Source: Branchiostoma floridae
Lineage: Eukaryota > Chordata > Leptocardii > Amphioxiformes > Branchiostomatidae
Assembly: GCF_000003815.2 (NCBI RefSeq)
Contig: NC_049983.1
Location: 1,413,999 to 1,477,998 of the forward strand
DNA: 64,000 bases
Direction of reading: 5' to 3'
In this document: one piece after another, positions 1 to 64,000 of the stretch
How positions within the stretch are numbered: position 1 is the stretch's first letter
How the letters are laid out: every line of letters begins with the position of its first letter
Program-made: the position numbers and the translations under genes
The notes under the pieces: model-generated
Told to the model about the DNA's origin: nothing
What the model saw: the letters and a program-made list of their open reading frames with translations, nothing else
The model's database searches: none

Positions 1-560
1 AAATGATTTTATTGAGTTTTTTTGGTCATTTTTACACCAAAAATGTATATTTTGGCCCCAGTACCCTGGTATTACAACCAAATGACCTGAAATTTGGTAT
101 AGAAATGCCCTGGACATGTACACACATGGGTTGATAACTGGTTTGCCATATAATAGAACAAAATGCTTAATTTTGTGATTTTTTGGTGCCATTTTTGGCC
201 CAAAAAGTACATTTTTGGCCCCTGTACCCTGGTTTTACAACTAAATGACCTGAAATTTGGTATAGGAATGACGTGGACACATGCGCACATAGATTTAATA
301 ATAATATTGGCATACTGTGCAACAAAATGCTAAATTTTGTGATTTTTTGTGATTTTTTGTGATTTTTTTATACAAAAAAGTGCATTTTTGGCCGACATCT
401 GCTTGAGAGCAAATACAGCATATTTCAGCCATACGCATTCCCATGCAACACTGAACTGTTCCAAATCACCCCTGCGCAAAAATGGAACATTTTAACAGTA
501 ACTTCCCTCAAAAAATTAACTAATATTGTGAATTGATACTACTCCACAGGAGCTCCTATG
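1..560. repeat. Dispersed AT-rich repeat, tandem units of ~165 bp
   Basis: Two diverged units of about 165 bp share a core around 'ACCTGAAATTTGGTATAG' (near 88 and 249), with 'ACCCTGG' before it and runs of TTTTGGCC. The same core occurs reverse-complemented at about 56900-57010. The following segment beginning 'GCCGACAT' (391) recurs in the same orientation at 56266. No coding potential is seen. The family is not one I can name. Confidence 0.6.
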
Positions 561-970
561 CATAACCAATTGGGTATTGGAATCGCCAGATGCTATTTTT
601 TGTTCGAAAGTCAAAAAAATCACCACACCTTCCTTTCAGAAAATTTCCATCATGAAATTACATGAAGCCATTCAACAATTTCCAGTACAATAACTAGGTC
701 TAATTGCCGTTATAAGCTCATTGTGATGTCAGTACATTTATCATGGCATTGAAAGTTTTTTTTTAATTCAAGTAGGGAATAAGTTTTACTAATTATCAAG
801 CAGGTGAAGGTACTGTGCAGTAATAGTGGTTGTTTTCTTCAAGCTGAAAACATAAATCTTCTTGTTTTTTATGAGCCATTACCGAAACAGAGACGTCTCA
901 AACTTTTAAAAGAATTTTACCGCACGACTGTCGCTTCATATTTTTTTCTGAAAATCCCAGGACCAACAAC

Positions 971-1903
971 TTAACCCTATCCAGACCAGGGGGGGGGGGG
1001 GTAAATATGGCCGCGCCAACTTTGACGCCGTATAACTGGCCAACGACGTGTGCTAGGACTAGGAAAGTTGGTGACTTTTCCTAAAATATTATTGGCAACA
1101 GTTCTGTGAAAAAATTTTAGTTTGTGATTTTTCGTGTTGCCATTGCAACGGGTTTCAGACAGGCATATTTCCCCAAATTTACTAATTTCAGTTTGATTTA
1201 TGGGATTTCATGGTTCTATTGCTAGATCAAACTTGTTTATTTATATCATTAACATCCTGTGTAAGTTCAAGTTACATTTGTAATCAAATATTCATAATTT
1301 ATGCTAATTTGATGACGTCATGGGTCAAAATCCAAGATGGCGGACAATGTCATTTTCAACGATAAATACATGTCATTTTTAATCAAATACCGTCAAAATC
1401 TTTTATTTTCTTACAAAACACAATCACTTGATCATTTTAAGTCCATTTCTATTGTTCTTTTGGGTTATATGTGGAAAAAGTCGTATCTTAGAAAATTCAA
1501 GCGTGTCGATCCAAGATGGCGGACAAATTACGTCATTTTCTGACGTCATATAGACGTCAGTGCCGTCGTCATTGGCAACAAAAGACTTGGCAGACTTAGA
1601 CACCAATAAGATAAGCTTTATAATCATCATTTTGTTCAATACATTTAAGTATAGCGGAAATTTCATATTTTGAAGATTTTAGCCCAAAATATGACATTAT
1701 GACGTCATAATGACGTCATATTACGTCATAACGAAACCAAAATTACAGAAAATATAAAATTTTACTAGTACATCATCGACTCCACATTTAGTGATCGTAA
1801 CCCAAGCCGTATTGAAATTACGAAGGGGGGGGGGGTCAAAAGAGCCCCCCCCCCCCTCCCTGGTCCCAGGAATAAAAAAAAAGCCTGGTCTGGATAGGGT
1901 TAA
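971..1903. mobile_element. piggyBac-like non-autonomous element (MITE) with 20-bp TIR and TTAA ends
   Basis: The left end TTAACCCTATCCAGACCAGG (971-990) and the right end (1884-1903) are perfect inverted copies of each other. Both ends carry TTAA, and the TIR begins CCCTA, as in the piggyBac superfamily, which duplicates TTAA. The 930-bp interior has no transposase ORF. Poly-G and poly-C tracts sit just inside the ends. The interior carries several CRE palindromes and two 'CCAAGATGGCGGACAA' copies. A diverged relative lies at 9922-10340. Confidence 0.85.
1313..1728. promoter_or_regulatory. Cluster of CRE palindromes and YY1-like motifs inside the MITE
   Basis: Perfect TGACGTCA octamers occur at 1313-1320, 1541-1548, 1700-1707 and 1711-1718, with near matches at 1553-1559 and 1721-1728. 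AAGATGGCGG occurs twice (about 1334 and 1512). These match CREB/ATF and YY1 binding consensus sequences. No gene starts nearby in this window, so any regulatory role is inference. Confidence 0.4.
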
Positions 1904-4150
1904 CTTGATGTGGCTTTATCTATATATTTTATCTTCCTTCTTTGTTAAGTATATAATTCTGCATACCACTGTTCAACTGTTTTACTTTGTATGCAATCAG
2001 CTTTTGGGCCTAATCATGTCTTAGTGTAACAATTTCGTACCCTGGCACTCAGAGTGTTTAATTGGGCTGAAAGTCTGACAGTTTAAAGTTACTTAAAATT
2101 TGAAAGTTTAAATTTTACGTCAAACAACAACGACAACACTAGAAACACCTACATTTGGTCGGAAGAAAATATAGCACTTTTTTCCTAGTCCAGTAAGGGA
2201 AATGTGGGCACTATAGACAGGTGGCCACTATAGAGAAAATGCTGATCCATTGACTAAGAGCAAGTTACACGATGTCAGTACCCACTGATCTTTATTCATA
2301 TAAACATTGCATAGTTAAGGCAATTATTTAGATTTACAGTTCAATAAGTTCTGAAGGAAAATATTGATGACAAAAGAATCATTCTCACCACTGTCAAATT
2401 TGTTGCTAGGTCACTGTTGCTAGGGCACTATAGACTTTGCGGTTTCAAGTTTCAAACGCGGGAGTTTCAGATGCCGTGTGCTATTCGACAGCGAACCTCA
2501 TGCTACATGATTATTATCCATCCCTTGGACTTTCCCACAACGGTGCTACTACAAAATTTTAATTAGTCTATAGTTGCCGCTACACTTGTCGTTAGTGATG
2601 CAGAAATATACCAATTCTACGAGGCCCTGAAGCCCTCTTTACAAATCAACAAATTGTTGGCGAGCTCCAAATGTGCATTTTCGGCCGGAGTATGACTGGC
2701 GTTTTGGCGATTATGCGGGCCTCGGGCGGCAATCCGACGGTTTTTGACTCTCTTTTTTTTCGGTAGGAGTTTTACCGAACTCTTCGGCCTCGCGCCAGGC
2801 TCGTTCGAGATTCCTGCAATAACCGGACGATATTTCGTCCGACTTTTGACAAGCTTGGCTTGCTTTGTGCGAGCGTCGTGTTGTTGTCGCTGGGAGCTTG
2901 GGAGGGCTCCGGCAGAATTTTAACTGTCACCTTATCAATTTGACACCTGTCATGAACACATACCTTTGTTTAGAGCTTTCATCTTTAGTGGACAATTTGG
3001 TCCGTAATGTAAGATAATAAAGACTACTGTATGAACTTTTCTGAGAATGCTGCGTACCTTTTATAATGAAAGGCAATTGAACACCAAGATAATACTTCTT
3101 ATTTGTTTTTTTTGCTATAGGTTTGGATGTGTGGGATCATATATTCTTCATATCTGAAGGCTTCCAGCCTGGAACTCGGGCGGCTTTTGCCGGCCTTCGC
3201 CTGAGGTTTGTCGGAGGTTCGCCCGATTTCCGCTTTGTCAAAATTATTGTATTATGGTGACTCAGACAGGTCTGTTCACTTTGTGGCTCCGTGGTAGTTT
3301 TTGGATTGGTTGTCACAGCGTTCCTGTTAATATTATTGTTTTCAGTGTGCCCGCCCAGTCCACTTATGTCCTACATATTTCCCGCAACTCGGAAATTAAA
3401 CTTGATACAAAATTTGGCGTTTTACAAGGTTAGTAAGTTCTGACTTCGACCATGTTTAAGACATAGTACAATCTAATTAAAAAAATTACAATCAGTTGTG
3501 TTGGACAGACGTCGGACGAGCTCCGTCCATTTGTAAAGGGGGAATATTTTCAGCGAAAAAGAAGTGAGAAAGAAGAAGGAAAGAAGAAACATTACGAATA
3601 CAATCCATTTCACCATACCTGTGGTATGGTTGAAATATAATTATCATATAGCCAGGCGCGGCGGACCAATCAGAAGGCCCCGTTCCACGTTGGTTATGAC
3701 GCCGTAACACGTAGATTCAGGCCAGGCAGGTGGGTATCGCTCCCCTGATTGGTCAGAATGAATCGACACCGGTACGCTCACTCGGTGGTTTATTCGGTGG
3801 TTATCGCACCTGACCAGGGATTATCTCACCATATACACTTCGGGCCGGGGCATTAACCCTTTATTAATAGCCTAAGCACCAGTATAGTAATCGCAAACCT
3901 TGCTTGAATAAACACCAACTTCCGTATGCTCCTGGAGAACCGCAGCATTTCTGGAGTTCACACTCATATTTCGGAACTTCGGCACACTCATGCGGCGCGG
4001 TCGGCTCCACCTGGCAGGTATATGTTGTTATACTGAATGATGATAAAAGAAACAAATACTTTTTAAAAAGCTGTCATTTTGCAAAGATCTGCGTGTGTGA
4101 AAGGATTTTTCTAGTCATTGAAATGTGCTGAAGACAGTCAGTAAAGGGTT
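1904..4150. other. Intergenic, no supported gene
   Basis: Only short chance ORFs are present. The base composition changes to moderately GC-rich between about 2640 and 3250, with repeated CGGCC/GCCTCG words, and returns to AT-rich afterwards. I see no splice-bordered coding exon, RNA gene or TIR pair here. Confidence 0.5.
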
Positions 4151-4249
4151 GTTGAGTTGTTGAGAATCACCTGGCTGTATGCATGAAGTTTGTTTTACGT
4201 GATGAATGTTTGTAGGGCATTGCTGTCAACAAAAAGATGATCTCTTGCG

Positions 4250-5110
4250 ACTGAATTGTGATTGACACAAGTGTAAATGTTTTTCATTAATTATACGAAT
4301 GAGAACCCAATTTGCATAAGAAAATATATCAGTTGATCATCTTTTCTACAAAAATAAAAATGTGTTCCAAGTATCAAAGTCTTTGCAATGAAAGCTATTG
4401 TAGCATTTTCTCATAAATTATGTAAGCGAGACCCTAATTTACATAATTTTGGGTCTTACAAGCCTTTTAGCTTAAAAGGATCAACTTAACGTAGCTACCA
4501 ACTGTCGCAATAATGAAATTTTAGTCATTTAGCCATTTAACACAATACTATTGTAACAATTTCTTATTAATTATGCAAATTAGGTAACTATCAATATTTC
4601 CCCTTTTCCTCCTAAGTGGCCTATTAGGAAATGCTGTCGATTAATAAACTTTCCTCATTTATCATGCAACTTAGCCCCTTGGTTGCATTAATAGTCCTTA
4701 AAAACGGAAGACGTCTTTGAAGTTATGTACAGATCAAAAAACACGACCATCCGACAGCCCCTTCCCAAGTTATTCCCCTCCAACGGAATAATGAAACTAC
4801 GCATGCGCGGACGAATTGCTGTGGAATTTTTGCCAATCGGACATATGCTACACACATGTGTCTTATAAGCCCACGTGGGCTGGGCGTTCTAACGCATTTC
4901 ACGTTAATAAAATTCATTACTTCATTCATTCATTCATTCATTCATTTGTTAGGCTACGATTTCTCTTTCTCAATTTCATATGCCATGTGTTTGAGTATCC
5001 TATTATGAAAGGCTATAGATTTATAAACTGTTCCCATTAATAATGCAAATTAACCCTGATTTGCATGATTAGTATTAGACATCTAAGAAGCTATCTACAT
5101 TTCAAATACC
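4250..5110. repeat. Dispersed repeat with octamer (ATGCAAAT) motifs
   Basis: Related short segments of the type 'ATTAATTATGCAAATTAG' recur several times with diverged spacing. Octamers ATTTGCAT/ATGCAAAT lie at 4310, 4573, 5043 and 5059. A recurring segment, 'CATCCGACAGCCCCTTC', followed by TTATTCCCCT, marks unit ends near 4750 and 5120. The same family reappears at 47450-47830. No ORF is supported. Confidence 0.55.
4921..4946. repeat. (ATTC)n microsatellite
   Basis: Six tandem TTCA/ATTC units are visible. Confidence 0.9.
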
Positions 5111-5159
5111 GTGATGATCCGTCAACCCCTTCTTTAGTTATTCCCCTTTAAAGGGTACA

Positions 5160-6264
5160 CGCGGAAAAATTCCAGAAGTACCTATTGAATTTTGGGAATT
5201 CTTACCAAAAGGACACGCTCTATATTGTTAGGCTAGCCCCTAAGCCGTTGCCAAAAACGAAATTAGACGACCCAGCAAAGACAATTAATTATATGTTTGG
5301 ACGTTTGCCATCGAAAAAAAACTTTGTTGTAGTCTTTCAAAACTCAAACTCAATAAAGGCTGCACGGGCAATCTCCATGGAGGAACGCTACATAGCTCCA
5401 TGGAGCCAGGTCTGTGCTCTCTAAATGTATACACATGGTTCGCGTCTTTCATGATATTTTTCATATTACTACAGAGAGTTACCAGTTCCGTATACAGGCC
5501 TCCTTCCACTATGAATGTATACACCTGGTTCACGCCATGAATATGCCATGGTCATGATAAACATACCATGGTCACGTTTTTATAAACGCAAATAGATCTT
5601 AGGCTCCTCAATTTGTGGATTTTTTTAATAAATGGAAATAATTCAAAAGATGACAGATCATCACGACCTCTGGTGTGTAAGTAGAGGACATAAAATGAAC
5701 TACAAACATTTTCAGACTAAGAACGAATATAATAATATTTTTAGTACTTGTCCACCTCACCTGAAGACACACCAAAGTCCATAAGGACGATCATAATATG
5801 AGGAACCAAAGCAGCATCCTCGCAATTCACACCCGGCTACAACATTGCCAAAGCCAAAGCCACAAGTCCTGGTAGACGTAGGCAAGCAGCTGTATAGTAT
5901 TGCTGTAGTAAAATATGATAAAAGAAAAGAACAAGATTAATAAAAAGGCCGGTATTTGCGTAGGAGCGAATTCAGCTATTTTCCCTCCTCCTTGGAAAAA
6001 TTGGACTGTTCCAAAATTGAATTTGAAAAAAAAGTAAATCCCATGTAAGAATGACTGGAAACTACTGTGTTTTCATACTAGTACTGTACAGTAATCACAC
6101 TTTTATTTCTTGATTACAACACGCACACAACATGTTAGTGTTTCACACATTAACAAAGAAGGCACCGTTGTTCTTCAAGAAAGAAAGTTTTTTTTATTTT
6201 ACTAACGGAAATTGAGTCGTATTTTCTCCACAGATTCAACACGTTATATAATATGCCGGCATTA
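5160..6264. other. Intergenic, no supported gene
   Basis: The ORFs are short, with no splice context or recognisable motif. 'TGTATACAC.TGGTTC' occurs twice (about 5427 and 5516), a small local duplication. Confidence 0.45.
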
Positions 6265-7495
6265 CTTTCTAAAGAACCCTCGCAGGTCTCCAGGGAGCCC
6301 AGGGCAGTGAGATCTTGTGTGGAACAGAGTCTAACTATTAATATTTTTTCTCAGCTTTTGCAGAAGAAGATAATCGGAAACTTGCACACATTCATATATA
6401 TTACACCAGTTGACATGTTTGAATATACTATTAGTTATCGAACAAACTCAAACAAAGACACGGTTTGGCAGATAAAGGAAAAAAGTTTAATCAAGAAAAA
6501 CTTTTTCGGAGAAAAACACAGCACTAAAACTACTTAAACAACTATAAATAAATTCTTATCCTTCAATAACATTTGGCGGAGAAAGGGGTGGTGGAGGTTG
6601 AAAAGGGAGAGCAGAGAAAAAGCGTGCGACCCGCCTGCCCAGTAAACCTCGAGTGACGTCACTCTCACGTGTTCCGTGTCAAAGGGCAAACGGGCCGCAC
6701 CAAGACAGATAAAGTTTGCGATCAATTAATAAAAATTACAAAATGAAATTTTTCTCAAATAGATTGTTGCATTGTTTTGTGCTATATTTGTTTGTACATA
6801 GTTGTTGCTCAGAAGCCTGTTACACAGTTACGCATATCCATGGGATTAGAACTAAAATTACCTGTATTCCATTTACAATATATATGTATACCTTTGTATC
6901 ATTTTAACAATAAATGGCTGTTGATAAACACATTGATTCATGGTTTACATAAGTGCTATTCGGTTTAAAGGCCAAACAAACTTTATTGAAATGGATGATG
7001 TATTTATAATTTTGTTGTGATACCCATTTTGACAGTATGTCTGTTACATTTTAACTGCCCTAGAAATATTTCTAAGATAAAAATCATCATCTGCATATTT
7101 CTTGAAAGCTACTTCGGCATTAAACCAGCACATATAGAAGACTAACTAGATGAATAAAGTTGATATATATCTTCAAAGAAAGATACCAACCAAGACGTAC
7201 CATATTTTCAGAGTAAGTCATCCGCAGACCCATTATGTCTTTGCTGTATGATGTTACACACATTGATATACAGTCAGAAAGTACTAAATTACCAAACAAC
7301 GTGAAAGCTCATTGTAACTCGGGCATATTTTTACAACGAATGCAGTACTGGAAACAGCAAATAAATCAAAATGGTATCGCTTACCTACATCTTATATAGT
7401 GGGAACCCTTCCCTCGAGAGAGACTGCAACAATATGTGGGTAATCAGTGAATGACTTAGTACCCTTTGACCCTGGGGTCAGCCAACATCACCAAA
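6265..7495 (+). repeat. 5' flank duplicated upstream of kelch genes 1 and 3
   Basis: About 1.2 kb upstream of gene 1 aligns by eye with 17540-18441 upstream of gene 3. Shared landmarks include 'AGGTCTCCA.GGAGCCCAGG', 'CAGCTTTTGCAGAA', 'TTACACCAGTTGAC', 'CTACTTCGGCATTAAACCAG' and 'AAAGATACCAACC'. The flank was therefore copied together with the gene. No conserved ORF runs through the alignment. Confidence 0.75.
7438..7473 (+). promoter_or_regulatory. Conserved proximal promoter motifs, kelch gene 1
   Basis: GGGTAATCAGTG (7438-7449) and GTACCCTTTGACCCT (7459-7473) lie 23-58 bp before the ATG. The first motif is kept in all three kelch paralogues and the second intact in genes 1 and 2. TTTGACC resembles a nuclear-receptor half-site. 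Function is inferred from conservation only. Confidence 0.45.
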
Positions 7496-10400
7496 ATGGC
7501 TGCCGCACACCAAGAACCCCACGCCAGCGCAGTTCGTCCTCGTTCTTACCAAGACGAGAGCCATACGAGAGGGTTTCTTGGAACTGTGGGTGACTTACAG
7601 AAGGCTGGGGTGCTGCAGGATGTCGTCCTTGAAGTCGAGGACCGGCGGTTTCCCTGCCATCGGCTTGTTCTGTCCGCGGCCAGCCTCTACTTCAGGGCCA
7701 TGTTTACAAGTGACATGTCGGAAAGTCGTCAGAAGACGGTTGTTTTACAGGTAGGTTTGGTGTAGAATTGTTTCGATAGAATGAATTAGAGAATTTCCAA
7801 TAATGCTACGTACCATACATTTGAGAGAACATATGAAACAGGGGAAATTCATTGTAACAAAGCGAACAAATGTTAAACTTTCCTTTGTCCCTCGTAATTC
7901 CCCCCTCCCCACCTACTGACCTCTTTTGAATTTGGGGGTCAACGTAAATTTGTAGCCACATTATAATGAGCATATATGTGTAAGGTCTCAGAGGTGGTTC
8001 GACGACTCAAAACCTATAAAAAGGTGCAAATAAAATTTACAAGAATTCAGTATGCAACCTACAAAAAATCTGAAAATGAGCATAGATTTGCCTGCTCGTT
8101 TGTCTATAAAAGACACTTTGGTTTGACCCCCAGTGGAGGTTATGGGACTTCAGGCGACGAACAGGAAGGGCCGGTAACAGTATCAAGGCGCAAATTCCCG
8201 CTGGCCGAAGAAGCAACGTAACCCAATCTATATACCGTATCAACACTGATACCTCTACCATTCACCACAGTTTCTAAACCGCTGTTGTGCACAGAAGAAT
8301 AACTACGGCCTTTGCAAGTACAGTAGTGCACTATTTGACCCGAACTACTTTTGGGGACGGATAAAAACTGTCTTCTGAGACCTTAACAAGAAATAATTCT
8401 TTACAGTTATCGGACACAGATGAAGTACTAGTAAGAAGTAGTAGAGATTATGTAGATAAGACAACAGAATGGGAGAAAAAATGACCTCCTAAAGATAATG
8501 AAGCAAATTTGTGATATATTTCCTCTTTATACACTCTGACTTTGCTACCTTATGTGTTGAATGCTTGAACATTGTTACAATTTACTGTTTTGTAGGGTAT
8601 AGATGCAGGCATGTTTGAGGAGATCCTGAGTTACGTCTACTCGGGAACTCTCCATGTGTCCCTGGACAAAGTGCAGCCCCTGTACCAGGCAGCCGACCTC
8701 CTCCAACTGGACTATGTGAGAGACACCTGCAGCAGCTACATGGCCATGAACGTGGAACAGTCCACCTTTGTGGACCTGTACACGTTTGCTGCTGTTTTTT
8801 CCGTGGACATTGTCCTGAGGCGTTGTGTGGAATGGATCAGTATGAACTTTACTGAGGTGGGACTGACATTTGATAGTAGGTCACTTCTGTCGATCATGAT
8901 CTTGAAAAAAAAAATAGTTTGTCTTGCATAACTCAAGTTAAGGTAACTTTTGTTTGGCTATCAGTAGAACACTCAAAAGGAATACCTCCTTATTTGTTTT
9001 GTGATAACTGTTCAGTTTTAACAAGCCTGGGTTTAAGGCTTAACCAACATATATTCTGCACCTCCACAGTTTTCCCTTGGAGACGAATTCTGCCGCCTGA
9101 GTGTGAATCAGCTGACTGAGATTATCAGCCACGATCAGCTGGATGTCAAAGAGGAGACAACAGTGTGGGAGGCTGTGGTGAGATGGGTGCAGCACAGCAG
9201 GGAGGACAGGTTGGCGTTTTACTAATAGATATGGATGTGTACATGCTTCAGTGCACGTATGACCACAGAAGCTTTTCGTTATTAATCAACAAGTGACTTT
9301 TACCAGTTTCCCCAGAGATTCAAGATGTCCGAATTCTCTCCTGCAATGTATGAAAGTCTAATACCGCCATGTGAATATTTTGTACCCTACAGACTGCACC
9401 ACCTACCCAGCATCCTCCCTCACATCCGCTTCAACATGCTGACCTCAGATGACACATCAGCCATCTTGGAACACCCCTTAGTAAGGGAGGATCCTGAGAG
9501 TTCTGAGGTCATTGGAAAAGCGGTACAGGAAGGGAACCCTGACCTGATGTCGAGGCTTGGGAGGACTACAGAAATGGTCCTGCTGTCCCATGCTGTGTCA
9601 GTATATTCTTATTCTTTGTTCCATTTTCCAGGTCTACAATCCTTATAGAAGGTTATTTGACACTTTGTGTATACACATTTTCACTGTCTCGGTTATCTTA
9701 CAAGCACCCGACCTTTTTGCGACTAAAATGACCGAGTGGGGTCCAAACGAACTCCAAAATGTTTTGGTCAATAAGATCTTCGTTTCTATTCTTATCGATG
9801 ATACATATCGATTGTGCATACATTGCTTAGTCATTATGAGAGGAATACTTTGATATGATAATGTGTTGATTATATCAGCTCATTATCATGATTTATGAAA
9901 AAGATCAGAGCATTTTGCACTAACCCTATTCTGAACAGGTAGGGGAATTTTGAGGTCCTCAGCAAATTTTATGCCGCATAACTCGTGAAAGGCTAGCGTG
10001 AGAGCTACCACAAAATGTCTTATGCCACCTAAGTAAATTCGTAATTTTTCTTACTAGGGCAACGGGATTCTAACAGGCACATCTTCGCCAAAATTTGTCA
10101 CTTCAGAGTTAAACAGGGTTTTCTTGGTTAACTTCTATTGTATTTTTTTTACAGTTACATGAATTAAATCTTACGAAATTCAATATAGCTTTCATGGTCT
10201 ATAATTTATAATTTATGCTAATTTCATGACGTCGTTGGTCAAAATCCAAGATGACTGCCCTTATTTCATTTTTCACTTAGCTAAATGACGCCATAATGTC
10301 ACATTATCAGATGATGACACAAAAGGTATTGTGATGATTTAGTTTCACGAAATGTATCAATTTCCGTAAAAAAACACTTTGCAGAGAGTGTAGCAGACAT

Positions 10401-11584
10401 TGACTAACAAAGTCAAGGAAGGAATTTATCTCCAGATTGAAGATGTTCAAATGACACTTCAATATTTACGCATGGCGTCCAAATTGGTGTTTGAGTGTTA
10501 ACATACTTTGTGCCTAATTCCAACACATACTGAATTTCATTTCTTTGAGGCTGCAAGATTATATTTGATAGATAACAACAGTGCATGTAGTGATGTGGGC
10601 CTCATTCTTGAGGAAAGGGTTGAGTTTCGTGGCCATTATAATTGACTGTTGCTTATGTGTTCTACCCTCTTCATCAGTTCCAGTGATGTCCTCTTCATGA
10701 ACCCTCCGGAAGGGAAGTACATCAGCTGCAGTTATGATCGTAAAAACCTTCCTGACACAGCAAACGTGACAGTCACTAGTGATAACAATATCTACGTCCT
10801 GACTTGTGAGGAAGAGAGTAGCGTTCAGTTATCCTTGTTTAAGTACAACCATGCGGGGAATTTGTGGGAAGATGCTGGTATGTCCTCAGTATCTAAGTGG
10901 CTGAGGCGGGGAAAAGATTTGGAATACTACTATAAGCACCTTGTTGAAGTTGATCACATTTTGTACTATCTTGCTGTTGATGAAGATGAAGAGGTGTTAT
11001 TGATGATAAAGTACAACCAGCACACAGACCATTGGGAGGAATGTTCACAGCTGCAGCTTGACAATACTCTATCCGCCGTCTACAATGTTCTAGCATTGTC
11101 CTGTGGCCCACACATCTACTTCCTTACAAGCGACGAACTGCATCGCTACGACCCGAGCCAGGACCGTTGGTGCAAGAGGACCTCACCAGGGTACTTTCCT
11201 GAAGTCTGTACAGCCGTCGCCATGGGAACAGAGATTTTCTGTACCGATATGGATTTAACTCAGACTATGGTGTACGACACAGAGTCAGACCAATGGCAGA
11301 CACTGCAAAGCTGGCCGAACCCAGGAGACTTTGATATCCACGATGTTCCCAGTCTTTTCGTACTGGACAACCAGCTACACGTACTGTTCAGCTGTACTAG
11401 CAACACCGAGGAAAGATGCAGAAACCTGCTATATGTGTATGACAGGTCTGCTGATGCCTGGAGAGACTTGAAGGCCACCTTGCCTAATAATGACTATGAT
11501 GCGCGTGGACCTCATTTCCCTGTGGCACGTATATGCCCACGGTATCTTGGGGGGTGGGGGGGTGGACATGAAATAATTTCATAA
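7496..11584 (+). CDS. BTB-BACK-kelch protein, tandem copy 1 (5 exons, 588 aa)
   Basis: Exons are 7496-7750, 8596-8856, 9070-9209, 9393-9596 and 10678-11584, with GT-AG introns of phase 0,0,2,2. They total 1767 nt. I chose the ATG at 7496 because MAAA is shared by all three paralogues; the upstream in-frame codon is TTG. Residues ~30-135 are a BTB/POZ domain ([24 protein letters not shown]). Residues ~140-250 are BACK ([18 protein letters not shown]). Exon 5 encodes a kelch propeller whose repeats mostly lack the Gly-Gly pair (DNNIYVL, HIYFLT). Family members are typically CUL3 ubiquitin-ligase substrate adaptors; the substrate here is unknown. The C-terminus differs from its paralogues after PRYL because of a G-rich tract (about 11549-11563). 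Introns 1 and 4 contain MITE sequence. Confidence 0.88.
7984..8382 (-). mobile_element. GGTCTCAGA-TIR MITE in intron 1 of kelch gene 1
   Basis: The element is bounded by GGTCTCAGA and TCTGAGACC. It is a reverse-oriented, diverged copy of the element in the gene 3 array and has no transposase. The right flank is TTAA and the left flank is GTAA. The homologous intron of gene 3 has the unoccupied site CTTTAACAAG near 22780. That indicates insertion at TTAA, with one base of the left duplication since changed. Confidence 0.85.
9922..10340 (+). mobile_element. Degenerate relative of the 971-1903 MITE in intron 4
   Basis: 'TAACCCTATTCTGAACAGG' resembles the left TIR of the 971-1903 element. Later segments correspond in order: ATGACGTC, then GGTCAAAATCCAAGATG. 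The right TIR is not recognisable. It accounts for part of the unusually long intron 4 (1081 bp, against 274 and 193 bp in the paralogues). Confidence 0.65.
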
Positions 11585-11635
11585 TTTTTTTCATCGTTAG
11601 TGCGCAGGTTAAGGAAGCATATAATGTGTATATTT

Positions 11636-11682
11636 ATCTATTTATTTATTCATTTATTTATCTATTTATTTATTTATTCGAA
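11636..11682. repeat. (ATTT)n microsatellite
   Basis: Tandem TTTA units with a few TTCA/TCTA variants follow kelch gene 1. It may be the degenerate 3' tail of the minus-strand LINE just downstream. Confidence 0.85.
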
Positions 11683-11889
11683 TTCACAGAAATGATCTGA
11701 GAGGATCCTGCAACAGGAATATAACTTTCCTCTACAAGGTCGGATCTACTTATACAAAGAAACATAATGAAAATAAACAATTAAAACAAAGAAAACTACA
11801 TACATAACTTCTAAATGAATGGTTAAAACTATTGGGACAGTAGTTCTTGTTCTTGTTCTTGTACTGAATAACACCCCTTATTTTGTTGG

Positions 11890-13100
11890 GGCAAACCATC
11901 CAGGGTGTAGTGCTGCTGTTTATTGACCGTTCCTCAGGTGTTGCAACACCGCTTCCTTAAACTTGACGGGATTAGCTTGAAGTGTCGTTGAGTATGGCAG
12001 GGTATTCCAATCGATAGTGGTTCTTGGGAAATATGAATGTTTGTGACAGTCTTTATTAGTCTTAATGGGTTTGTATGAGTTTGGGTGACTATGTCTAGAT
12101 TGCCTTGGGTTCGGCTGCAACTAGTAATCCACCGGTAGGGCTAGGAGATTTTGTCTAGATTTCTGGTAAGTCTGTTGGCTGTACTTCTATTTTTGAGTGT
12201 ATCCCAACCCAGGTCCGAGACTAGTTTAGTGGCGCTTATCTGAGAATTTGGACAGTTCGGGACATTTGAAGCAAATCTAGCCGCTCTTTTTTGGACCGCT
12301 TCGAGTTTGGAAATGTGGTTTTTCTGAAAGGATCACATGCTGCACTGGCATATTCAAGATGGGGTATGACCAGGCTAGTGTAGGCTTTTTGTTTGACCTT
12401 TTTGGGGCAGTCAAATAAGTTGCGCTTAACGAATCCAAGGGTCTTTGTTTGCTTTGCATGTAATGTTATCTATATGGTTGAACCATGATAGTTGGTTATT
12501 TAAGGTAACACCCAAGTATTTGTGATTACTGGTTTCCGTCAGAATGTGGTTACCTAGCCTATAGTCATATACTTTGGGTTTACGTTTATGTGTGAACTTC
12601 ATGACATGACATTTGTCAGGATGCAATTTCATCTGCCACTCCTCTTGCCATTTGTCTAATTTGTTAATGTCATCTTGTAACAGTGAATTGTCCTGGTCAT
12701 TTTTGATTTCCCTGTAGATGACACAGTCATCTGCGAAGAGTCTAATGTTGGAATTTAGGTCGTCAGCTAAGTCGTTTATATAGATTAGAAATAGTAATGG
12801 GCCAAGGACGGTACTTGTGGTACCCCAGAATCTACATTTGACCATTCAGAGTGTTCACCCCCAACCACTGCCCTTTGTTTACGATTTGTTAAGAAGTTCG
12901 TTATCCGTTTGAGCAATTGGTCTGAAATACCGTAGTTTTTTTAACTTCATGAGAAGTTGGTTGTGGGGCACTTTGTCGAATGCCTTAGCGAAGTCAGTTA
13001 TAATCATATCTGTTTGGGATCTGGTGTCAAGAGAAGTAGCTAAGTCATTTGTTGTCAATATGAGTACATGGAAGTAATCAGTCCCATCCATGAAATGAAT
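11890..13100 (-). pseudogene. 5'-truncated, frame-broken non-LTR retrotransposon (reverse transcriptase)
   Basis: Reading on the minus strand, pieces of a LINE reverse transcriptase follow in the right order but in different frames. At 13091-12879 is an ITDFAKAFDKVPH segment. At 12845-12426 are GPLLFLIYINDL and LFADD, the RT catalytic aspartate motif. At 12120-11920 is the family's C-terminal FPRTTIDWNTLPYS. Frameshifts separate the blocks and the 5' part with the endonuclease is absent, so it cannot encode a working protein. It resembles the CR1/L2/jockey group; the exact clade is not resolved. Confidence 0.85.
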
Positions 13101-13658
13101 GAAAAGTTTGTATCACTTTTGAACAATGAATATTTACTGACGGAAATATGGTCGTCGTTTTGTTTTATTCTGTCTAACGACCAATTTTACTTTGAAGAGG
13201 GTTAAAACTAAATTGTGTCATAATTACTTCTATGAAAGCATCCTTTCTAAATTCTCTCAGCTTTGAGGGGCTTCTTAGCGAAACAAAAATCACTACATTC
13301 ATCACATTTATTGCAAAACATCTATGTTTAAAAACATCTAAATATAAAGACTTACCCAACACATCATAAAAATTATGTTTTTGAAAGAAAGACTCAACCT
13401 GAAGTAATGTTGGTTCTTCTAGTGTCAGCTATCAGCAGTTATATTCACATAAGGCAAGACGTGCCAACATACAAAATCATGTTGAAGCATCGTGTAATGG
13501 GGGTATATTTTCACTCTATCAAACCAACGCTCAAAGAACGGCGAGTAAAACATAACCTTCTTGCCAGTGGTACAGGTATCAATATCAGTTATTTACATCA
13601 TATAATGGTATCTTCCATCTCAAGAAATGATGGAAGAATTCCTAGTGCTACATTATAC

Positions 13659-13722
13659 GGGTAATCAGTGCTACATTATACGGGTAATCAGTGCTTGTCT
13701 AGTCTACGTACCCTTTGACCCT
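13659..13722 (+). promoter_or_regulatory. Duplicated conserved promoter motif, kelch gene 2
   Basis: GGGTAATCAGTG occurs twice (13659-13670 and 13682-13693) within a 23-bp tandem duplication. GTACCCTTTGACCCT follows at 13708-13722, 24 bp before the ATG. The same two motifs precede gene 1. Confidence 0.45.
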
Positions 13723-13745
13723 TCGGGCATACCATCATCATCAAC

Positions 13746-16700
13746 ATGGCTGCCGCAGACCGAGAAGCCCACGTCAGCACAGTTCGTCCTCGTTCCTACC
13801 AAGACGAGAGCTATCTGCACGGGTTTCTTGGAACTGTAGGTGACTTACAGAAGGCTGGGGTACTGCAGGATGTCGTCCTTGAAGTTGAGGGCCAGCGGTT
13901 TCCCTGCCATCGGCTTGTTCTGTCGGCGGCCAGCCCCTACTTCAGGGCCATGTTTACAAGTGACATGGCGGAAAGTCGTCAGAAGACGGTTGCTTTACAG
14001 GTAGGTTTGGTGTAGAATTGAGTTAGAATAGAGTGAATCAGAGAACTTCCAAAGATACTACGTACCATAGAGAACATCTAAAACATGGTAATTTCATTGT
14101 TTACCAAAACGAACAAATGTTGAACTTTTCTTTCTCTAGATATGCCCCCCTCCCCACCTACTGACCTCTTTGAAATTTTGAGGTCAAAGTTCATGTTTTT
14201 GGCCACATTACTATGAGCATGTATCTTCAAACAAAGAGAGAGATTATGGAGATAAAATAACAGAATGGGAGAAAAAATGACATTCAAATTAAGATAATCA
14301 AGCAAATTGTGATATATTTCCCTTCTTTATAGAAGTTTATTTGCAAGTTCGTGCCCGAGGGCTAATTGCAAGTACATGGTATACACATAGTGACAATGGA
14401 CAGTCATAAACAATATTCTAATCTAATACTAGTGTTGGCTATTTCTAAACAGGTTGGGTTTGACTCCTTTTTTGGAAGCAGAGGGAGACGAAACGCCCAC
14501 ATTTTCTAAAATTTGTGGGTTCTGCGATTTCAAGAGAAAAGTGGCTTTCTAGTCGTCTGTCAATGTGAGGAAGTTGGGATAATACTTTATACACCCTTAC
14601 AATGATACCTTATTTGTTGAATGTTTGCGCATTGTTATTACTAACTGTTTTGCAGGGTTTGGATGCAGACATATTTGGGGAGCTCCTGAGTTACATCTAC
14701 TCGGGAACTCTCCATGTGTCCCTGGACAAAGTGCAGCACCTGTACCAGGCAGCCGACCTCCTCCAACTGGACTATGTGAGAGACACCTGCATCAGCTATA
14801 TGGCCATGAATTTGGAGCGCTCCACCTGTGTGGACATGTACAAGTTTGCTGATGTTTTTTCTGTAGATATTCTCCTGAGGCGTTGTGTGGAGTGGATCGA
14901 TATAAACTTTACTGAGGTGGGATTTACATTTTGATGGTAGGTCACCTTTGCAGATCATGAATCTTGAAACTAAATTGTCTTGTAAAACCCAAGTGACGGT
15001 AACTTTTCTATGCCGCCTATCAGTAGAATACTCTTTAGGAGTATTCCTTAACTTGTAGTGTTTACTGTTCAGTTTTAACAGGCCTTGTGTCAAGGGTTAT
15101 CCAACATGTAAACTGTTCCTCCACAGTTTTCCTTCAGTGAGGAGTTTTGCAGCTTGAGTGTGAATCAACTGACTGAGATCATCAGCCACGATGAGCTGGA
15201 TGTTAAAGAGGAGACAACAGTGTGGGAGGCTGTGGTGAGATGGGTGCAGCACAGCAAGGAGGATAGGTGGGTGTTATATAATTATAGGTATCGTTGTCTA
15301 CATACTGCATTGCATCATTTGCATGTATGACTGTAGAAGCTTGCAGTTATTGATGAATGATTTTACCTGTCTTTCCCTGAGACTTAAGATACCTAAATTT
15401 TCCTCTTCAATGTCTAAATGTTTAACACCCTATTTGAATCTCTTGTACACCACAGACTGCCCCACCTACCCAGCATCCTCCCTCACATCCGCTTCGGCCA
15501 ACTGACCTCAGATGACACGGCAGCCATCTTGGAACATTCGCTGATCAGGGAGGATCCTGGGAGTTTTGAGGTCATCAAGAATTTTGTAGAGAAAGGAAAC
15601 AATGACCTGAAACCTAGACTTGGGAGGACTACAGAAATGGTTCTGCTGTCTGATTTTAAGTCAGTATATACTTATTCGTTTTACCTTCTGGCTCTACAAT
15701 CCTTATACAAGGTTATTCCACATTTTGACGTCCTGCAATACACATTTTCCATGGAATACAATAAAAAGGCCCTGGGTCAAATCCCAACACTTACTGAATT
15801 TAATTTCTCTGAGGCTATAAGGTTAGATTTGACAGATAACGTCAGTGTATGCTGTGACATTGGCCTCATTCCTAGAAAAAGGGTATGCAAATCCATTTTA
15901 TTGACTGTTGCTTATGTGTTCTACCCTCTTCAGTTCCGGTGATCTCCTCTTCATGAACCCTCTGGAAGGGAAGTACATCACCTGCAGTTACAATCGTAAA
16001 GACCGTCCTGGAGCCATGGATTTGACAGTCACCAGTGATAACAACATCTACATCCTGACTCGTGATCGAGAGAGTAACGATCGGTCTGTGTTTAAATACA
16101 ACCATGCGGAGAATGTGTGGAAAAATGCTGGTATGTCTTCAATATCTAAGTCGCTGCGACCGGAACACCATTTGAATTGCCTAAATGAGCACCTCGTTGA
16201 AGTTGATCAAACTTTATACTACCTTGCTGAAAATACAGAAGGTGTGGTGTGGATGAGAAAGTACAACCGGCACACAGATCAGTGGCAGGAGTGTTCACAG
16301 CCACAATTTGACAATATTACATACAACTACAGTGCCGCATTGCCCTGCAGTCCACACATCTATTTCCTCACAACCTCGGAAGTGCATCGCTACGACCCGA
16401 GACAGGACCGTTGGTGCAAGCAGAGCCCATCACCAGAACTCAACCTTGAAATCGAAACAGCCGTTGTCATGGGAACAGAGATTTTCTGCACCGATTTTGA
16501 CTTCAGTCAGACCATGGTGTACGACACGGAATCAGACTGCTGGCAGGAACTGCAAGGCTGGCCGAACCCAGGAAACCGTAAAACTAGTAGTATTCCCAGT
16601 CTTTTCGTCTTGAACAACCAGCTGCACATATGGTTCATCTGTTGCTATGATCATAATGAGGATGAAGAAGAACACGTAGTATATGTGTATGACAAGTCTG

Positions 16701-16819
16701 CTGATGTCTGGAGAGACTTGAATGCCACTTTGCCTAATAAGGAATATTTCCGGTATGGTCGCCTGTGCCCTGCGCGTATATACCTACCGTATCTTAAAGT
16801 ACAGGATAAGGAGATCTAG
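13746..16819 (+). CDS. BTB-BACK-kelch protein, tandem copy 2 (5 exons, 581 aa)
   Basis: Exons are 13746-14000, 14656-14916, 15127-15266, 15456-15659 and 15934-16819, in the same lengths and phases as gene 1 except the last. They total 1746 nt. The BTB domain ([19 protein letters not shown]) is nearly identical to its neighbours. BACK retains [17 protein letters not shown]. The kelch part is more diverged, with repeats marked by NNIYIL, TLYYLA, HIYFLT and HIWF, and ends in YLKVQDKEI. Length and domain order fit the KLHL family, inferred to be CUL3 adaptors. No lesion is seen. It lies in a same-strand tandem cluster of three, 2.2 kb after gene 1. Confidence 0.88.
14335..14560 (+). mobile_element. 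Dispersed repeat fragment (LINE 3'-end type) in intron 1 of gene 2
   Basis: A segment beginning 'TTGCAAGTTCGTGCCCGAGG' and ending near 'GTGGGTTCTGCGATTTCAAG' matches 43550-43750 in the same orientation with many differences. The second copy follows a LINE C-terminal coding fragment, so this looks like a retrotransposon 3' end. Confidence 0.55.
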
Positions 16820-17540
16820 AATGTAACAATCTTACAGGGCAGGATTGTTTAATGATATTTGTGTTAAAATTTGGCTTCTGACTCTGAGGAGAACCCAAAA
16901 GTGGGATAGATATTTTGGAACATTTGTAACAAGTTGCATTTTGACGGAAACCCATTCACAAAGTGCCGTAGCCAAATGGCCTGAAAGCAGAAATCGGCGC
17001 CGCCATATGTACCATGTACATTGCTAGGAGAATGTTAACTTTTCGGGTTCTTTTTTAAGATACTCAGCTTCTCATGACTGACTTGATGTGTCTTCCACGC
17101 ATTAAAAAAGTTGTAATTGCTAGATACACCATTTATAAAAGTGTCGTAACAATTGTACTTATATTAATTTTCATGTTCATTTTCATGTCCTATAAAAGTT
17201 TTTTTTTTCTGTATTTGATTTTGTACTTTTTTTCACACTTTGTGTGATAGCCTGACGAGGTTTTGTATGTTAGTCTAAGTTTTGTATATTTAGACTAAGT
17301 TTTGAATGTTAGCCTGACTAAGTTTTGTATACGTATGTTACCCTGACTAAGATTTGTATGTTACCCTAAGTTTTTTTATGGTAGCCTGACTAAGATTTGT
17401 ATGTTACCCTGACTAAGTTTTGGATGTTAGCCTGACTAAGTTTTGGATGTGAGCCTCATTAAGCCTTGTATGTTAGCCTATTTTTTTCATGTGAGCCTAA
17501 TTTTTTTATTCTAGCAACCCTTTTAAGCCAGGCCTCTCGT
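16820..17540. repeat. 3' flank of gene 2 with degenerate ~24-bp tandem repeat
   Basis: Between about 17249 and 17515 the phrase 'GTTAGCCTGACTAAGTTTTG' recurs around ten times with deletions, as in TAGCCTGAC and TACCCTGAC variants. 16820-17245 holds nothing that I can support beyond gene 2's probable 3' UTR. Confidence 0.7.
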
Positions 17541-18441
17541 TGTAGGTCTCCACGGAGCCCAGGACAGTGAGAGTTTATGTTGAACAGAGTCTGACTATTG
17601 ATGTGAATTGTTTTAAGCTTTTGCAGAAAAAGATACTTGGAAATTTACACTCATTCATATGGATTACACCAGTTGACGTTTGCATATACTATGAATAACC
17701 TGTTGTATAATTTTGTGTTATGTTTCTTTACACTTAGTTATTCTTCAGAAGCCAGTTACGGTGTTACGCATGTCCATGAGATTAGAACAACTTTATATAC
17801 CTGCACTTCCTTTGACAATATATATGTATATCTTTGTATAATTTAACAATAAATCGATTAATAAACACAATGATTCATTCTTTAGTTAGGTGCTATAGTA
17901 CTAAGAAGAAATTGATAGATGATACATTCATAATTTTTGTTGTGATTTTTGACCCGTTTTACAGCATGTCTGTTACATTTTAAATGTTTCTAAGATAAAA
18001 AAAATAGCATTACCCCGTTTACTGCGTAAATGTATCTATGAAACCATCTGCATATTCCTTCAAAGCTACTTCGGCATTAAACCAGCACATGCAGAAGACA
18101 TACACCTAAATGAGGAAAGTTGATATATATCTTTAAAGAAAGATACCAACCTAGACGTACCGTAAGCCATCCGCAGACCCAACATCTTTCTACTGTATAA
18201 TGTTACACGCATTCACATACAGTCAAAAAGTACTAAGTTACCAAAACAATGAAAACTCGGGCATATTTTTAAAACGAATTCGAAGTCAGCACTGAAAACA
18301 GGAAATAAATCAAAATGATGTCGCTTATTTACATCTTATAGTAGGAACCCGTCCCCCGAGACAGATATAGACAGACCGCTACAATATGTGGGTAATCAGT
18401 GACTGACTTGACCCTGCTGTCATAGCATAGTTTATACCAAA
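17540..18441 (+). repeat. Duplicated 5' flank upstream of kelch gene 3
   Basis: This is the partner of 6265-7495; the two align through most of their length with small indels. It shows that genes 1 and 3 share a more recent or longer duplication than gene 2, whose upstream region is mostly different. Confidence 0.75.
18390..18418 (+). promoter_or_regulatory. Conserved proximal promoter motif, kelch gene 3
   Basis: GGGTAATCAGTG at 18390-18401 is retained. The second motif is reduced to TTGACCCT (about 18409), 24-51 bp before the ATG. Confidence 0.4.
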
Positions 18442-21400
18442 ATGGCTGCCGCACACCAAGAACCCCACGTCAGCGCAGTTCGTCCACGTTCCTACCAAGA
18501 CGAGAGCTATCTGCACGGGTTTCTTGGAACTGTGGACGACTTACAGAAGGCTGGGGTACTGCAGGATGTCGTCCTTGAAGTCGAGGGCCAGCGGTTTCCC
18601 TGCCATCGGCTTGTTCTATCCGCGGCCAGCCCCTACTTCAGGGCCATGTTTACAAGTGACATGGCGGAAAGTCGTCAGAAGACGGTTGTTTTACAGGTAG
18701 GTTTGGTGTAGAATAGAGTTAGAATAGGGTGAAACAGAGAACTTCTAAAGATGCTACGTACCATAGAGAACGCCTTAAATGGGAAATCCATTGTTTACCA
18801 AAACGAACAAATTAAGGTCTCAGAACACAGTATTTTATTTATAATAACATTGAATTCGACTGATATGTTAGGAATTGACCTCGGCTGACTTGAACTGTAA
18901 CGTTTTTGTTACCGTCAGAACCGCTGTTACCATGGCAACGGCCGCCAAGACCGCTCCCTATGCTTAAGTATAGGACTTAGTGCGGTCTAAAGCCCGCTCC
19001 GCTGGGGGTCAAATCAAAGTGTCTTTTATAGAAAAACGAGCAGGCAAATCTATGCTCATTTTCAGATATGTTGGAGGTCGTACCCTCGACTTCAACATAC
19101 TAAATTCTTGTAAATTGTATCTGCACCTTTCTATAGGTTTTGAGTCGTCGAACCACCTCACTTTGGGGTCCTTAACCATGTAAATCCCCATAGGCGAAAA
19201 ACTGTGTTCTGAGACCTTGAATCACAGCGTTAATTCCCCAGGGACGGGTAATAACATTGAATTCGACTGATATGTTAGGAATTGACCTCGGCTGACTTGA
19301 ACTGTAACGTTTTTGTTACCGTCAGAACCGCTGTTACCATGGCAACGGCCGCCAAGACCGCTCCCTATGCTTAAGTATAGGACTTAGTGCGGTCTAAAGC
19401 CCGCTCGACCCCCCCCCCCCCCTTTTTCCGCCCTAAAAAAGACTAACCCCCAATCCAAATCACTCAGAACGGTAGAATGTGGTCTGGCAAGCATCTTGTA
19501 GAAGAAAAAGTCAACCAGACTATTAAATTTGTTGAGATAATGAGACCAATTAGCGGCCCCTCAGATAGTCCTTGTACAGGGCCGACACCTGTGCTAGGCG
19601 CCGAAGTGCAAAGTTGGCCATATCTCAGGAACCATTTGGATTTCTGTTCTAAAACTTGGTACGGTTTTATATCTTGACTAGTTTTATTGTATGAATGAAA
19701 AGAAATCCAAGGTCAAGTTGGTTTAAGGTCTCAGAACACAGTATTTATACGCGACCCCCGTCCCCAAAAGTAGTTCGGGTTAAAATAGTGCACCGCAGTA
19801 CTTGCAAAGGCCGTAGTTATTCTTCCGTGTACAACAGCGAGGTGGAAACTGTGGTGAATGGTAGAGGAATATATCGTTGTTGATACGGTATAAGTTGGAT
19901 TACGTTGCTCCTTCGGCCAGCGGGAATTTGCGCCTTGATACTGTTACCGGCACTTCCTGTTCGTCGCCTGCAGTTCCATGACCTCCGCTGGGGGTCAAAT
20001 CAAAGTGTCTTTTATAGAAAAACGAGCAGGCAAATCTATGCTCATTTTCAGATATGTTGGAGGTCGTACCCTCGACTTCAACATACTAAATTCTTGTAAA
20101 TTGTATCTGCACCTTTCTATAGGTTTTGAGTCGTCGAACCACCTCACTTTGGGGTCCTTAACCATGTAAATCCCCATAGGCGAAAAACTGTGTTCTGAGA
20201 CCTTGAATCACAGCGTTAATTCCCCAGGGACGGGTAATAACATTGAATTCGACTGATATGTTAGGAATTGACCTCGGCTGACTTGAACTGTAACGTTTTT
20301 GTTACCGTCAGAACCGCTGTTACCATGGCAACGGCCGCCAAGACCGCTCCCTATGCTTAAGTATAGGACTTAGTGCGGTCTAAAGCCCGCTCCCCCCCCC
20401 CCCCTTTTCCGCCCTAAAAAAGACTAACCCCCAATCCAAATCACTCAGAACGGTAGAATGTGGTCTGGCAAGCATCTTGTAGAAGAAAAAGTCAACCAGA
20501 CTATTAAATTTGTTGAGATAATGAGACCAATTAGCGGCCCCTCAGATAGTCCTTGTACAGGGCCGACACCTGTGCTAGGCGCCGAAGTGCAAAGTTGGCC
20601 ATATCTCAGGAACCATTTGGATTTCTGTTCTAAAACTTGGTACGGTTTTATATCTTGACTAGTTTTATTGTATGAATGAAAAGAAATCCAAGGTCAAGTT
20701 GGTTTAAGGTCTCAGAACACAGTATTTATACGCGACCCCCGTCCCCAAAAGTAGTTCGGGTTAAAATAGTGCACCGCAGTACTTGCAAAGGCCGTAGTTA
20801 TTCTTCCGTGTACAACAGCGAGGTGGAAACTGTGGTGAATGGTAGAGGAATATATCGTTGTTGATACGGTATAAGTTGGATTACGTTGCTCCTTCGGCCA
20901 GCGGGAATTTGCGCCTTGATACTGTTACCGGCACTTCCTGTTCGTCGCCTGCAGTTCCATGACCTCCGCTGGGGGTCAAATCAAAGTGTCTTTTATAGAA
21001 AAACGAGCAGGCAAATCTATGCTCATTTTCAGATATGTTGGAGGTCGTACCCTCGACTTCAACATACTAAATTCTTGTAAATTGTATCTGCACCTTTCTA
21101 TAGGTTTTGAGTCGTCGAACCACCTCACTTTGGGGTCCTTAACCATGTAAATCCCCATAGGCGAAAAACTGTGTTCTGAGACCTTGAATCACAGCGTTAA
21201 TTCCCCAGGGACGGGTAATAACATTGAATTCGACTGATATGTTAGGAATTGACCTCGGCTGACTTGAACTGTAACGTTTTTGTTACCGTCAGAACCGCTG
21301 TTACCATGGCAACGGCCGCCAAGACCGCTCCCTATGCTTAAGTATAGGACTTAGTGCGGTTTAAAGCCCGCTGGACCCCCCCCCCCCCCCCCTTTTTCCG

Positions 21401-24400
21401 CCCTAAAAAAGACTAACCCCCAATCCAAATCACTCAGAACGGTAGAATGTGGTCTGGCAAGCATCTTGTAGAAGAAAAAGTCAACCAGACTATTAAATTT
21501 GTTGAGATAATGAGACCAATTAGCGGCCCCTCAGATAGTCCTTGTACAGGGCCGACACCTGTGCTAGGCGCCGAAGTGCAAAGTTGGCCATATCAAATAC
21601 ACGAAGTCCGTCAGGCCGCAAACTTGGTACGGTATTATATCTTGACTAGTTTTATTGTATGAATGAAAAGAAATCCAAGGTCAAGTTGGTTGAATCACAG
21701 CGTTAATTCCCCAGGGACGGGTAATAACATTGAATTCGACTGATATGTTAGGAATTGACCTCGGCTGACTTGAACTGTAACGTTTTTGTTACCGTCAGAA
21801 CCGCCGTTACCATGGCAACGGCCGCCAAGACCGCTCCCTATGCTTAAGTATAGGACTTTGTGCGGTCTAAAGCCCGCTCGACCCCCCCCCCCTTTTCCGC
21901 CCTAAAAAAGACTAACCCCCAATCCAAATCACTCAGAACGGTAGAATGTGGTCTGGCAAGCATCTTGTAGAAGAAAAAGTCAACCAGACTATTAAATTTG
22001 TTGAGATAATGAGACCAATTAGCGGCCCCTCAGATAGTCCTTGTACAGGGCCGACACCTGTGCTAGGCGCCGAAGTGCAAAGTTGGCCATATCTCAGGAA
22101 CCATTTGGATTTCTGTTCTAAAACTTGGTACGGTTTTATATCTTGACTAGTTTTATTGTATGAATGAAAAGAAATCCAAGGTCAAGTTGGTTTAAGGTCT
22201 CAGAACACAGTATTTATACGCGACCCCCGTCCCCAAAAGTAGTTCGGGTTAAAATAGTGCACCGCAGTACTTGCAAAGGCCGTAGTTATTCTTCCGTGTA
22301 CAACAGCGAGGTGGAAACTGTGGTGAATGGTAGAGGAATATATCGTTGTTGATACGGTATAAGTTGGATTACGTTGCTCCTTCGGCCAGCGGGAATTTGC
22401 GCCTTGATACTGTTACCGGCACTTCCTGTTCGTCGCCTGCAGTTCCATGACCTCCGCTGGGGGTCAAATCAAAGTGTCTTTTATAGAAAAACGAGCAGGC
22501 AAATCTATGCTCATTTTCAGATATGTTGGAGGTCGTACCCTCGACTTCAACATACTAAATTCTTGTAAATTGTATCTGCACCTTTCTATAGGTTTTGAGT
22601 CGTCGAACCACCTCACTTTGGGGTCCTTAACCATGTAAATCCCCATAGGCGAAAAACTGTGTTCTGAGACCTTAAACGTTTTCTTTGTCCCCCGTTATGC
22701 CCCCCTCCCCACCTACCGACCTCTTTGAAATTTTGGGTCAAAGTTCATATTTGTGGTCACACTATAATGGGCATGTATCTTTAACAAGAAAGGATCATTT
22801 ACAGGTATTGGACACAGATGAAGTACTAGTACGTAAGGAGTAGTATGATAATGTAGATAAAATAACACAATGGGAGAAAAAATGATATATAAACAAATTT
22901 GTGATATATTTTCTTCTTTATACACCCTGATAATGATAATGATACCTCACATGTGAAACGTTTGAATATTGTTACGATTTACTGTAATTCAGGGTTTGGA
23001 TGCAGGCATGTTTGGAGAGATCCTGAGTTACATCTACTCGGGAACCCTCCATGTGTCCCTGGACAAAGTGCAGCTCCTGTACCAGTCAGCCGACCTCCTC
23101 CAACTGGACTATGTGAGAGACACCTGCAGCAGCTACATGGCCATGAACGTGGAGCGCTCCACCTGTGTGGACCTGTTTAAGTTTGCTGATGTCTACTCTG
23201 TGGACATTGTCCAAAACCGTTGTCTGCAGTTGATCCATAGAAACTTTGCTGAGGTAGGTCATTTATTTTTATAGCAGATCACTTCATTTTTCCTCTCCTC
23301 TATTACAAGATGAAGTGAATACAAGGGTGGTTGGAATCTGTCATGAAATTCTAGAAAAATAAGTCTTTGTGTTAAAGATTATTGCAAAACGTTTGCAAAT
23401 TATATTTGGTTGCATTTTTTGCAAGTGGCCGTTATTTTACAGAATGTCATCTACAAATTTAAATTTTGTAACCTGCACAGCTGTCTTGAGTATTATTTTA
23501 AACCTACTTCTCAATGCTGTTTTTTTTTCTATTTGTAAGAAGCCTTTACCAATGAATGGTTGGTTTGCACAGTACCGTACATGAGCCAGGTAACATACAT
23601 GTACATGTGATCTGTGCCTTCACAGGTTGCCCGCAGCGAAGACTTCCACAGTCTGAGTGTGAATCAGCTGACTGAGATCATCATCCATGATGAGCTGAAT
23701 GTTAAAGAAGAGACAACAGTGTGGGAGGTTGTAGTGAGATGGGTGCAGCACAGCAGGGAGGACAGGTGGGTGTCAGTGTTCTATAGGTGTATAGTGTGCT
23801 TTTAATATGACAACAAACATGCTTGATTATAAAGCTGCTATGTTATTAAAAGTCAGCCAAATCCACCCCTACCCTGCACCCTACAGACTGCACCACCTAC
23901 CCAGCATCCTTCCTCACATCCGCTTCAACCTGCTGACCTCAGACGACACGGCAGCCATCTTGGAACACCCCGTAGTCAGGGAGGATCCTGGGAGTTCTGA
24001 GGTCATCAGGAATCTTGTACAGAACAGGAATTCCAACCTGAAGCCGAGACTTGGGCTTACCATGGAAATGGCTCTGCTGTATAATAGAGAACGGTCAGTA
24101 AATACTTATTCTTCGTTTGCCTTTCCACGTCGTAAACAGTCATGTATTGTAGCTTATTTTATTCAAGCTACAGTATCAGATTTGGTGACTTAAGCATTAT
24201 ATGCTGTGAACTTGGCCACATTCGCAAAGAAAAGGTATGGCTTTGCTGCACAGTATCAGTTTACAATATATTTTATCCCTCTACAGTTCCAATGAGCTCC
24301 TCTTCATGAACCCGCAGGAAGGAAAGTACATCAGCTGCAGTTACAGGCCAGACGATATTCCTGATTCCACAGCCATGACAGTCACCAATGATAACAGCAT

Positions 24401-25139
24401 TTACATCATGGAAACTAAAGAATTAGAGGAAGATAATCAGCTGTCCCTGTTTAAATACAACCATGCAAAGAATATATGGGAGAGTGAGAGTATGTCATCA
24501 GTATTTAGGGGTTCGAAGTATTCTTTCCAGTCCTACAACAAGCCCCTTGTTGAAGTTAATGGGATTTTATACTACATTGTTGGTGTTCGAGATATGTATA
24601 TGTTGCAGATGAACAAGTACAACCGACACACGAACCAGTGGCAGGAGTGTGCAGAGTTGGAACTTGACGGTATGCCCCACAGCAGTGACTGTGCAATACT
24701 GTCCTGCGGACCACATCTCTATTTCCTCACAAAAGAAGAATTGCATTGCTACGACCCAAGGGAGGACACATGGAGCAGGCGGACAGCACCTTTGGTTAGT
24801 TATACTTATAAAGTCCACACAGCGATTGCCATGGGAACAGAGCTTTTCTACACAGATAAGAGCTTCACTATGGTGTACGACACAGAGTCAGACTGCTGGC
24901 AGAAACTACAAGGCTGGGAGTACCCAGATGAATCTGTTCCTGATTTTGGTCTGATGTTTTTCGCACTGGAGAACCAGCTGCACGTATTGTTGAATTATAA
25001 TAATGCGACATATGTGTATGACAGGTCTGCTGATGCCTGGAGAGACATGAAGGCCACCCTGCCTAATAAGAGTTATGTAACGTATGGTTGTAACTATCCT
25101 GTGGCACGTATTACCGTACCATATCTTAAGGGGGAGTAA
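18442..25139 (+). CDS. BTB-BACK-kelch protein, tandem copy 3 (5 exons, 571 aa)
   Basis: Exons are 18442-18696, 22993-23253, 23626-23765, 23887-24093 and 24287-25139, phases 0,0,2,2, total 1716 nt. Exon 4 is one codon longer than in the paralogues. BTB (exons 1-2) is almost identical to copies 1 and 2. BACK begins [11 protein letters not shown] and keeps [15 protein letters not shown]. The kelch part has DNSIYIM, ILYYIVG, HLYFLT and ELFYTD repeats and ends VPYLKGE. The likely role is a CUL3 substrate adaptor (family knowledge). The notable feature is intron 1, 4.3 kb against 845 and 655 bp in the paralogues, because it contains the composite repeat array at 18812-22675. Confidence 0.87.
18816..19216 (+). 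mobile_element. Array MITE copy 1, internal part replaced by B sequence
   Basis: It starts GGTCTCAGAACACAG and ends CTGTGTTCTGAGACC. After ~26 bp of the left end, B-unit sequence (about 18846-18998) replaces the left half. The right half of the MITE resumes at CCGCTGGGGGTC. This looks like a recombination or gene-conversion junction. Confidence 0.8.
19217..19726 (+). repeat. Array unit B copy 1
   Basis: A ~505-bp unit containing a hairpin (AGACCGC to GCGGTCT around CTTAAG), a poly-C tract of variable length and CCGCCCTAAAAAAGAC. No coding region is convincing. Confidence 0.8.
19727..20202 (+). mobile_element. Array MITE copy 2 (476 bp)
   Basis: Full-length element with GGTCTCAGAACACAG/CTGTGTTCTGAGACC inverted ends. 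The left flank is TTTAA and the right flank TTGA. It has no transposase. Short ORFs inside it recur in each copy only because the copies are nearly identical. Confidence 0.88.
20203..20707 (+). repeat. Array unit B copy 2
   Basis: Same as B copy 1 with a shorter poly-C tract. The hairpin arms are 20341-20347 and 20375-20381. Confidence 0.8.
20708..21183 (+). mobile_element. Array MITE copy 3 (476 bp)
   Basis: Same borders and length as copy 2, with near-identical sequence. Confidence 0.88.
21184..21690 (+). repeat. Array unit B copy 3, variant 3' end
   Basis: The poly-C tract is the longest of the set. The segment around 21593-21625 differs from the other copies ('ATCAAATACACGAAGTCCGT'), so this is a distinct subtype. 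It joins B copy 4 directly at TTGGTTGAATC with no MITE, giving an unoccupied insertion site. Confidence 0.8.
21691..22195 (+). repeat. Array unit B copy 4
   Basis: Standard B unit, directly following copy 3. Confidence 0.8.
22196..22671 (+). mobile_element. Array MITE copy 4 (476 bp), right border of the array
   Basis: Ends at CTGTGTTCTGAGACC followed by TTAAACG, which continues into intron sequence shared with genes 1 and 2. Confidence 0.88.
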
Positions 25140-25607
25140 AACATTCCTTATGCATTTAGTCTTTAATATGGATAATAAGGATCCACAGTGCACAAGCAGC
25201 AGGACTGTAAGATTACTTTTTAGTGCATTGAGTACTTCGAAAAAGCACTTTGATGATTGATAGAAACGACGCTTACTTGTCATTCGTGAGGAATATTTTA
25301 TTGATATATTCAGACTGATACAGAATGACATAAATTTATCAACCGTAATTTATCAAAGCTTTTAAATAGGAAATGTACACATACAGCAATGTAAACCTAC
25401 TTCACATTCGTAACGTAGAAAAGCCCTACTTCAACCTACAACGACAATACTAATGGACATGAACACCTTGCTAGATCTTATTATTTCAAAACTTTTCTTT
25501 CTTACTGCACTTCAACAAACGAAAGCAAATTATGATACATTATGTTGTATATCATATACGCATACAAAAGGAAAGGTTTACTTTGTACATATACTGAAAA
25601 CTGTACT
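25140..25607. other. Convergent 3' intergenic space
   Basis: Short gap between kelch gene 3 (+) and the Ulp1-PHD gene (-). A minus-strand AATAAA (plus-strand TTTATT near 25297) could be the polyadenylation signal of the latter. No other feature is seen. Confidence 0.4.
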
Positions 25608-26690
25608 CTACACAGCACAGTCTCCACAAGCCCATGTGCCATCACGCGGAGGGTTGGCTGCCATATGCATGCAGCTGACGTGAAAGATCCTCCGGCATGC
25701 CCTGCACCTCTCCAGCCTCCCCAGACGCCCTCCTTGTTCGCAGTGGCAGACCAGTGTGAACTGGTGAGTACTGGTTGAACCGACCCTCCATCTGCGGCTG
25801 GTCAGACGTGGAAACGGTGTGAGTTTCTCTTCTTTGAAGCACATCTCCAAATGGCTCCTCATCTTCCTGTCGTCATACATAAGCCTGCTCACGTCTTGGC
25901 CCTCTGCGATATCCACTGCCCATGCGATGACAAACAGCCCACAATCTTCGGTATTCCATTGATGCTGTACCTCCGGTAACAACACGGTCAGGACGTTTGT
26001 GTCCTGGTCAGCAAACCCGGCGTAAGACTGACAAAGCTGAATCTGTAGGGATTTGCTAATGGCGACGCCGAGACTGTCATACAGGTACACCTGTCCGTCT
26101 GTGTAAGATGACAGCACCCAGTGCATGGTACCGCTACCACTGTGGTGGATTTGCAGCCCCTTTCCAGTCATCTTGGCAAATCCTGCCTCATAGAGACCGA
26201 ATACAGGGTCTTCCAGCCCTTGGAGTGCCGGATACTGGCGGCGAAGCAGGCTCTGGGCAGCCTGGATGTGGTTGTATGTCAGCATCTTGCCTCCAACACT
26301 TTCGACCCGTTTGTTGATCAAAGACATTTCGATTGTTCCCTCATTTTCTACTTCAGATACGATTGGTTCCAACTGTTTTCCCGTCGCTGTAGAAGACCGA
26401 CTCAGAGGTGATTTTACCACTGATGCTACCGTAAGACGATGTAACTTAGCAACAGAATCATTGCCTTCTGTAACGTTTCCTGCGTCACGGATGTCACTTG
26501 AACTTGGAGCCGCTTCCGTCGGTGCGTTGTTCTCTGAACCTTTCCCTGGCCTGTCGTTATGGGAGGCAGGACGGATCACAATGGCAGGAGGGCCTTCTCC
26601 TGGGGCTTGACGCTCCCCTGCTGCATCTTTGAGGACGTTCTTGACTTGCGGGACGAAGTTGGGTTTCGCTGCGAGGTCCGCGTTCTTCAT
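25608..26690 (-). CDS. Ulp1/SENP-type cysteine protease domain with C-terminal PHD finger
   Basis: An open frame of 380 codons extends to 26750. I prefer the second Met (26690, leaving 360 aa) because a splice acceptor (CCTGTACAG/G) lies immediately before it. In full-frame numbering the C48 peptidase signature is visible: His210 (MHWVLSS), Asp225 (LYDSLG), Gln264 (HQWNTEDCG) and Cys270. The C-terminus is a C4HC3 PHD finger (C335, C337, C349, C352, H357, C360, C375, C378). C48 enzymes cleave SUMO/NEDD8-like modifiers, and PHD fingers often bind histone tails. The N-terminal ~140 residues are low complexity. It could be a host gene or one captured by or derived from a transposon. It lies on the same strand just beyond the polycystin 3' end; whether it is spliced to it is unresolved. 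Confidence 0.8.
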   Translation of the reverse strand: MKNADLAAKPNFVPQVKNVLKDAAGERQAPGEGPPAIVIRPASHNDRPGKGSENNAPTEAAPSSSDIRDAGNVTEGNDSVAKLHRLTVASVVKSPLSRSSTATGKQLEPIVSEVENEGTIEMSLINKRVESVGGKMLTYNHIQAAQSLLRRQYPALQGLEDPVFGLYEAGFAKMTGKGLQIHHSGSGTMHWVLSSYTDGQVYLYDSLGVAISKSLQIQLCQSYAGFADQDTNVLTVLLPEVQHQWNTEDCGLFVIAWAVDIAEGQDVSRLMYDDRKMRSHLEMCFKEEKLTPFPRLTSRRWRVGSTSTHQFTLVCHCEQGGRLGRLERCRACRRIFHVSCMHMAANPPRDGTWACGDCAV

Positions 26691-26769
26691 CCTGTACAGG
26701 TAAAATATCTTTGTAAATATATTCAACAACCTACCAGGCTTCAGCAGCATTTCAAAATGAAAAAGATAA

Positions 26770-27355
26770 AAAAATAGACGCTTTCAGCAAACATATGCAG
26801 TTGTTTATCAGTTTATTCGCTTTTTTTAGACAAAGAAATTCATAGTTTAGTTGTCGGTTCCGTCATCTGTACGTGCCTACAAGATTAGACACAAAGACAG
26901 CTATAGGAAGCCAAATGGATCTAAGATGTACATGGACTGGTCCCAGGTTAACATGTAGAAATGTTAGCGTTGCTGCTTTAAAATGTAAAAAAAAAAGGTC
27001 AGTGTCAGTAAAAAAACAGTAGCTAGTTCGGTAACGGACGCCTGGGGTTGGGGTGGGCGGTGCGTAAGCGGGACGTGTATGAGGAGAGTCATTTGGGTAC
27101 GTTAAGAATCCCGTCATACTTGTTGCAAAAAGTAGAACTCCCTCTTGGTGTGACTATAAACTTTATAGTTTGGTATTTCTTTACTTGTACCTACCGGACA
27201 AAATTGACGCGTTACACCTAAATGTGGTTAACCAGTTAAGCGCAACGTGCAAAACTGCATTCGTTCCAAGACTATGCTATGCACCAGCCACCGCTGTTCA
27301 GAGAAAACTAAGTGAGACAAGTCCGTCCATGTACTACATTAAAAAAAAACCTTAC
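26770..27355. other. Space between polycystin coiled-coil exon and Ulp1-PHD gene
   Basis: No conserved coding exon is seen. If the 27356 donor is unused, translation of the polycystin would stop near 27312. If it is used, the last exon lies here or at 26691. Confidence 0.35.
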
Positions 27356-28239
27356 TCGCCTGCAGTTGAAAAGCGACAGTCTCTTTAACCACAACCTCTC
27401 AACTTGGATCTCAACCTCAATAAGGCTGTCGTGGAGCCTATCCATGGTGTTGACATCTGTAACGGAGTACAATTTTGTCAAATATTTTGACTACAAGAAG
27501 CAAAAAAATGCCCAATTACCTTGGCTACCTGTCGAACGACATTGGACAGTCGCAATTACCTGTGACTGGGGCTTCCTGAAGCCCGAACAGGGAGGTGACG
27601 CGTTCCCATAACCCTTGGATGAAGAAACGGTCGTCTTCAGGCATGACGTGGTTCCGCACATCGGGAAGAGCACTATCGATTATCGCCACGGCGATGTTCA
27701 TCAGCACCAGGAAGATTAGACACATGGATGCTACAAAGAAGATGGGGCCGAGGATGGGTTTCGCCTCAAAAAGCTCTGTGTAGTCAAAGAGTCCAAGAGA
27801 CATCTGGAACAATGTCGAGTAGGACAAGCTCATGGCCCTGAAAATATACATTGGTTTCATGGTCATTGTGTTTGATCCCTATCCCATTCCAGGCAGATAC
27901 TGGCTATGTTTTCATTGTTTGCCTTAGTCCAACATGTATCAGGAGCAAATAAACTATTGCCATTTAAAACATTACAAATTACCAACCTGTACGCTGTTAC
28001 GGTGGTACCGAACATGAGGTAACCGCTGATGCCAAATCCAGATAAGCAGAGAAAGAAGTAAAGTATAAATCCCGAGAACTCCTTCGCCATTCCCCGGTAC
28101 ACTGACATCACTTTGGCGAGGTACGGATTGAACCTCGACAGTCGCAGAAACTTCATGATGTTGACGAAGGCAAGGAAAGACAGGAACCATCCATACAACA
28201 GACTGATGTTTACCAGCGATTTCAGATATTGTAGTTGAT
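27356..28239 (-). CDS. Polycystin-like gene: TM9-TM11, pore and C-terminal coiled coil
   Basis: Exons 27987-28239, 27560-27837 and 27356-27456. Segments are LLYGWFLSFLAFVNIMKFLR, FSGFILYFFLCLSGFGISGY, the pore stretch FDYTELFEAKPILG, and FFVASMCLIFLVLMNIAVA. The last exon gives a heptad pattern (MDRLHDSLIEVEIQVERL), matching the coiled coil by which PKD1 proteins bind PKD2. A GTAAGG donor in phase 0 follows at 27355. Confidence 0.83.
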
Positions 28240-31200
28240 CTTAACGAAAACAACATATAATAGTAAATTGTTAGAACTGTATCATACGATATATCTCAAG
28301 TATTTCACAAAAATCAGTCCGGTATTGCTTCAGTGTAATACGGTGTAGATAACCCACCTTTCCCTTGCTGAGCAGACGCTAGAGCTTTGGAACTGTAAGC
28401 CCTATTGGACCCATACAAGGCAATGACAATGAAGGCCAGGATGAAGTTAAAAGTTTCCACAAGGTTCCATGGCTCCTTTAGGTAGGCCAAGCCGGCTGCG
28501 CGTACAGCTTTTGCCTCTTTCCACAGCGAGTAGAAGAGAAAGATGACGTAAATGATTTCCAACAGGACGTAGATGTACCCGATTGTACCAGGCCGTTGAT
28601 GAAGTCGGAATGTGTGCAGGTGATGATTGCAGAAAACCCCGGACATCTCGGTAAATTCAAACACTACCGTCACCGAAGTGAACATATCCAAGTTTCCATT
28701 GTAGAGCAACACTTCCAAAATGACAGCCCTGGTCTGCCTGTCGATCCAACGGTTGGCCTTCAGGTCTGCTAGAATGCTGCGCATCTCGTCTGCTGATCTT
28801 CCCAGCTCCAGACTGAAGCCGTCTTTCCAATAGTGAGATTTCAGACCAAAGACGGGTTTGATGGTATAACCACTGATGCGGTAGCTCCATCCAGGTTCGT
28901 CTGGTTCAACCTCCGACATATTCGTGACCCTTTTCCATCCCTTCTGAAACACCCCGGTCTCCTTCGTGTTTTCACCATACGCTGCTGTACATTTATCGAA
29001 CAAGTCCTGCATTGTCACAGGCACTACGCACAGCTCTAGGAAGACAGGGGAGGGAAAGTGAGAGAATTAAGCTGCAAATGTACTTTGGTTTTTGTCAGTC
29101 CGCTACTTGTTACAAAAGTTGGAAACACTGATACAGAATCGACAAATTTCGAGACTATTCAGACGTCCGTTGATGTTTACTTTATAGTATTAATGGTTCC
29201 ACCAACCTGACTTTACTCGGGCTTGGATCAGGCTAGGTGGGGAGACCAGGACCGACTGCATGTCGGCTGTGAAGACGACCTCCTGCCAGCGGGGCTTGTC
29301 GTCATTGTAGGAAGTCTCCGGGTAGAAGCTCTTCAGAGCGGTCTCGTCCAGCCATGACCAAACGCCAGTGGGGTCTGCTACCTTTCAAATGATAAAATAT
29401 TGGATATAAGCATATTCTAAAATCATAATGTATGATACACAAATGATGCAGCTAGAAAATGCCCAGGACTATTTCCATTTTATATCAAAAGCTTGGGTTT
29501 GGGAAGTTAGCACGTCGCATCGCATATGTTAACTGTTATTGTACTATTAAGTAGTTGTTACGTTTCATGACGCTGATGACAAAATTAGTGTTTTCCAACG
29601 CAACGTTTTGAAAAAGTCAATGATCTGTTTACCTCGTCTATAGACTGCACGAAGTTTTCTGCTGCGCTCTGTGTCTGATAGAAGGCCGTGTTGGTGCTGT
29701 GGTGTCCATTAACGATGGTCAGAGCAAGCAGGAGGCGAGCAAGAGAAATGATGATATCCCAAAGTAGGTTTCCGATTCTCCTATCTCTCTTTCTCTTTCG
29801 TCGCGCTTCGTTAATGTTTGTAAAAGACATCTGAGAAAGTCTTTCCATTTTCTTCTTTACCCGGAATCGGCCACCTATGTTGGACGTCAACATACAATTA
29901 AATCAGTAAGCCGCATGGCAATAGAACAGAAAACCACACACCAAGTGGAACAGTAGAAGTATCAATTTGTTATTCAAGCGTAGCAAATCCTAACTGCAAG
30001 ATGAGTGTCACGGTTTTTAAGATCGGGGATTTTTTATCACTTACTATCAAATCCTTCCTGCTCTTGTGACGTCACAGTCGTGATTTCCAAGAAAACTTTG
30101 TCCTCTTCATTTTCAAAAATCATCTTCAAGGTATGTCTTTGGAAAACGGATGAAAAGATGATCGCCAGAACCAAGATCTGTAACATCAAATATTGAACAC
30201 TGACCATATTGGTCATGTACAACACGATCTAGAGAGGTTATACAACCATTAGTATTGTGCAATTCTGTGCAAACATTTTATTGGAGTTCGGCGCTCAATG
30301 CTTATAGGTCAATTGACAAAAATAACATGTCTTAATCTCAAACGTTTATAATAACATGGAAAACCGATGTATACAGCAGTGCATTTAATTTGCTTCTGTT
30401 TCAAATGAATCAGCTTTTAAAACAGCAAAGCATGGCAAGATATGTCGTCACCTTCACTGGTTGCAGAAGAAAGATGTCCGCCAGAAAAGTGGCGAAGAAC
30501 GCAGACAGCCACCTCTCGGACTTGTCCTTGCCCCACTCCAGACTGTACAGCACGGTGAAGACAGCTGACCCCACGGCAGACAGCACCACAAGCACCCAGG
30601 CCAGGTACTTGCACCAATGTGGCAGGCCCTTGACTGGCTCTTGCTGCGTGTGTGCCACAGCTGCGCCGGCTGTCTCCACGTCCTTGACCCTACGACCACC
30701 CTTGCTTTTCGGTCGGCTGTACTGGAACAGCACAATGATGGCCATGACGACGGGAAGGCAGGTGATGCTGGTCATGATTCCCGTGTAAACTGTGTTCAAG
30801 GTGAAGGAGAACGGTCCCAGGCTGACGGCCTGCACAACTTGGGTTGCGTTTTTATCGCTCAACCACATGGCGCTGGCCACCATGGACAAGGTGAGGAAAC
30901 TCAGGCAGCAGCCTAGCCTCTCGCTGCGGGTGAACTTGCTTCCTGTAATAGAACAGTTTCCGGTAAAATGCATGCATAAGTAAAAGTAGAATTTGATCAA
31001 AACTCTATCTTTTGTACTTTATTTGTGGAAACATAAAAGTTTTGAAGATAATTATAAACACTCGACGCAGGGAAGAACTATATGTTCGTTTCCTTGCGTA
31101 ATGATGTACTAACTGGCAGTGGACCTTCAGTTATGGATGCAACTTGTGATCAATTGCACCGCAGCCAATGGATGGTGATTATTAGTGTTCTAATCATCAT

Positions 31201-34200
31201 TATAATTAGAAGTCAAAATGGATACGAATTCCCAGATATATTTTCATTAGATGGGGTTACTCTTCTGACCTGCAGTCACCTCTTCATTCCAACATGTAAT
31301 AATCATTTTCAATTGTACCACAAATGTATATAATATGTAGTAAATATACACGTTTGGCAATTATTACCTTTAGGCATAATAACGACAGACAAGAAGAGAT
31401 GCTCCTCTACCAGATTGTTCCACAGACTTGCCAAAAACAGGAAGCCGAAGGATCGCAGGTCCTGCTCAGTGGCGACAGGAAAGGTCTTCACCACCTGTCC
31501 GTCCCCGCGGTCGGCTGCCAGCCACTCATCGCAGAAGAAATAGGACCTTTAGTTCCGAGATTTAATAACAAAACCACTGAGTTTGATTCAATGTTCTAAG
31601 ATCCATACTTAACCTTACAGTTTGACAAAGGTCAGAAATAGATATTGTTTAAATCTGGCGAAGTAAGAAACCGAGTCTTTCTAAAGTTTCATTAGGACGT
31701 AAGGTTTATTATTATTCATATCATTCTGCAAGATGTCCAAACTGAACTTTTGACATCATCCGTCTGAATTGCCTACGTGTCTGTTTCCCGCCAGGATCGA
31801 AAACGATATATCTTCTAAATATCCAAATTAACTTTATTACAACAGTAAGTATATACAATCATCTGTATTTCCTTTCTTTATCTTGCACTTTACAATTAGA
31901 TTGACAAATCTAGACAGCCTAAAAACTCACAGTTTTCCTGTGGTGAGATCCTGCACTGCTGCTCTGTCCACGTTCCAGGATGCACGGCTCCCCTCCCCAC
32001 TGTTGTCGTGCATGAGCTGCAGCAGCTCCACGTTACCCAGCTGTTCTGCTGTGCTGAAGTTGAGCGTCACCTGGCTGCCTTGGGTGAAAACCTAAATAGC
32101 AACAAGCATTCGACCTGTTAGGATCTACTCAAAAACATTCTTGAAGAAGAAAATGGACGCTAGTAAATTTGATGCCTGACCTTCTCCGTCATGCTGACCA
32201 CTCTCACTCCGGAGGTAGCTTCATCTCCACACAGGTTGAAGGAAACGGTGGACTCCGTCCCAGCATGCTTAGTGGTGCTTGTCCAAAGGTGGAGGCGGTA
32301 CCGGAAATCGTTCTGCATGTCATCCAGTTTTATGGAAGTGTTTTTCTGTAATGATGCATGGAGAATTGAAACATTTAGAAAATAGGTAAAGAGTTTAAAA
32401 GAAACCAAAAGACAAAATCCCAAGCTATTCATGACATTGTGTATGATACCTACGTACCTTCCTTTTTAATCTGAGGTCAATAACCTTCATTATGACCAAC
32501 GTGAGCAGAAAGACGCAGTCCACCACGAAGATGGTTGTCAACACCGCGCCGTTGTCACGTAAATCTCTGAGCGTTAAGGCTCCGAAGTCCACTCTGTCCG
32601 GTGGTGTGGCGAAGTCACTTCCGAATGCCGTCAGATGGTTGCAGTGACAGATGATGTTGTTAATTGTTGACCGATTGCTAATCTGAAGAATTAACAGAAA
32701 TGTTACAGTCTTGTCGATAAAACCGACTTATTCATATTCGAATACTTTTTTCCATGTTTAAATTGTTAGATTAGCAAAATGTTAGCCTGATAAATTGTAT
32801 GTCATTTAAATTTTCTACGATTGGAAAAAATTGCTTTATATCGGTACTTCAATGGCAATTGCTCCGATGGCCTCATGCTCCATCCTTTGAAAGCTTTACA
32901 CGTAGTCACAACGTCACATGATATTCAATTATCGGCTTAAAAGTCCTTTAACAGCAACAATTTCTTTTCCTTACTGCCAAACTTTGAAGCGCCCTCGATG
33001 ACAACTGTTACCATATTGTACACAGTCATTCAGCCTTCAAAACCAATATTCATCGCTATCAGCTTGCCACTTTATCTTACAATGGTTTTGCTTTGAACAA
33101 ACTCTTTTGGTTTTAGTAGTAGATAATTTAAGCAACAATCAATACTGGTTAAGCAATGTAGCAGGTCATATTAGATCGGTAATAAGGTTTTGCACACCAC
33201 ACAGCCTTCTGATCTCCAGGCGTCCTCTGTCTCGCTCCAGAAGACGCAGCTCAGCCGGGCCCACTGGATCTGGTAGGCGTAGAAGGAATTTGCGAGTACC
33301 CTATTTTCATCCATTGGATCATTGACGTCACACTCGGTTGCAGGTCCTGAAGAAAAGAAGACTTCAAAATAAACATACGTGATTGCATTTAAGTACTCAA
33401 TCCGACTCATGTGATACAGTACGTACACTTTCGATGATCGTAGAGCCTATAACAGTACCAATTAAAACATAAAGGCACTACAGAAGGAAGCGATATAAAT
33501 ACAGTTCCATCAGTCTGTCAAACGTTTGGTTCCCAAATCGTGTGTTTATGTTGATCATGAATTCACTTTCATTGATTTAATTTGGTACAAAAAGAATTGA
33601 ATATTTGAGAGAGACGGGGATGGGAAAGTTTTGGCATTTGAGCGATTGTCGGACGTTTAGGTTTAGGTTTGTTTCTGCTAAATAATGTAAGACCTTTTTA
33701 TTGACTTAGAAGTAAATGTTCTTGCAACTGAAAATGAAGCCAAAGGCTGTTTTCTATATTGGTCAATACCCGTTGCATATTTATTCGTTGCTTCAAATCA
33801 TAAAAAAATGATTGTGGAGGCTTTAAGATATGTTTTGGTTTTATTGATGAATTTGAAACAAAGTAGCTTACCTAGAATTTGGACTTTGACGTAGTAATCT
33901 ACTGGATCTTTAACACCTTTGATGAAAATTCTTGCCCCCGTCTTGGCTTCTCCATCCCCACGCAGAGTTTCTATCAGGGAACATTCCTCGGGAAGAACGT
34001 ACGTCTCCATTGACACGTTGCAGTTTTGATCATCAGGGCGGCCGCCGTACCTGCCCCACACGCCGTACACCACGCTTGTGTTCAGCGGGGTGATCGTGAC
34101 CAGGAAGGCTTCTGCGGTGTTGTTGAGGTTCAGCAAATGATAGGCCGAACTTCGATTTCCAGGAAGAGGGTAAGTGATGATTTTTGTCGCTGGTTTGTTT

Positions 34201-37200
34201 CTGGAATTGCCCGGAATGGTGATTATGAAGTCTTCTGTGAGGTTGTTGAAGACCAAGGGTTTGTAGTTTTTCCGCTGAATCGTCAGTTCCATGACGGAAG
34301 AGTGTGCCTGGTATTGGCCAAGCTCCCAGGTGTATGGGTTCTGTTGGTACTGAATTAGCTAAAAGGCAATGATTTTTATTTCATTTTTTAATTCAAATTT
34401 CAGATTCAAGTTCCATGGGTATCCATCCCCACTGAAATATAGCAGACAACCTTCTAAGCGTTTCAAATTTAACCTTCAAACACCCTAGCCTGGTTACCAA
34501 ATCCCAGCCCGATCCCACGTATCTATCGTGCAGGGGTCTGGCCGGATGGCATAGGCCGGCTTCTCAATTTTGCCTCAAATAGTGGGCAAAAAACTCCACC
34601 AATAGAACAGCAGCAGGAACAGCAGGAGGTAATTACACTCCTACCATGATTGGTTAAAGACCCCCAACTGTATTTTTTTAATCCATAACAGTAGCCACTA
34701 AGTACCTGATTCGCTACTGTGATAGCCTGCTGACCAACTGTGGTGTGTTGTAGCTGGCTACCTGTGGTGTGAGTGGTCATCAATCCTAGGTTCTCCTCCC
34801 TCTGATCAAGGGCCTTCGAGAACCTTTCTACAGCCATCCTGCCAGACCCCAACACGAAAGATATTTTTGAGGTTGGGGTATGGTATCCAGGCTACAAACA
34901 CCCGAGTGGAGTCCATTTGGACCCAGGCGTAACTTTTGAAGTACCATTTGAACAATTTTGATCTGAAGAACAATTTCTTCCGTGACTTTGTCAACCAATA
35001 TCTTCTATACCTTCTCCTCAGTTTTTACGAAGATTGCTTCAATACTGTTTAAACTATAAAGAAAGTCCGTGATCAGTCCGTCTGGGGTCCAAACGGACCC
35101 CAGCCAAAAAGTATAGCTTTTGAAACAAACTTTTGAGTTTAACTTCCTAACTACTTATTGTATCACTACCAAACTTTCAAAGGATGATAAACATGCAAAA
35201 CTAAATCCTCATAAAGACTTCTGTGTTATCACCATATAATATGACGACATTATGATTAGAATGTGATTGAACTTTTTTCACCTGGCTCTTTTGGGAAGTT
35301 GTAAAGAAAAGGAAAACTCGTTCGCTGGTACACAGAAAGGTGGGAAGGAGGGAAGGATAGACACACACCGTTATAGTGATGTTGTGAGGTGGATGTTCAG
35401 GGAAAAGTGCAGTTTGGGATGGGAACTGGAACCCCCCATCCTCCGTCTGTACCAATTGGCCCCCAGACATGGAGCCCCGGATCTTTTGTGCTTTCAGAGT
35501 AACACCACTCCTCTTGATAGTTACCGGCGGGGCTCCAAGTCTCATGGGGTCGGTAATGGCGTTGGACAGATCATCCAGAACCTGGCGGCTTTTCTGGACA
35601 ATCTTTTTCTCCTAAAAGTGAAAGAAACATCCTATTACAACCATCAGATGTAGAAAAATTCCTTTTGAATAAAACGGAAGCTAAAAGAGATACTTACATA
35701 ACACTAATTTTACTTCCGAAAATAGTTTCATCAGGTTGGTAGATTATAGGATGAAGGAGAATTCTTTTTACGCAACCGGTGGATACTTACATGGCTTACG
35801 TTTTACTACCAGAATTTTACGGCATATTTGTAAAAGAGGCAAATCATATTGTCAACAGGATGCAGAGTTAATACGCAGTAAATATAGATCTGTAGTACTC
35901 CAAATCAATGTAAGTAGACAAAGACTGCAAACGCATCTGGGAAGTCCATAATTCTACACAAAGTCAAGACCACCAACATGGAGTTTAAAAGGGGTTAGAG
36001 TTTAAGGGGGAAGTGAAGCCTTGGTTGGTCCATTTTCACCTCAGCTCGCTGCTCTTCCTCCTGTTGCTTCACCTTTTGAGCGCGCTCCTCTGGAGAGACA
36101 TGGTCGTCCTCTAATACTCGAGGTTGAAAATTCCCGTCATTTTCTTCTGCATTTTGCTCAGGTTCCTGCAGAAGAGTAGCGACGGACGCTACCAGAGCTG
36201 CAAGCAGAACCGGTAATAGTTTCAGCTGGTTGGGAAATGGCTTGATGAGTTGATGACTTTAAATGATTTTAAATATCCACAACATAATGAATACTTTATT
36301 TGACTTAGAGATCACAAACAAAACATAATTCTTGCAGTCATGAGACTGATTTGCGGTGAACATTTACATAGATACAATTATCATATGCACTACAACACGG
36401 TATAAAAGGGTTAACTGATCCACAACGGTAGACAGGTGGCCACTTCAGGCCTCACCGTGGGGTGTGTGTGTGTGTGGGGGGGGGGGGGGAATTCGGGGGA
36501 ATGCATACCGCGCATACTGCGATACTGTACAGATCCTGGGGAAGGCGGGGTGGGCGAATTTTTATTCACAGACACTCTAGATCAGGGGTGGGGGTGGGGG
36601 TGTCGTGATTGCGAGGGGTTTTGCGTGGATGTTGTCTTTGACGTAAATTGCCAATTCTCCACCTTTCTTGCCCTGGCGGGGTTTGGAGAAGAGGTAGTAG
36701 CCGTTAGTAACATAATGAGAACAGGGTCATTGCGTATACTGGGGACTGTCAAAAGATTCCTCAAAATTGAATTCTCTTTCAGTATACTTTCTAAGGAAAC
36801 CGACTGAAAAGCCGCACTCTGTAGACCTGATGTATTTGGTACTTACGACCTCCCACAGCCTCCAAAGTCGACGGGTCAGACATGTCCAGTTTGCCCAGTT
36901 TTCTGGTGATGGACTCCAGAATGTCTAGTGCTGCGTTCTGTTGGAAGCCATAAAGATATAACTTTCATCCAAAAAACACAATGTCCTAAAATTGTTTGCG
37001 TACAAAATACGAAAAGATGTTGTACCGGAATTATACTTTGTACAAATAACGTCAGTTGTCTTTACCTTGAAAGCGTTCGCTTGCGGGATGCCGGGACATG
37101 CCTTTATGACGAGCGATGATAACTCAGAAATAATTTGCACACGTTGAGCTGTTTGGGCCCTACCAGTTTCGGATCTCAAACTTTTAATCACCTTCCTGCA

Positions 37201-40200
37201 CGCCTAGAACAGCAGAAACATCAGCGATGACTATGCCATGCAAAACTCAACAGACCGTCCCCTTCGGTCAACAACAAAGAAACTACGGCTCTTAGGCAAA
37301 ATATGTGTTATTCGTTTGCTGCCCTGAAAACAGAAAAGTTTTAGTACGTAGGAATCTCGGCCGGAGCGATGCAACAAATGCAGTTTAGCAATGTAAAGAC
37401 AAGATACATTAGGCACTAATATTTTCAACATAATAAAGTAATCCTACTGATATACATGTACATTGTACAAGCACAAGAAATGTTTACTATAGATATTTAA
37501 AAGCCCTCAAATCATCCAACAAAGTGAGAAACAGAATTGTTTTTGAATTTCGTCACTCGTATGTCTGAACGAAAATCTGATGTCCTTGGCCAGTGACACA
37601 TCATAAAGGTATAGGATCGACAGACTTTTGCTAGAGTCGGAAATGCTACATTTTCCCCAGTCATCAGTATAGCATACCTTTGACTTTTCATCGGCAGCTG
37701 ATGCCGGCTGCTCCAAACCAACAGCGCCGTCATCGTCAAGGGCAATGTCCTGATTTGTAGAAAAATGTTTATTTTACAAAAAACACAATGAAATATTCTC
37801 AACCAAGAACAAATATACATTATGGAATATTGATGCCCTGCTATTTTTTCACATGAAAGATTATAACGTTTGCCATCAACTAATAATTGCATGCCTGCTT
37901 ATATAATTGTAAGGGCTTTGAATTCAATCAAAAACCAATCCTTGTAATTGTTAAACTTCCAGATCTTTAGAGGTACAAAATAAAGGTAAGTCGCAATGAT
38001 AATAGTATTCATATCTACTTGAACTTGTCTTACACGATGACAATTTTAATGGCACCAGTGGAAAAAACACGTGTCCACATGTACAGTAGTGACTAACCTG
38101 CGCCAGCCTCTGGAGCACGTCCTGTGGAGTTAGGGAGAAGGCGTCTGCGTAGATGTTGTCTAGACTATTGTCTGGGACCTAGTTATCAGAAGGCATCCAT
38201 TTATCTTTACAAACTAGAACTGTGAGTGTTGACTACATTTTTTGTCTTCATTGTACAAGTTTCAGTACACTAAAGATAAGTTGTTCTTTTATAAGAAGAT
38301 TTTAGAATTGAAGTTAGCAATAGCCATGGTCTTTCAAAGTAGCCAACATAAATATGCTTGCCACGAAGTGAGAAACATTGACAGTACGGACCTGATACCT
38401 TGGCGTTGTCCAACTGCCTCCTGGTGAGATCGTGCTGGATTGCTTGATTTCTGCACAACAACAACAAAAAACACAAACAAAATAATCCCATTGCCAGTAA
38501 TGTATAGCCTTCGTTCACAGCAAAGGCCTCGCTTTTTAGTATTAGAACCGTTACTCTACTGACAAAAATCATACATGCAGCAATGCTTGTCACATGTTCT
38601 CACAACGCAAACATTCCATTACCCTCTCTAGTTGCTCTTTTAGTGAACGTATCTTCATCGGATCGTTCGCCATCCGATTGGTTGTCTTCCGATTTGTCGT
38701 AATCTGATTGGTCAGCATCCGATTGGTCGCTATCCGACTGGTCGTTACCTAGAAAAGAATCAGTAACATGCATCAAATACGCGCGTCTAATGTGAAGAAA
38801 CAATATCACAGCCTTCATGATTTGTCTGACACGAAATATAGACCTTCCTGCATGGCACAGCTTAATAGTTTCCCGTTTGGCAATGACTTACCGAAATTGT
38901 CCTGTTCGCGGGTCGAAGTAGATTCTCGTGTCTTTGCTGCTGTAGTTAAAGTCAGTAGGCCGGAGAAAAGCGAGGTCATCAGGCTGTTTTGGGTGGTTAA
39001 AGCCGTTGTTTTGCTGGTTGAAGCAGCAGGCATTGTTGTTGATATCACTGCGGCGGCAGACAGCAGAAGTTTAGTAAATACTGCGTATCATTGTTCTGTT
39101 AATCACACAAAAAAAAGACATTATGACGTAGACAATGATCTAAGCTATTGGAATCTTCTCGGTCTTTTTCCAGCATTACAGTTGCACCATGTACTCACTG
39201 GTCGTGTGATACCCGACTAGAGGTGCACTCTCCCGCTGAACTCCAATAGTGATGATCTCCACCTTGTACATGGAGTCAGCCTGAAGCCCACGGATGACGG
39301 CGGATCTATCTCCTGGACCCGGGGAGGGGTTGAACTGTTCTGTCGCCTCCCTCTGTCCGTACATGATGCGGTATCCGGTAACGACCGCATCAGGAGGCAC
39401 CCAGGTGAACCGCAGCTCTGACTCGGTCACGTCTACGAACTGTAGGTCTGTAGAAGAGCTCATCTCTGAAAATATGCAAAGTTACTCTTCAATTCGTATT
39501 TCAGAAAAGAAATTTGCATTGTTTTTCTTTTCCTGGTCTTTTGCAGCTTTGCTTTTCTGCAGGGTACATTTTAATGTCTAAAATGTTGAAATGTAATGAA
39601 AACGGCAATAGTTGTTCCGCCCTTTCCATTCAAAATTCAAAATCAGTACCTATTTGAGTTCTGGCAGTTTATTGCCCATTATGATTTGTTACTACGTCCT
39701 TCCTACCTGTGGATAAATGTATAACTGACGTATCGCTCTGTGACCTCCAACCATCCGTCAGGAACAGCGAGGTCACACTGATGACGTAATCCGAATCTGG
39801 TGACAAATCCGACACCAGAAATGGTGACTGATCCGTGTTTTGATTGACAGCTGTTGTCATGTCTAGCTTCGACACCACAACGCGGTATCCATGAAGGTCA
39901 GAGGATGGAGACCACGTGATCTTAAACCCTTTATACGTGACGTCAGAAACGGCCAGGTTGATTGGCGGCTCCACAGCTGTTGGGCAGAAAGATGAGAAAA
40001 ACACAATGAATATAGATAGTATTGTTTTTTGTTTTTAATATCGGCTACTCTCGTTTGGTTTTATTCTCCCAACACATGACAATAGATCACAAAACGTTTT
40101 GCGGTTATAACCAAAGAAATTAAAGTATCCTACAAATAAAGCCATTGAATATTTTCTCTACCTACGTGACAGCATAACAACTCAGTTCACTCAATATTCA

Positions 40201-42238
40201 CCATGGTTCGTATCGTGCTAGGAAATGTAGATAGATGGTATTCAAAAAGTTTCTTTCTTAGCAAAAACAAAATACCCTCGTTGCAAAGCCGTGTTTTCCA
40301 TCCATCCTGACAACCAGCCAAGCAGACACCCGTCATACGGTCACAGTTGATGACTCCGCCCTCGCAGTGCCCGCACACTTAGCGTTAAAAGAGTAAACGA
40401 CACCATCTTTCATTATAAAAGGTTTGCCACCTTTTGAAATGTTTATATTAGGTCTTAGCCCTCGCTACAAAACCAAAGTTTTCAGGTTTTTATCTATAGC
40501 TATTGTTTCTGAAGCTGTAGATTTCGTATACCAAAATGAAACAGCTAAAGTCAATAGCCAGGATTGAGACTTCTGTTGACGCGTCCTACATCTGGCAAAA
40601 AATATGATCCTCTTGGATAGTGCCTAATAAGTACCCAGTATTCATTACATTTCCGGTTGTTCGTTGTCTTTGTCTTTATCCACCCAATGCAAAACATCTG
40701 ACATAACCGCGAGAAATATCTGGATTGCGATGTAATAGATTCTCACCTCCACAACCGTGGGCATCTGCCATTAGTACAAAACCCTGTCGACAGAAGCATC
40801 TGTAGCTGCCTGGGACATTGGTGCAAATGTGGTCACACCAGCCGTTCACTATCGCACATTCGTCGGACTCTATGAAGTAAACAAGGTGGAAGTAAAGGTT
40901 ACAAAAAAAAAAAAACGGAGAAAAACATTACAATTGGAAAGTCTTCAGAGTAGCTAAATAACACGGAGACTACCAACATATAGTTTTGCATTCACCTGTC
41001 GCATTATGCCCGGCCAGTGGTAGGCTTTCCCGTCGACGGCCGATGGTGATGATTTCCACCTTGTACATGGAGTCAGCCTGAAGCCCACGGATGACGGCGG
41101 ATCTATCTCCTGGACCCGGGGAGGGGATGAGCTGTTCGGTCGCCTCCCCCTGTCCATACATGATGCGATATCGGGTCACGACCGCATCAGGAGGCATCCA
41201 GGTGAACCTCAGCATGGACGTCGTCTCGGTTACTTGAACGAACCCCAGGTCTGTAGAGGAGCTCATTGCTGAAAAATGCAAGGTCAAAATTATAAATCCA
41301 TGCTTGAACAATTATGTGAGGGATTTAGTCTCATACTGGCCTTATCTAGAAGAAGAAGAAGCCTTACTCCAGGACCAGAAAAAGCCAATTCCACAGTCTC
41401 ATCTGTTTAACTGTGGCTACTACCAACTGCATCACTAAATCTATTGTATTGCAAAGCTATGAAGGACTAACCACACGATTGTTCACCAAAATTGATAAAA
41501 CAACAAAAAATCACTCCTTACTTGTGGTTGCTCCGGTTGTTGCCACATTGCTCTGTGACCAGAGACCATCGGACAGGACCAACACCCTCACACTGATGAT
41601 GTAATCAGTTTCCAATGCCAGTCCTTCCACCTGAAGCCATGTCTGAGCCGTACTCTGATTGACAGCTGTCGTCATGTCTAGCTTGGACACCAAGACGCGG
41701 TATCCCTGAAGGTCAGGGTCAGGGGATGGGAGCCAGGTGACCTTGAACCCTTCATTCGTGATGTCAGAGACGGTCAGATTCACTGGCGGATCAACAGCTG
41801 CAGGAGGATCAATTTAAAATGATACGATATGGTGATCAAGGCCACACAACAGCTTTGCGAAATCTTAAAAAAAATATATTGTTCAACAGTCCAACATTCT
41901 TAACAGTGCAAGTTGCATGAACAACCTGCAAATATGAGACTCATGAACATAACACATCTCTTCCCTTCGTTAAACGGACTTAGAATCTAATGATGAACAT
42001 TGCAAGCAATCATAGTCAATTCAAAACATACTCTGTTTGCAACTTCGTGTTTTCCATCCATCCTGACACCCAGCCGAGCAGACAACCGACACCGGGTCAC
42101 AGTTGATGTCGCCGCCCTGACAGTGGCCGCAATCTGAAAAATAAAATAACGCGATATGAACACAGTGAGTTAAGGTTAAGGCCATTTTTCTATTATTACC
42201 TTAGCTTTGTTAACCCTTTCTTCATTCGAAAAAAAATA

Positions 42239-42281
<43 letters not shown>

Positions 42282-45200
42282 TTTGAATCGATATACTTTT
42301 TTTTTCATACCAAGAGCTGTACAGGGCTTACATTAGCTTAGCATACAATCTATGTTTCATCTTTGGGATAAGCTACATCGAAGAATTCTTTATAATGTGA
42401 GCAGACACCAAAGTTAGGGCTGTTTATAAGAAAGTATTGTTTAAATACCCTAAAAGAAGGCTTCAAAAAGTACTAACCATATTTAAATCTTAAAATACTT
42501 TTTCACCAGAAAGTCGCGTGGTTGTAGTTCATAACCATTAAAATAAAACGGGGTTGTTCGGCTCTATCTACGAGAAAAGCTTTCTCTATGCAAGAAACCT
42601 CATCTTTGACCCCGGCTACCGCCTGATTCAACCCGTAGCACCCAACAGCTCAACTCTCTGAAGTGGCAAGTCATGAGTGTTGGATACCCAATGTTCTAAG
42701 ATAGCCCCATATACCTACCTTGTGTACCGACACACACGGTATACACAATCCTCTCAGCTGAACTTGTGCCCGCGTGAATCGCTGTTGTGTTGGACAGAGC
42801 ATGGTTATCGTATATCTGACGTTGGCAGTTATCGACGGAACAGGCATCAAAGCCGAAAAACCTTGCACCGCTGTACAAAGGCTCAAAAGCCTGCCTCACC
42901 ACCGCCTCTACCCCAGCGGCCGGGGGGCACCCGAGCACGTTGTTGATGTGGGGGTCGGAGTTGTACTCATCAGCGCACCTGGAAACACGACAGCGATATT
43001 CTGATATCAAATCCAATGTTCAAAATTAAATTACCTAGATATTGCAAGGACTGAAAATTTTTAATTCGAATTTTAGATTTTGGGATGCCTCCCTAATATT
43101 GCAAACCGCGTGTATATACGTGCATTGCAGACGGTGTTGAACACATTCATAGTATTGTTTCGCTACCCCAGGGCTGTAAATTCTCTACCCCAGACTGTTT
43201 TATCTGATCCGTATGCTGTATCTACATTTTATTACAAATGCCCCGAAGTTTGTTTGATGTGCAAGCAACATGTCTAGTTCCACAAAATAGCACAGCTGGA
43301 ATAGTTTTATATAAAATATAAAGAAGCGTACTGGTAAACGTTGTCTCCAGCTCATTCATCCAAATTATCTATTTGCCACCGGTGTCTGAGTGAACCTCAT
43401 GATAGGAGGAATTTGATTATGGTATACATGTATAAAACATAGATCTGTGGCAGACAATAATAAGAATGACAATGTCTTGAATGATAGTCAAATGCTCAAT
43501 TATGAATTTTGAAAGTTTTCTTTTTATGTATATTTTATGTATATTTTATTTTTTTGCAAATTCATGCCCGGAGGCTAATTGCAAGAGTACAGACAGTAAA
43601 CAAGTGTCTATTCTATACAGCTATCTTATGATTCTACATTCTTTACTGGGAGTTTTTACTTCTTCTTTGGAGGCAGTGGCTGAAATTACCACATTTTTAA
43701 TGATTGGTGGGTTCTGTGATTTTAAAAGAAATGTAGTTGTATTTTTTTTGGGGGGGGGGGTGCTACTAGCTGGTGAAAGGTTGTAAATATTGTCTTGAAT
43801 ATTAGTAGCTTACGGCTGATTAAAAGGCTATGGGACTAACTAACTAACACTCCAGGTCAGAATGCAAGTGAAATAACAGCACGTAATTTGGCTATTGACG
43901 TTTCATGCAATGGATCGTACCGGATATGCTCAAGTGTGCTGGAACTGCCACCATTCACTACCCAGTCCTCCCCACAGCCGGTCGTTTTGAGTCCGAACTC
44001 TGCGCACAGATTTTGGTAGTCCCTGCACCAGCTTTCCGAGGCGGACCTCCCATCGTCAGGAATCCGAGCCTCAATGACGACAAAGTCGACTCCTTGATAC
44101 TGCTGGCTTGTATTTCGGAGGACCTCGAATGCATGGCTCTCTGTTGAGATTATGGCAAAAGAAAAGTGATGCAGGCTCCCTCTATCTTTTCAAATAGCGT
44201 CGTTATCGGTCATGTGCTGCGATTATATGTTAGGGTGGATGGTGCAAGTGGGTGGAGTTGGTGGATGGTGCAAGTGGGTGGTTCGGGTAAATGGTGTGAG
44301 TGGATGGTGTTGGTGGGAGGTGTTGATGCGTGGTTCGGGTGGTTTGTACAAGTGGATGGTGTTGGTGAATGGTAAAAGTGTGTGGTTCGGGTGGATGGTG
44401 TGAGTGGATGGTGTGGGTCGGTGGTGTTGGTGCGTGGTTCGAAAGAATGGTATAAATTGACAGTGTGTGTGGATCCGGGTGGGTAGGCCAAGTGGATAGT
44501 GTGGGTTTGTGTTTGGTTCGGTTGGACAGTGCACGTGGAGCTTGTGGGCTTGTGTTACGGGTGATCATGGGTACCGTAGATCGCTCTTACGTCTTAAAGT
44601 GGTCTATTCTGAACCCTTGTATGTAACGTTAGATAATTAAGACACTTGCCTTCCCTTCCTCTGCACACGGTGTAAACAAGTCTACTGCCGCTTCCATCAA
44701 AGGTATAGTGCACAGTACTATGATTACTAGCTGATATATCACGTTTGCAGTAGTCAAAGGGGCAGTTCCGAAAGCCGAAACTCATGTTCGGTGTAACCGA
44801 GACAGAAAAAGCCGAGCTCGCCAGACCAGCGATGTCGGTGTATGGGTCACAGCCGAGCGCGTTGTCGATGTAGGGGTCGGAGTTGTAATGAACCATGCAC
44901 CTGATGAGAACACATAAACGATTATTTACACAAATGACTGCCTGCAACCTATCGCTATAAAATCTGCTAGTCACAAAAATACAAAGAAGGTTTAAATTAG
45001 TAGTCAGAGGACGAGAGTTTCTTAGTGACCTGGTCTTTACAGGTTAAGAACATGTCAGAATGCTGAATAATCTCCAAAGGGGATTTTCGTAAGGAAATGT
45101 ATGCATCAAAACCGACAAGGCCCTTAAGGTATCTCTGTAAAAATCTTGTCATGGAGGCGGAAGCAGGGCAGCTTGAAGAGTTTATCGAATATCACATAGC

Positions 45201-48200
45201 CGATGATAGAACTTTCATTTCATTACCATATTACGTATATAGTCCAATGACACTTATGACCAATGACTGCCACACTTTCTTATAGTAATTATTTACAGCC
45301 TAGCTCAGATCACTTGACGTGTTTTATTCGCAGCGTGCACGTGTCACACATCCTACATCATTGCATTCCTGTTGAAGTTTAGCCCTGTCTAGACTGCATA
45401 GTCCTCCCCACAGCCCGTGGGTCTAAGCCCGTAGTCCGCGCACAGGAACTTGTACTCCATACACCAGGTGACAAAGTTAGACAGGCCGTCAGCCGGCAGC
45501 CGCGCCTCGATGACCAAGAAGTCGATTCCGTTATAGTCCTGGATATTAGTCCTCAGGACTTCAAGGGCGGTGGGTCCAGCTGAGAGAGGGGAATTTACGG
45601 TAGTATCAGCACGAGTCTTTATTCGCTCTTTGCCGCCAATGGGCCATAGCAACGTAACATAGACATACACTCAACAAAACAATGAAATCATAAATAATTA
45701 GACACAAGTTACAAATGAAATCAATAAACCAAAGCGACCAGTTGTAAATGGAACTTAAAATGAAATGAAATGATATGAAAAAAATATGATCCATATAAGG
45801 GCAGAACCCAAATCATAGGTATATTAATGTACAAGTTTATGAACAAAAGTGAAATCATAAAACTTTGCAATGACATGATCTTAAGTGGAACATACAACAA
45901 TCATTTCAAATGAATAAATAAATCAGCAATACACCGTAACAATGTAAGGCTAGGATTAAGGCAAGATGATGACTCGTGGCGATGGCCAAGAAGGCCAAGA
46001 TGGCAGAATGGCCTTGCCTTTATGATTGCTACTGTGAATCTTACGGTTCTGGCTTTAAAATAATAAACATCTGGCGTATTTTGCCAGCCAGTAGGTACCC
46101 AATGTGTTGAGTAATGAGGCTGTTTAACGTGGTCGAGGCACCTCCTCGAGCAAGGGACCCCCGTTTTACGTCCCCTAGCAGGGTAGCTGCAAATTATTTG
46201 GCCCAGAACCCAGACAGCTTTGGTTCAAATTCTCTCATGTCACTGTGCTTTGGGCTCTTATGTGATGTAAAATGAGACCTCGATTCGGCTGGGAAGGTAA
46301 AAGGCGGAGGAAGAAATACCGTGCACTAGACACAGTGAATGGCAATCAGCTACCGACACTGCCTCAAAAAGGTTTGGGGACTACCTTAACGATCTGGTTG
46401 TTATGTCTGGCATTTTTATTACCGACTTGAGTAAGCCAATTGCAAATTATCATTTTCTGCCTTAATAAAGCAAGTAAATACCTCTACAAAATGACAATCA
46501 GCCTGCAGTTAAGGATTATTGTCATGATTTCAGTATTCGTGCTTTATCTTATCTGACATAGGCGTTGAAAGCAGTTTGGCATTTAAAAAACTCTGAAACA
46601 AATTTCAAACACTCTTTTTTTGGCGAATATGCAAAACAGTAAATCACTCCACATTCATCGACTAGTTCATCTCTCCAAGAGACCACCCGGCCTGATTACT
46701 GGAAGTAAATAATAACTTAAGCTCAATAAAGTCATTATATCATTGCAACGGGACGGCTTTTCTGAGGATGCCAGGTATCTAAGCAAGTCCCAAACGACTT
46801 TACGATGGACCACATGAAGAAAGGTTACAATGATGGCAAAAATGTAGCTTAGAATGTAACTGCTATGAGCTGGTAATAAGAGAAAAGTTAAAAATGTGTG
46901 TGTCGTTCCAGAAAATAATGGCCCTCTGCTAAAGTCCAAACACAAATTCCCCATCTTAAGAAGAATGGTAGAACAGTCTCCTACCTTCACAGCTACGTCC
47001 GTTAGGCTGTAACACGAAGCCAGTTTGACAGGTACACGTACTCTGACCGTCCCAGAAATGCTGGCAGCCGCCATTACCTGTTGGGAGTACAAACCACAGT
47101 TAGGTAACGGTTACGACTGAACAGGAAATGACGCAACAATCAAGAGGGCTTGTTTTTTTAGTGGGAGCAAGTAAGGAGGCAGCAACAAAGAATTCTTCTA
47201 TTGGAGAAATTTATACATTTTAGGAAAAAAAGGAGCAAACTCAAAATAAAAATCCCACAATGCTTGTCATCACTGACAATTAGATAAAAATATTGCCATG
47301 GCGACTGTTGTTGTTATTATTTTCCATTTTACTGCACCATCGCAGTGCCTATGGCACTTAAAGTTCAGACGGGGTTTCTAATAAAGTTGTCAGGGGATTA
47401 CATGTTCTGTCGGAGACATACATGTTATACAATTGGGAAATTTTATGCAATCATTTGTCAATGCAAAAATCATTCCTTCTTATTTGCATAATTGATGTTC
47501 AATGATGCTCACTTAATCATAACTTCCAATTGCCACCAGTAAGAAATTCCTGCCATTTACCAGAGTATGATTATAACGTTTTCTGATTTATTATGCAAAT
47601 TGGATCGTTTTTGTATAATGTTTATTTATCAATATTCTTCTCATACCAATGTGAGATGTTGCAACAGAGTCCCGTTATGGAACAGAGTGGGTTTAAACAA
47701 TTTCCTCAATATTTATGCAAGCTAGACCTCAATTTGCATAATCATTATATAACTATATGTAGCATTGTTTAAGCCATCTACATACCAAAAATCATAACCA
47801 TCCGTCAACCCCAATTTCCTTCCAAAGTCTCAGCAAAACACTAAACCGGTCCCTGCAGTTTCAAAACAATGCGCTAGTTCCTTACTCTTTGCCACTTACC
47901 AAACCTACATCTCTAACTCTTCATTGCAATAACCAATGGGGCGTTTGATCGATGAAACATATTCCGTAGAGTAAACCCAGAGGAGTAAGCCCGTATCGAT
48001 AGTTTCATCAGGTTCTACTCCGTTACCCAACCGTTTTTAATTCTTCTGCAGACGTTTCATTATGCACTGAGGAAGGCGGCAGTCGTTGAAACGTCTGTAG
48101 AAAACTAAAAGACGGTTACGTAACGACAAAGAATATATTCAAGTGAGAGTAGTAAGAGGACCCGGATACTCACTGTGAGCTAATGAGCCTTTACACACGG

Positions 48201-49944
48201 TGTATACATCATGGTCTTCCTTCCCCGGCCAGGCGTGTCTTGTGTTGTAGAGACCGTACTCACTGTTGGATATGTTTCGACGACAGTAATTGTCTTCGTC
48301 GGTACAGGTGTAAAAGCCGAAACTCCGCGCAGAGTTCCGCACAGAGAAAGCCGACCTCGCAATCTCGCTAACAGCTTCGGAAGGGGGGCAACCAATCGCG
48401 CCACTGATGTACGGGTCGGAGTTGTATTCAGTCACACAACTGGAGACACAAAGACGCTGAAAATATGGCTACTCTTATATGGAATTAGGGCAGATGTCAA
48501 GACAGTTCACAGGACGAGTCGCAGGAAAGATTGAAGAACAGATCGCAGGAAAGATTGAAGGACAGATCTCAGGACAGATTGCAGGACAGATTGCAGGGCA
48601 GATTGCAGGGCAGATTGCAGGAAAAATTGAAGGACAGATCGCAAGATAATTCACAGAAGAGATCGGAGGATAAATCACAGGGCACATTGCAGGTCAGATC
48701 GCAGGTCAGATCGCAGGACAGATCACAGGTCAGATTGCAGGATAGATCGGGGGACAGATCGCAGGAAAGATCATAGGACAGATCGATAGGTAGATCAAAC
48801 GAAAGATCGCAGGACAAATCACAGGGAAATCGTAAGACAGATCATGAGACAGATCCTGCAGGACAGATCGCAGGACAAGTCGCAGGGCAGATCACAGAAA
48901 AGATCGCAGGACAGATCGCAGGACAGATCACAGGACAGGTCGCAGGTTCGTCAGATCGCAGAAAAGATCGCAGGACAAATCGCAGGACAGATCGCAAGAC
49001 AGAGCGCACGACATATTGCAGGGTAGCATGTACTATAGATTCGACTGGTGATAGATCCAACCTGACTTTGCCAGGATCGCTGTTTGACTCTCCGTCGACT
49101 GCATAGTCCTCTCCGCAGCCGGTAGGGCGGAGTCCAAACCCTTCACAAAGGTCCGGCACCAGTTCTCTGAGGCCGACAAACCGTCAGCCGGCAGCCGCGC
49201 ATGGATGGCGAAGAAGTCCACCCCAAGGTACCGCTGGTTTGCAGTACGCACGACTTGGAAAGCGTGAAGTCCAGCTGAGAACAAGGAGCACTATAATCAC
49301 GCTTATGATACGATGGAGACATTGATTATAAGTCCCAAAGCAAAGCCATTCAAACAGACGCAATTGTTAAATGTAGAAAAAAAAACTACATTGTGGTCTT
49401 AAGGAAATAACATCTGTCTGTATAGTCAATAAGCACTTCAATCTGACAATCACAAATGATTACTAACCTCGTTTTCGCTAACTTTTACATACTAATAGCA
49501 GTAGGGAACTAGACCCATTCGCTTGCAATGTGCAACTATAAACAACAACATCAATGGGGATTGAGTTGAAGATATGTCTATGATTCGTTACGCGTTCATG
49601 CGAACAAGTCTAGAATTGCTTCATTACTATCTCAAACAAACAGGTAATTAATTGATCACTGCTTTTCTAATACCCCTGTCCCGAACCGCTTGGTTTGTTC
49701 GTGATTCATACATTATAGTAAAAATTACATTCAACGATCATTTAGATACGGAAAACCCCTACCCAAACAGCCTTTTCTCTGAGATGGTCAAAATGTGTCT
49801 ACATGTTGAAAAAGCGAATCGCTGAAAGGCAAAACTTGCGTCTGCTTCCATGTTGGTGCTTCTATGACGTAACGTGACAAAGATGTGCTCGCAACCAGAA
49901 ATTAAAGAAAAAACAAAAACAAGACTTACCAGCTGCAGTTGGAG
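27356..49944 (-). CDS. Polycystin-1-like multi-exon receptor/channel gene (38 exons read, ~2,580 codons)
   Basis: Minus-strand exons, each with GT-AG borders (one GC-AG), join in compatible phases from 49944 down to 27356. From N to C the protein has three Cys two-exon modules with an EGF-like domain, two Cys module-FN3-FN3 blocks around a Ca-binding EGF, Ser/Thr and acidic linkers, a GAIN-like region, GPS (CHCNHLTAFGSDF), TM1, PLAT, TM2-5, TM6, the extracellular TOP domain, and TM7-11 with a pore (FDYTEL), then a coiled coil. This is the polycystin-1 order, without the LRR, PKD and REJ arrays of vertebrate PKD1. Family members are cleaved at GPS and pair with PKD2-type subunits. The start exon and signal peptide are not found, and the final exon is uncertain. 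Two lesions occur in the 5' modules (see 49062-49274 and 45389-45579). Confidence 0.85.
28358..29381 (-). CDS. Polycystin-like gene: TOP (polycystin/mucolipin) domain to TM8
   Basis: Exons 29207-29381 and 28358-29035. The TOP domain shows GVWSWLDETALKSFYPE, YWKDGFSLELG and LKANRWIDRQTRAVILEVLL, then YNGNLDMFTSV. Membrane segments IYVLLEIIYVIFLFYSLW and NFILAFIVIALYG follow. This is the polycystin cation channel core. Confidence 0.88.
29633..30177 (-). CDS. Polycystin-like gene: cytosolic loop and TM6
   Basis: Exons 30045-30177 (ILVLAIIFSSVFQRH) and 29633-29874 (basic RRKRKRDRR, then LLWDIIISLARLLLALTIV). Phases 0,1,0 agree. Confidence 0.82.
30452..30942 (-). CDS. Polycystin-like gene: TM2-TM5 exon
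   Basis: It encodes FTRSERLGCCLSFLTLSMVA, AMW, then TSITCLPVVMAIIVLF, a charged loop, LAWVLVVLSAVGSAVF and FLADIFLLQPVK. The RLxCCLS and AMW signatures are characteristic of the family. Confidence 0.88.
31368..32345 (-). CDS. Polycystin-like gene: PLAT/LH2 domain
   Basis: Exons 32181-32345, 31931-32091 and 31368-31546. YRLHLWTSTTKHAGTESTVS opens the PLAT domain, VTLNFSTAEQLGNVELLQL continues it, and SYFFCDEWLAADRGDG closes it. PLAT is the cytosolic lipid/protein-binding domain after TM1 in polycystin-1 proteins. Confidence 0.88.
32458..33346 (-). CDS. Polycystin-like gene: GPS proteolysis site and first TM
   Basis: Exons 33198-33346 and 32458-32682. The first carries LSCVFWSETEDAW and EGC, and the second CHCNHLTAFGSDF. 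Together they form a complete GPS motif with the HL/T autoproteolysis site. TM1 (VLTTIFVVDCVFLLTLVIM) follows directly. Cleavage here is expected from the family. Confidence 0.88.
33872..34358 (-). CDS. Polycystin-like gene: GAIN-like beta region exon
   Basis: A 487-nt exon (phase 0 to 1) encoding YQQNPYTWELGQYQ, MELTIQRKNYKPL, DFIITIPGN and VYGVWGRYGGRP, with CNVSMETYVLPEEC. Several N-glycosylation sequons (NNLT, NRSS, NNTA, NTSV, NVSM) indicate an extracellular location. Confidence 0.78.
34486..34894. mobile_element. hAT-like MITE in a polycystin intron, perfect target duplication
   Basis: TAGCCTGGTTACCA at the left and TGGTATCCAGGCTA at the right are near-perfect inverted ends. Both are flanked by CAAACACCC (34477-34485 and 34895-34903). 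An 8-bp duplication fits hAT; reading it as 9 bp would fit Mutator-like elements. There is no transposase in the 409 bp. Confidence 0.85.
35369..37749 (-). CDS. Polycystin-like gene: REJ/GAIN-like N-terminal exons
   Basis: Exons 37678-37749, 37066-37203, 36847-36937, 36040-36197 and 35369-35611. They encode helical segments such as VQIISELSSLVIKACPGI, LDILESITRKLGKLD, ALVASVATLLQ and VLDDLSNAITDPM, then VTIKRSGVTLKAQKI. This helix-rich stretch before beta strands is how the region upstream of GPS looks in polycystin-1 proteins. Phases agree throughout. Confidence 0.72.
38098..39047 (-). CDS. Polycystin-like gene: linker exons (Ser/Thr-rich, acidic, helical)
   Basis: Four exons. 38892-39047 is Ser/Thr-rich and probably O-glycosylated (PAASTSKTTALTTQ). 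38623-38748 is built from DQSD-type acidic repeats. 38399-38442 gives IQHDLTRRQLDNAK. 38098-38178 gives DNIYADAFSLTPQDVLQRL. Phases run 1,1,0,0 without a break. The 38442 acceptor was chosen over an upstream AG because only it keeps the frame. This is the stalk between FN3 domains and the GAIN-like region. Confidence 0.65.
39199..39465 (-). CDS. Polycystin-like gene: FN3 domain, block 2 second
   Basis: LQFVDVTESELRFTW, YRIMYGQREA and MYKVEIITIG. Phase 1-1, 267 nt. Confidence 0.82.
39707..39976 (-). CDS. Polycystin-like gene: FN3 domain, block 2 first
   Basis: PPINLAVSDVTYKGFKITW, GYRVVVSKLDMTTAVNQ and SDYVISVTSL. Phase 1-1, 270 nt. Paralogue of 41522-41797. Confidence 0.82.
40276..40377 (-). 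CDS. Polycystin-like gene: short Cys exon, block 2
   Basis: CGHCEGGVINCD, CLAGCQDGWKT and LC: same length and cysteine spacing as the block 1 exon at 42032-42133. Confidence 0.75.
40747..40869 (-). CDS. Polycystin-like gene: Ca-binding EGF domain
   Basis: It encodes DECAIVNGWCDHICTNVPGS, then YRCFCRQGF and GCG: a calcium-binding EGF with six cysteines. The 123-nt phase 1-1 exon separates the two FN3 blocks. Confidence 0.82.
40996..41268 (-). CDS. Polycystin-like gene: FN3 domain, block 1 second
   Basis: FN3 signature: LGFVQVTETTSMLRFTW, YRIMYGQGEA and MYKVEIITIG. Phase 1-1, 273 nt. It is very similar to the 39199-39465 domain, down to GPGDRSAVIRGLQADS. Confidence 0.82.
41522..41797 (-). CDS. 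Polycystin-like gene: FN3 domain, block 1 first
   Basis: Fibronectin type III fold signature: PPVNLTVSDITNEGFKVTW, GYRVLVSKLD and TDYIISVRVL. Phase 1-1, 276 nt. Confidence 0.82.
42032..42133 (-). CDS. Polycystin-like gene: short Cys exon, block 1
   Basis: A 102-nt phase 1-1 exon encoding CGHCQGGDINCD, CSAGCQDGWKT and SC: a small six-cysteine, EGF/laminin-like unit. Its paralogue is at 40276-40377. Confidence 0.75.
42243..42281. repeat. (TA)n microsatellite
   Basis: About 18 TA units in an intron of the polycystin-like gene. Confidence 0.9.
42719..42978 (-). CDS. Polycystin-like gene: module 3b
   Basis: Intact 260-nt exon: CADEYNSDPHINNVLGC, FFGFDAC and RIVYTVC. It ends in phase 1 and joins the 42133 exon in frame, which ties the modules to the FN3 part of the gene. 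Confidence 0.78.
43080..43770 (+). mobile_element. LINE 3' remnant inside a polycystin intron
   Basis: The 43100-43270 frame contains FRYPRAVNSLPQTVL, resembling the conserved C-terminus of non-LTR reverse transcriptases. At 43550 a 3'-UTR-like segment follows that matches 14335-14560. No catalytic domain remains. Confidence 0.5.
43921..44140 (-). CDS. Polycystin-like gene: module 3a
   Basis: Intact 220-nt exon: VDFVVIEARIPDDG, SWCRDYQNLCAEFGL and TTGCGEDW. It is the reference copy for the module. The donor ATCCG/GTACGA (phase 2) joins 3b to give an Arg-Cys junction. Confidence 0.78.
44225..44545. repeat. GT-rich minisatellite
   Basis: Degenerate ~15-bp units of the type GTGGATGGTGTGAGTG and GTGGTTCGG fill the intron between modules 2b and 3a. 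Long minus-strand Thr/His/Pro ORFs here are by-products of the repeat. Confidence 0.85.
44650..44900 (-). CDS. Polycystin-like gene: module 2b (GC-AG donor)
   Basis: It encodes HYNSDPYIDNALGC, MSFGFRNC and RLVYTVC. By alignment with 1b and 3b the donor is GGGAAG/GCAAGTG, a GC-AG intron start matching the consensus otherwise. Phase 2 in, phase 1 out. Confidence 0.75.
45389..45579 (-). CDS. Polycystin-like gene: module 2a with in-frame stop
   Basis: It encodes GIDFLVIEARLPADGLS, WCMEYKFLCADYGLRPTGCG and EDYAV, then TAG (45391-45389). Modules 1a and 3a read on past this point to a phase 2 donor, but here I find no usable donor before the stop. Either the gene ends here and a second gene starts with 2b, or the exon carries a nonsense mutation. 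Confidence 0.7.
45800..46660. other. Intronic, possible dispersed element
   Basis: A segment at about 46120-46390 reads like a dispersed element ('GAGCAAGGGACCCCCGTTTT', then GGTTCAAATTC, which resembles a Pol III B box). I see only one copy in the window and no A box, so I do not call it a SINE or tRNA. Confidence 0.25.
46985..47077 (-). CDS. Polycystin-like gene: EGF-like exon
   Basis: A 93-nt phase 1-1 exon encoding NGGCQHFWDGQSTCTCQTGF, ending SCE: an EGF-like domain of the complement-C1r type. It sits between modules 1 and 2 and its phases join both neighbours. Confidence 0.75.
47450..47830. repeat. Second copy of the octamer-motif repeat
   Basis: ATTTGCAT/ATGCAAAT at 47482, 47593 and 47732, and the end segment 'ATAACCATCCGTCAACCCC', match the 4250-5110 family. 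Confidence 0.6.
48018..48125. repeat. Inverted repeat with CAGACGTTTCA arms
   Basis: CAGACGTTTCA (48049-48059) and TGAAACGTCTG (48087-48097) pair perfectly. The outer arms 'CGTTACCCAACCGT' and 'GACGGTTACGTAACG' extend the pairing imperfectly. It could be a fold-back element or the end of a retroelement. Confidence 0.65.
48174..48439 (-). CDS. Polycystin-like gene: module 1b
   Basis: Second exon of the module (phase 2 in, phase 1 out). Key residues are CVTEYNSDPYISGAIGC, SFGFYTC and VYTVC, with five positionally conserved cysteines shared with 2b and 3b. The domain is not recognised. Confidence 0.75.
48490..49025. repeat. 12-bp minisatellite (GCAGGACAGATC)n
   Basis: About 40 diverged tandem units in the intron between modules 1a and 1b. 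Because the unit is a multiple of 3 and lacks stops, several frames stay open on both strands. I do not regard these as coding. Confidence 0.9.
49062..49274 (-). CDS. Polycystin-like gene: module 1a, frame broken by a 10-nt deletion
   Basis: It encodes VDFFAIHARLPADGLSASENWC, then in another frame LCEGFGLRPTGCGEDYAV. Comparison with modules 2a and 3a shows 15 nt expected between WC and LC but 5 present (about 49149-49158). Borders are phase 1 acceptor and phase 2 donor (CAG/GTTGGA), as the module requires. Either an assembly error or a true disabling allele could explain it. Confidence 0.7.
49930..49944 (-). CDS. Polycystin-like gene: candidate 15-nt microexon
   Basis: The 15 bases between ATATCAG and GTAAGTC give phase 1 on both sides, so they fit before the 49274 exon and would add Ala-Pro-Thr-Ala-like residues. 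This is the most 5' exon I can propose, and no further upstream exon is recognised. Confidence 0.4.
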
Positions 49945-49999
49945 CTGATATTGTTGGAAAGAGAGTCGAAAATTGGTCAGTACATACATTTAATTTCTA

Positions 50000-50949
50000 C
50001 ATTTTACTAAGTCTTTCTTCAAAAATGATTCTTCCAATCAAGAAAAGTTAACCCATTTTTTTGAGAATGATATCTAATATAAAGAGTTGCATTGGTACAA
50101 ATTGTTTGAAAAAATTAAAAGAGATCAAAGCGCTTTTCGATATCGTATTCATAAATAATATCCAGGCAGTTAAAAAACCTGCTAGTGACAACATATACGT
50201 GACACCCTTCTTATCCAATCAGCTATTTACCATTAAAAAGGGTAGTTCCGCTGCAGTATCAGAGAAAACCACTAATAGCCTATAAGAATTAAAGACTTTA
50301 CATCCGTGCACAAGATAAAGCGCTTACCAACAAGCTTTCGATCAGACCTCTGATCCTTCTCAAGTTGAAATGACTGAAAAGCCCAGGTCACGGAAGTGTG
50401 ACGTCAGTAAAGGGTCAAAGGTGCTTGGCATTTCTAACATTTTAAAACTTTGCCAAATAGTTTAATTGTTTTATCAACCGATAAAAGTAAACCGTTTTGT
50501 CGACCTCTGTATTTTTAAACTGAGCAGTGCTATGTCCTTATTGGTGGGCCACTGATCAATGACAGACAACCATGCTTGGTACGGATGCGTGATTGGCTTT
50601 CTTCCTGGCCCACTGAGCCATTTACAAAATACAAAAAGCTGCAAAACGGATTTACACACTATCAGAACCGTCCCATATCATATCATAAAAGTTTCTAAAG
50701 TTGTAAACTGGTTAGATATTTAGAAAGTTGAAAAAGCGTTCGAAAAAAGTTTATCCTCCTAGACATGTAATAACAAGGAATTAAAAACATTTGTAAATGA
50801 TGACAATGACAACCCTTTTATGACTTGAAATGGGCTCTATACCGATCCTAACAACAGACGAAGAACATGAAGGTTTTTCAATAACTTCTTGCGTTACTCT
50901 GTCCACAAACGTACAAATATGATAATAATCAGAAATGTAACATGCACAT
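50000..50949. other. Upstream of the polycystin-like exons, no supported feature
   Basis: The missing first exon and promoter of the polycystin-like gene may lie here, in the gap or beyond. I find no signal-peptide exon. Confidence 0.4.
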
Positions 50950-51049
50950 NNNNNNNNNNNNNNNNNNNNNNNNNNNNNNNNNNNNNNNNNNNNNNNNNNN
51001 NNNNNNNNNNNNNNNNNNNNNNNNNNNNNNNNNNNNNNNNNNNNNNNNN
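50950..51049. other. Assembly gap (100 N)
   Basis: A run of exactly 100 N, followed by a poly-C tract (about 51057-51067). The gap size is probably nominal. ORFs crossing it are meaningless. Confidence 0.99.
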
Positions 51050-54000
51050 TTTTTGCCCCCCCCCCCCTCTTTTGTAAATACTACGATCACCCTACCCCTT
51101 CGGTTTAACATCATTCTTTCTTTGTAGCCCAAAATTACTTTTGGGGGATGCTATGTATCCTTGGTTGGTTGGTCCTTTTATTTGCACCCCTCCTGACTTC
51201 TGGCTGGTTTGGAATGTCTACAAAAGTACTGTATGGCCTTCAAATCCATTGACTGGCCTTCAGTTTAACGTCTTCTTTTTATCACTAAAAAATGGAAGGT
51301 AACGTGTCATCAATTATTTAGAGGCTTTACACAAATCTACCTTATGGTTAATTGCTCTTTTATTTGCACATCTTCTGTCTTTTTCCAATACATTTAATCA
51401 AGGACGTTATATGAGGTCTCGTATATAATGTCCTTGATTTAATGCAAGACTTAACCTTTTGTACATCAAACAATAGTTTTTATATAGTGAGGTTTTAATG
51501 GGAAAGGGAGTTAATGGGAAAGGGGAAAGGGGGTAATGACTAGAGAAATTATGAAGTATCAAAAGGTTTCAAAAAGGCTATCCTCTAGGCAAGGTGTTTT
51601 AGTTTGTGGAAACAGGTACACATGGCGTTCGCCTAAAGAAGTGTATAGGGCATATACATTTACTGCCTTCTACTACTGAAGTTCTAGTCTCGCATATTGC
51701 AGTGGATCATCTTTGCAAGGGGTCTGGAAGTTGGAACTGCAATTTCTAAGGTGGACTACCGATTACATCATTATCATCATCACCGCGTTTCGGTGGTCCT
51801 TCATCGACTTCCATAGTTGTTGTTTTTTATTCGATGCTGTCCGCTGAACCGCCTTCTAACTTCTTCCAATCATAATCAGTTCTCACACGACTACCCCGCT
51901 ACACAGTTATTTCCCTAGTTAGGCTTAGGTCACATTTCCAAAGTGGGGCCCGGCCGGGCAGCTTTCAGGAGCGAAAAGAATGATATACAATAGATCAAAA
52001 TGCACAAAATGCCAAAATAAGATTCATTGGCATGATTTGTGTATATTTCTAGGTATACGTTTTAACTTTTCGTTTCGCTGCTTTGAAAATGTGACCTAAG
52101 CTAGCTTACTAGATTAAAGATGCACAGATGTGGCACCAGACGACTGCATGTGTGCACGCAAATATCAAATAGGGGAAAAAAAATATATTGCCTACTCATG
52201 ACAATCAGCAGCCAACAGGCGATCCCAGCGGAGACCAATCTGCTCCTCGTTGCCCGGCGGTCCCGTCCGGCCATGGTTAGCCCGTCTCTGCAAGTGACGC
52301 CCAAATCGTCTGGTTTTCGGTCTTAAACATCGTGTCCTTGGACAGGTGTCCAGGTGGACCTGTTGCCTAGCGAGTGTTATGTTTGCCATGTTTCCATGGT
52401 GATTACCATGGATACACCGCGGCCGTGCGGTAGTAATGTCTGTGCAGATGACCCCGAGACTGTCACATATGGTCTGCACAGAAAAACATCGTGTCCTTGG
52501 TTGGGTGTGGTCACCTGTTACATAGCGAGAGCTATTTTTGCCACGTTTCCATGGTTACTGCCATGGTTACCAAACGTTGATACAAACATTCCAACTGAAT
52601 AGATTACATTTCTAATATATCCGTGTCCTTGTCTGGTCACCTTTGAAGTTTGTTTGCATCCAAGTTAAGCTATTTACCAATTCTCCCTGTGGTTCTTGGT
52701 ATACTTACTTACTTGATACTTGGTTAGGTATATAATTCTTGGTATATAATACATTAATGCAAAATCACATTGAAGACAGGACCGGGTGAAAAAAAACAAC
52801 AGTAGTTGTTTTCCGTTCATAAAGAGTAGCCTTTGTGTCTTTCACGAGTAGGACTAATACCCTCTTTCCACTAGGACGGTGTTCTTGCTGCACTCTCTCT
52901 TCGACCTAAAATTTGACAGATCGCTCAACGAACTGCAGAGAAAAGAAACTAATATTTTTACACTTCGTGTGTTTTGTTGTCATCTCAGTCATATTTTTAT
53001 GTTTTGTATAATTTACGTATATGGTATACCCGGTGTGAAAGCGAAGGTTAAACAGACAGAAGTTAGTGAATGCTACATGAAACGTCTGACCGGTACCAGT
53101 TGCTTGCGAGACTGTAATTTTATGTTATCTCTGCCACATTAGCTTTAAGCTCACACTTTAATATTTCACATGATCCTTTTCTACATGCATGCAGACGCAC
53201 AAAGCGTCATGAAATATGCATCCACCCACACACCCACAAATATGTACTGTTGAAGGCCTCCCCGTTCTAACCACGTAAACACACGCACGGCAACTCACGC
53301 CTATCTACAAGTAGATGGGGGAATGATGACTACATATTCATCCACAACTGACGAGTTAAATTCAAAAGCAGGTGTATTTTGCAGTCAGTTATTTTTTAAC
53401 ACAACAGGTGCTACGCCATACGTACGCAATTAGCGTCAAACTTGTCTTGTCTTATCTATGTTTCCTTTGGACTATTTAAAATCTGTATTCACGTCATTTG
53501 CATATGGAACCATTAATGAAAATCCTCCATCACATGATACCACCACATATGATGTAGAGTAATATTTTCCAAACAGTAAGTTTGTCACGAGAATATTGCA
53601 GGACATGTGGCTTATCCGGCAGTTCTGTACACCGTTGGTGTGAACTGCGGGGATGCTGCTCTGATCCTTCATCCTATAATTCAGGTTTGGCCTCGACACA
53701 TTATGGACTTTGGTGTTTGTTCAGTGGAGGTGGGCGATTACTATTATAATATTTGTGCTTAGGCTGTTGATGTTTATAGTTCATTTGATTTCCTCTTTTT
53801 ACACGCATTGGCGAGCCTAAGAGTTACTTGTGTTGTGTAAAAAATTACCTTTGCATGCCCAACACACAAGACATCAAAACATACTGCAATTCCATGGAAG
53901 GCTGTTACTTAAAAAAAAACTATGTAAGACACATTTTTTAAATCAAATCTTGTGTACAATCGCGTCCTTTACGAACGAATGACATTAACGGACTATAGGT

Positions 54001-54609
54001 TAGCAATAAGATTTTGCAGTGCCCGCTTCAACAAGAACTTAAAACCATCACAAACATTTCCCTTCTATCCTCTGTTCGCGGCACTTACTGTACCCCCTTT
54101 CCGCTACGTGTACGCACTATGAATCGTTACAGTATAAGAAAATGTTTTCTGCTGCGACGAAGACACACAAATACTTACAGGACACAATATTTTGTAATTC
54201 GCATACATTCATTTCTCCACACGCCCTAATGTATAGCAGCAAGATAGGAAATGTACTACGTATTCAGAGCGTAGATGCGGTTAGATCAGTGACATTTAAT
54301 CAAGACAACACTGTCAAGGTAAAACGTGGACTATTCTGTACATCTGGAGCACCCTTACCGAGTAACCAGTAAGTGGTTTCTAACTGGCGCTTCGTAGCGG
54401 CGTGAGGTTTCTTTTTACAGTATATGACTACAGAAGAGTATTTTAAATGCATTAAGTTCCGGGAACTTAAAGCCTCGGCGAGCACTGCATTTTCTTTCTA
54501 CCGATAAATTAAATCCCAGCGAAAATAAATGCAGGGATGTCATTCCGTGGGCTTGAACTGGTTTTGTAGATGCAGGATTGCCATGGTGATAACTTTTCTT
54601 TGCTTTTTC
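51050..54609. other. Intergenic, no supported gene
   Basis: Only short ORFs are present. The sole structure I can support is the direct repeat at 52325-52580, listed separately. Confidence 0.45.
52325..52580. repeat. Imperfect direct repeat, two copies of ~90 bp
   Basis: 'AACATCGTGTCCTTGG' at about 52327 and 52485 is followed in both copies by a TAGCGAG motif and TTTCCATGGT, then ACCATGG or CCATGG. Spacing is about 158 bp. Confidence 0.7.
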
Positions 54610-56028
54610 TCATGTGTGGGTTTTTATATGTCTGGAGATGTGGGACTTGTCAGCAGTCCTGTACCCACACTCTTCACAAATGTATGGTTTCTCACCACTG
54701 TGCATGGCTAAATGCCGATCCAACGTCGATCTCTGTGCTGCAGTATACTCACATAGGTCACATTTGTAGGGCTTTGCACCGGTATGAATTCTCATATGTT
54801 TGGTCAAGTTAGACTTGTGAACTGTTCTATGCCCACACACCCCACACATGTAGGGTTTTTCACCAGTATGTTTTGCTGCAATATGGTTGGTCAAATTAAT
54901 TTTTTGTGTAGCAGAGTAGTCGCACTGGTCACACTTGTACGGTTTTTCTCCAGTATGGGTTCTCATGTGTCTTAATAACTGAAACGTTTGAGTTGTTCTG
55001 AATCCACACTTCTCACACAGGAAGGGTTTCTCATCAGTGTGTTTTGCTAGATGTTTGTCCAAAGTTAATTTCACTGGAGCAGAATAGTCACACTGGTAAC
55101 ACTTGTAGGGTTTTTCTCGTGTATGGGTTTTCATATGATTAGATAAGCGATACTTTTGTGTGGTTCTGTATCCACATTCCTCACACGTGTACGTTTTGTC
55201 ACCAGTGTGCTTTTCTTCTAAATGCCTGTCCAACGTTTCTTTCCGTGCAGTTGAATAGTCACGCTGGTTGTTGGGTTTGTCTCCTGTATGGATTTTCATA
55301 TGTCGGGATAAGTCGAACCGTCTAGCCGTCCTGTAACCACACTCCCCACACATGTAGGGCTTGTTACCAGTGTGTATGGCTAGATGTTGGTCCAAATTGT
55401 ATTTTATCGCAGCAGAATAGTCACACTGGTCACACTTGTAGGGTTTTTCAACGGTATGAGTTCTCATATGTCGGGATAAATCATACTTTCGAGTCGCCCT
55501 GTATCCACACTTCCCACACGTGTAGGGTTTCTCACCAATGTGTTTGGCTACATGTTGGTCCAAACTGTATTTGACTGCAGCAGAATAGTCACACTGGTCA
55601 CACTTGTAGGGTTTTTCACCAGTATGAATTCTCATATGTCGGGATAAATCAGACTTTCGAGCCGCCCCGTATTCACACTTCCCACACATGTAGGGTTTTT
55701 CACCAGTGTGTTTAGCTACATGTTGGTCCAAACTGTATTTCCGTGCGGCAGAATAATCACACTGGTCCAACTTGAATGTTTTTTTCGCTGTGTGTGTTTT
55801 CATGTGCTGGGATAACTGAGACTCCCATGCTGTCTTGTACCCGCACTCCCCACACATGTAGGGTATCTCACCAGTGTTTTCTTCCGGTTGACTGTGCAAA
55901 TTCGTTTTGCTCGCTGTCTGTTGGCCTTTGGGTTTACTTGCATCCCTGGTGCACAAACCTCCTGTTGAAGATCGATCACAAAAGCCCTCGGGAACAGCAG
56001 TATGAGACCCATTACCTGCCTCTGCCAT
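54610..56028 (-). CDS. Poly-C2H2 zinc-finger protein, 472 aa, 15 fingers
   Basis: The true start is the ATG at 56028 (MAEAGNGSH); the frame extends two codons upstream to a TTG. A splice acceptor (ACATTAG) at 56036 shows that a 5' exon exists; a donor at 57671 is one candidate. After ~60 residues come 15 C2H2 fingers joined by TGEKPY-type linkers. Fingers alternate between a CGECGYR type ending SRHM.THT and a CDQCDYSA type ending DQH.AKHT. Finger 2 has lost its first Cys (FKLDQC) and finger 8 has lost the Cys pair (NNQRDYS). No KRAB, SCAN or BTB domain is present. It is presumably a nuclear DNA-binding protein. The frame stops directly after the last finger. Confidence 0.9.
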   Translation of the reverse strand: MAEAGNGSHTAVPEGFCDRSSTGGLCTRDASKPKGQQTASKTNLHSQPEENTGEIPYMCGECGYKTAWESQLSQHMKTHTAKKTFKLDQCDYSAARKYSLDQHVAKHTGEKPYMCGKCEYGAARKSDLSRHMRIHTGEKPYKCDQCDYSAAVKYSLDQHVAKHIGEKPYTCGKCGYRATRKYDLSRHMRTHTVEKPYKCDQCDYSAAIKYNLDQHLAIHTGNKPYMCGECGYRTARRFDLSRHMKIHTGDKPNNQRDYSTARKETLDRHLEEKHTGDKTYTCEECGYRTTQKYRLSNHMKTHTREKPYKCYQCDYSAPVKLTLDKHLAKHTDEKPFLCEKCGFRTTQTFQLLRHMRTHTGEKPYKCDQCDYSATQKINLTNHIAAKHTGEKPYMCGVCGHRTVHKSNLTKHMRIHTGAKPYKCDLCEYTAAQRSTLDRHLAMHSGEKPYICEECGYRTADKSHISRHIKTHT

Positions 56029-56252
56029 GTCCAACCTAATGTAATAGAAAAAATATAAAACAAGAAGAAATAGAACAATTAAAACTAGATAGATCAGCGA
56101 AAAATAATGTTTACCTTCACATGCTCTAGTCTTACAAGGTATTTTCGGTTAGGTGTTGTTTTATTTTTGTTTCTTGTGTTATTTTGTAATCATAAAATAT
56201 ATATTCGTTCAATATGAATATACCTATTTATATAAATATACAGTGACATGAA

Positions 56253-57140
56253 GTGATAAAAATTAGAGGCCGACATTTTCTCAAAAGCAAATACGTCATA
56301 TTTCAATCCATCCTCATTCCACTAAAATACTTCCCTAACAAGATTGGACCGGAACACCCCTATCTAATTAGTATGCAAAATGGACTGGTCCGTGTTACCT
56401 ATTTTCCATTTCTGGTACTAAATCTACCCCAACACCAAATTCCAGATCAGTTGGCTATTGCATGACATAGGAACCCCAAATCTAGTGATGTACACAATAA
56501 GTGTGAATGGAGTCCTGTGGGCATATACCGTATGCACCCTCATACCAAATTTTAGATCATAACTTTTCATACAAAGGCATAGGAGCTACTACTATATATT
56601 CTTATTCTAAAATGGCAAAAATCCCCCAATTCAATAATTTTTAAGCAATGTATGCCGTAAGTGAAAATTAAGTTCCGTGGGCACATCTCCAACTCACTTT
56701 CTACCAATTTTCAGCTCCTCGCAACTCAGCCCCTGGCTGCGAAGAGAGAGTAGTTGGCCCAACTAATAACAATAATAATTCGGTTTCAATACAAGGGCAT
56801 AGGAGCCAAAATATACATTTGCAGTCAAAAATAGCTAAATATCCCTAAATAACTAATGTTTGAAGTGATTTATGAAAAACGCGGTGATGGCGTCTTGTGG
56901 GCATATACCGCATACATCCAATGCACCTCTGTACTAAATTTTAAGTCATGAGATTGTATTACCAGGGCACAGTGGCCAAAAATATATATTCTTGGTCTAA
57001 AAATGACCAAAAACCCTAAAAGTAATAATTTCCAATGCCTATATAAAAATGTCAACAAGAAGGCTGGGGGTATTTGCTATCTCTACCGTCACGCCAAATT
57101 TCAGCTCACTTGGCCTAAAAATACAAAACTTTTGTGATTG
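56253..57140. repeat. Dispersed AT-rich repeat, second copy
   Basis: It begins 'AGGCCGACATTTTCTC' like the segment at 391, then runs through several ~180-bp units with 'TACCAAATTTTAGATCATAA' and 'GTGGGCATATACCG'. The unit at about 56930-57010 is the reverse complement of the units at 1-300. Confidence 0.6.
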
Positions 57141-58350
57141 CCTACAGCTCATAGCAAATAATCCCTCCCTGAATTTACAATAGACTCTCCCAATGACTTA
57201 AATGACCCCAGTGGCATCTTTAGTAGATTTATCGGTCGCCTGTCGTGTTGACTAGCCGTTTTAAACAATATTTTTTAGTCTAAAAAAAATAATCTAGCCC
57301 CTCGAGCTTTGTACTGATATTTGCTATGTAAACGAACACCACAGGGTGTTTGCTACACCTATAGTTTCCATAGTGACAGCGGTCTTGCCAGTTCATTATA
57401 TGTTTGGTAACCATGGTGACAGCTGCCTTTCTAAGTTTTATACCTGATTTGTTTTGAGAAAAAGAAAAGGAAGTAGAAGAGACGGAGCATAAACTATGTG
57501 CTTCCCTTTGTTTCCGTGAAGGTGATGACGTCCCCCTCCCCATCCCATCAATTTTTCTCACCCGAAAAGTCTTACATTCCTGCCTAATGTAGCCCACATA
57601 CCATAGAAATGACCTCTACCCCCTATAGTTTATAATAATGCAGTCATGTTGTATGTATATCTCGTTCTTACCTGCTTCCAGAGTTATTACTTCCGCACAA
57701 TCCTTCCTGCAAGCGTTCGTCTGGTGCAGCAAGGGGTAAAAGGTGACTGAAACAGTGGGTTGAAAGGTCATCTCATGCCTGCTTACCCTCTATTGTGTAG
57801 AAAGTTCCCTCTACACTATAGGAGATATGCCCTATAATTTTGTATGAATTTGGCAACGTTTATGGTGACTATTTGGAAAATTGAGCCATCTTGTTTTTTA
57901 CGCATCTTGTTTTTTTTTTTTTTTCGCCCTATCTCATTTTATTTGCAGTCTGCAGAGGATGTCATCTATAAAATGTACTTGCTGTGACCTAAGCTAGCCT
58001 TCCTAACCCCACCTGTAATCACAGTCTGCAGCCTAGCCCACGACAGTGATCGCGACACAACCATCCAAACTCATATAAACCAATCAAATTCCGCCCTGGA
58101 AAAAAATCTCCAAACAGACGTCCAAATTCAGCAAAAACAGAGCAAGGGAGCTTGACCCAAACTTAGGCGGTGTTACCTGGTACAAAACCAGAACTAGAAT
58201 TGCAACCTCCTTCAAGATCATATTGCCAGCATAAAATTTGTAGAATTCATTCAAGTAATTATTTTATATCATCTATAATCATTATCCTCTACCTTTAGTT
58301 ATGAAAAGCTTGGATATGGTCTAGACCTGTCAGCGATGTGATGTTGACAT
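57141..58350. other. Divergent intergenic region of the two zinc-finger genes
   Basis: It may contain 5' exons of the minus-strand zinc-finger gene (minus donor GAAGCAG/GTAAGA with exon edge at 57672). Nothing else is supportable. Confidence 0.3.
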
Positions 58351-58434
58351 GTTATGACAGGGATAATTTGGGCGCATGGTCGGGCAGATTACAAGAACGT
58401 GTGTTATGACTTACAATATGTGTGTATTTCTAGA

Positions 58435-58570
58435 TGTTCAGCTGCAGTTAGATTACAACTACCGGAAGATCATCTACAGTACAAGAAGAAAGCCCTGTCA
58501 TCATTAAATGGTGCAGTGTTATGGAACTCTCTTCCACCTAAACTTAAAAAAAGGGTAGAACGTTATTTCT
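58435..58570 (+). mobile_element. LINE C-terminal coding fragment
   Basis: The frame VRLQLPEDHLQYKKKALS followed by GAVLWNSLPPKLKK matches the conserved C-terminal block of non-LTR reverse transcriptases. It is unrelated in strand and copy to the 12-kb LINE. Confidence 0.6.
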
Positions 58571-58676
58571 GCTACGCCACTAGAGTAAAGCGTTATGCGG
58601 CGATCTCTGATTTGACCTTACGTGAAGCAGGTGACAGGTTTGTTACCTCTCACCTTTGCCCCGAATGTGAGCTGAC

Positions 58677-58787
58677 GTCCGCCATTTTATTTTACGTCTT
58701 TGTCTCCGGTATCATCTCCGAAGAATTGTCGACATTTTACGTAGTCACCGCGAGTCTTAGAGACCACTAACCAACATAGATCTACGG
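58677..58787 (+). other. Candidate 5' UTR exon of the plus-strand zinc-finger gene
   Basis: A GTCCGCCATTTTA stretch (YY1-like, often at transcription starts) at 58677 precedes a donor ACGG/GTAAGA at 58787. Inferred only from position and signals. Confidence 0.25.
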
Positions 58788-59568
58788 GTAAGACATGTGT
58801 TTGTCCTTACTGCTTCCAGATTGTTGCTAATTGAGTGGTAAGATAGAATTAGTAATGTGTTTGTGATTGGTGTTTTGATGGGGAGGGGGGCAGTAGTACT
58901 GTAATGTGTGGGGTGTATACGGGACCACTTGCACGTGGATATCTATCACATAAGACTTTCTATAAGTCTTCAAAACTTCGGTCCTAGTACCTAATAGACC
59001 CGGGGCTGTGTTCTGCTACTTTGAATATTTGTATCTTATGAAGAATCAAGGTACTTATGAAGTATTTCGGTTGGCTAAATTGGCATTTTGACCTTCCACT
59101 GTTTTCTCATTAATGAATTAAGAAAGAATTGAGACGTAACGAATATTGGTAGATGGGCATGAAAAATTCTTAATCTGATTTTTGGGGGGCGTCATCAGAT
59201 TTTATTGCCCCTAATGTTATTTTTCTATGACAAAATACAGCACCTTGGTACATACCACTGCAATGAAACTATGTTTTTCATGTGCATAATGATAACAGCT
59301 ACAAACTCACGGTTGCGCAAATTGATATCTTCTAACGATCTGTAGTTATTAAGACTTGATTTTTTCTAATTAGATGAAAATGTATATTTTCCTTTTCCTT
59401 CGACTAACACGAAATGTCTAACACGGAAAAGCAGTAGATCCTAATAACGGACGTATTCTGTGTATGACTGGATGGCTAGATTACCATAGAATGTGGCAAA
59501 ATGAGTCTTTTGGGAGACATGTTACATTCTTTTGAAAATTCATTTATAATAGATGTATGCTGTTCCAG

Positions 59569-59636
59569 GTTGCGGCGTCCCTCCCTTTCATCCAGACAGA
59601 AGCTAACCTCTGATTCAGCGCCGCTGTCATTCACAG
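59569..59636 (+). other. Candidate internal 5' UTR exon
   Basis: Bounded by GCTGTTCCAG and GTATATCG, 68 bp, GC-richer than its surroundings, 440 bp before the coding exon, whose acceptor is ACTTCTAG. Confidence 0.3.
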
Positions 59637-60075
59637 GTATATCGTTTTATAAGGTACCAGTTCAACATGAAGTTTTATATGAAAAATGTATACGTTTATC
59701 TTGATTAACAATCTTCTATTACAATGCATAAATGAATAACGATGATAATTGTATTGCAGTTTTACAAGGTGCAAAGTATTCCAAGCACAGTTCCATAAAG
59801 ATTACCTTTCCAACACAAGAATGCGTAGTATGGAGTGAGAATGGTCTTTCACTATCATTGGAGATATCTATATATAATTGCCCACATAAAGTAGACCAGT
59901 ATCTTCCCAAATTAAGTTTTTTACGAGCAATTGGTTATCTTTCCACTTTTTTATTGGAAGAATTTCTTTTACCTGTATACATGAGAATTGGGAGGTAGTT
60001 AAGGTAGTAAGAAAGTTAAATTCTGCAGGTAAACATAAAACCTAATGTTTATTATGTGTCACACTTCTAGCAGAA

Positions 60076-62208
60076 ATGGAAGTTCCCAGCTGTGAACATT
60101 CTATTGGACATCCTGGGAAGGAGATGGGCCATCCTGTACATCCTGGGAAGGATATGGACTGTCCTCGACACCCTGGAATCGAGATGGACTGTACTAAACA
60201 CCCTGGAAAGGAGAGGGACAGCGGGATGACCTTGACAACAGACATGACCCTGCAGCAGGAAACGTGTGATGTGAACTTTCCCCAACCTGGCAACACATCA
60301 ACCTTACAGGTACAGGAGAGCAGAGCTAGTATGGGAAGGCATGTGGTTAAACTTAAACACACCAGTGAGAAACCCTACATGTGTGAGGAGTGTGGATACA
60401 GGGCAAGTCAAAAGCACCACTTATCCCGACATATGAGAATCCATACAGGGGAAAGGCCCTACAGGTGCGACCAGTGTGACTATTCCGCGGCAGTTAAACA
60501 TCATCTGATCGACCATCAAACAACACATTCCGGTGAGAAACCCTACATGTGTGGAGAGTGCGGGTACAGGTCAGCTAAAAGATCTACATTAACCCGACAT
60601 ATGAGAACCCATACAGGAGAAAAAACGTACAAATGCGACCATTGTGACTATTCTGCTGCAGACAGGGTCTCATTAGACCAACATGTACACACCTTCAGTC
60701 AGCTTCAAGTCAAACAAACTGCGAAAGAGACGCACATAAATGATGAGACGGGAGACACTGGATGGCAACAGGATAAACAAGAGAACGTGTTGTGTCAGGA
60801 AACGTACTCTGAGTACAACGAGGACCAGGAAAAATACGACTACAGCGCAACCCAACCAACCGGGCATCCTTGGAACGAGACTTCCTACAGTTGGGAGGAG
60901 ACAACAGTCACAGGACGGCAGAAGGACGAGGAAAGGGACGTTCCAAAAGACGAAACGTGCGGTGTAAGAGAAGAAATGGAAGAGTCTACCTGTGATCGTT
61001 CTAATTTAGAAATGTGTGCTGGGCATCCTGGAAAGGAGATAGACAGCAGGGAGACCCAGACCGCAGACATGGGCCTGCAGCAGGAAACGTGTGATGTGAA
61101 CTTTCCCCAACCTGACAACACGTCAACCTCTCAGGTACAGGAGAGCAGAGGCAATATGGGTAGACATGTGATAAAACTCACTATTGCGAAACCCAACATG
61201 TGTGATGAGTGTGGGTACAGAACGGCTAAAAAGTCTCACTCAACCCGAGATACGGGAATCCATTCAGGAGAAAAACCCTACAAATGTGACCAGTGCAACT
61301 ATTCTGCTGCAGTGAAGTCAGCCTTAGTCCAGCATCTAGCAAAACACACTAATGATAAACCCTACATGTGTGGGGAGTGTGGGTACAGAACAGCTAAAAA
61401 GTCTAGTTTAACCCAGCATAAGAGAATCCATACAGGAGAAAAACCCTACAAGTGTGACCAGTGTGACTATTCTGCAGCAGCGAAATGCGCTTTGCTCAAC
61501 CATCAAAGAAAGCACACTGGTGAGAAACCCTACACGTGTGGGGAGTGTGGGTACAGGGCAGCTCAAAGGCAACACTTAATCCGACACATGAGAACCCACA
61601 CAGGGGAAAAACCCTACAAGTGTGACCTGTGCGACTATTCGGCAGCAGAAAAACATCATCTGATTGACCATCAAAAAAGACATTCCGGTGAGAAACCCTA
61701 CATGTGTGAGAAGTGTGGGTACAGGACAGTGAAGAAATGTAACTTATACGAACATATCAGAACTCACACTGGAGAAAAGCCTTACAGGTGTGACCAGTGT
61801 GACTATTCGACAGGACAAAAATCAACTTTGGGCCAGCATATGAAAACCCACACAGGAGTAAAACCCTACACACCATTCAAGTGTGACCAGTGCGAGTATG
61901 CTGCTGCACAAAAAGCCAATTTAGAGAGACATATAGCAGCAAAACACACCGTGGAGAAACCCTACATGTGTGGGGAGTGTGGATACAGGACTGCTAACAG
62001 ATCCCACTTATCCCGACATATGAAAACCCACACGGGGGATAGACCTTACATGTGTGACCAGTGTGACTATTCCGCAGCAGAGAAACATAATCTGATCGAC
62101 CATCAAACAACACATTCCGGTGAGAAACCCTACATGTGTGAGAAGTGTGGCTTCAGGGCGGCTCAAAGATCTACATTATCCAAACATATGAGAATCCATA
62201 CAGGGTAA
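60076..62208 (+). CDS. Poly-C2H2 zinc-finger protein, 710 aa, 16 fingers, internally duplicated
   Basis: The ATG at 60076 follows a splice acceptor (CACTTCTAG) by six bases. The N-terminus has short HPGKE(M/R)D repeats, then LQQETCDVNFPQP and VQESRASMGRHV. Four fingers follow, the fourth degenerate (DQHVHTFS). A ~150-residue acidic linker ends in a second copy of that N-terminal block (HPGKEIDS, LQQETCDVNFPQP, VQESRGNMGRHV). Twelve more fingers follow, the first degenerate (STRDTGIH). The same alternating CGECGYR/CDQCDYSA pairing as in the minus-strand gene is present. No repressor domain is seen. The stop TAA replaces what should be the Glu codon of a TGEK linker. Probably a DNA-binding regulator. 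Confidence 0.9.
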   Translation: MEVPSCEHSIGHPGKEMGHPVHPGKDMDCPRHPGIEMDCTKHPGKERDSGMTLTTDMTLQQETCDVNFPQPGNTSTLQVQESRASMGRHVVKLKHTSEKPYMCEECGYRASQKHHLSRHMRIHTGERPYRCDQCDYSAAVKHHLIDHQTTHSGEKPYMCGECGYRSAKRSTLTRHMRTHTGEKTYKCDHCDYSAADRVSLDQHVHTFSQLQVKQTAKETHINDETGDTGWQQDKQENVLCQETYSEYNEDQEKYDYSATQPTGHPWNETSYSWEETTVTGRQKDEERDVPKDETCGVREEMEESTCDRSNLEMCAGHPGKEIDSRETQTADMGLQQETCDVNFPQPDNTSTSQVQESRGNMGRHVIKLTIAKPNMCDECGYRTAKKSHSTRDTGIHSGEKPYKCDQCNYSAAVKSALVQHLAKHTNDKPYMCGECGYRTAKKSSLTQHKRIHTGEKPYKCDQCDYSAAAKCALLNHQRKHTGEKPYTCGECGYRAAQRQHLIRHMRTHTGEKPYKCDLCDYSAAEKHHLIDHQKRHSGEKPYMCEKCGYRTVKKCNLYEHIRTHTGEKPYRCDQCDYSTGQKSTLGQHMKTHTGVKPYTPFKCDQCEYAAAQKANLERHIAAKHTVEKPYMCGECGYRTANRSHLSRHMKTHTGDRPYMCDQCDYSAAEKHNLIDHQTTHSGEKPYMCEKCGFRAAQRSTLSKHMRIHTG

Positions 62209-62299
62209 AATGCTAAGGTGTGACTGGTGTGACTATTCTGCTGCACAGAAACCCTCCTTTAACCGTCATGTAACAAATCACACAGGTGAAAAGACATAG
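62209..62299 (+). pseudogene. Relic zinc finger after the stop codon
   Basis: In a shifted frame the sequence encodes CDWCDYSAAQKPSFNRHV, then TNHTGEKT and TAG. A GAA to TAA change plus a 2-nt deletion in the linker separate it from the main frame. Confidence 0.8.
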
Positions 62300-62727
62300 A
62301 TATCGATGTGCGTAGTTTTGGTACAGGGCAACTCAAATTTCTAAATAGAAAAGTATACAATAACCCACAGAGGATAAAAAATATGACTGTTATCAATTGG
62401 ACTACTCTTTACCTAGGGAATCTCATCGTTGTTGTTGCTTTTTGATATGCGAAAGCAAACGAAATTAGCTAAATCAAAAATACAAGTGTGACCAATGTAC
62501 ATCATACTGATTTACCTAGTACCTACATAGTCCCTCGACCTCCGGGTTTTGTTGGGGGGGGGGGGGGTTATGTAGTGGGGTCGAGGAAGCCAGCTTAGTA
62601 TTTTTTAAATGTAAAGCATACATACATAAGCATACAATGTAGATCATACAACTTTCCTCTCTTAAAACGTGAAAAGCTGTATGGTGGATCATACCCTCCT
62701 GGTATGACCATGCTAACTATAGTCTTA

Positions 62728-62939
62728 GGGCGTTGTCACATAGGTCGTGCAATCGTCGTACGATCGCTAACGTAGGGTATTTTGGAGGACAAAAATGTAC
62801 TTCTCTTTCAAAGCTTAACTTTCCTGATACAGAAAATGGTGTTTTGGACCCATGTCGGTGGTTTGTTCTGTCACGGTCTGCTTGAAAATCCTATGGCAAC
62901 AAAATTGTACGACGATCGCACGACCTATGTGACCGCACC
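62728..62939. mobile_element. Short MITE with ~35-bp inverted ends
   Basis: GTCACATAGGTCGTGC near the left end pairs with GCACGACCTATGTGAC near the right, extended by GTCGTAC/GTACGAC. The 212-bp element has no coding content. The target duplication is unclear, so the superfamily is not assigned. Confidence 0.75.
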
Positions 62940-62984
62940 ATTTATCTGTACCTGGGCCCGATAACTACTCTGTGGCAAGGCATT

Positions 62985-63086
62985 CTACATGAGAGGGAGA
63001 CATGTCTAAGTAAGCTGGCTACATGAGAGGGAGACATGTCTAAGTAAGCTGGCTACATGAGAGGGAGATATGTCTAAGTAAGCTGG
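62985..63086. repeat. 34-bp unit in three tandem copies
   Basis: Units start at 62985, 63019 and 63053 (CTACATGAGAGGGAGA...). The third differs by one base. Confidence 0.92.
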
Positions 63087-64000
63087 CGAGGATTGTGGCA
63101 AATGTGCCAAAGCGAACGGTCTGAATTAAGCCATGTTCTCTTTTTATACGTTCTTTTTAAATGTTGGTCTCAATGAGTTAAAACACCTTTCACCCTTCTG
63201 CCTAATTAACTGATCCACCAACTTTGATGTGCTGTAGAAAGTTACTGGGTTGGTATTTTTCAAAATTTTCACTAGGAAGTGGAGCTACAGACCCCTAGCA
63301 TATTTTTAGACCTCATGGATTTCATAAAAGACTCGCTGATACTAAAACATGAATATGATAAGCACAGCTAAATCTATACCTTATAGGCTCTGAGCACAAC
63401 ACCCTGGAACATATTTTTGACACAAATGTGGTACTTATGTTTTCAGCAATGAGCTATAATGTTCAGGTGGTCCCAGGCCCAGTAGTATGATTTTAACACA
63501 AATATTCTTTTATATGTTTCAAAATATTTTCAAAAGTGAAATATTCATGGCAGCCTGACAGGGATGTGGTAATATGCACAATCATGGGATCACATGAACA
63601 TTAAAGTACAACTTGTCTACTTACCCGGCATGTCTTTTGCGACAAATAAGAATATTGCGTATGCATATGGTTGCGCCTTTAAGAAAAAGATGACAAAATT
63701 GCAACTTTTGGCCATTCCAAGCATGAAATGTGATCACTTTGTTTGAATAGAGGAACAATATGGCCAATTGATTTGTCGACTTAGTACCTGACAGCAGGGT
63801 ACTAGTCTACCTGAGGAGAACAATGGGCGAGTTCACAGCTTGTCGCAACTTTATCTGCCCAGCCAGATAGCCAGCTCGGGTTCTGTTGATCAATGATAAA
63901 CAAACTTTCAAGCATTAAAGTATCACACACACAATTATATAGCAGAATTCCAAGAGAGTTGGATTGGAACCATTTCACCTGTCCATCCAGGTAACACTTG
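63087..64000. other. Intergenic, no supported feature
   Basis: No ORF, splice-bordered exon, TIR pair or RNA gene seen. Confidence 0.45.

Follow-up and report, generated by a model that had tools for sequence, protein, structure and literature searches.

An unnamed eight-cysteine module, repeated three times, upstream of polycystin-1-type exons in the lancelet Branchiostoma floridae

EGF, SRCR and CTLD are examples of extracellular cysteine-rich domains that have spread by exon shuffling. In polycystin-type receptors the ectodomain is a varied part of the protein: a sea urchin report describes REJ/PKD1-like ectodomains that vary and include C-type lectin, EGF, SUEL and WSC domains (PMC1934368). 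A soluble N-terminal fragment of PC-1 activates the PC-1/PC-2 channel, according to another study (PMC7728438). For the lancelet egg coat, a third report gives vWA plus ZP in BbZP2-5 and a TM in BbZP1 (PMC3543715). Here we describe a B. floridae locus in which three exon pairs encode a real multi-copy extracellular domain; its identity as a domain is well supported, and it carries no name.

The window, that is, the whole stretch of DNA analysed, spans 64 kb (C5:1413999-1477998; G+C 41.6%). An earlier note on this stretch had proposed that three pairs of exons, each with a part a and a part b, encode the same module. All six exons were verified at the coordinates claimed; they lie on the minus strand and have acceptors, and the three pairs correspond to one domain of ~155 residues with eight cysteines. 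The module exons, and a half-EGF exon lying among them, are as follows, with one 3' end corrected.

49062..49274, minus strand: module 1 exon a; 10-nt deletion, frameshift
48174..48439, minus strand: module 1 exon b; frame open
46985..47077, minus strand: half-EGF exon between modules 1 and 2; phase 1-1; cEGF 7e-5
45357..45579, minus strand: module 2 exon a; 3' end corrected; in-frame TAG at 45389-45391
44650..44900, minus strand: module 2 exon b; frame open; GC donor
43921..44140, minus strand: module 3 exon a; intact
42719..42978, minus strand: module 3 exon b; intact

The homology of the three copies, as claimed, lies far above chance. In blastp between complete halves, 2a and 3a matched at E=4e-26, and the b halves at 9e-21 (1b-2b), 4e-20 (1b-3b) and 8e-19 (2b-3b); when module queries were run against the window, the next-best match beyond the copies had an E of 0.096. 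Other details of the earlier description needed revision. Exon 1a is 10 nt short relative to three aligned paralogous exons, which shifts its frame; the WCxxYxxLC motif ascribed to part a is therefore absent in frame from copy 1a, and 1a spliced to 1b reaches a stop codon almost immediately. The end given for 2a, position 45389, turned out to be the final G of an in-frame TAG that is absent from three aligned paralogous 2a exons. A homologous donor lies 32 nt further on (AT/gtagga), which rules out a 2a exon without any donor; with the donor placed at 45357, 2a agrees with 1a and 3a in its phases and in its length beyond GCGEDY. Exon 2b has a GC donor (AAG/gcaagt, 44649-44650), i.e. a GC-AG intron. 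With these corrections the fixed phases of the earlier note hold, with exon a entering in phase 1 and exiting in phase 2 and exon b entering in phase 2 and exiting in phase 1, 1a being an exception only for its deletion.

Module 3 is the only intact copy among the window's three, and with the other two broken the gene or haplotype may yield a shorter protein or none. The whole exon chain, when spliced, breaks in 1a. Leaving out module 1 or module 2 does not alter the frame; without module 1, or without both, the frame runs on to the end of the fourth FN3, interrupted by the TAG if module 2 is kept. The half-EGF exon is part of the repeated pattern, since it sits at the same place in six paralogous loci; its cEGF match reaches 23 bits against a curated cut-off of 26.6. 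NG86 dS between the window copies is ~0.7-1.7 where it can be computed, and no a/b intron matches that of another pair, so the duplications within the gene are old and a recent duplication of the modules within it is ruled out. Two ~20-base matches (E=0.09) were seen between intron 2 and a stretch upstream of 1a. Tandem repeats are present in the 1a-1b intron (48510-49022; units of 12, 24 and 36 nt) and between 2b and 3a (44229-44441; units of 52 and 104 nt).

The module is by no means restricted to the window gene. We searched the B. floridae assembly (513,431,437 bases, 431 contigs) with exon 2b as the query and obtained 81 b-half matches at E<=1, 80 of which have no internal stop; 75 of them have E<1e-5, and these are spread over 11 contigs and include the three of the window. 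Clusters lie on C5 at 26.29-26.51 and 27.38 Mb, on C19 at 6.39-6.68 Mb and on C13 at 13.7-21.9 Mb; other copies sit on C9, C4, C12, C7, C15 and small contigs. In 20 genomic stretches the halves follow one another on a single strand as a, b, a, b, with few exceptions: L034 ends in an a that lacks its b, one b is split in two in L033, and L045 and L050 begin with b halves. The exact order a-b-EGF-a-b-a-b recurs in five of eight paralogous C5 loci (L031, L032, L033, L037, L038). L034 shows this order without the last b, the overlapping L006 containing 486 N, and L035 and L036 show a-b-a-b. These last two (C5:26.439-26.4465 and 26.475-26.4815 Mb) are 94-99% identical in aligned blocks and represent either a recent duplication or unmerged haplotypes.

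We rebuilt 55 a+b modules from paralogous loci, one more pair dropping out at this step, and added window module 3; 51 of the 56 were kept by length. The rebuilding imposes the a/b intron phase, and the phase in the other loci is therefore not independent. Mean pairwise identity among the 51 modules is 57%. Each of the eight cysteine columns holds Cys in 43 to 51 of them, and 42 modules have all eight. C55 in exon a and C90 in exon b are both lost in seven modules, while C90 alone is lost in one and C55 alone in none (Fisher p 7e-8, uncorrected for relatedness). The seven co-losses fall in module types 1 and 2 and in five genes; in the two type-1 cases exon a ends earlier, and the loss of C55 depends on the donor chosen. 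C74 and C119 are both lost in one module of the 51. Paired loss is the behaviour of disulfide partners. Since the C55-C90 pair spans the intron and is lost together, the two exon halves most likely form one domain, as far as the sequences tell; by elimination, C38 and C45 should then pair with C124 and C155. AlphaFold models of the separate halves were poor (pLDDT 44 and 60). Between the cysteines, variability reaches 1.8-2.1 bits per column in C55-C74, C90-C119 and C124-C155, versus 0.5 in C38-C45.

As the earlier note had supposed, the module corresponds to no named domain in the Pfam, NCBIfam or PDB-sequence libraries, and the Pfam match that the note had said would speak against its proposal was looked for, with none credible found. 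Four Pfam-A (2025) families matched, each with only 1 of 22 members (best E 0.005), and pieces of the window gave one weak Pfam match, at 11.9 bits against a cut-off of 27. NCBIfam, searched with one protein, returned no match. Among PDB sequences no chain matched the joined module and none matched the 22-row profile at E<=10; half-profiles gave nothing credible, with a best E of 0.87 (a) and 1.3 (b). PHROGs likewise offered nothing credible (one family, one member, E 0.09), no relative was confirmed among prokaryotic and viral contigs, and a phage tblastn produced a single match at E=2. Whether searched as single copies or as profiles, the module thus found no credible known-domain identity in Pfam, NCBIfam, PHROGs or PDB sequences. 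Among the open-licence papers listed by literature searches, no title or abstract start describes it, which is weak evidence.

Around the modules, the minus strand of the window carries the following features.

52196..52274, minus strand: putative first exon with signal peptide MAGRDRRATRSRLVSAGIACWLLIVM; exit phase 1
42032..42133, minus strand: small Cys-rich exon (CGHC..), copy 1; phase 1-1
41522..41797, minus strand: fibronectin type III domain 1; PF00041 1.2e-10
40996..41268, minus strand: fibronectin type III domain 2; PF00041 8.5e-9
40747..40869, minus strand: calcium-binding EGF domain; PF07645 1.7e-7, PF14670 4e-11
40276..40377, minus strand: small Cys-rich exon, copy 2
39707..39976, minus strand: fibronectin type III domain 3; PF00041 1.4e-9
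39199..39465, minus strand: fibronectin type III domain 4; PF00041 7e-12
33174..33446, minus strand: open frame with first half of GPS (autoproteolysis) motif; PF01825 5e-4, 20.9 bits
32428..32727, minus strand: open frame with second GPS half and hydrophobic stretch; PF01825 1.4e-3, 19.5 bits
31930..32091, minus strand: PLAT domain fragment; PF01477 3e-3, 18.6 bits
28317..29066, minus strand: open frame with polycystin domain and channel start; PF20519 2.7e-25, PF08016 1.8e-5
27528..28240, minus strand: open frames with polycystin cation channel; PF08016 1e-7 and 1e-9

The PF20519 and PF08016 matches supply the polycystin (TOP) domain and PKD channel that mark a PKD1-like protein. GPS is represented by two partial matches in separate open frames, both under the cut-off of 22.5 bits when taken exon by exon, and PLAT by one open frame under its cut-off of 23 at the position expected. 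Scanning 20 selected proteins and frames, which took in only part of the frames at 34-39 kb, brought up neither a REJ domain nor PKD repeats. The exon order is putative signal peptide, modules with half-EGF, CGHC, FN3, FN3, EGF, CGHC, FN3, FN3, and a Thr-rich stretch (by reading) lies between the fourth FN3 and the GPS. Module, half-EGF, CGHC, FN3 and EGF exons of the window have phase 1 at both borders, and the phase-1 exon chain runs without a break from module 3 to the end of the fourth FN3. CGHC-FN3-FN3 occurs as a block twice (42133-40996 and 40377-39199), and the EGF exon separates the two copies.

A scan of 33-54 kb found two signal-peptide candidates on the minus strand, at 52274 and 46954, and none on the plus strand. 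The second (MGNLCLDFSRGPLF..) has a phase-1 donor, lies between modules 1 and 2 and scores higher for hydrophobicity than the first. We prefer the start at 52274 because a copy of its exon, 92% identical (24/26 aa), is conserved upstream of a paralogous gene, gene B (L051:7223). Neither candidate falls between 3b and 33 kb, the lower end of the scan. Past the 5' end of the gene, frames of C2H2 zinc-finger arrays, with tandem repeats, occupy 54610-56148 and 60046-62208 on opposite strands (by eye). Elsewhere in the window, reading by eye picked out repeated open frames of BTB/kelch-like tandem genes on the plus strand (7460-25139), a 391-aa minus-strand frame resembling an Ulp1-type protease with a PHD-like end (25608-26783) and reverse-transcriptase-like fragments on the minus strand (12236-13112). 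Four near-identical open frames lie at 19009-22694 with spacings of ~986, 981 and 1488 bases, in tandem units of ~1-1.5 kb.

The partners of the module at other loci are known from genomic neighbourhood. At gene E (C5 ~26.42-26.44 Mb, minus strand), modules 2 and 3 and EGF are accompanied by a CGHC1 exon (L035:147) that is 94% identical to that of the window over 33 aa. On the same strand and in the same order come GAIN1 (84% identical to the window), GAIN2 (81-86%, its match containing a frame break), the two GPS halves (L052; 75% over 57 aa and 85%), PLAT (L052; 96%), TM frames (83-87%) and the polycystin domain (78% over 238 aa, E ~1e-127), while the first channel exon is covered for 18 residues at the end of the stretch. 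Gene E was read as two stretches, with ~8 kb between them outside the comparison. At this paralogous locus, 25 Mb from the window, modules thus lie upstream of GAIN/GPS/PLAT/polycystin exons with order and strand alike.

Other loci have other company. Gene A (C5 26.287-26.307 Mb, gapless) carries three modules, EGF and, by eye, at least 11 EGF-type open frames on the same strand, two of which, tested in Pfam, matched EGF_3 at ~1e-7; no credible polycystin part occurs up to the next signal-peptide exon (best E 0.02, opposite strand). At the C9 locus, two modules are followed by a Thr-rich phase-1 exon and a vWA exon entering in phase 1 (vWA 1e-13), then by ZP-N (2e-8), ZP-C (9e-16) and a hydrophobic segment (by eye). 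The intron between the Thr-rich and vWA exons holds reverse-transcriptase-like sequence (L016:2080-2560; by eye). Placement of the module on a polycystin, as proposed in the earlier note, is supported by two loci where it lies upstream of polycystin-1-type exons, yet it also lies beside an EGF array and vWA-ZP exons, and these loci argue for a shuffled domain rather than a polycystin invention. Equal border phases in the window and varied partners by neighbourhood are the marks of an exon-shuffled mobile domain. Lancelet multidomain gene models are described as often wrong and prone to chimeras in PMC4967905, and we therefore based the polycystin link on two loci of the same order. From the sequences, we read the module as a lineage-expanded, shuffled domain that would head a PKD1-like receptor-channel in a binding role.

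We estimated omega for the module exons with a codon model on C5 paralogs (6-8 sequences per exon). Exon 3b gave 1.14, 1b 0.73, 2b 0.70, 2a and 1a 0.69, and 3a 0.37, constrained like the half-EGF exon at 0.36. The NG86 bootstrap interval of 3b (0.67-1.70) includes 1, and the intervals of all module exons except 3b overlap that of the half-EGF exon (0.08-0.50), so relaxed constraint is possible and positive selection on 3b is suggestive only. The omega values, together with the variability between cysteines, fit a fixed scaffold whose binding surfaces diversify, most of all in 3b.

Several other explanations have to be weighed. The modules might be part of another gene, secreted or of the EGF-array type, their joining to a polycystin being a gene-model chimera. 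Gene A, with modules and no polycystin part, would suit such an arrangement, as would the chimera-prone lancelet models reported in PMC4967905; the unbroken phase-1 chain, the same neighbours and order at gene E with polycystin exons downstream on the same strand, and the position of both signal-peptide candidates of the 33-54 kb scan outside the interval from 3b to 33 kb all argue the other way, and we consider a chimera unlikely. A stronger contender, which we would still place somewhat below an even chance, is that the gene of the window represents a decaying paralog or null haplotype, with working copies elsewhere, e.g. genes E and A. The 10-nt deletion in 1a and the TAG in 2a, neither present in the three paralogous exons aligned to each, point in that direction. 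On the other hand, open frames persist in the b exons, in module 3 and in those polycystin frames that were used, NG86 dN/dS between the window and gene E is 0.13-0.48 in nine matched stretches of the polycystin part, and modules 1 and 2 are each skippable; the GAIN2 match of gene E is also frame-broken, which means that the window copy is not alone in showing lesions or assembly errors.

Many small Cys-rich folds diverge past HMM detection, and the module could be a divergent member of a known family that sequence profiles fail to see. The poor AlphaFold models of the halves leave room for such an identity, whereas the Pfam search on 22 members (four families, one member each) and the empty or weak profile results against PDB chains weigh against it, and we regard it as doubtful. 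Similarly tentative is an immune function, i.e. microbe binding at ciliated or mucosal surfaces, in place of gamete or cell recognition. Lancelets are known for expanded families of immune recognition, and the large tandem expansion and elevated dN/dS fit either function, but the PKD1-like channel and the vWA-ZP neighbours resemble gamete proteins, namely sea urchin REJ (PMC1934368) and lancelet egg-coat vWFA-ZP proteins (PMC3543715).

We therefore favour, at a probability of roughly 0.55, an autonomous eight-cysteine domain, carried as a phase-1/phase-1 unit, that makes up the N-terminal head of a PKD1-like receptor-channel; its ligand binding and its part in gating are what we infer from this architecture, as are joined transcripts, the disulfide pairing and control of the channel. 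The window protein would comprise a signal peptide, modules with half-EGF, a Cys-rich/FN3/EGF stalk, GAIN-GPS, PLAT, a membrane part, the polycystin domain and the channel. A disulfide-locked scaffold may present variable loops to an extracellular ligand, be it a gamete coat, a cell surface or a microbe. Ligand binding or pulling on the head might then act on the channel via the autoproteolysed GPS/GAIN region, much as the N terminus of vertebrate polycystin-1 does. An extracellular recognition unit, as the earlier note had it, is a reasonable inference, and the occurrence of the module in polycystin-type, EGF-rich and egg-coat-type genes suggests that it is probably an interchangeable binding head. 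It is highly improbable, though conceivable, that one fast-changing domain family heads both sperm-type PKD1/REJ-like channels and egg-coat-type vWA-ZP proteins, with module-module contact triggering calcium entry.

An undescribed, much-duplicated domain at the tip of a polycystin-1-type channel would provide a handle on ectodomain ligands and channel opening. With its co-lost cysteines and intact copies it offers a compact domain for recombinant tests, and through its vWA-ZP neighbourhood a role in gamete recognition can be tested in an animal near the chordate base. Compared with polycystin-1 and PKD1-like proteins, including sea urchin REJ (PMC1934368), the window gene is alike in its polycystin domain and channel and in belonging to a group with varied N-terminal ectodomains; its partial matches below cut-off would place GPS before the first membrane segment and PLAT after it, as in that family. 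It differs in its head, an unnamed eight-cysteine module with FN3 and EGF exons, and in that the window frames scanned, a non-exhaustive set, yielded neither a REJ domain nor PKD repeats. The C9 locus, with its two modules, resembles BbZP2-5 in vWA plus ZP and BbZP1 in TM; the passages of PMC3543715 on those proteins name LDLa, vWFA and ZP, say that EGF is absent and leave the module unmentioned. From the exon-shuffled Cys-rich domains the module differs in being split by a phase-2 intron and in lacking a credible Pfam match, but it shares with them the symmetrical phase-1 unit, tandem duplication and mixing with EGF, FN3, vWA and ZP.
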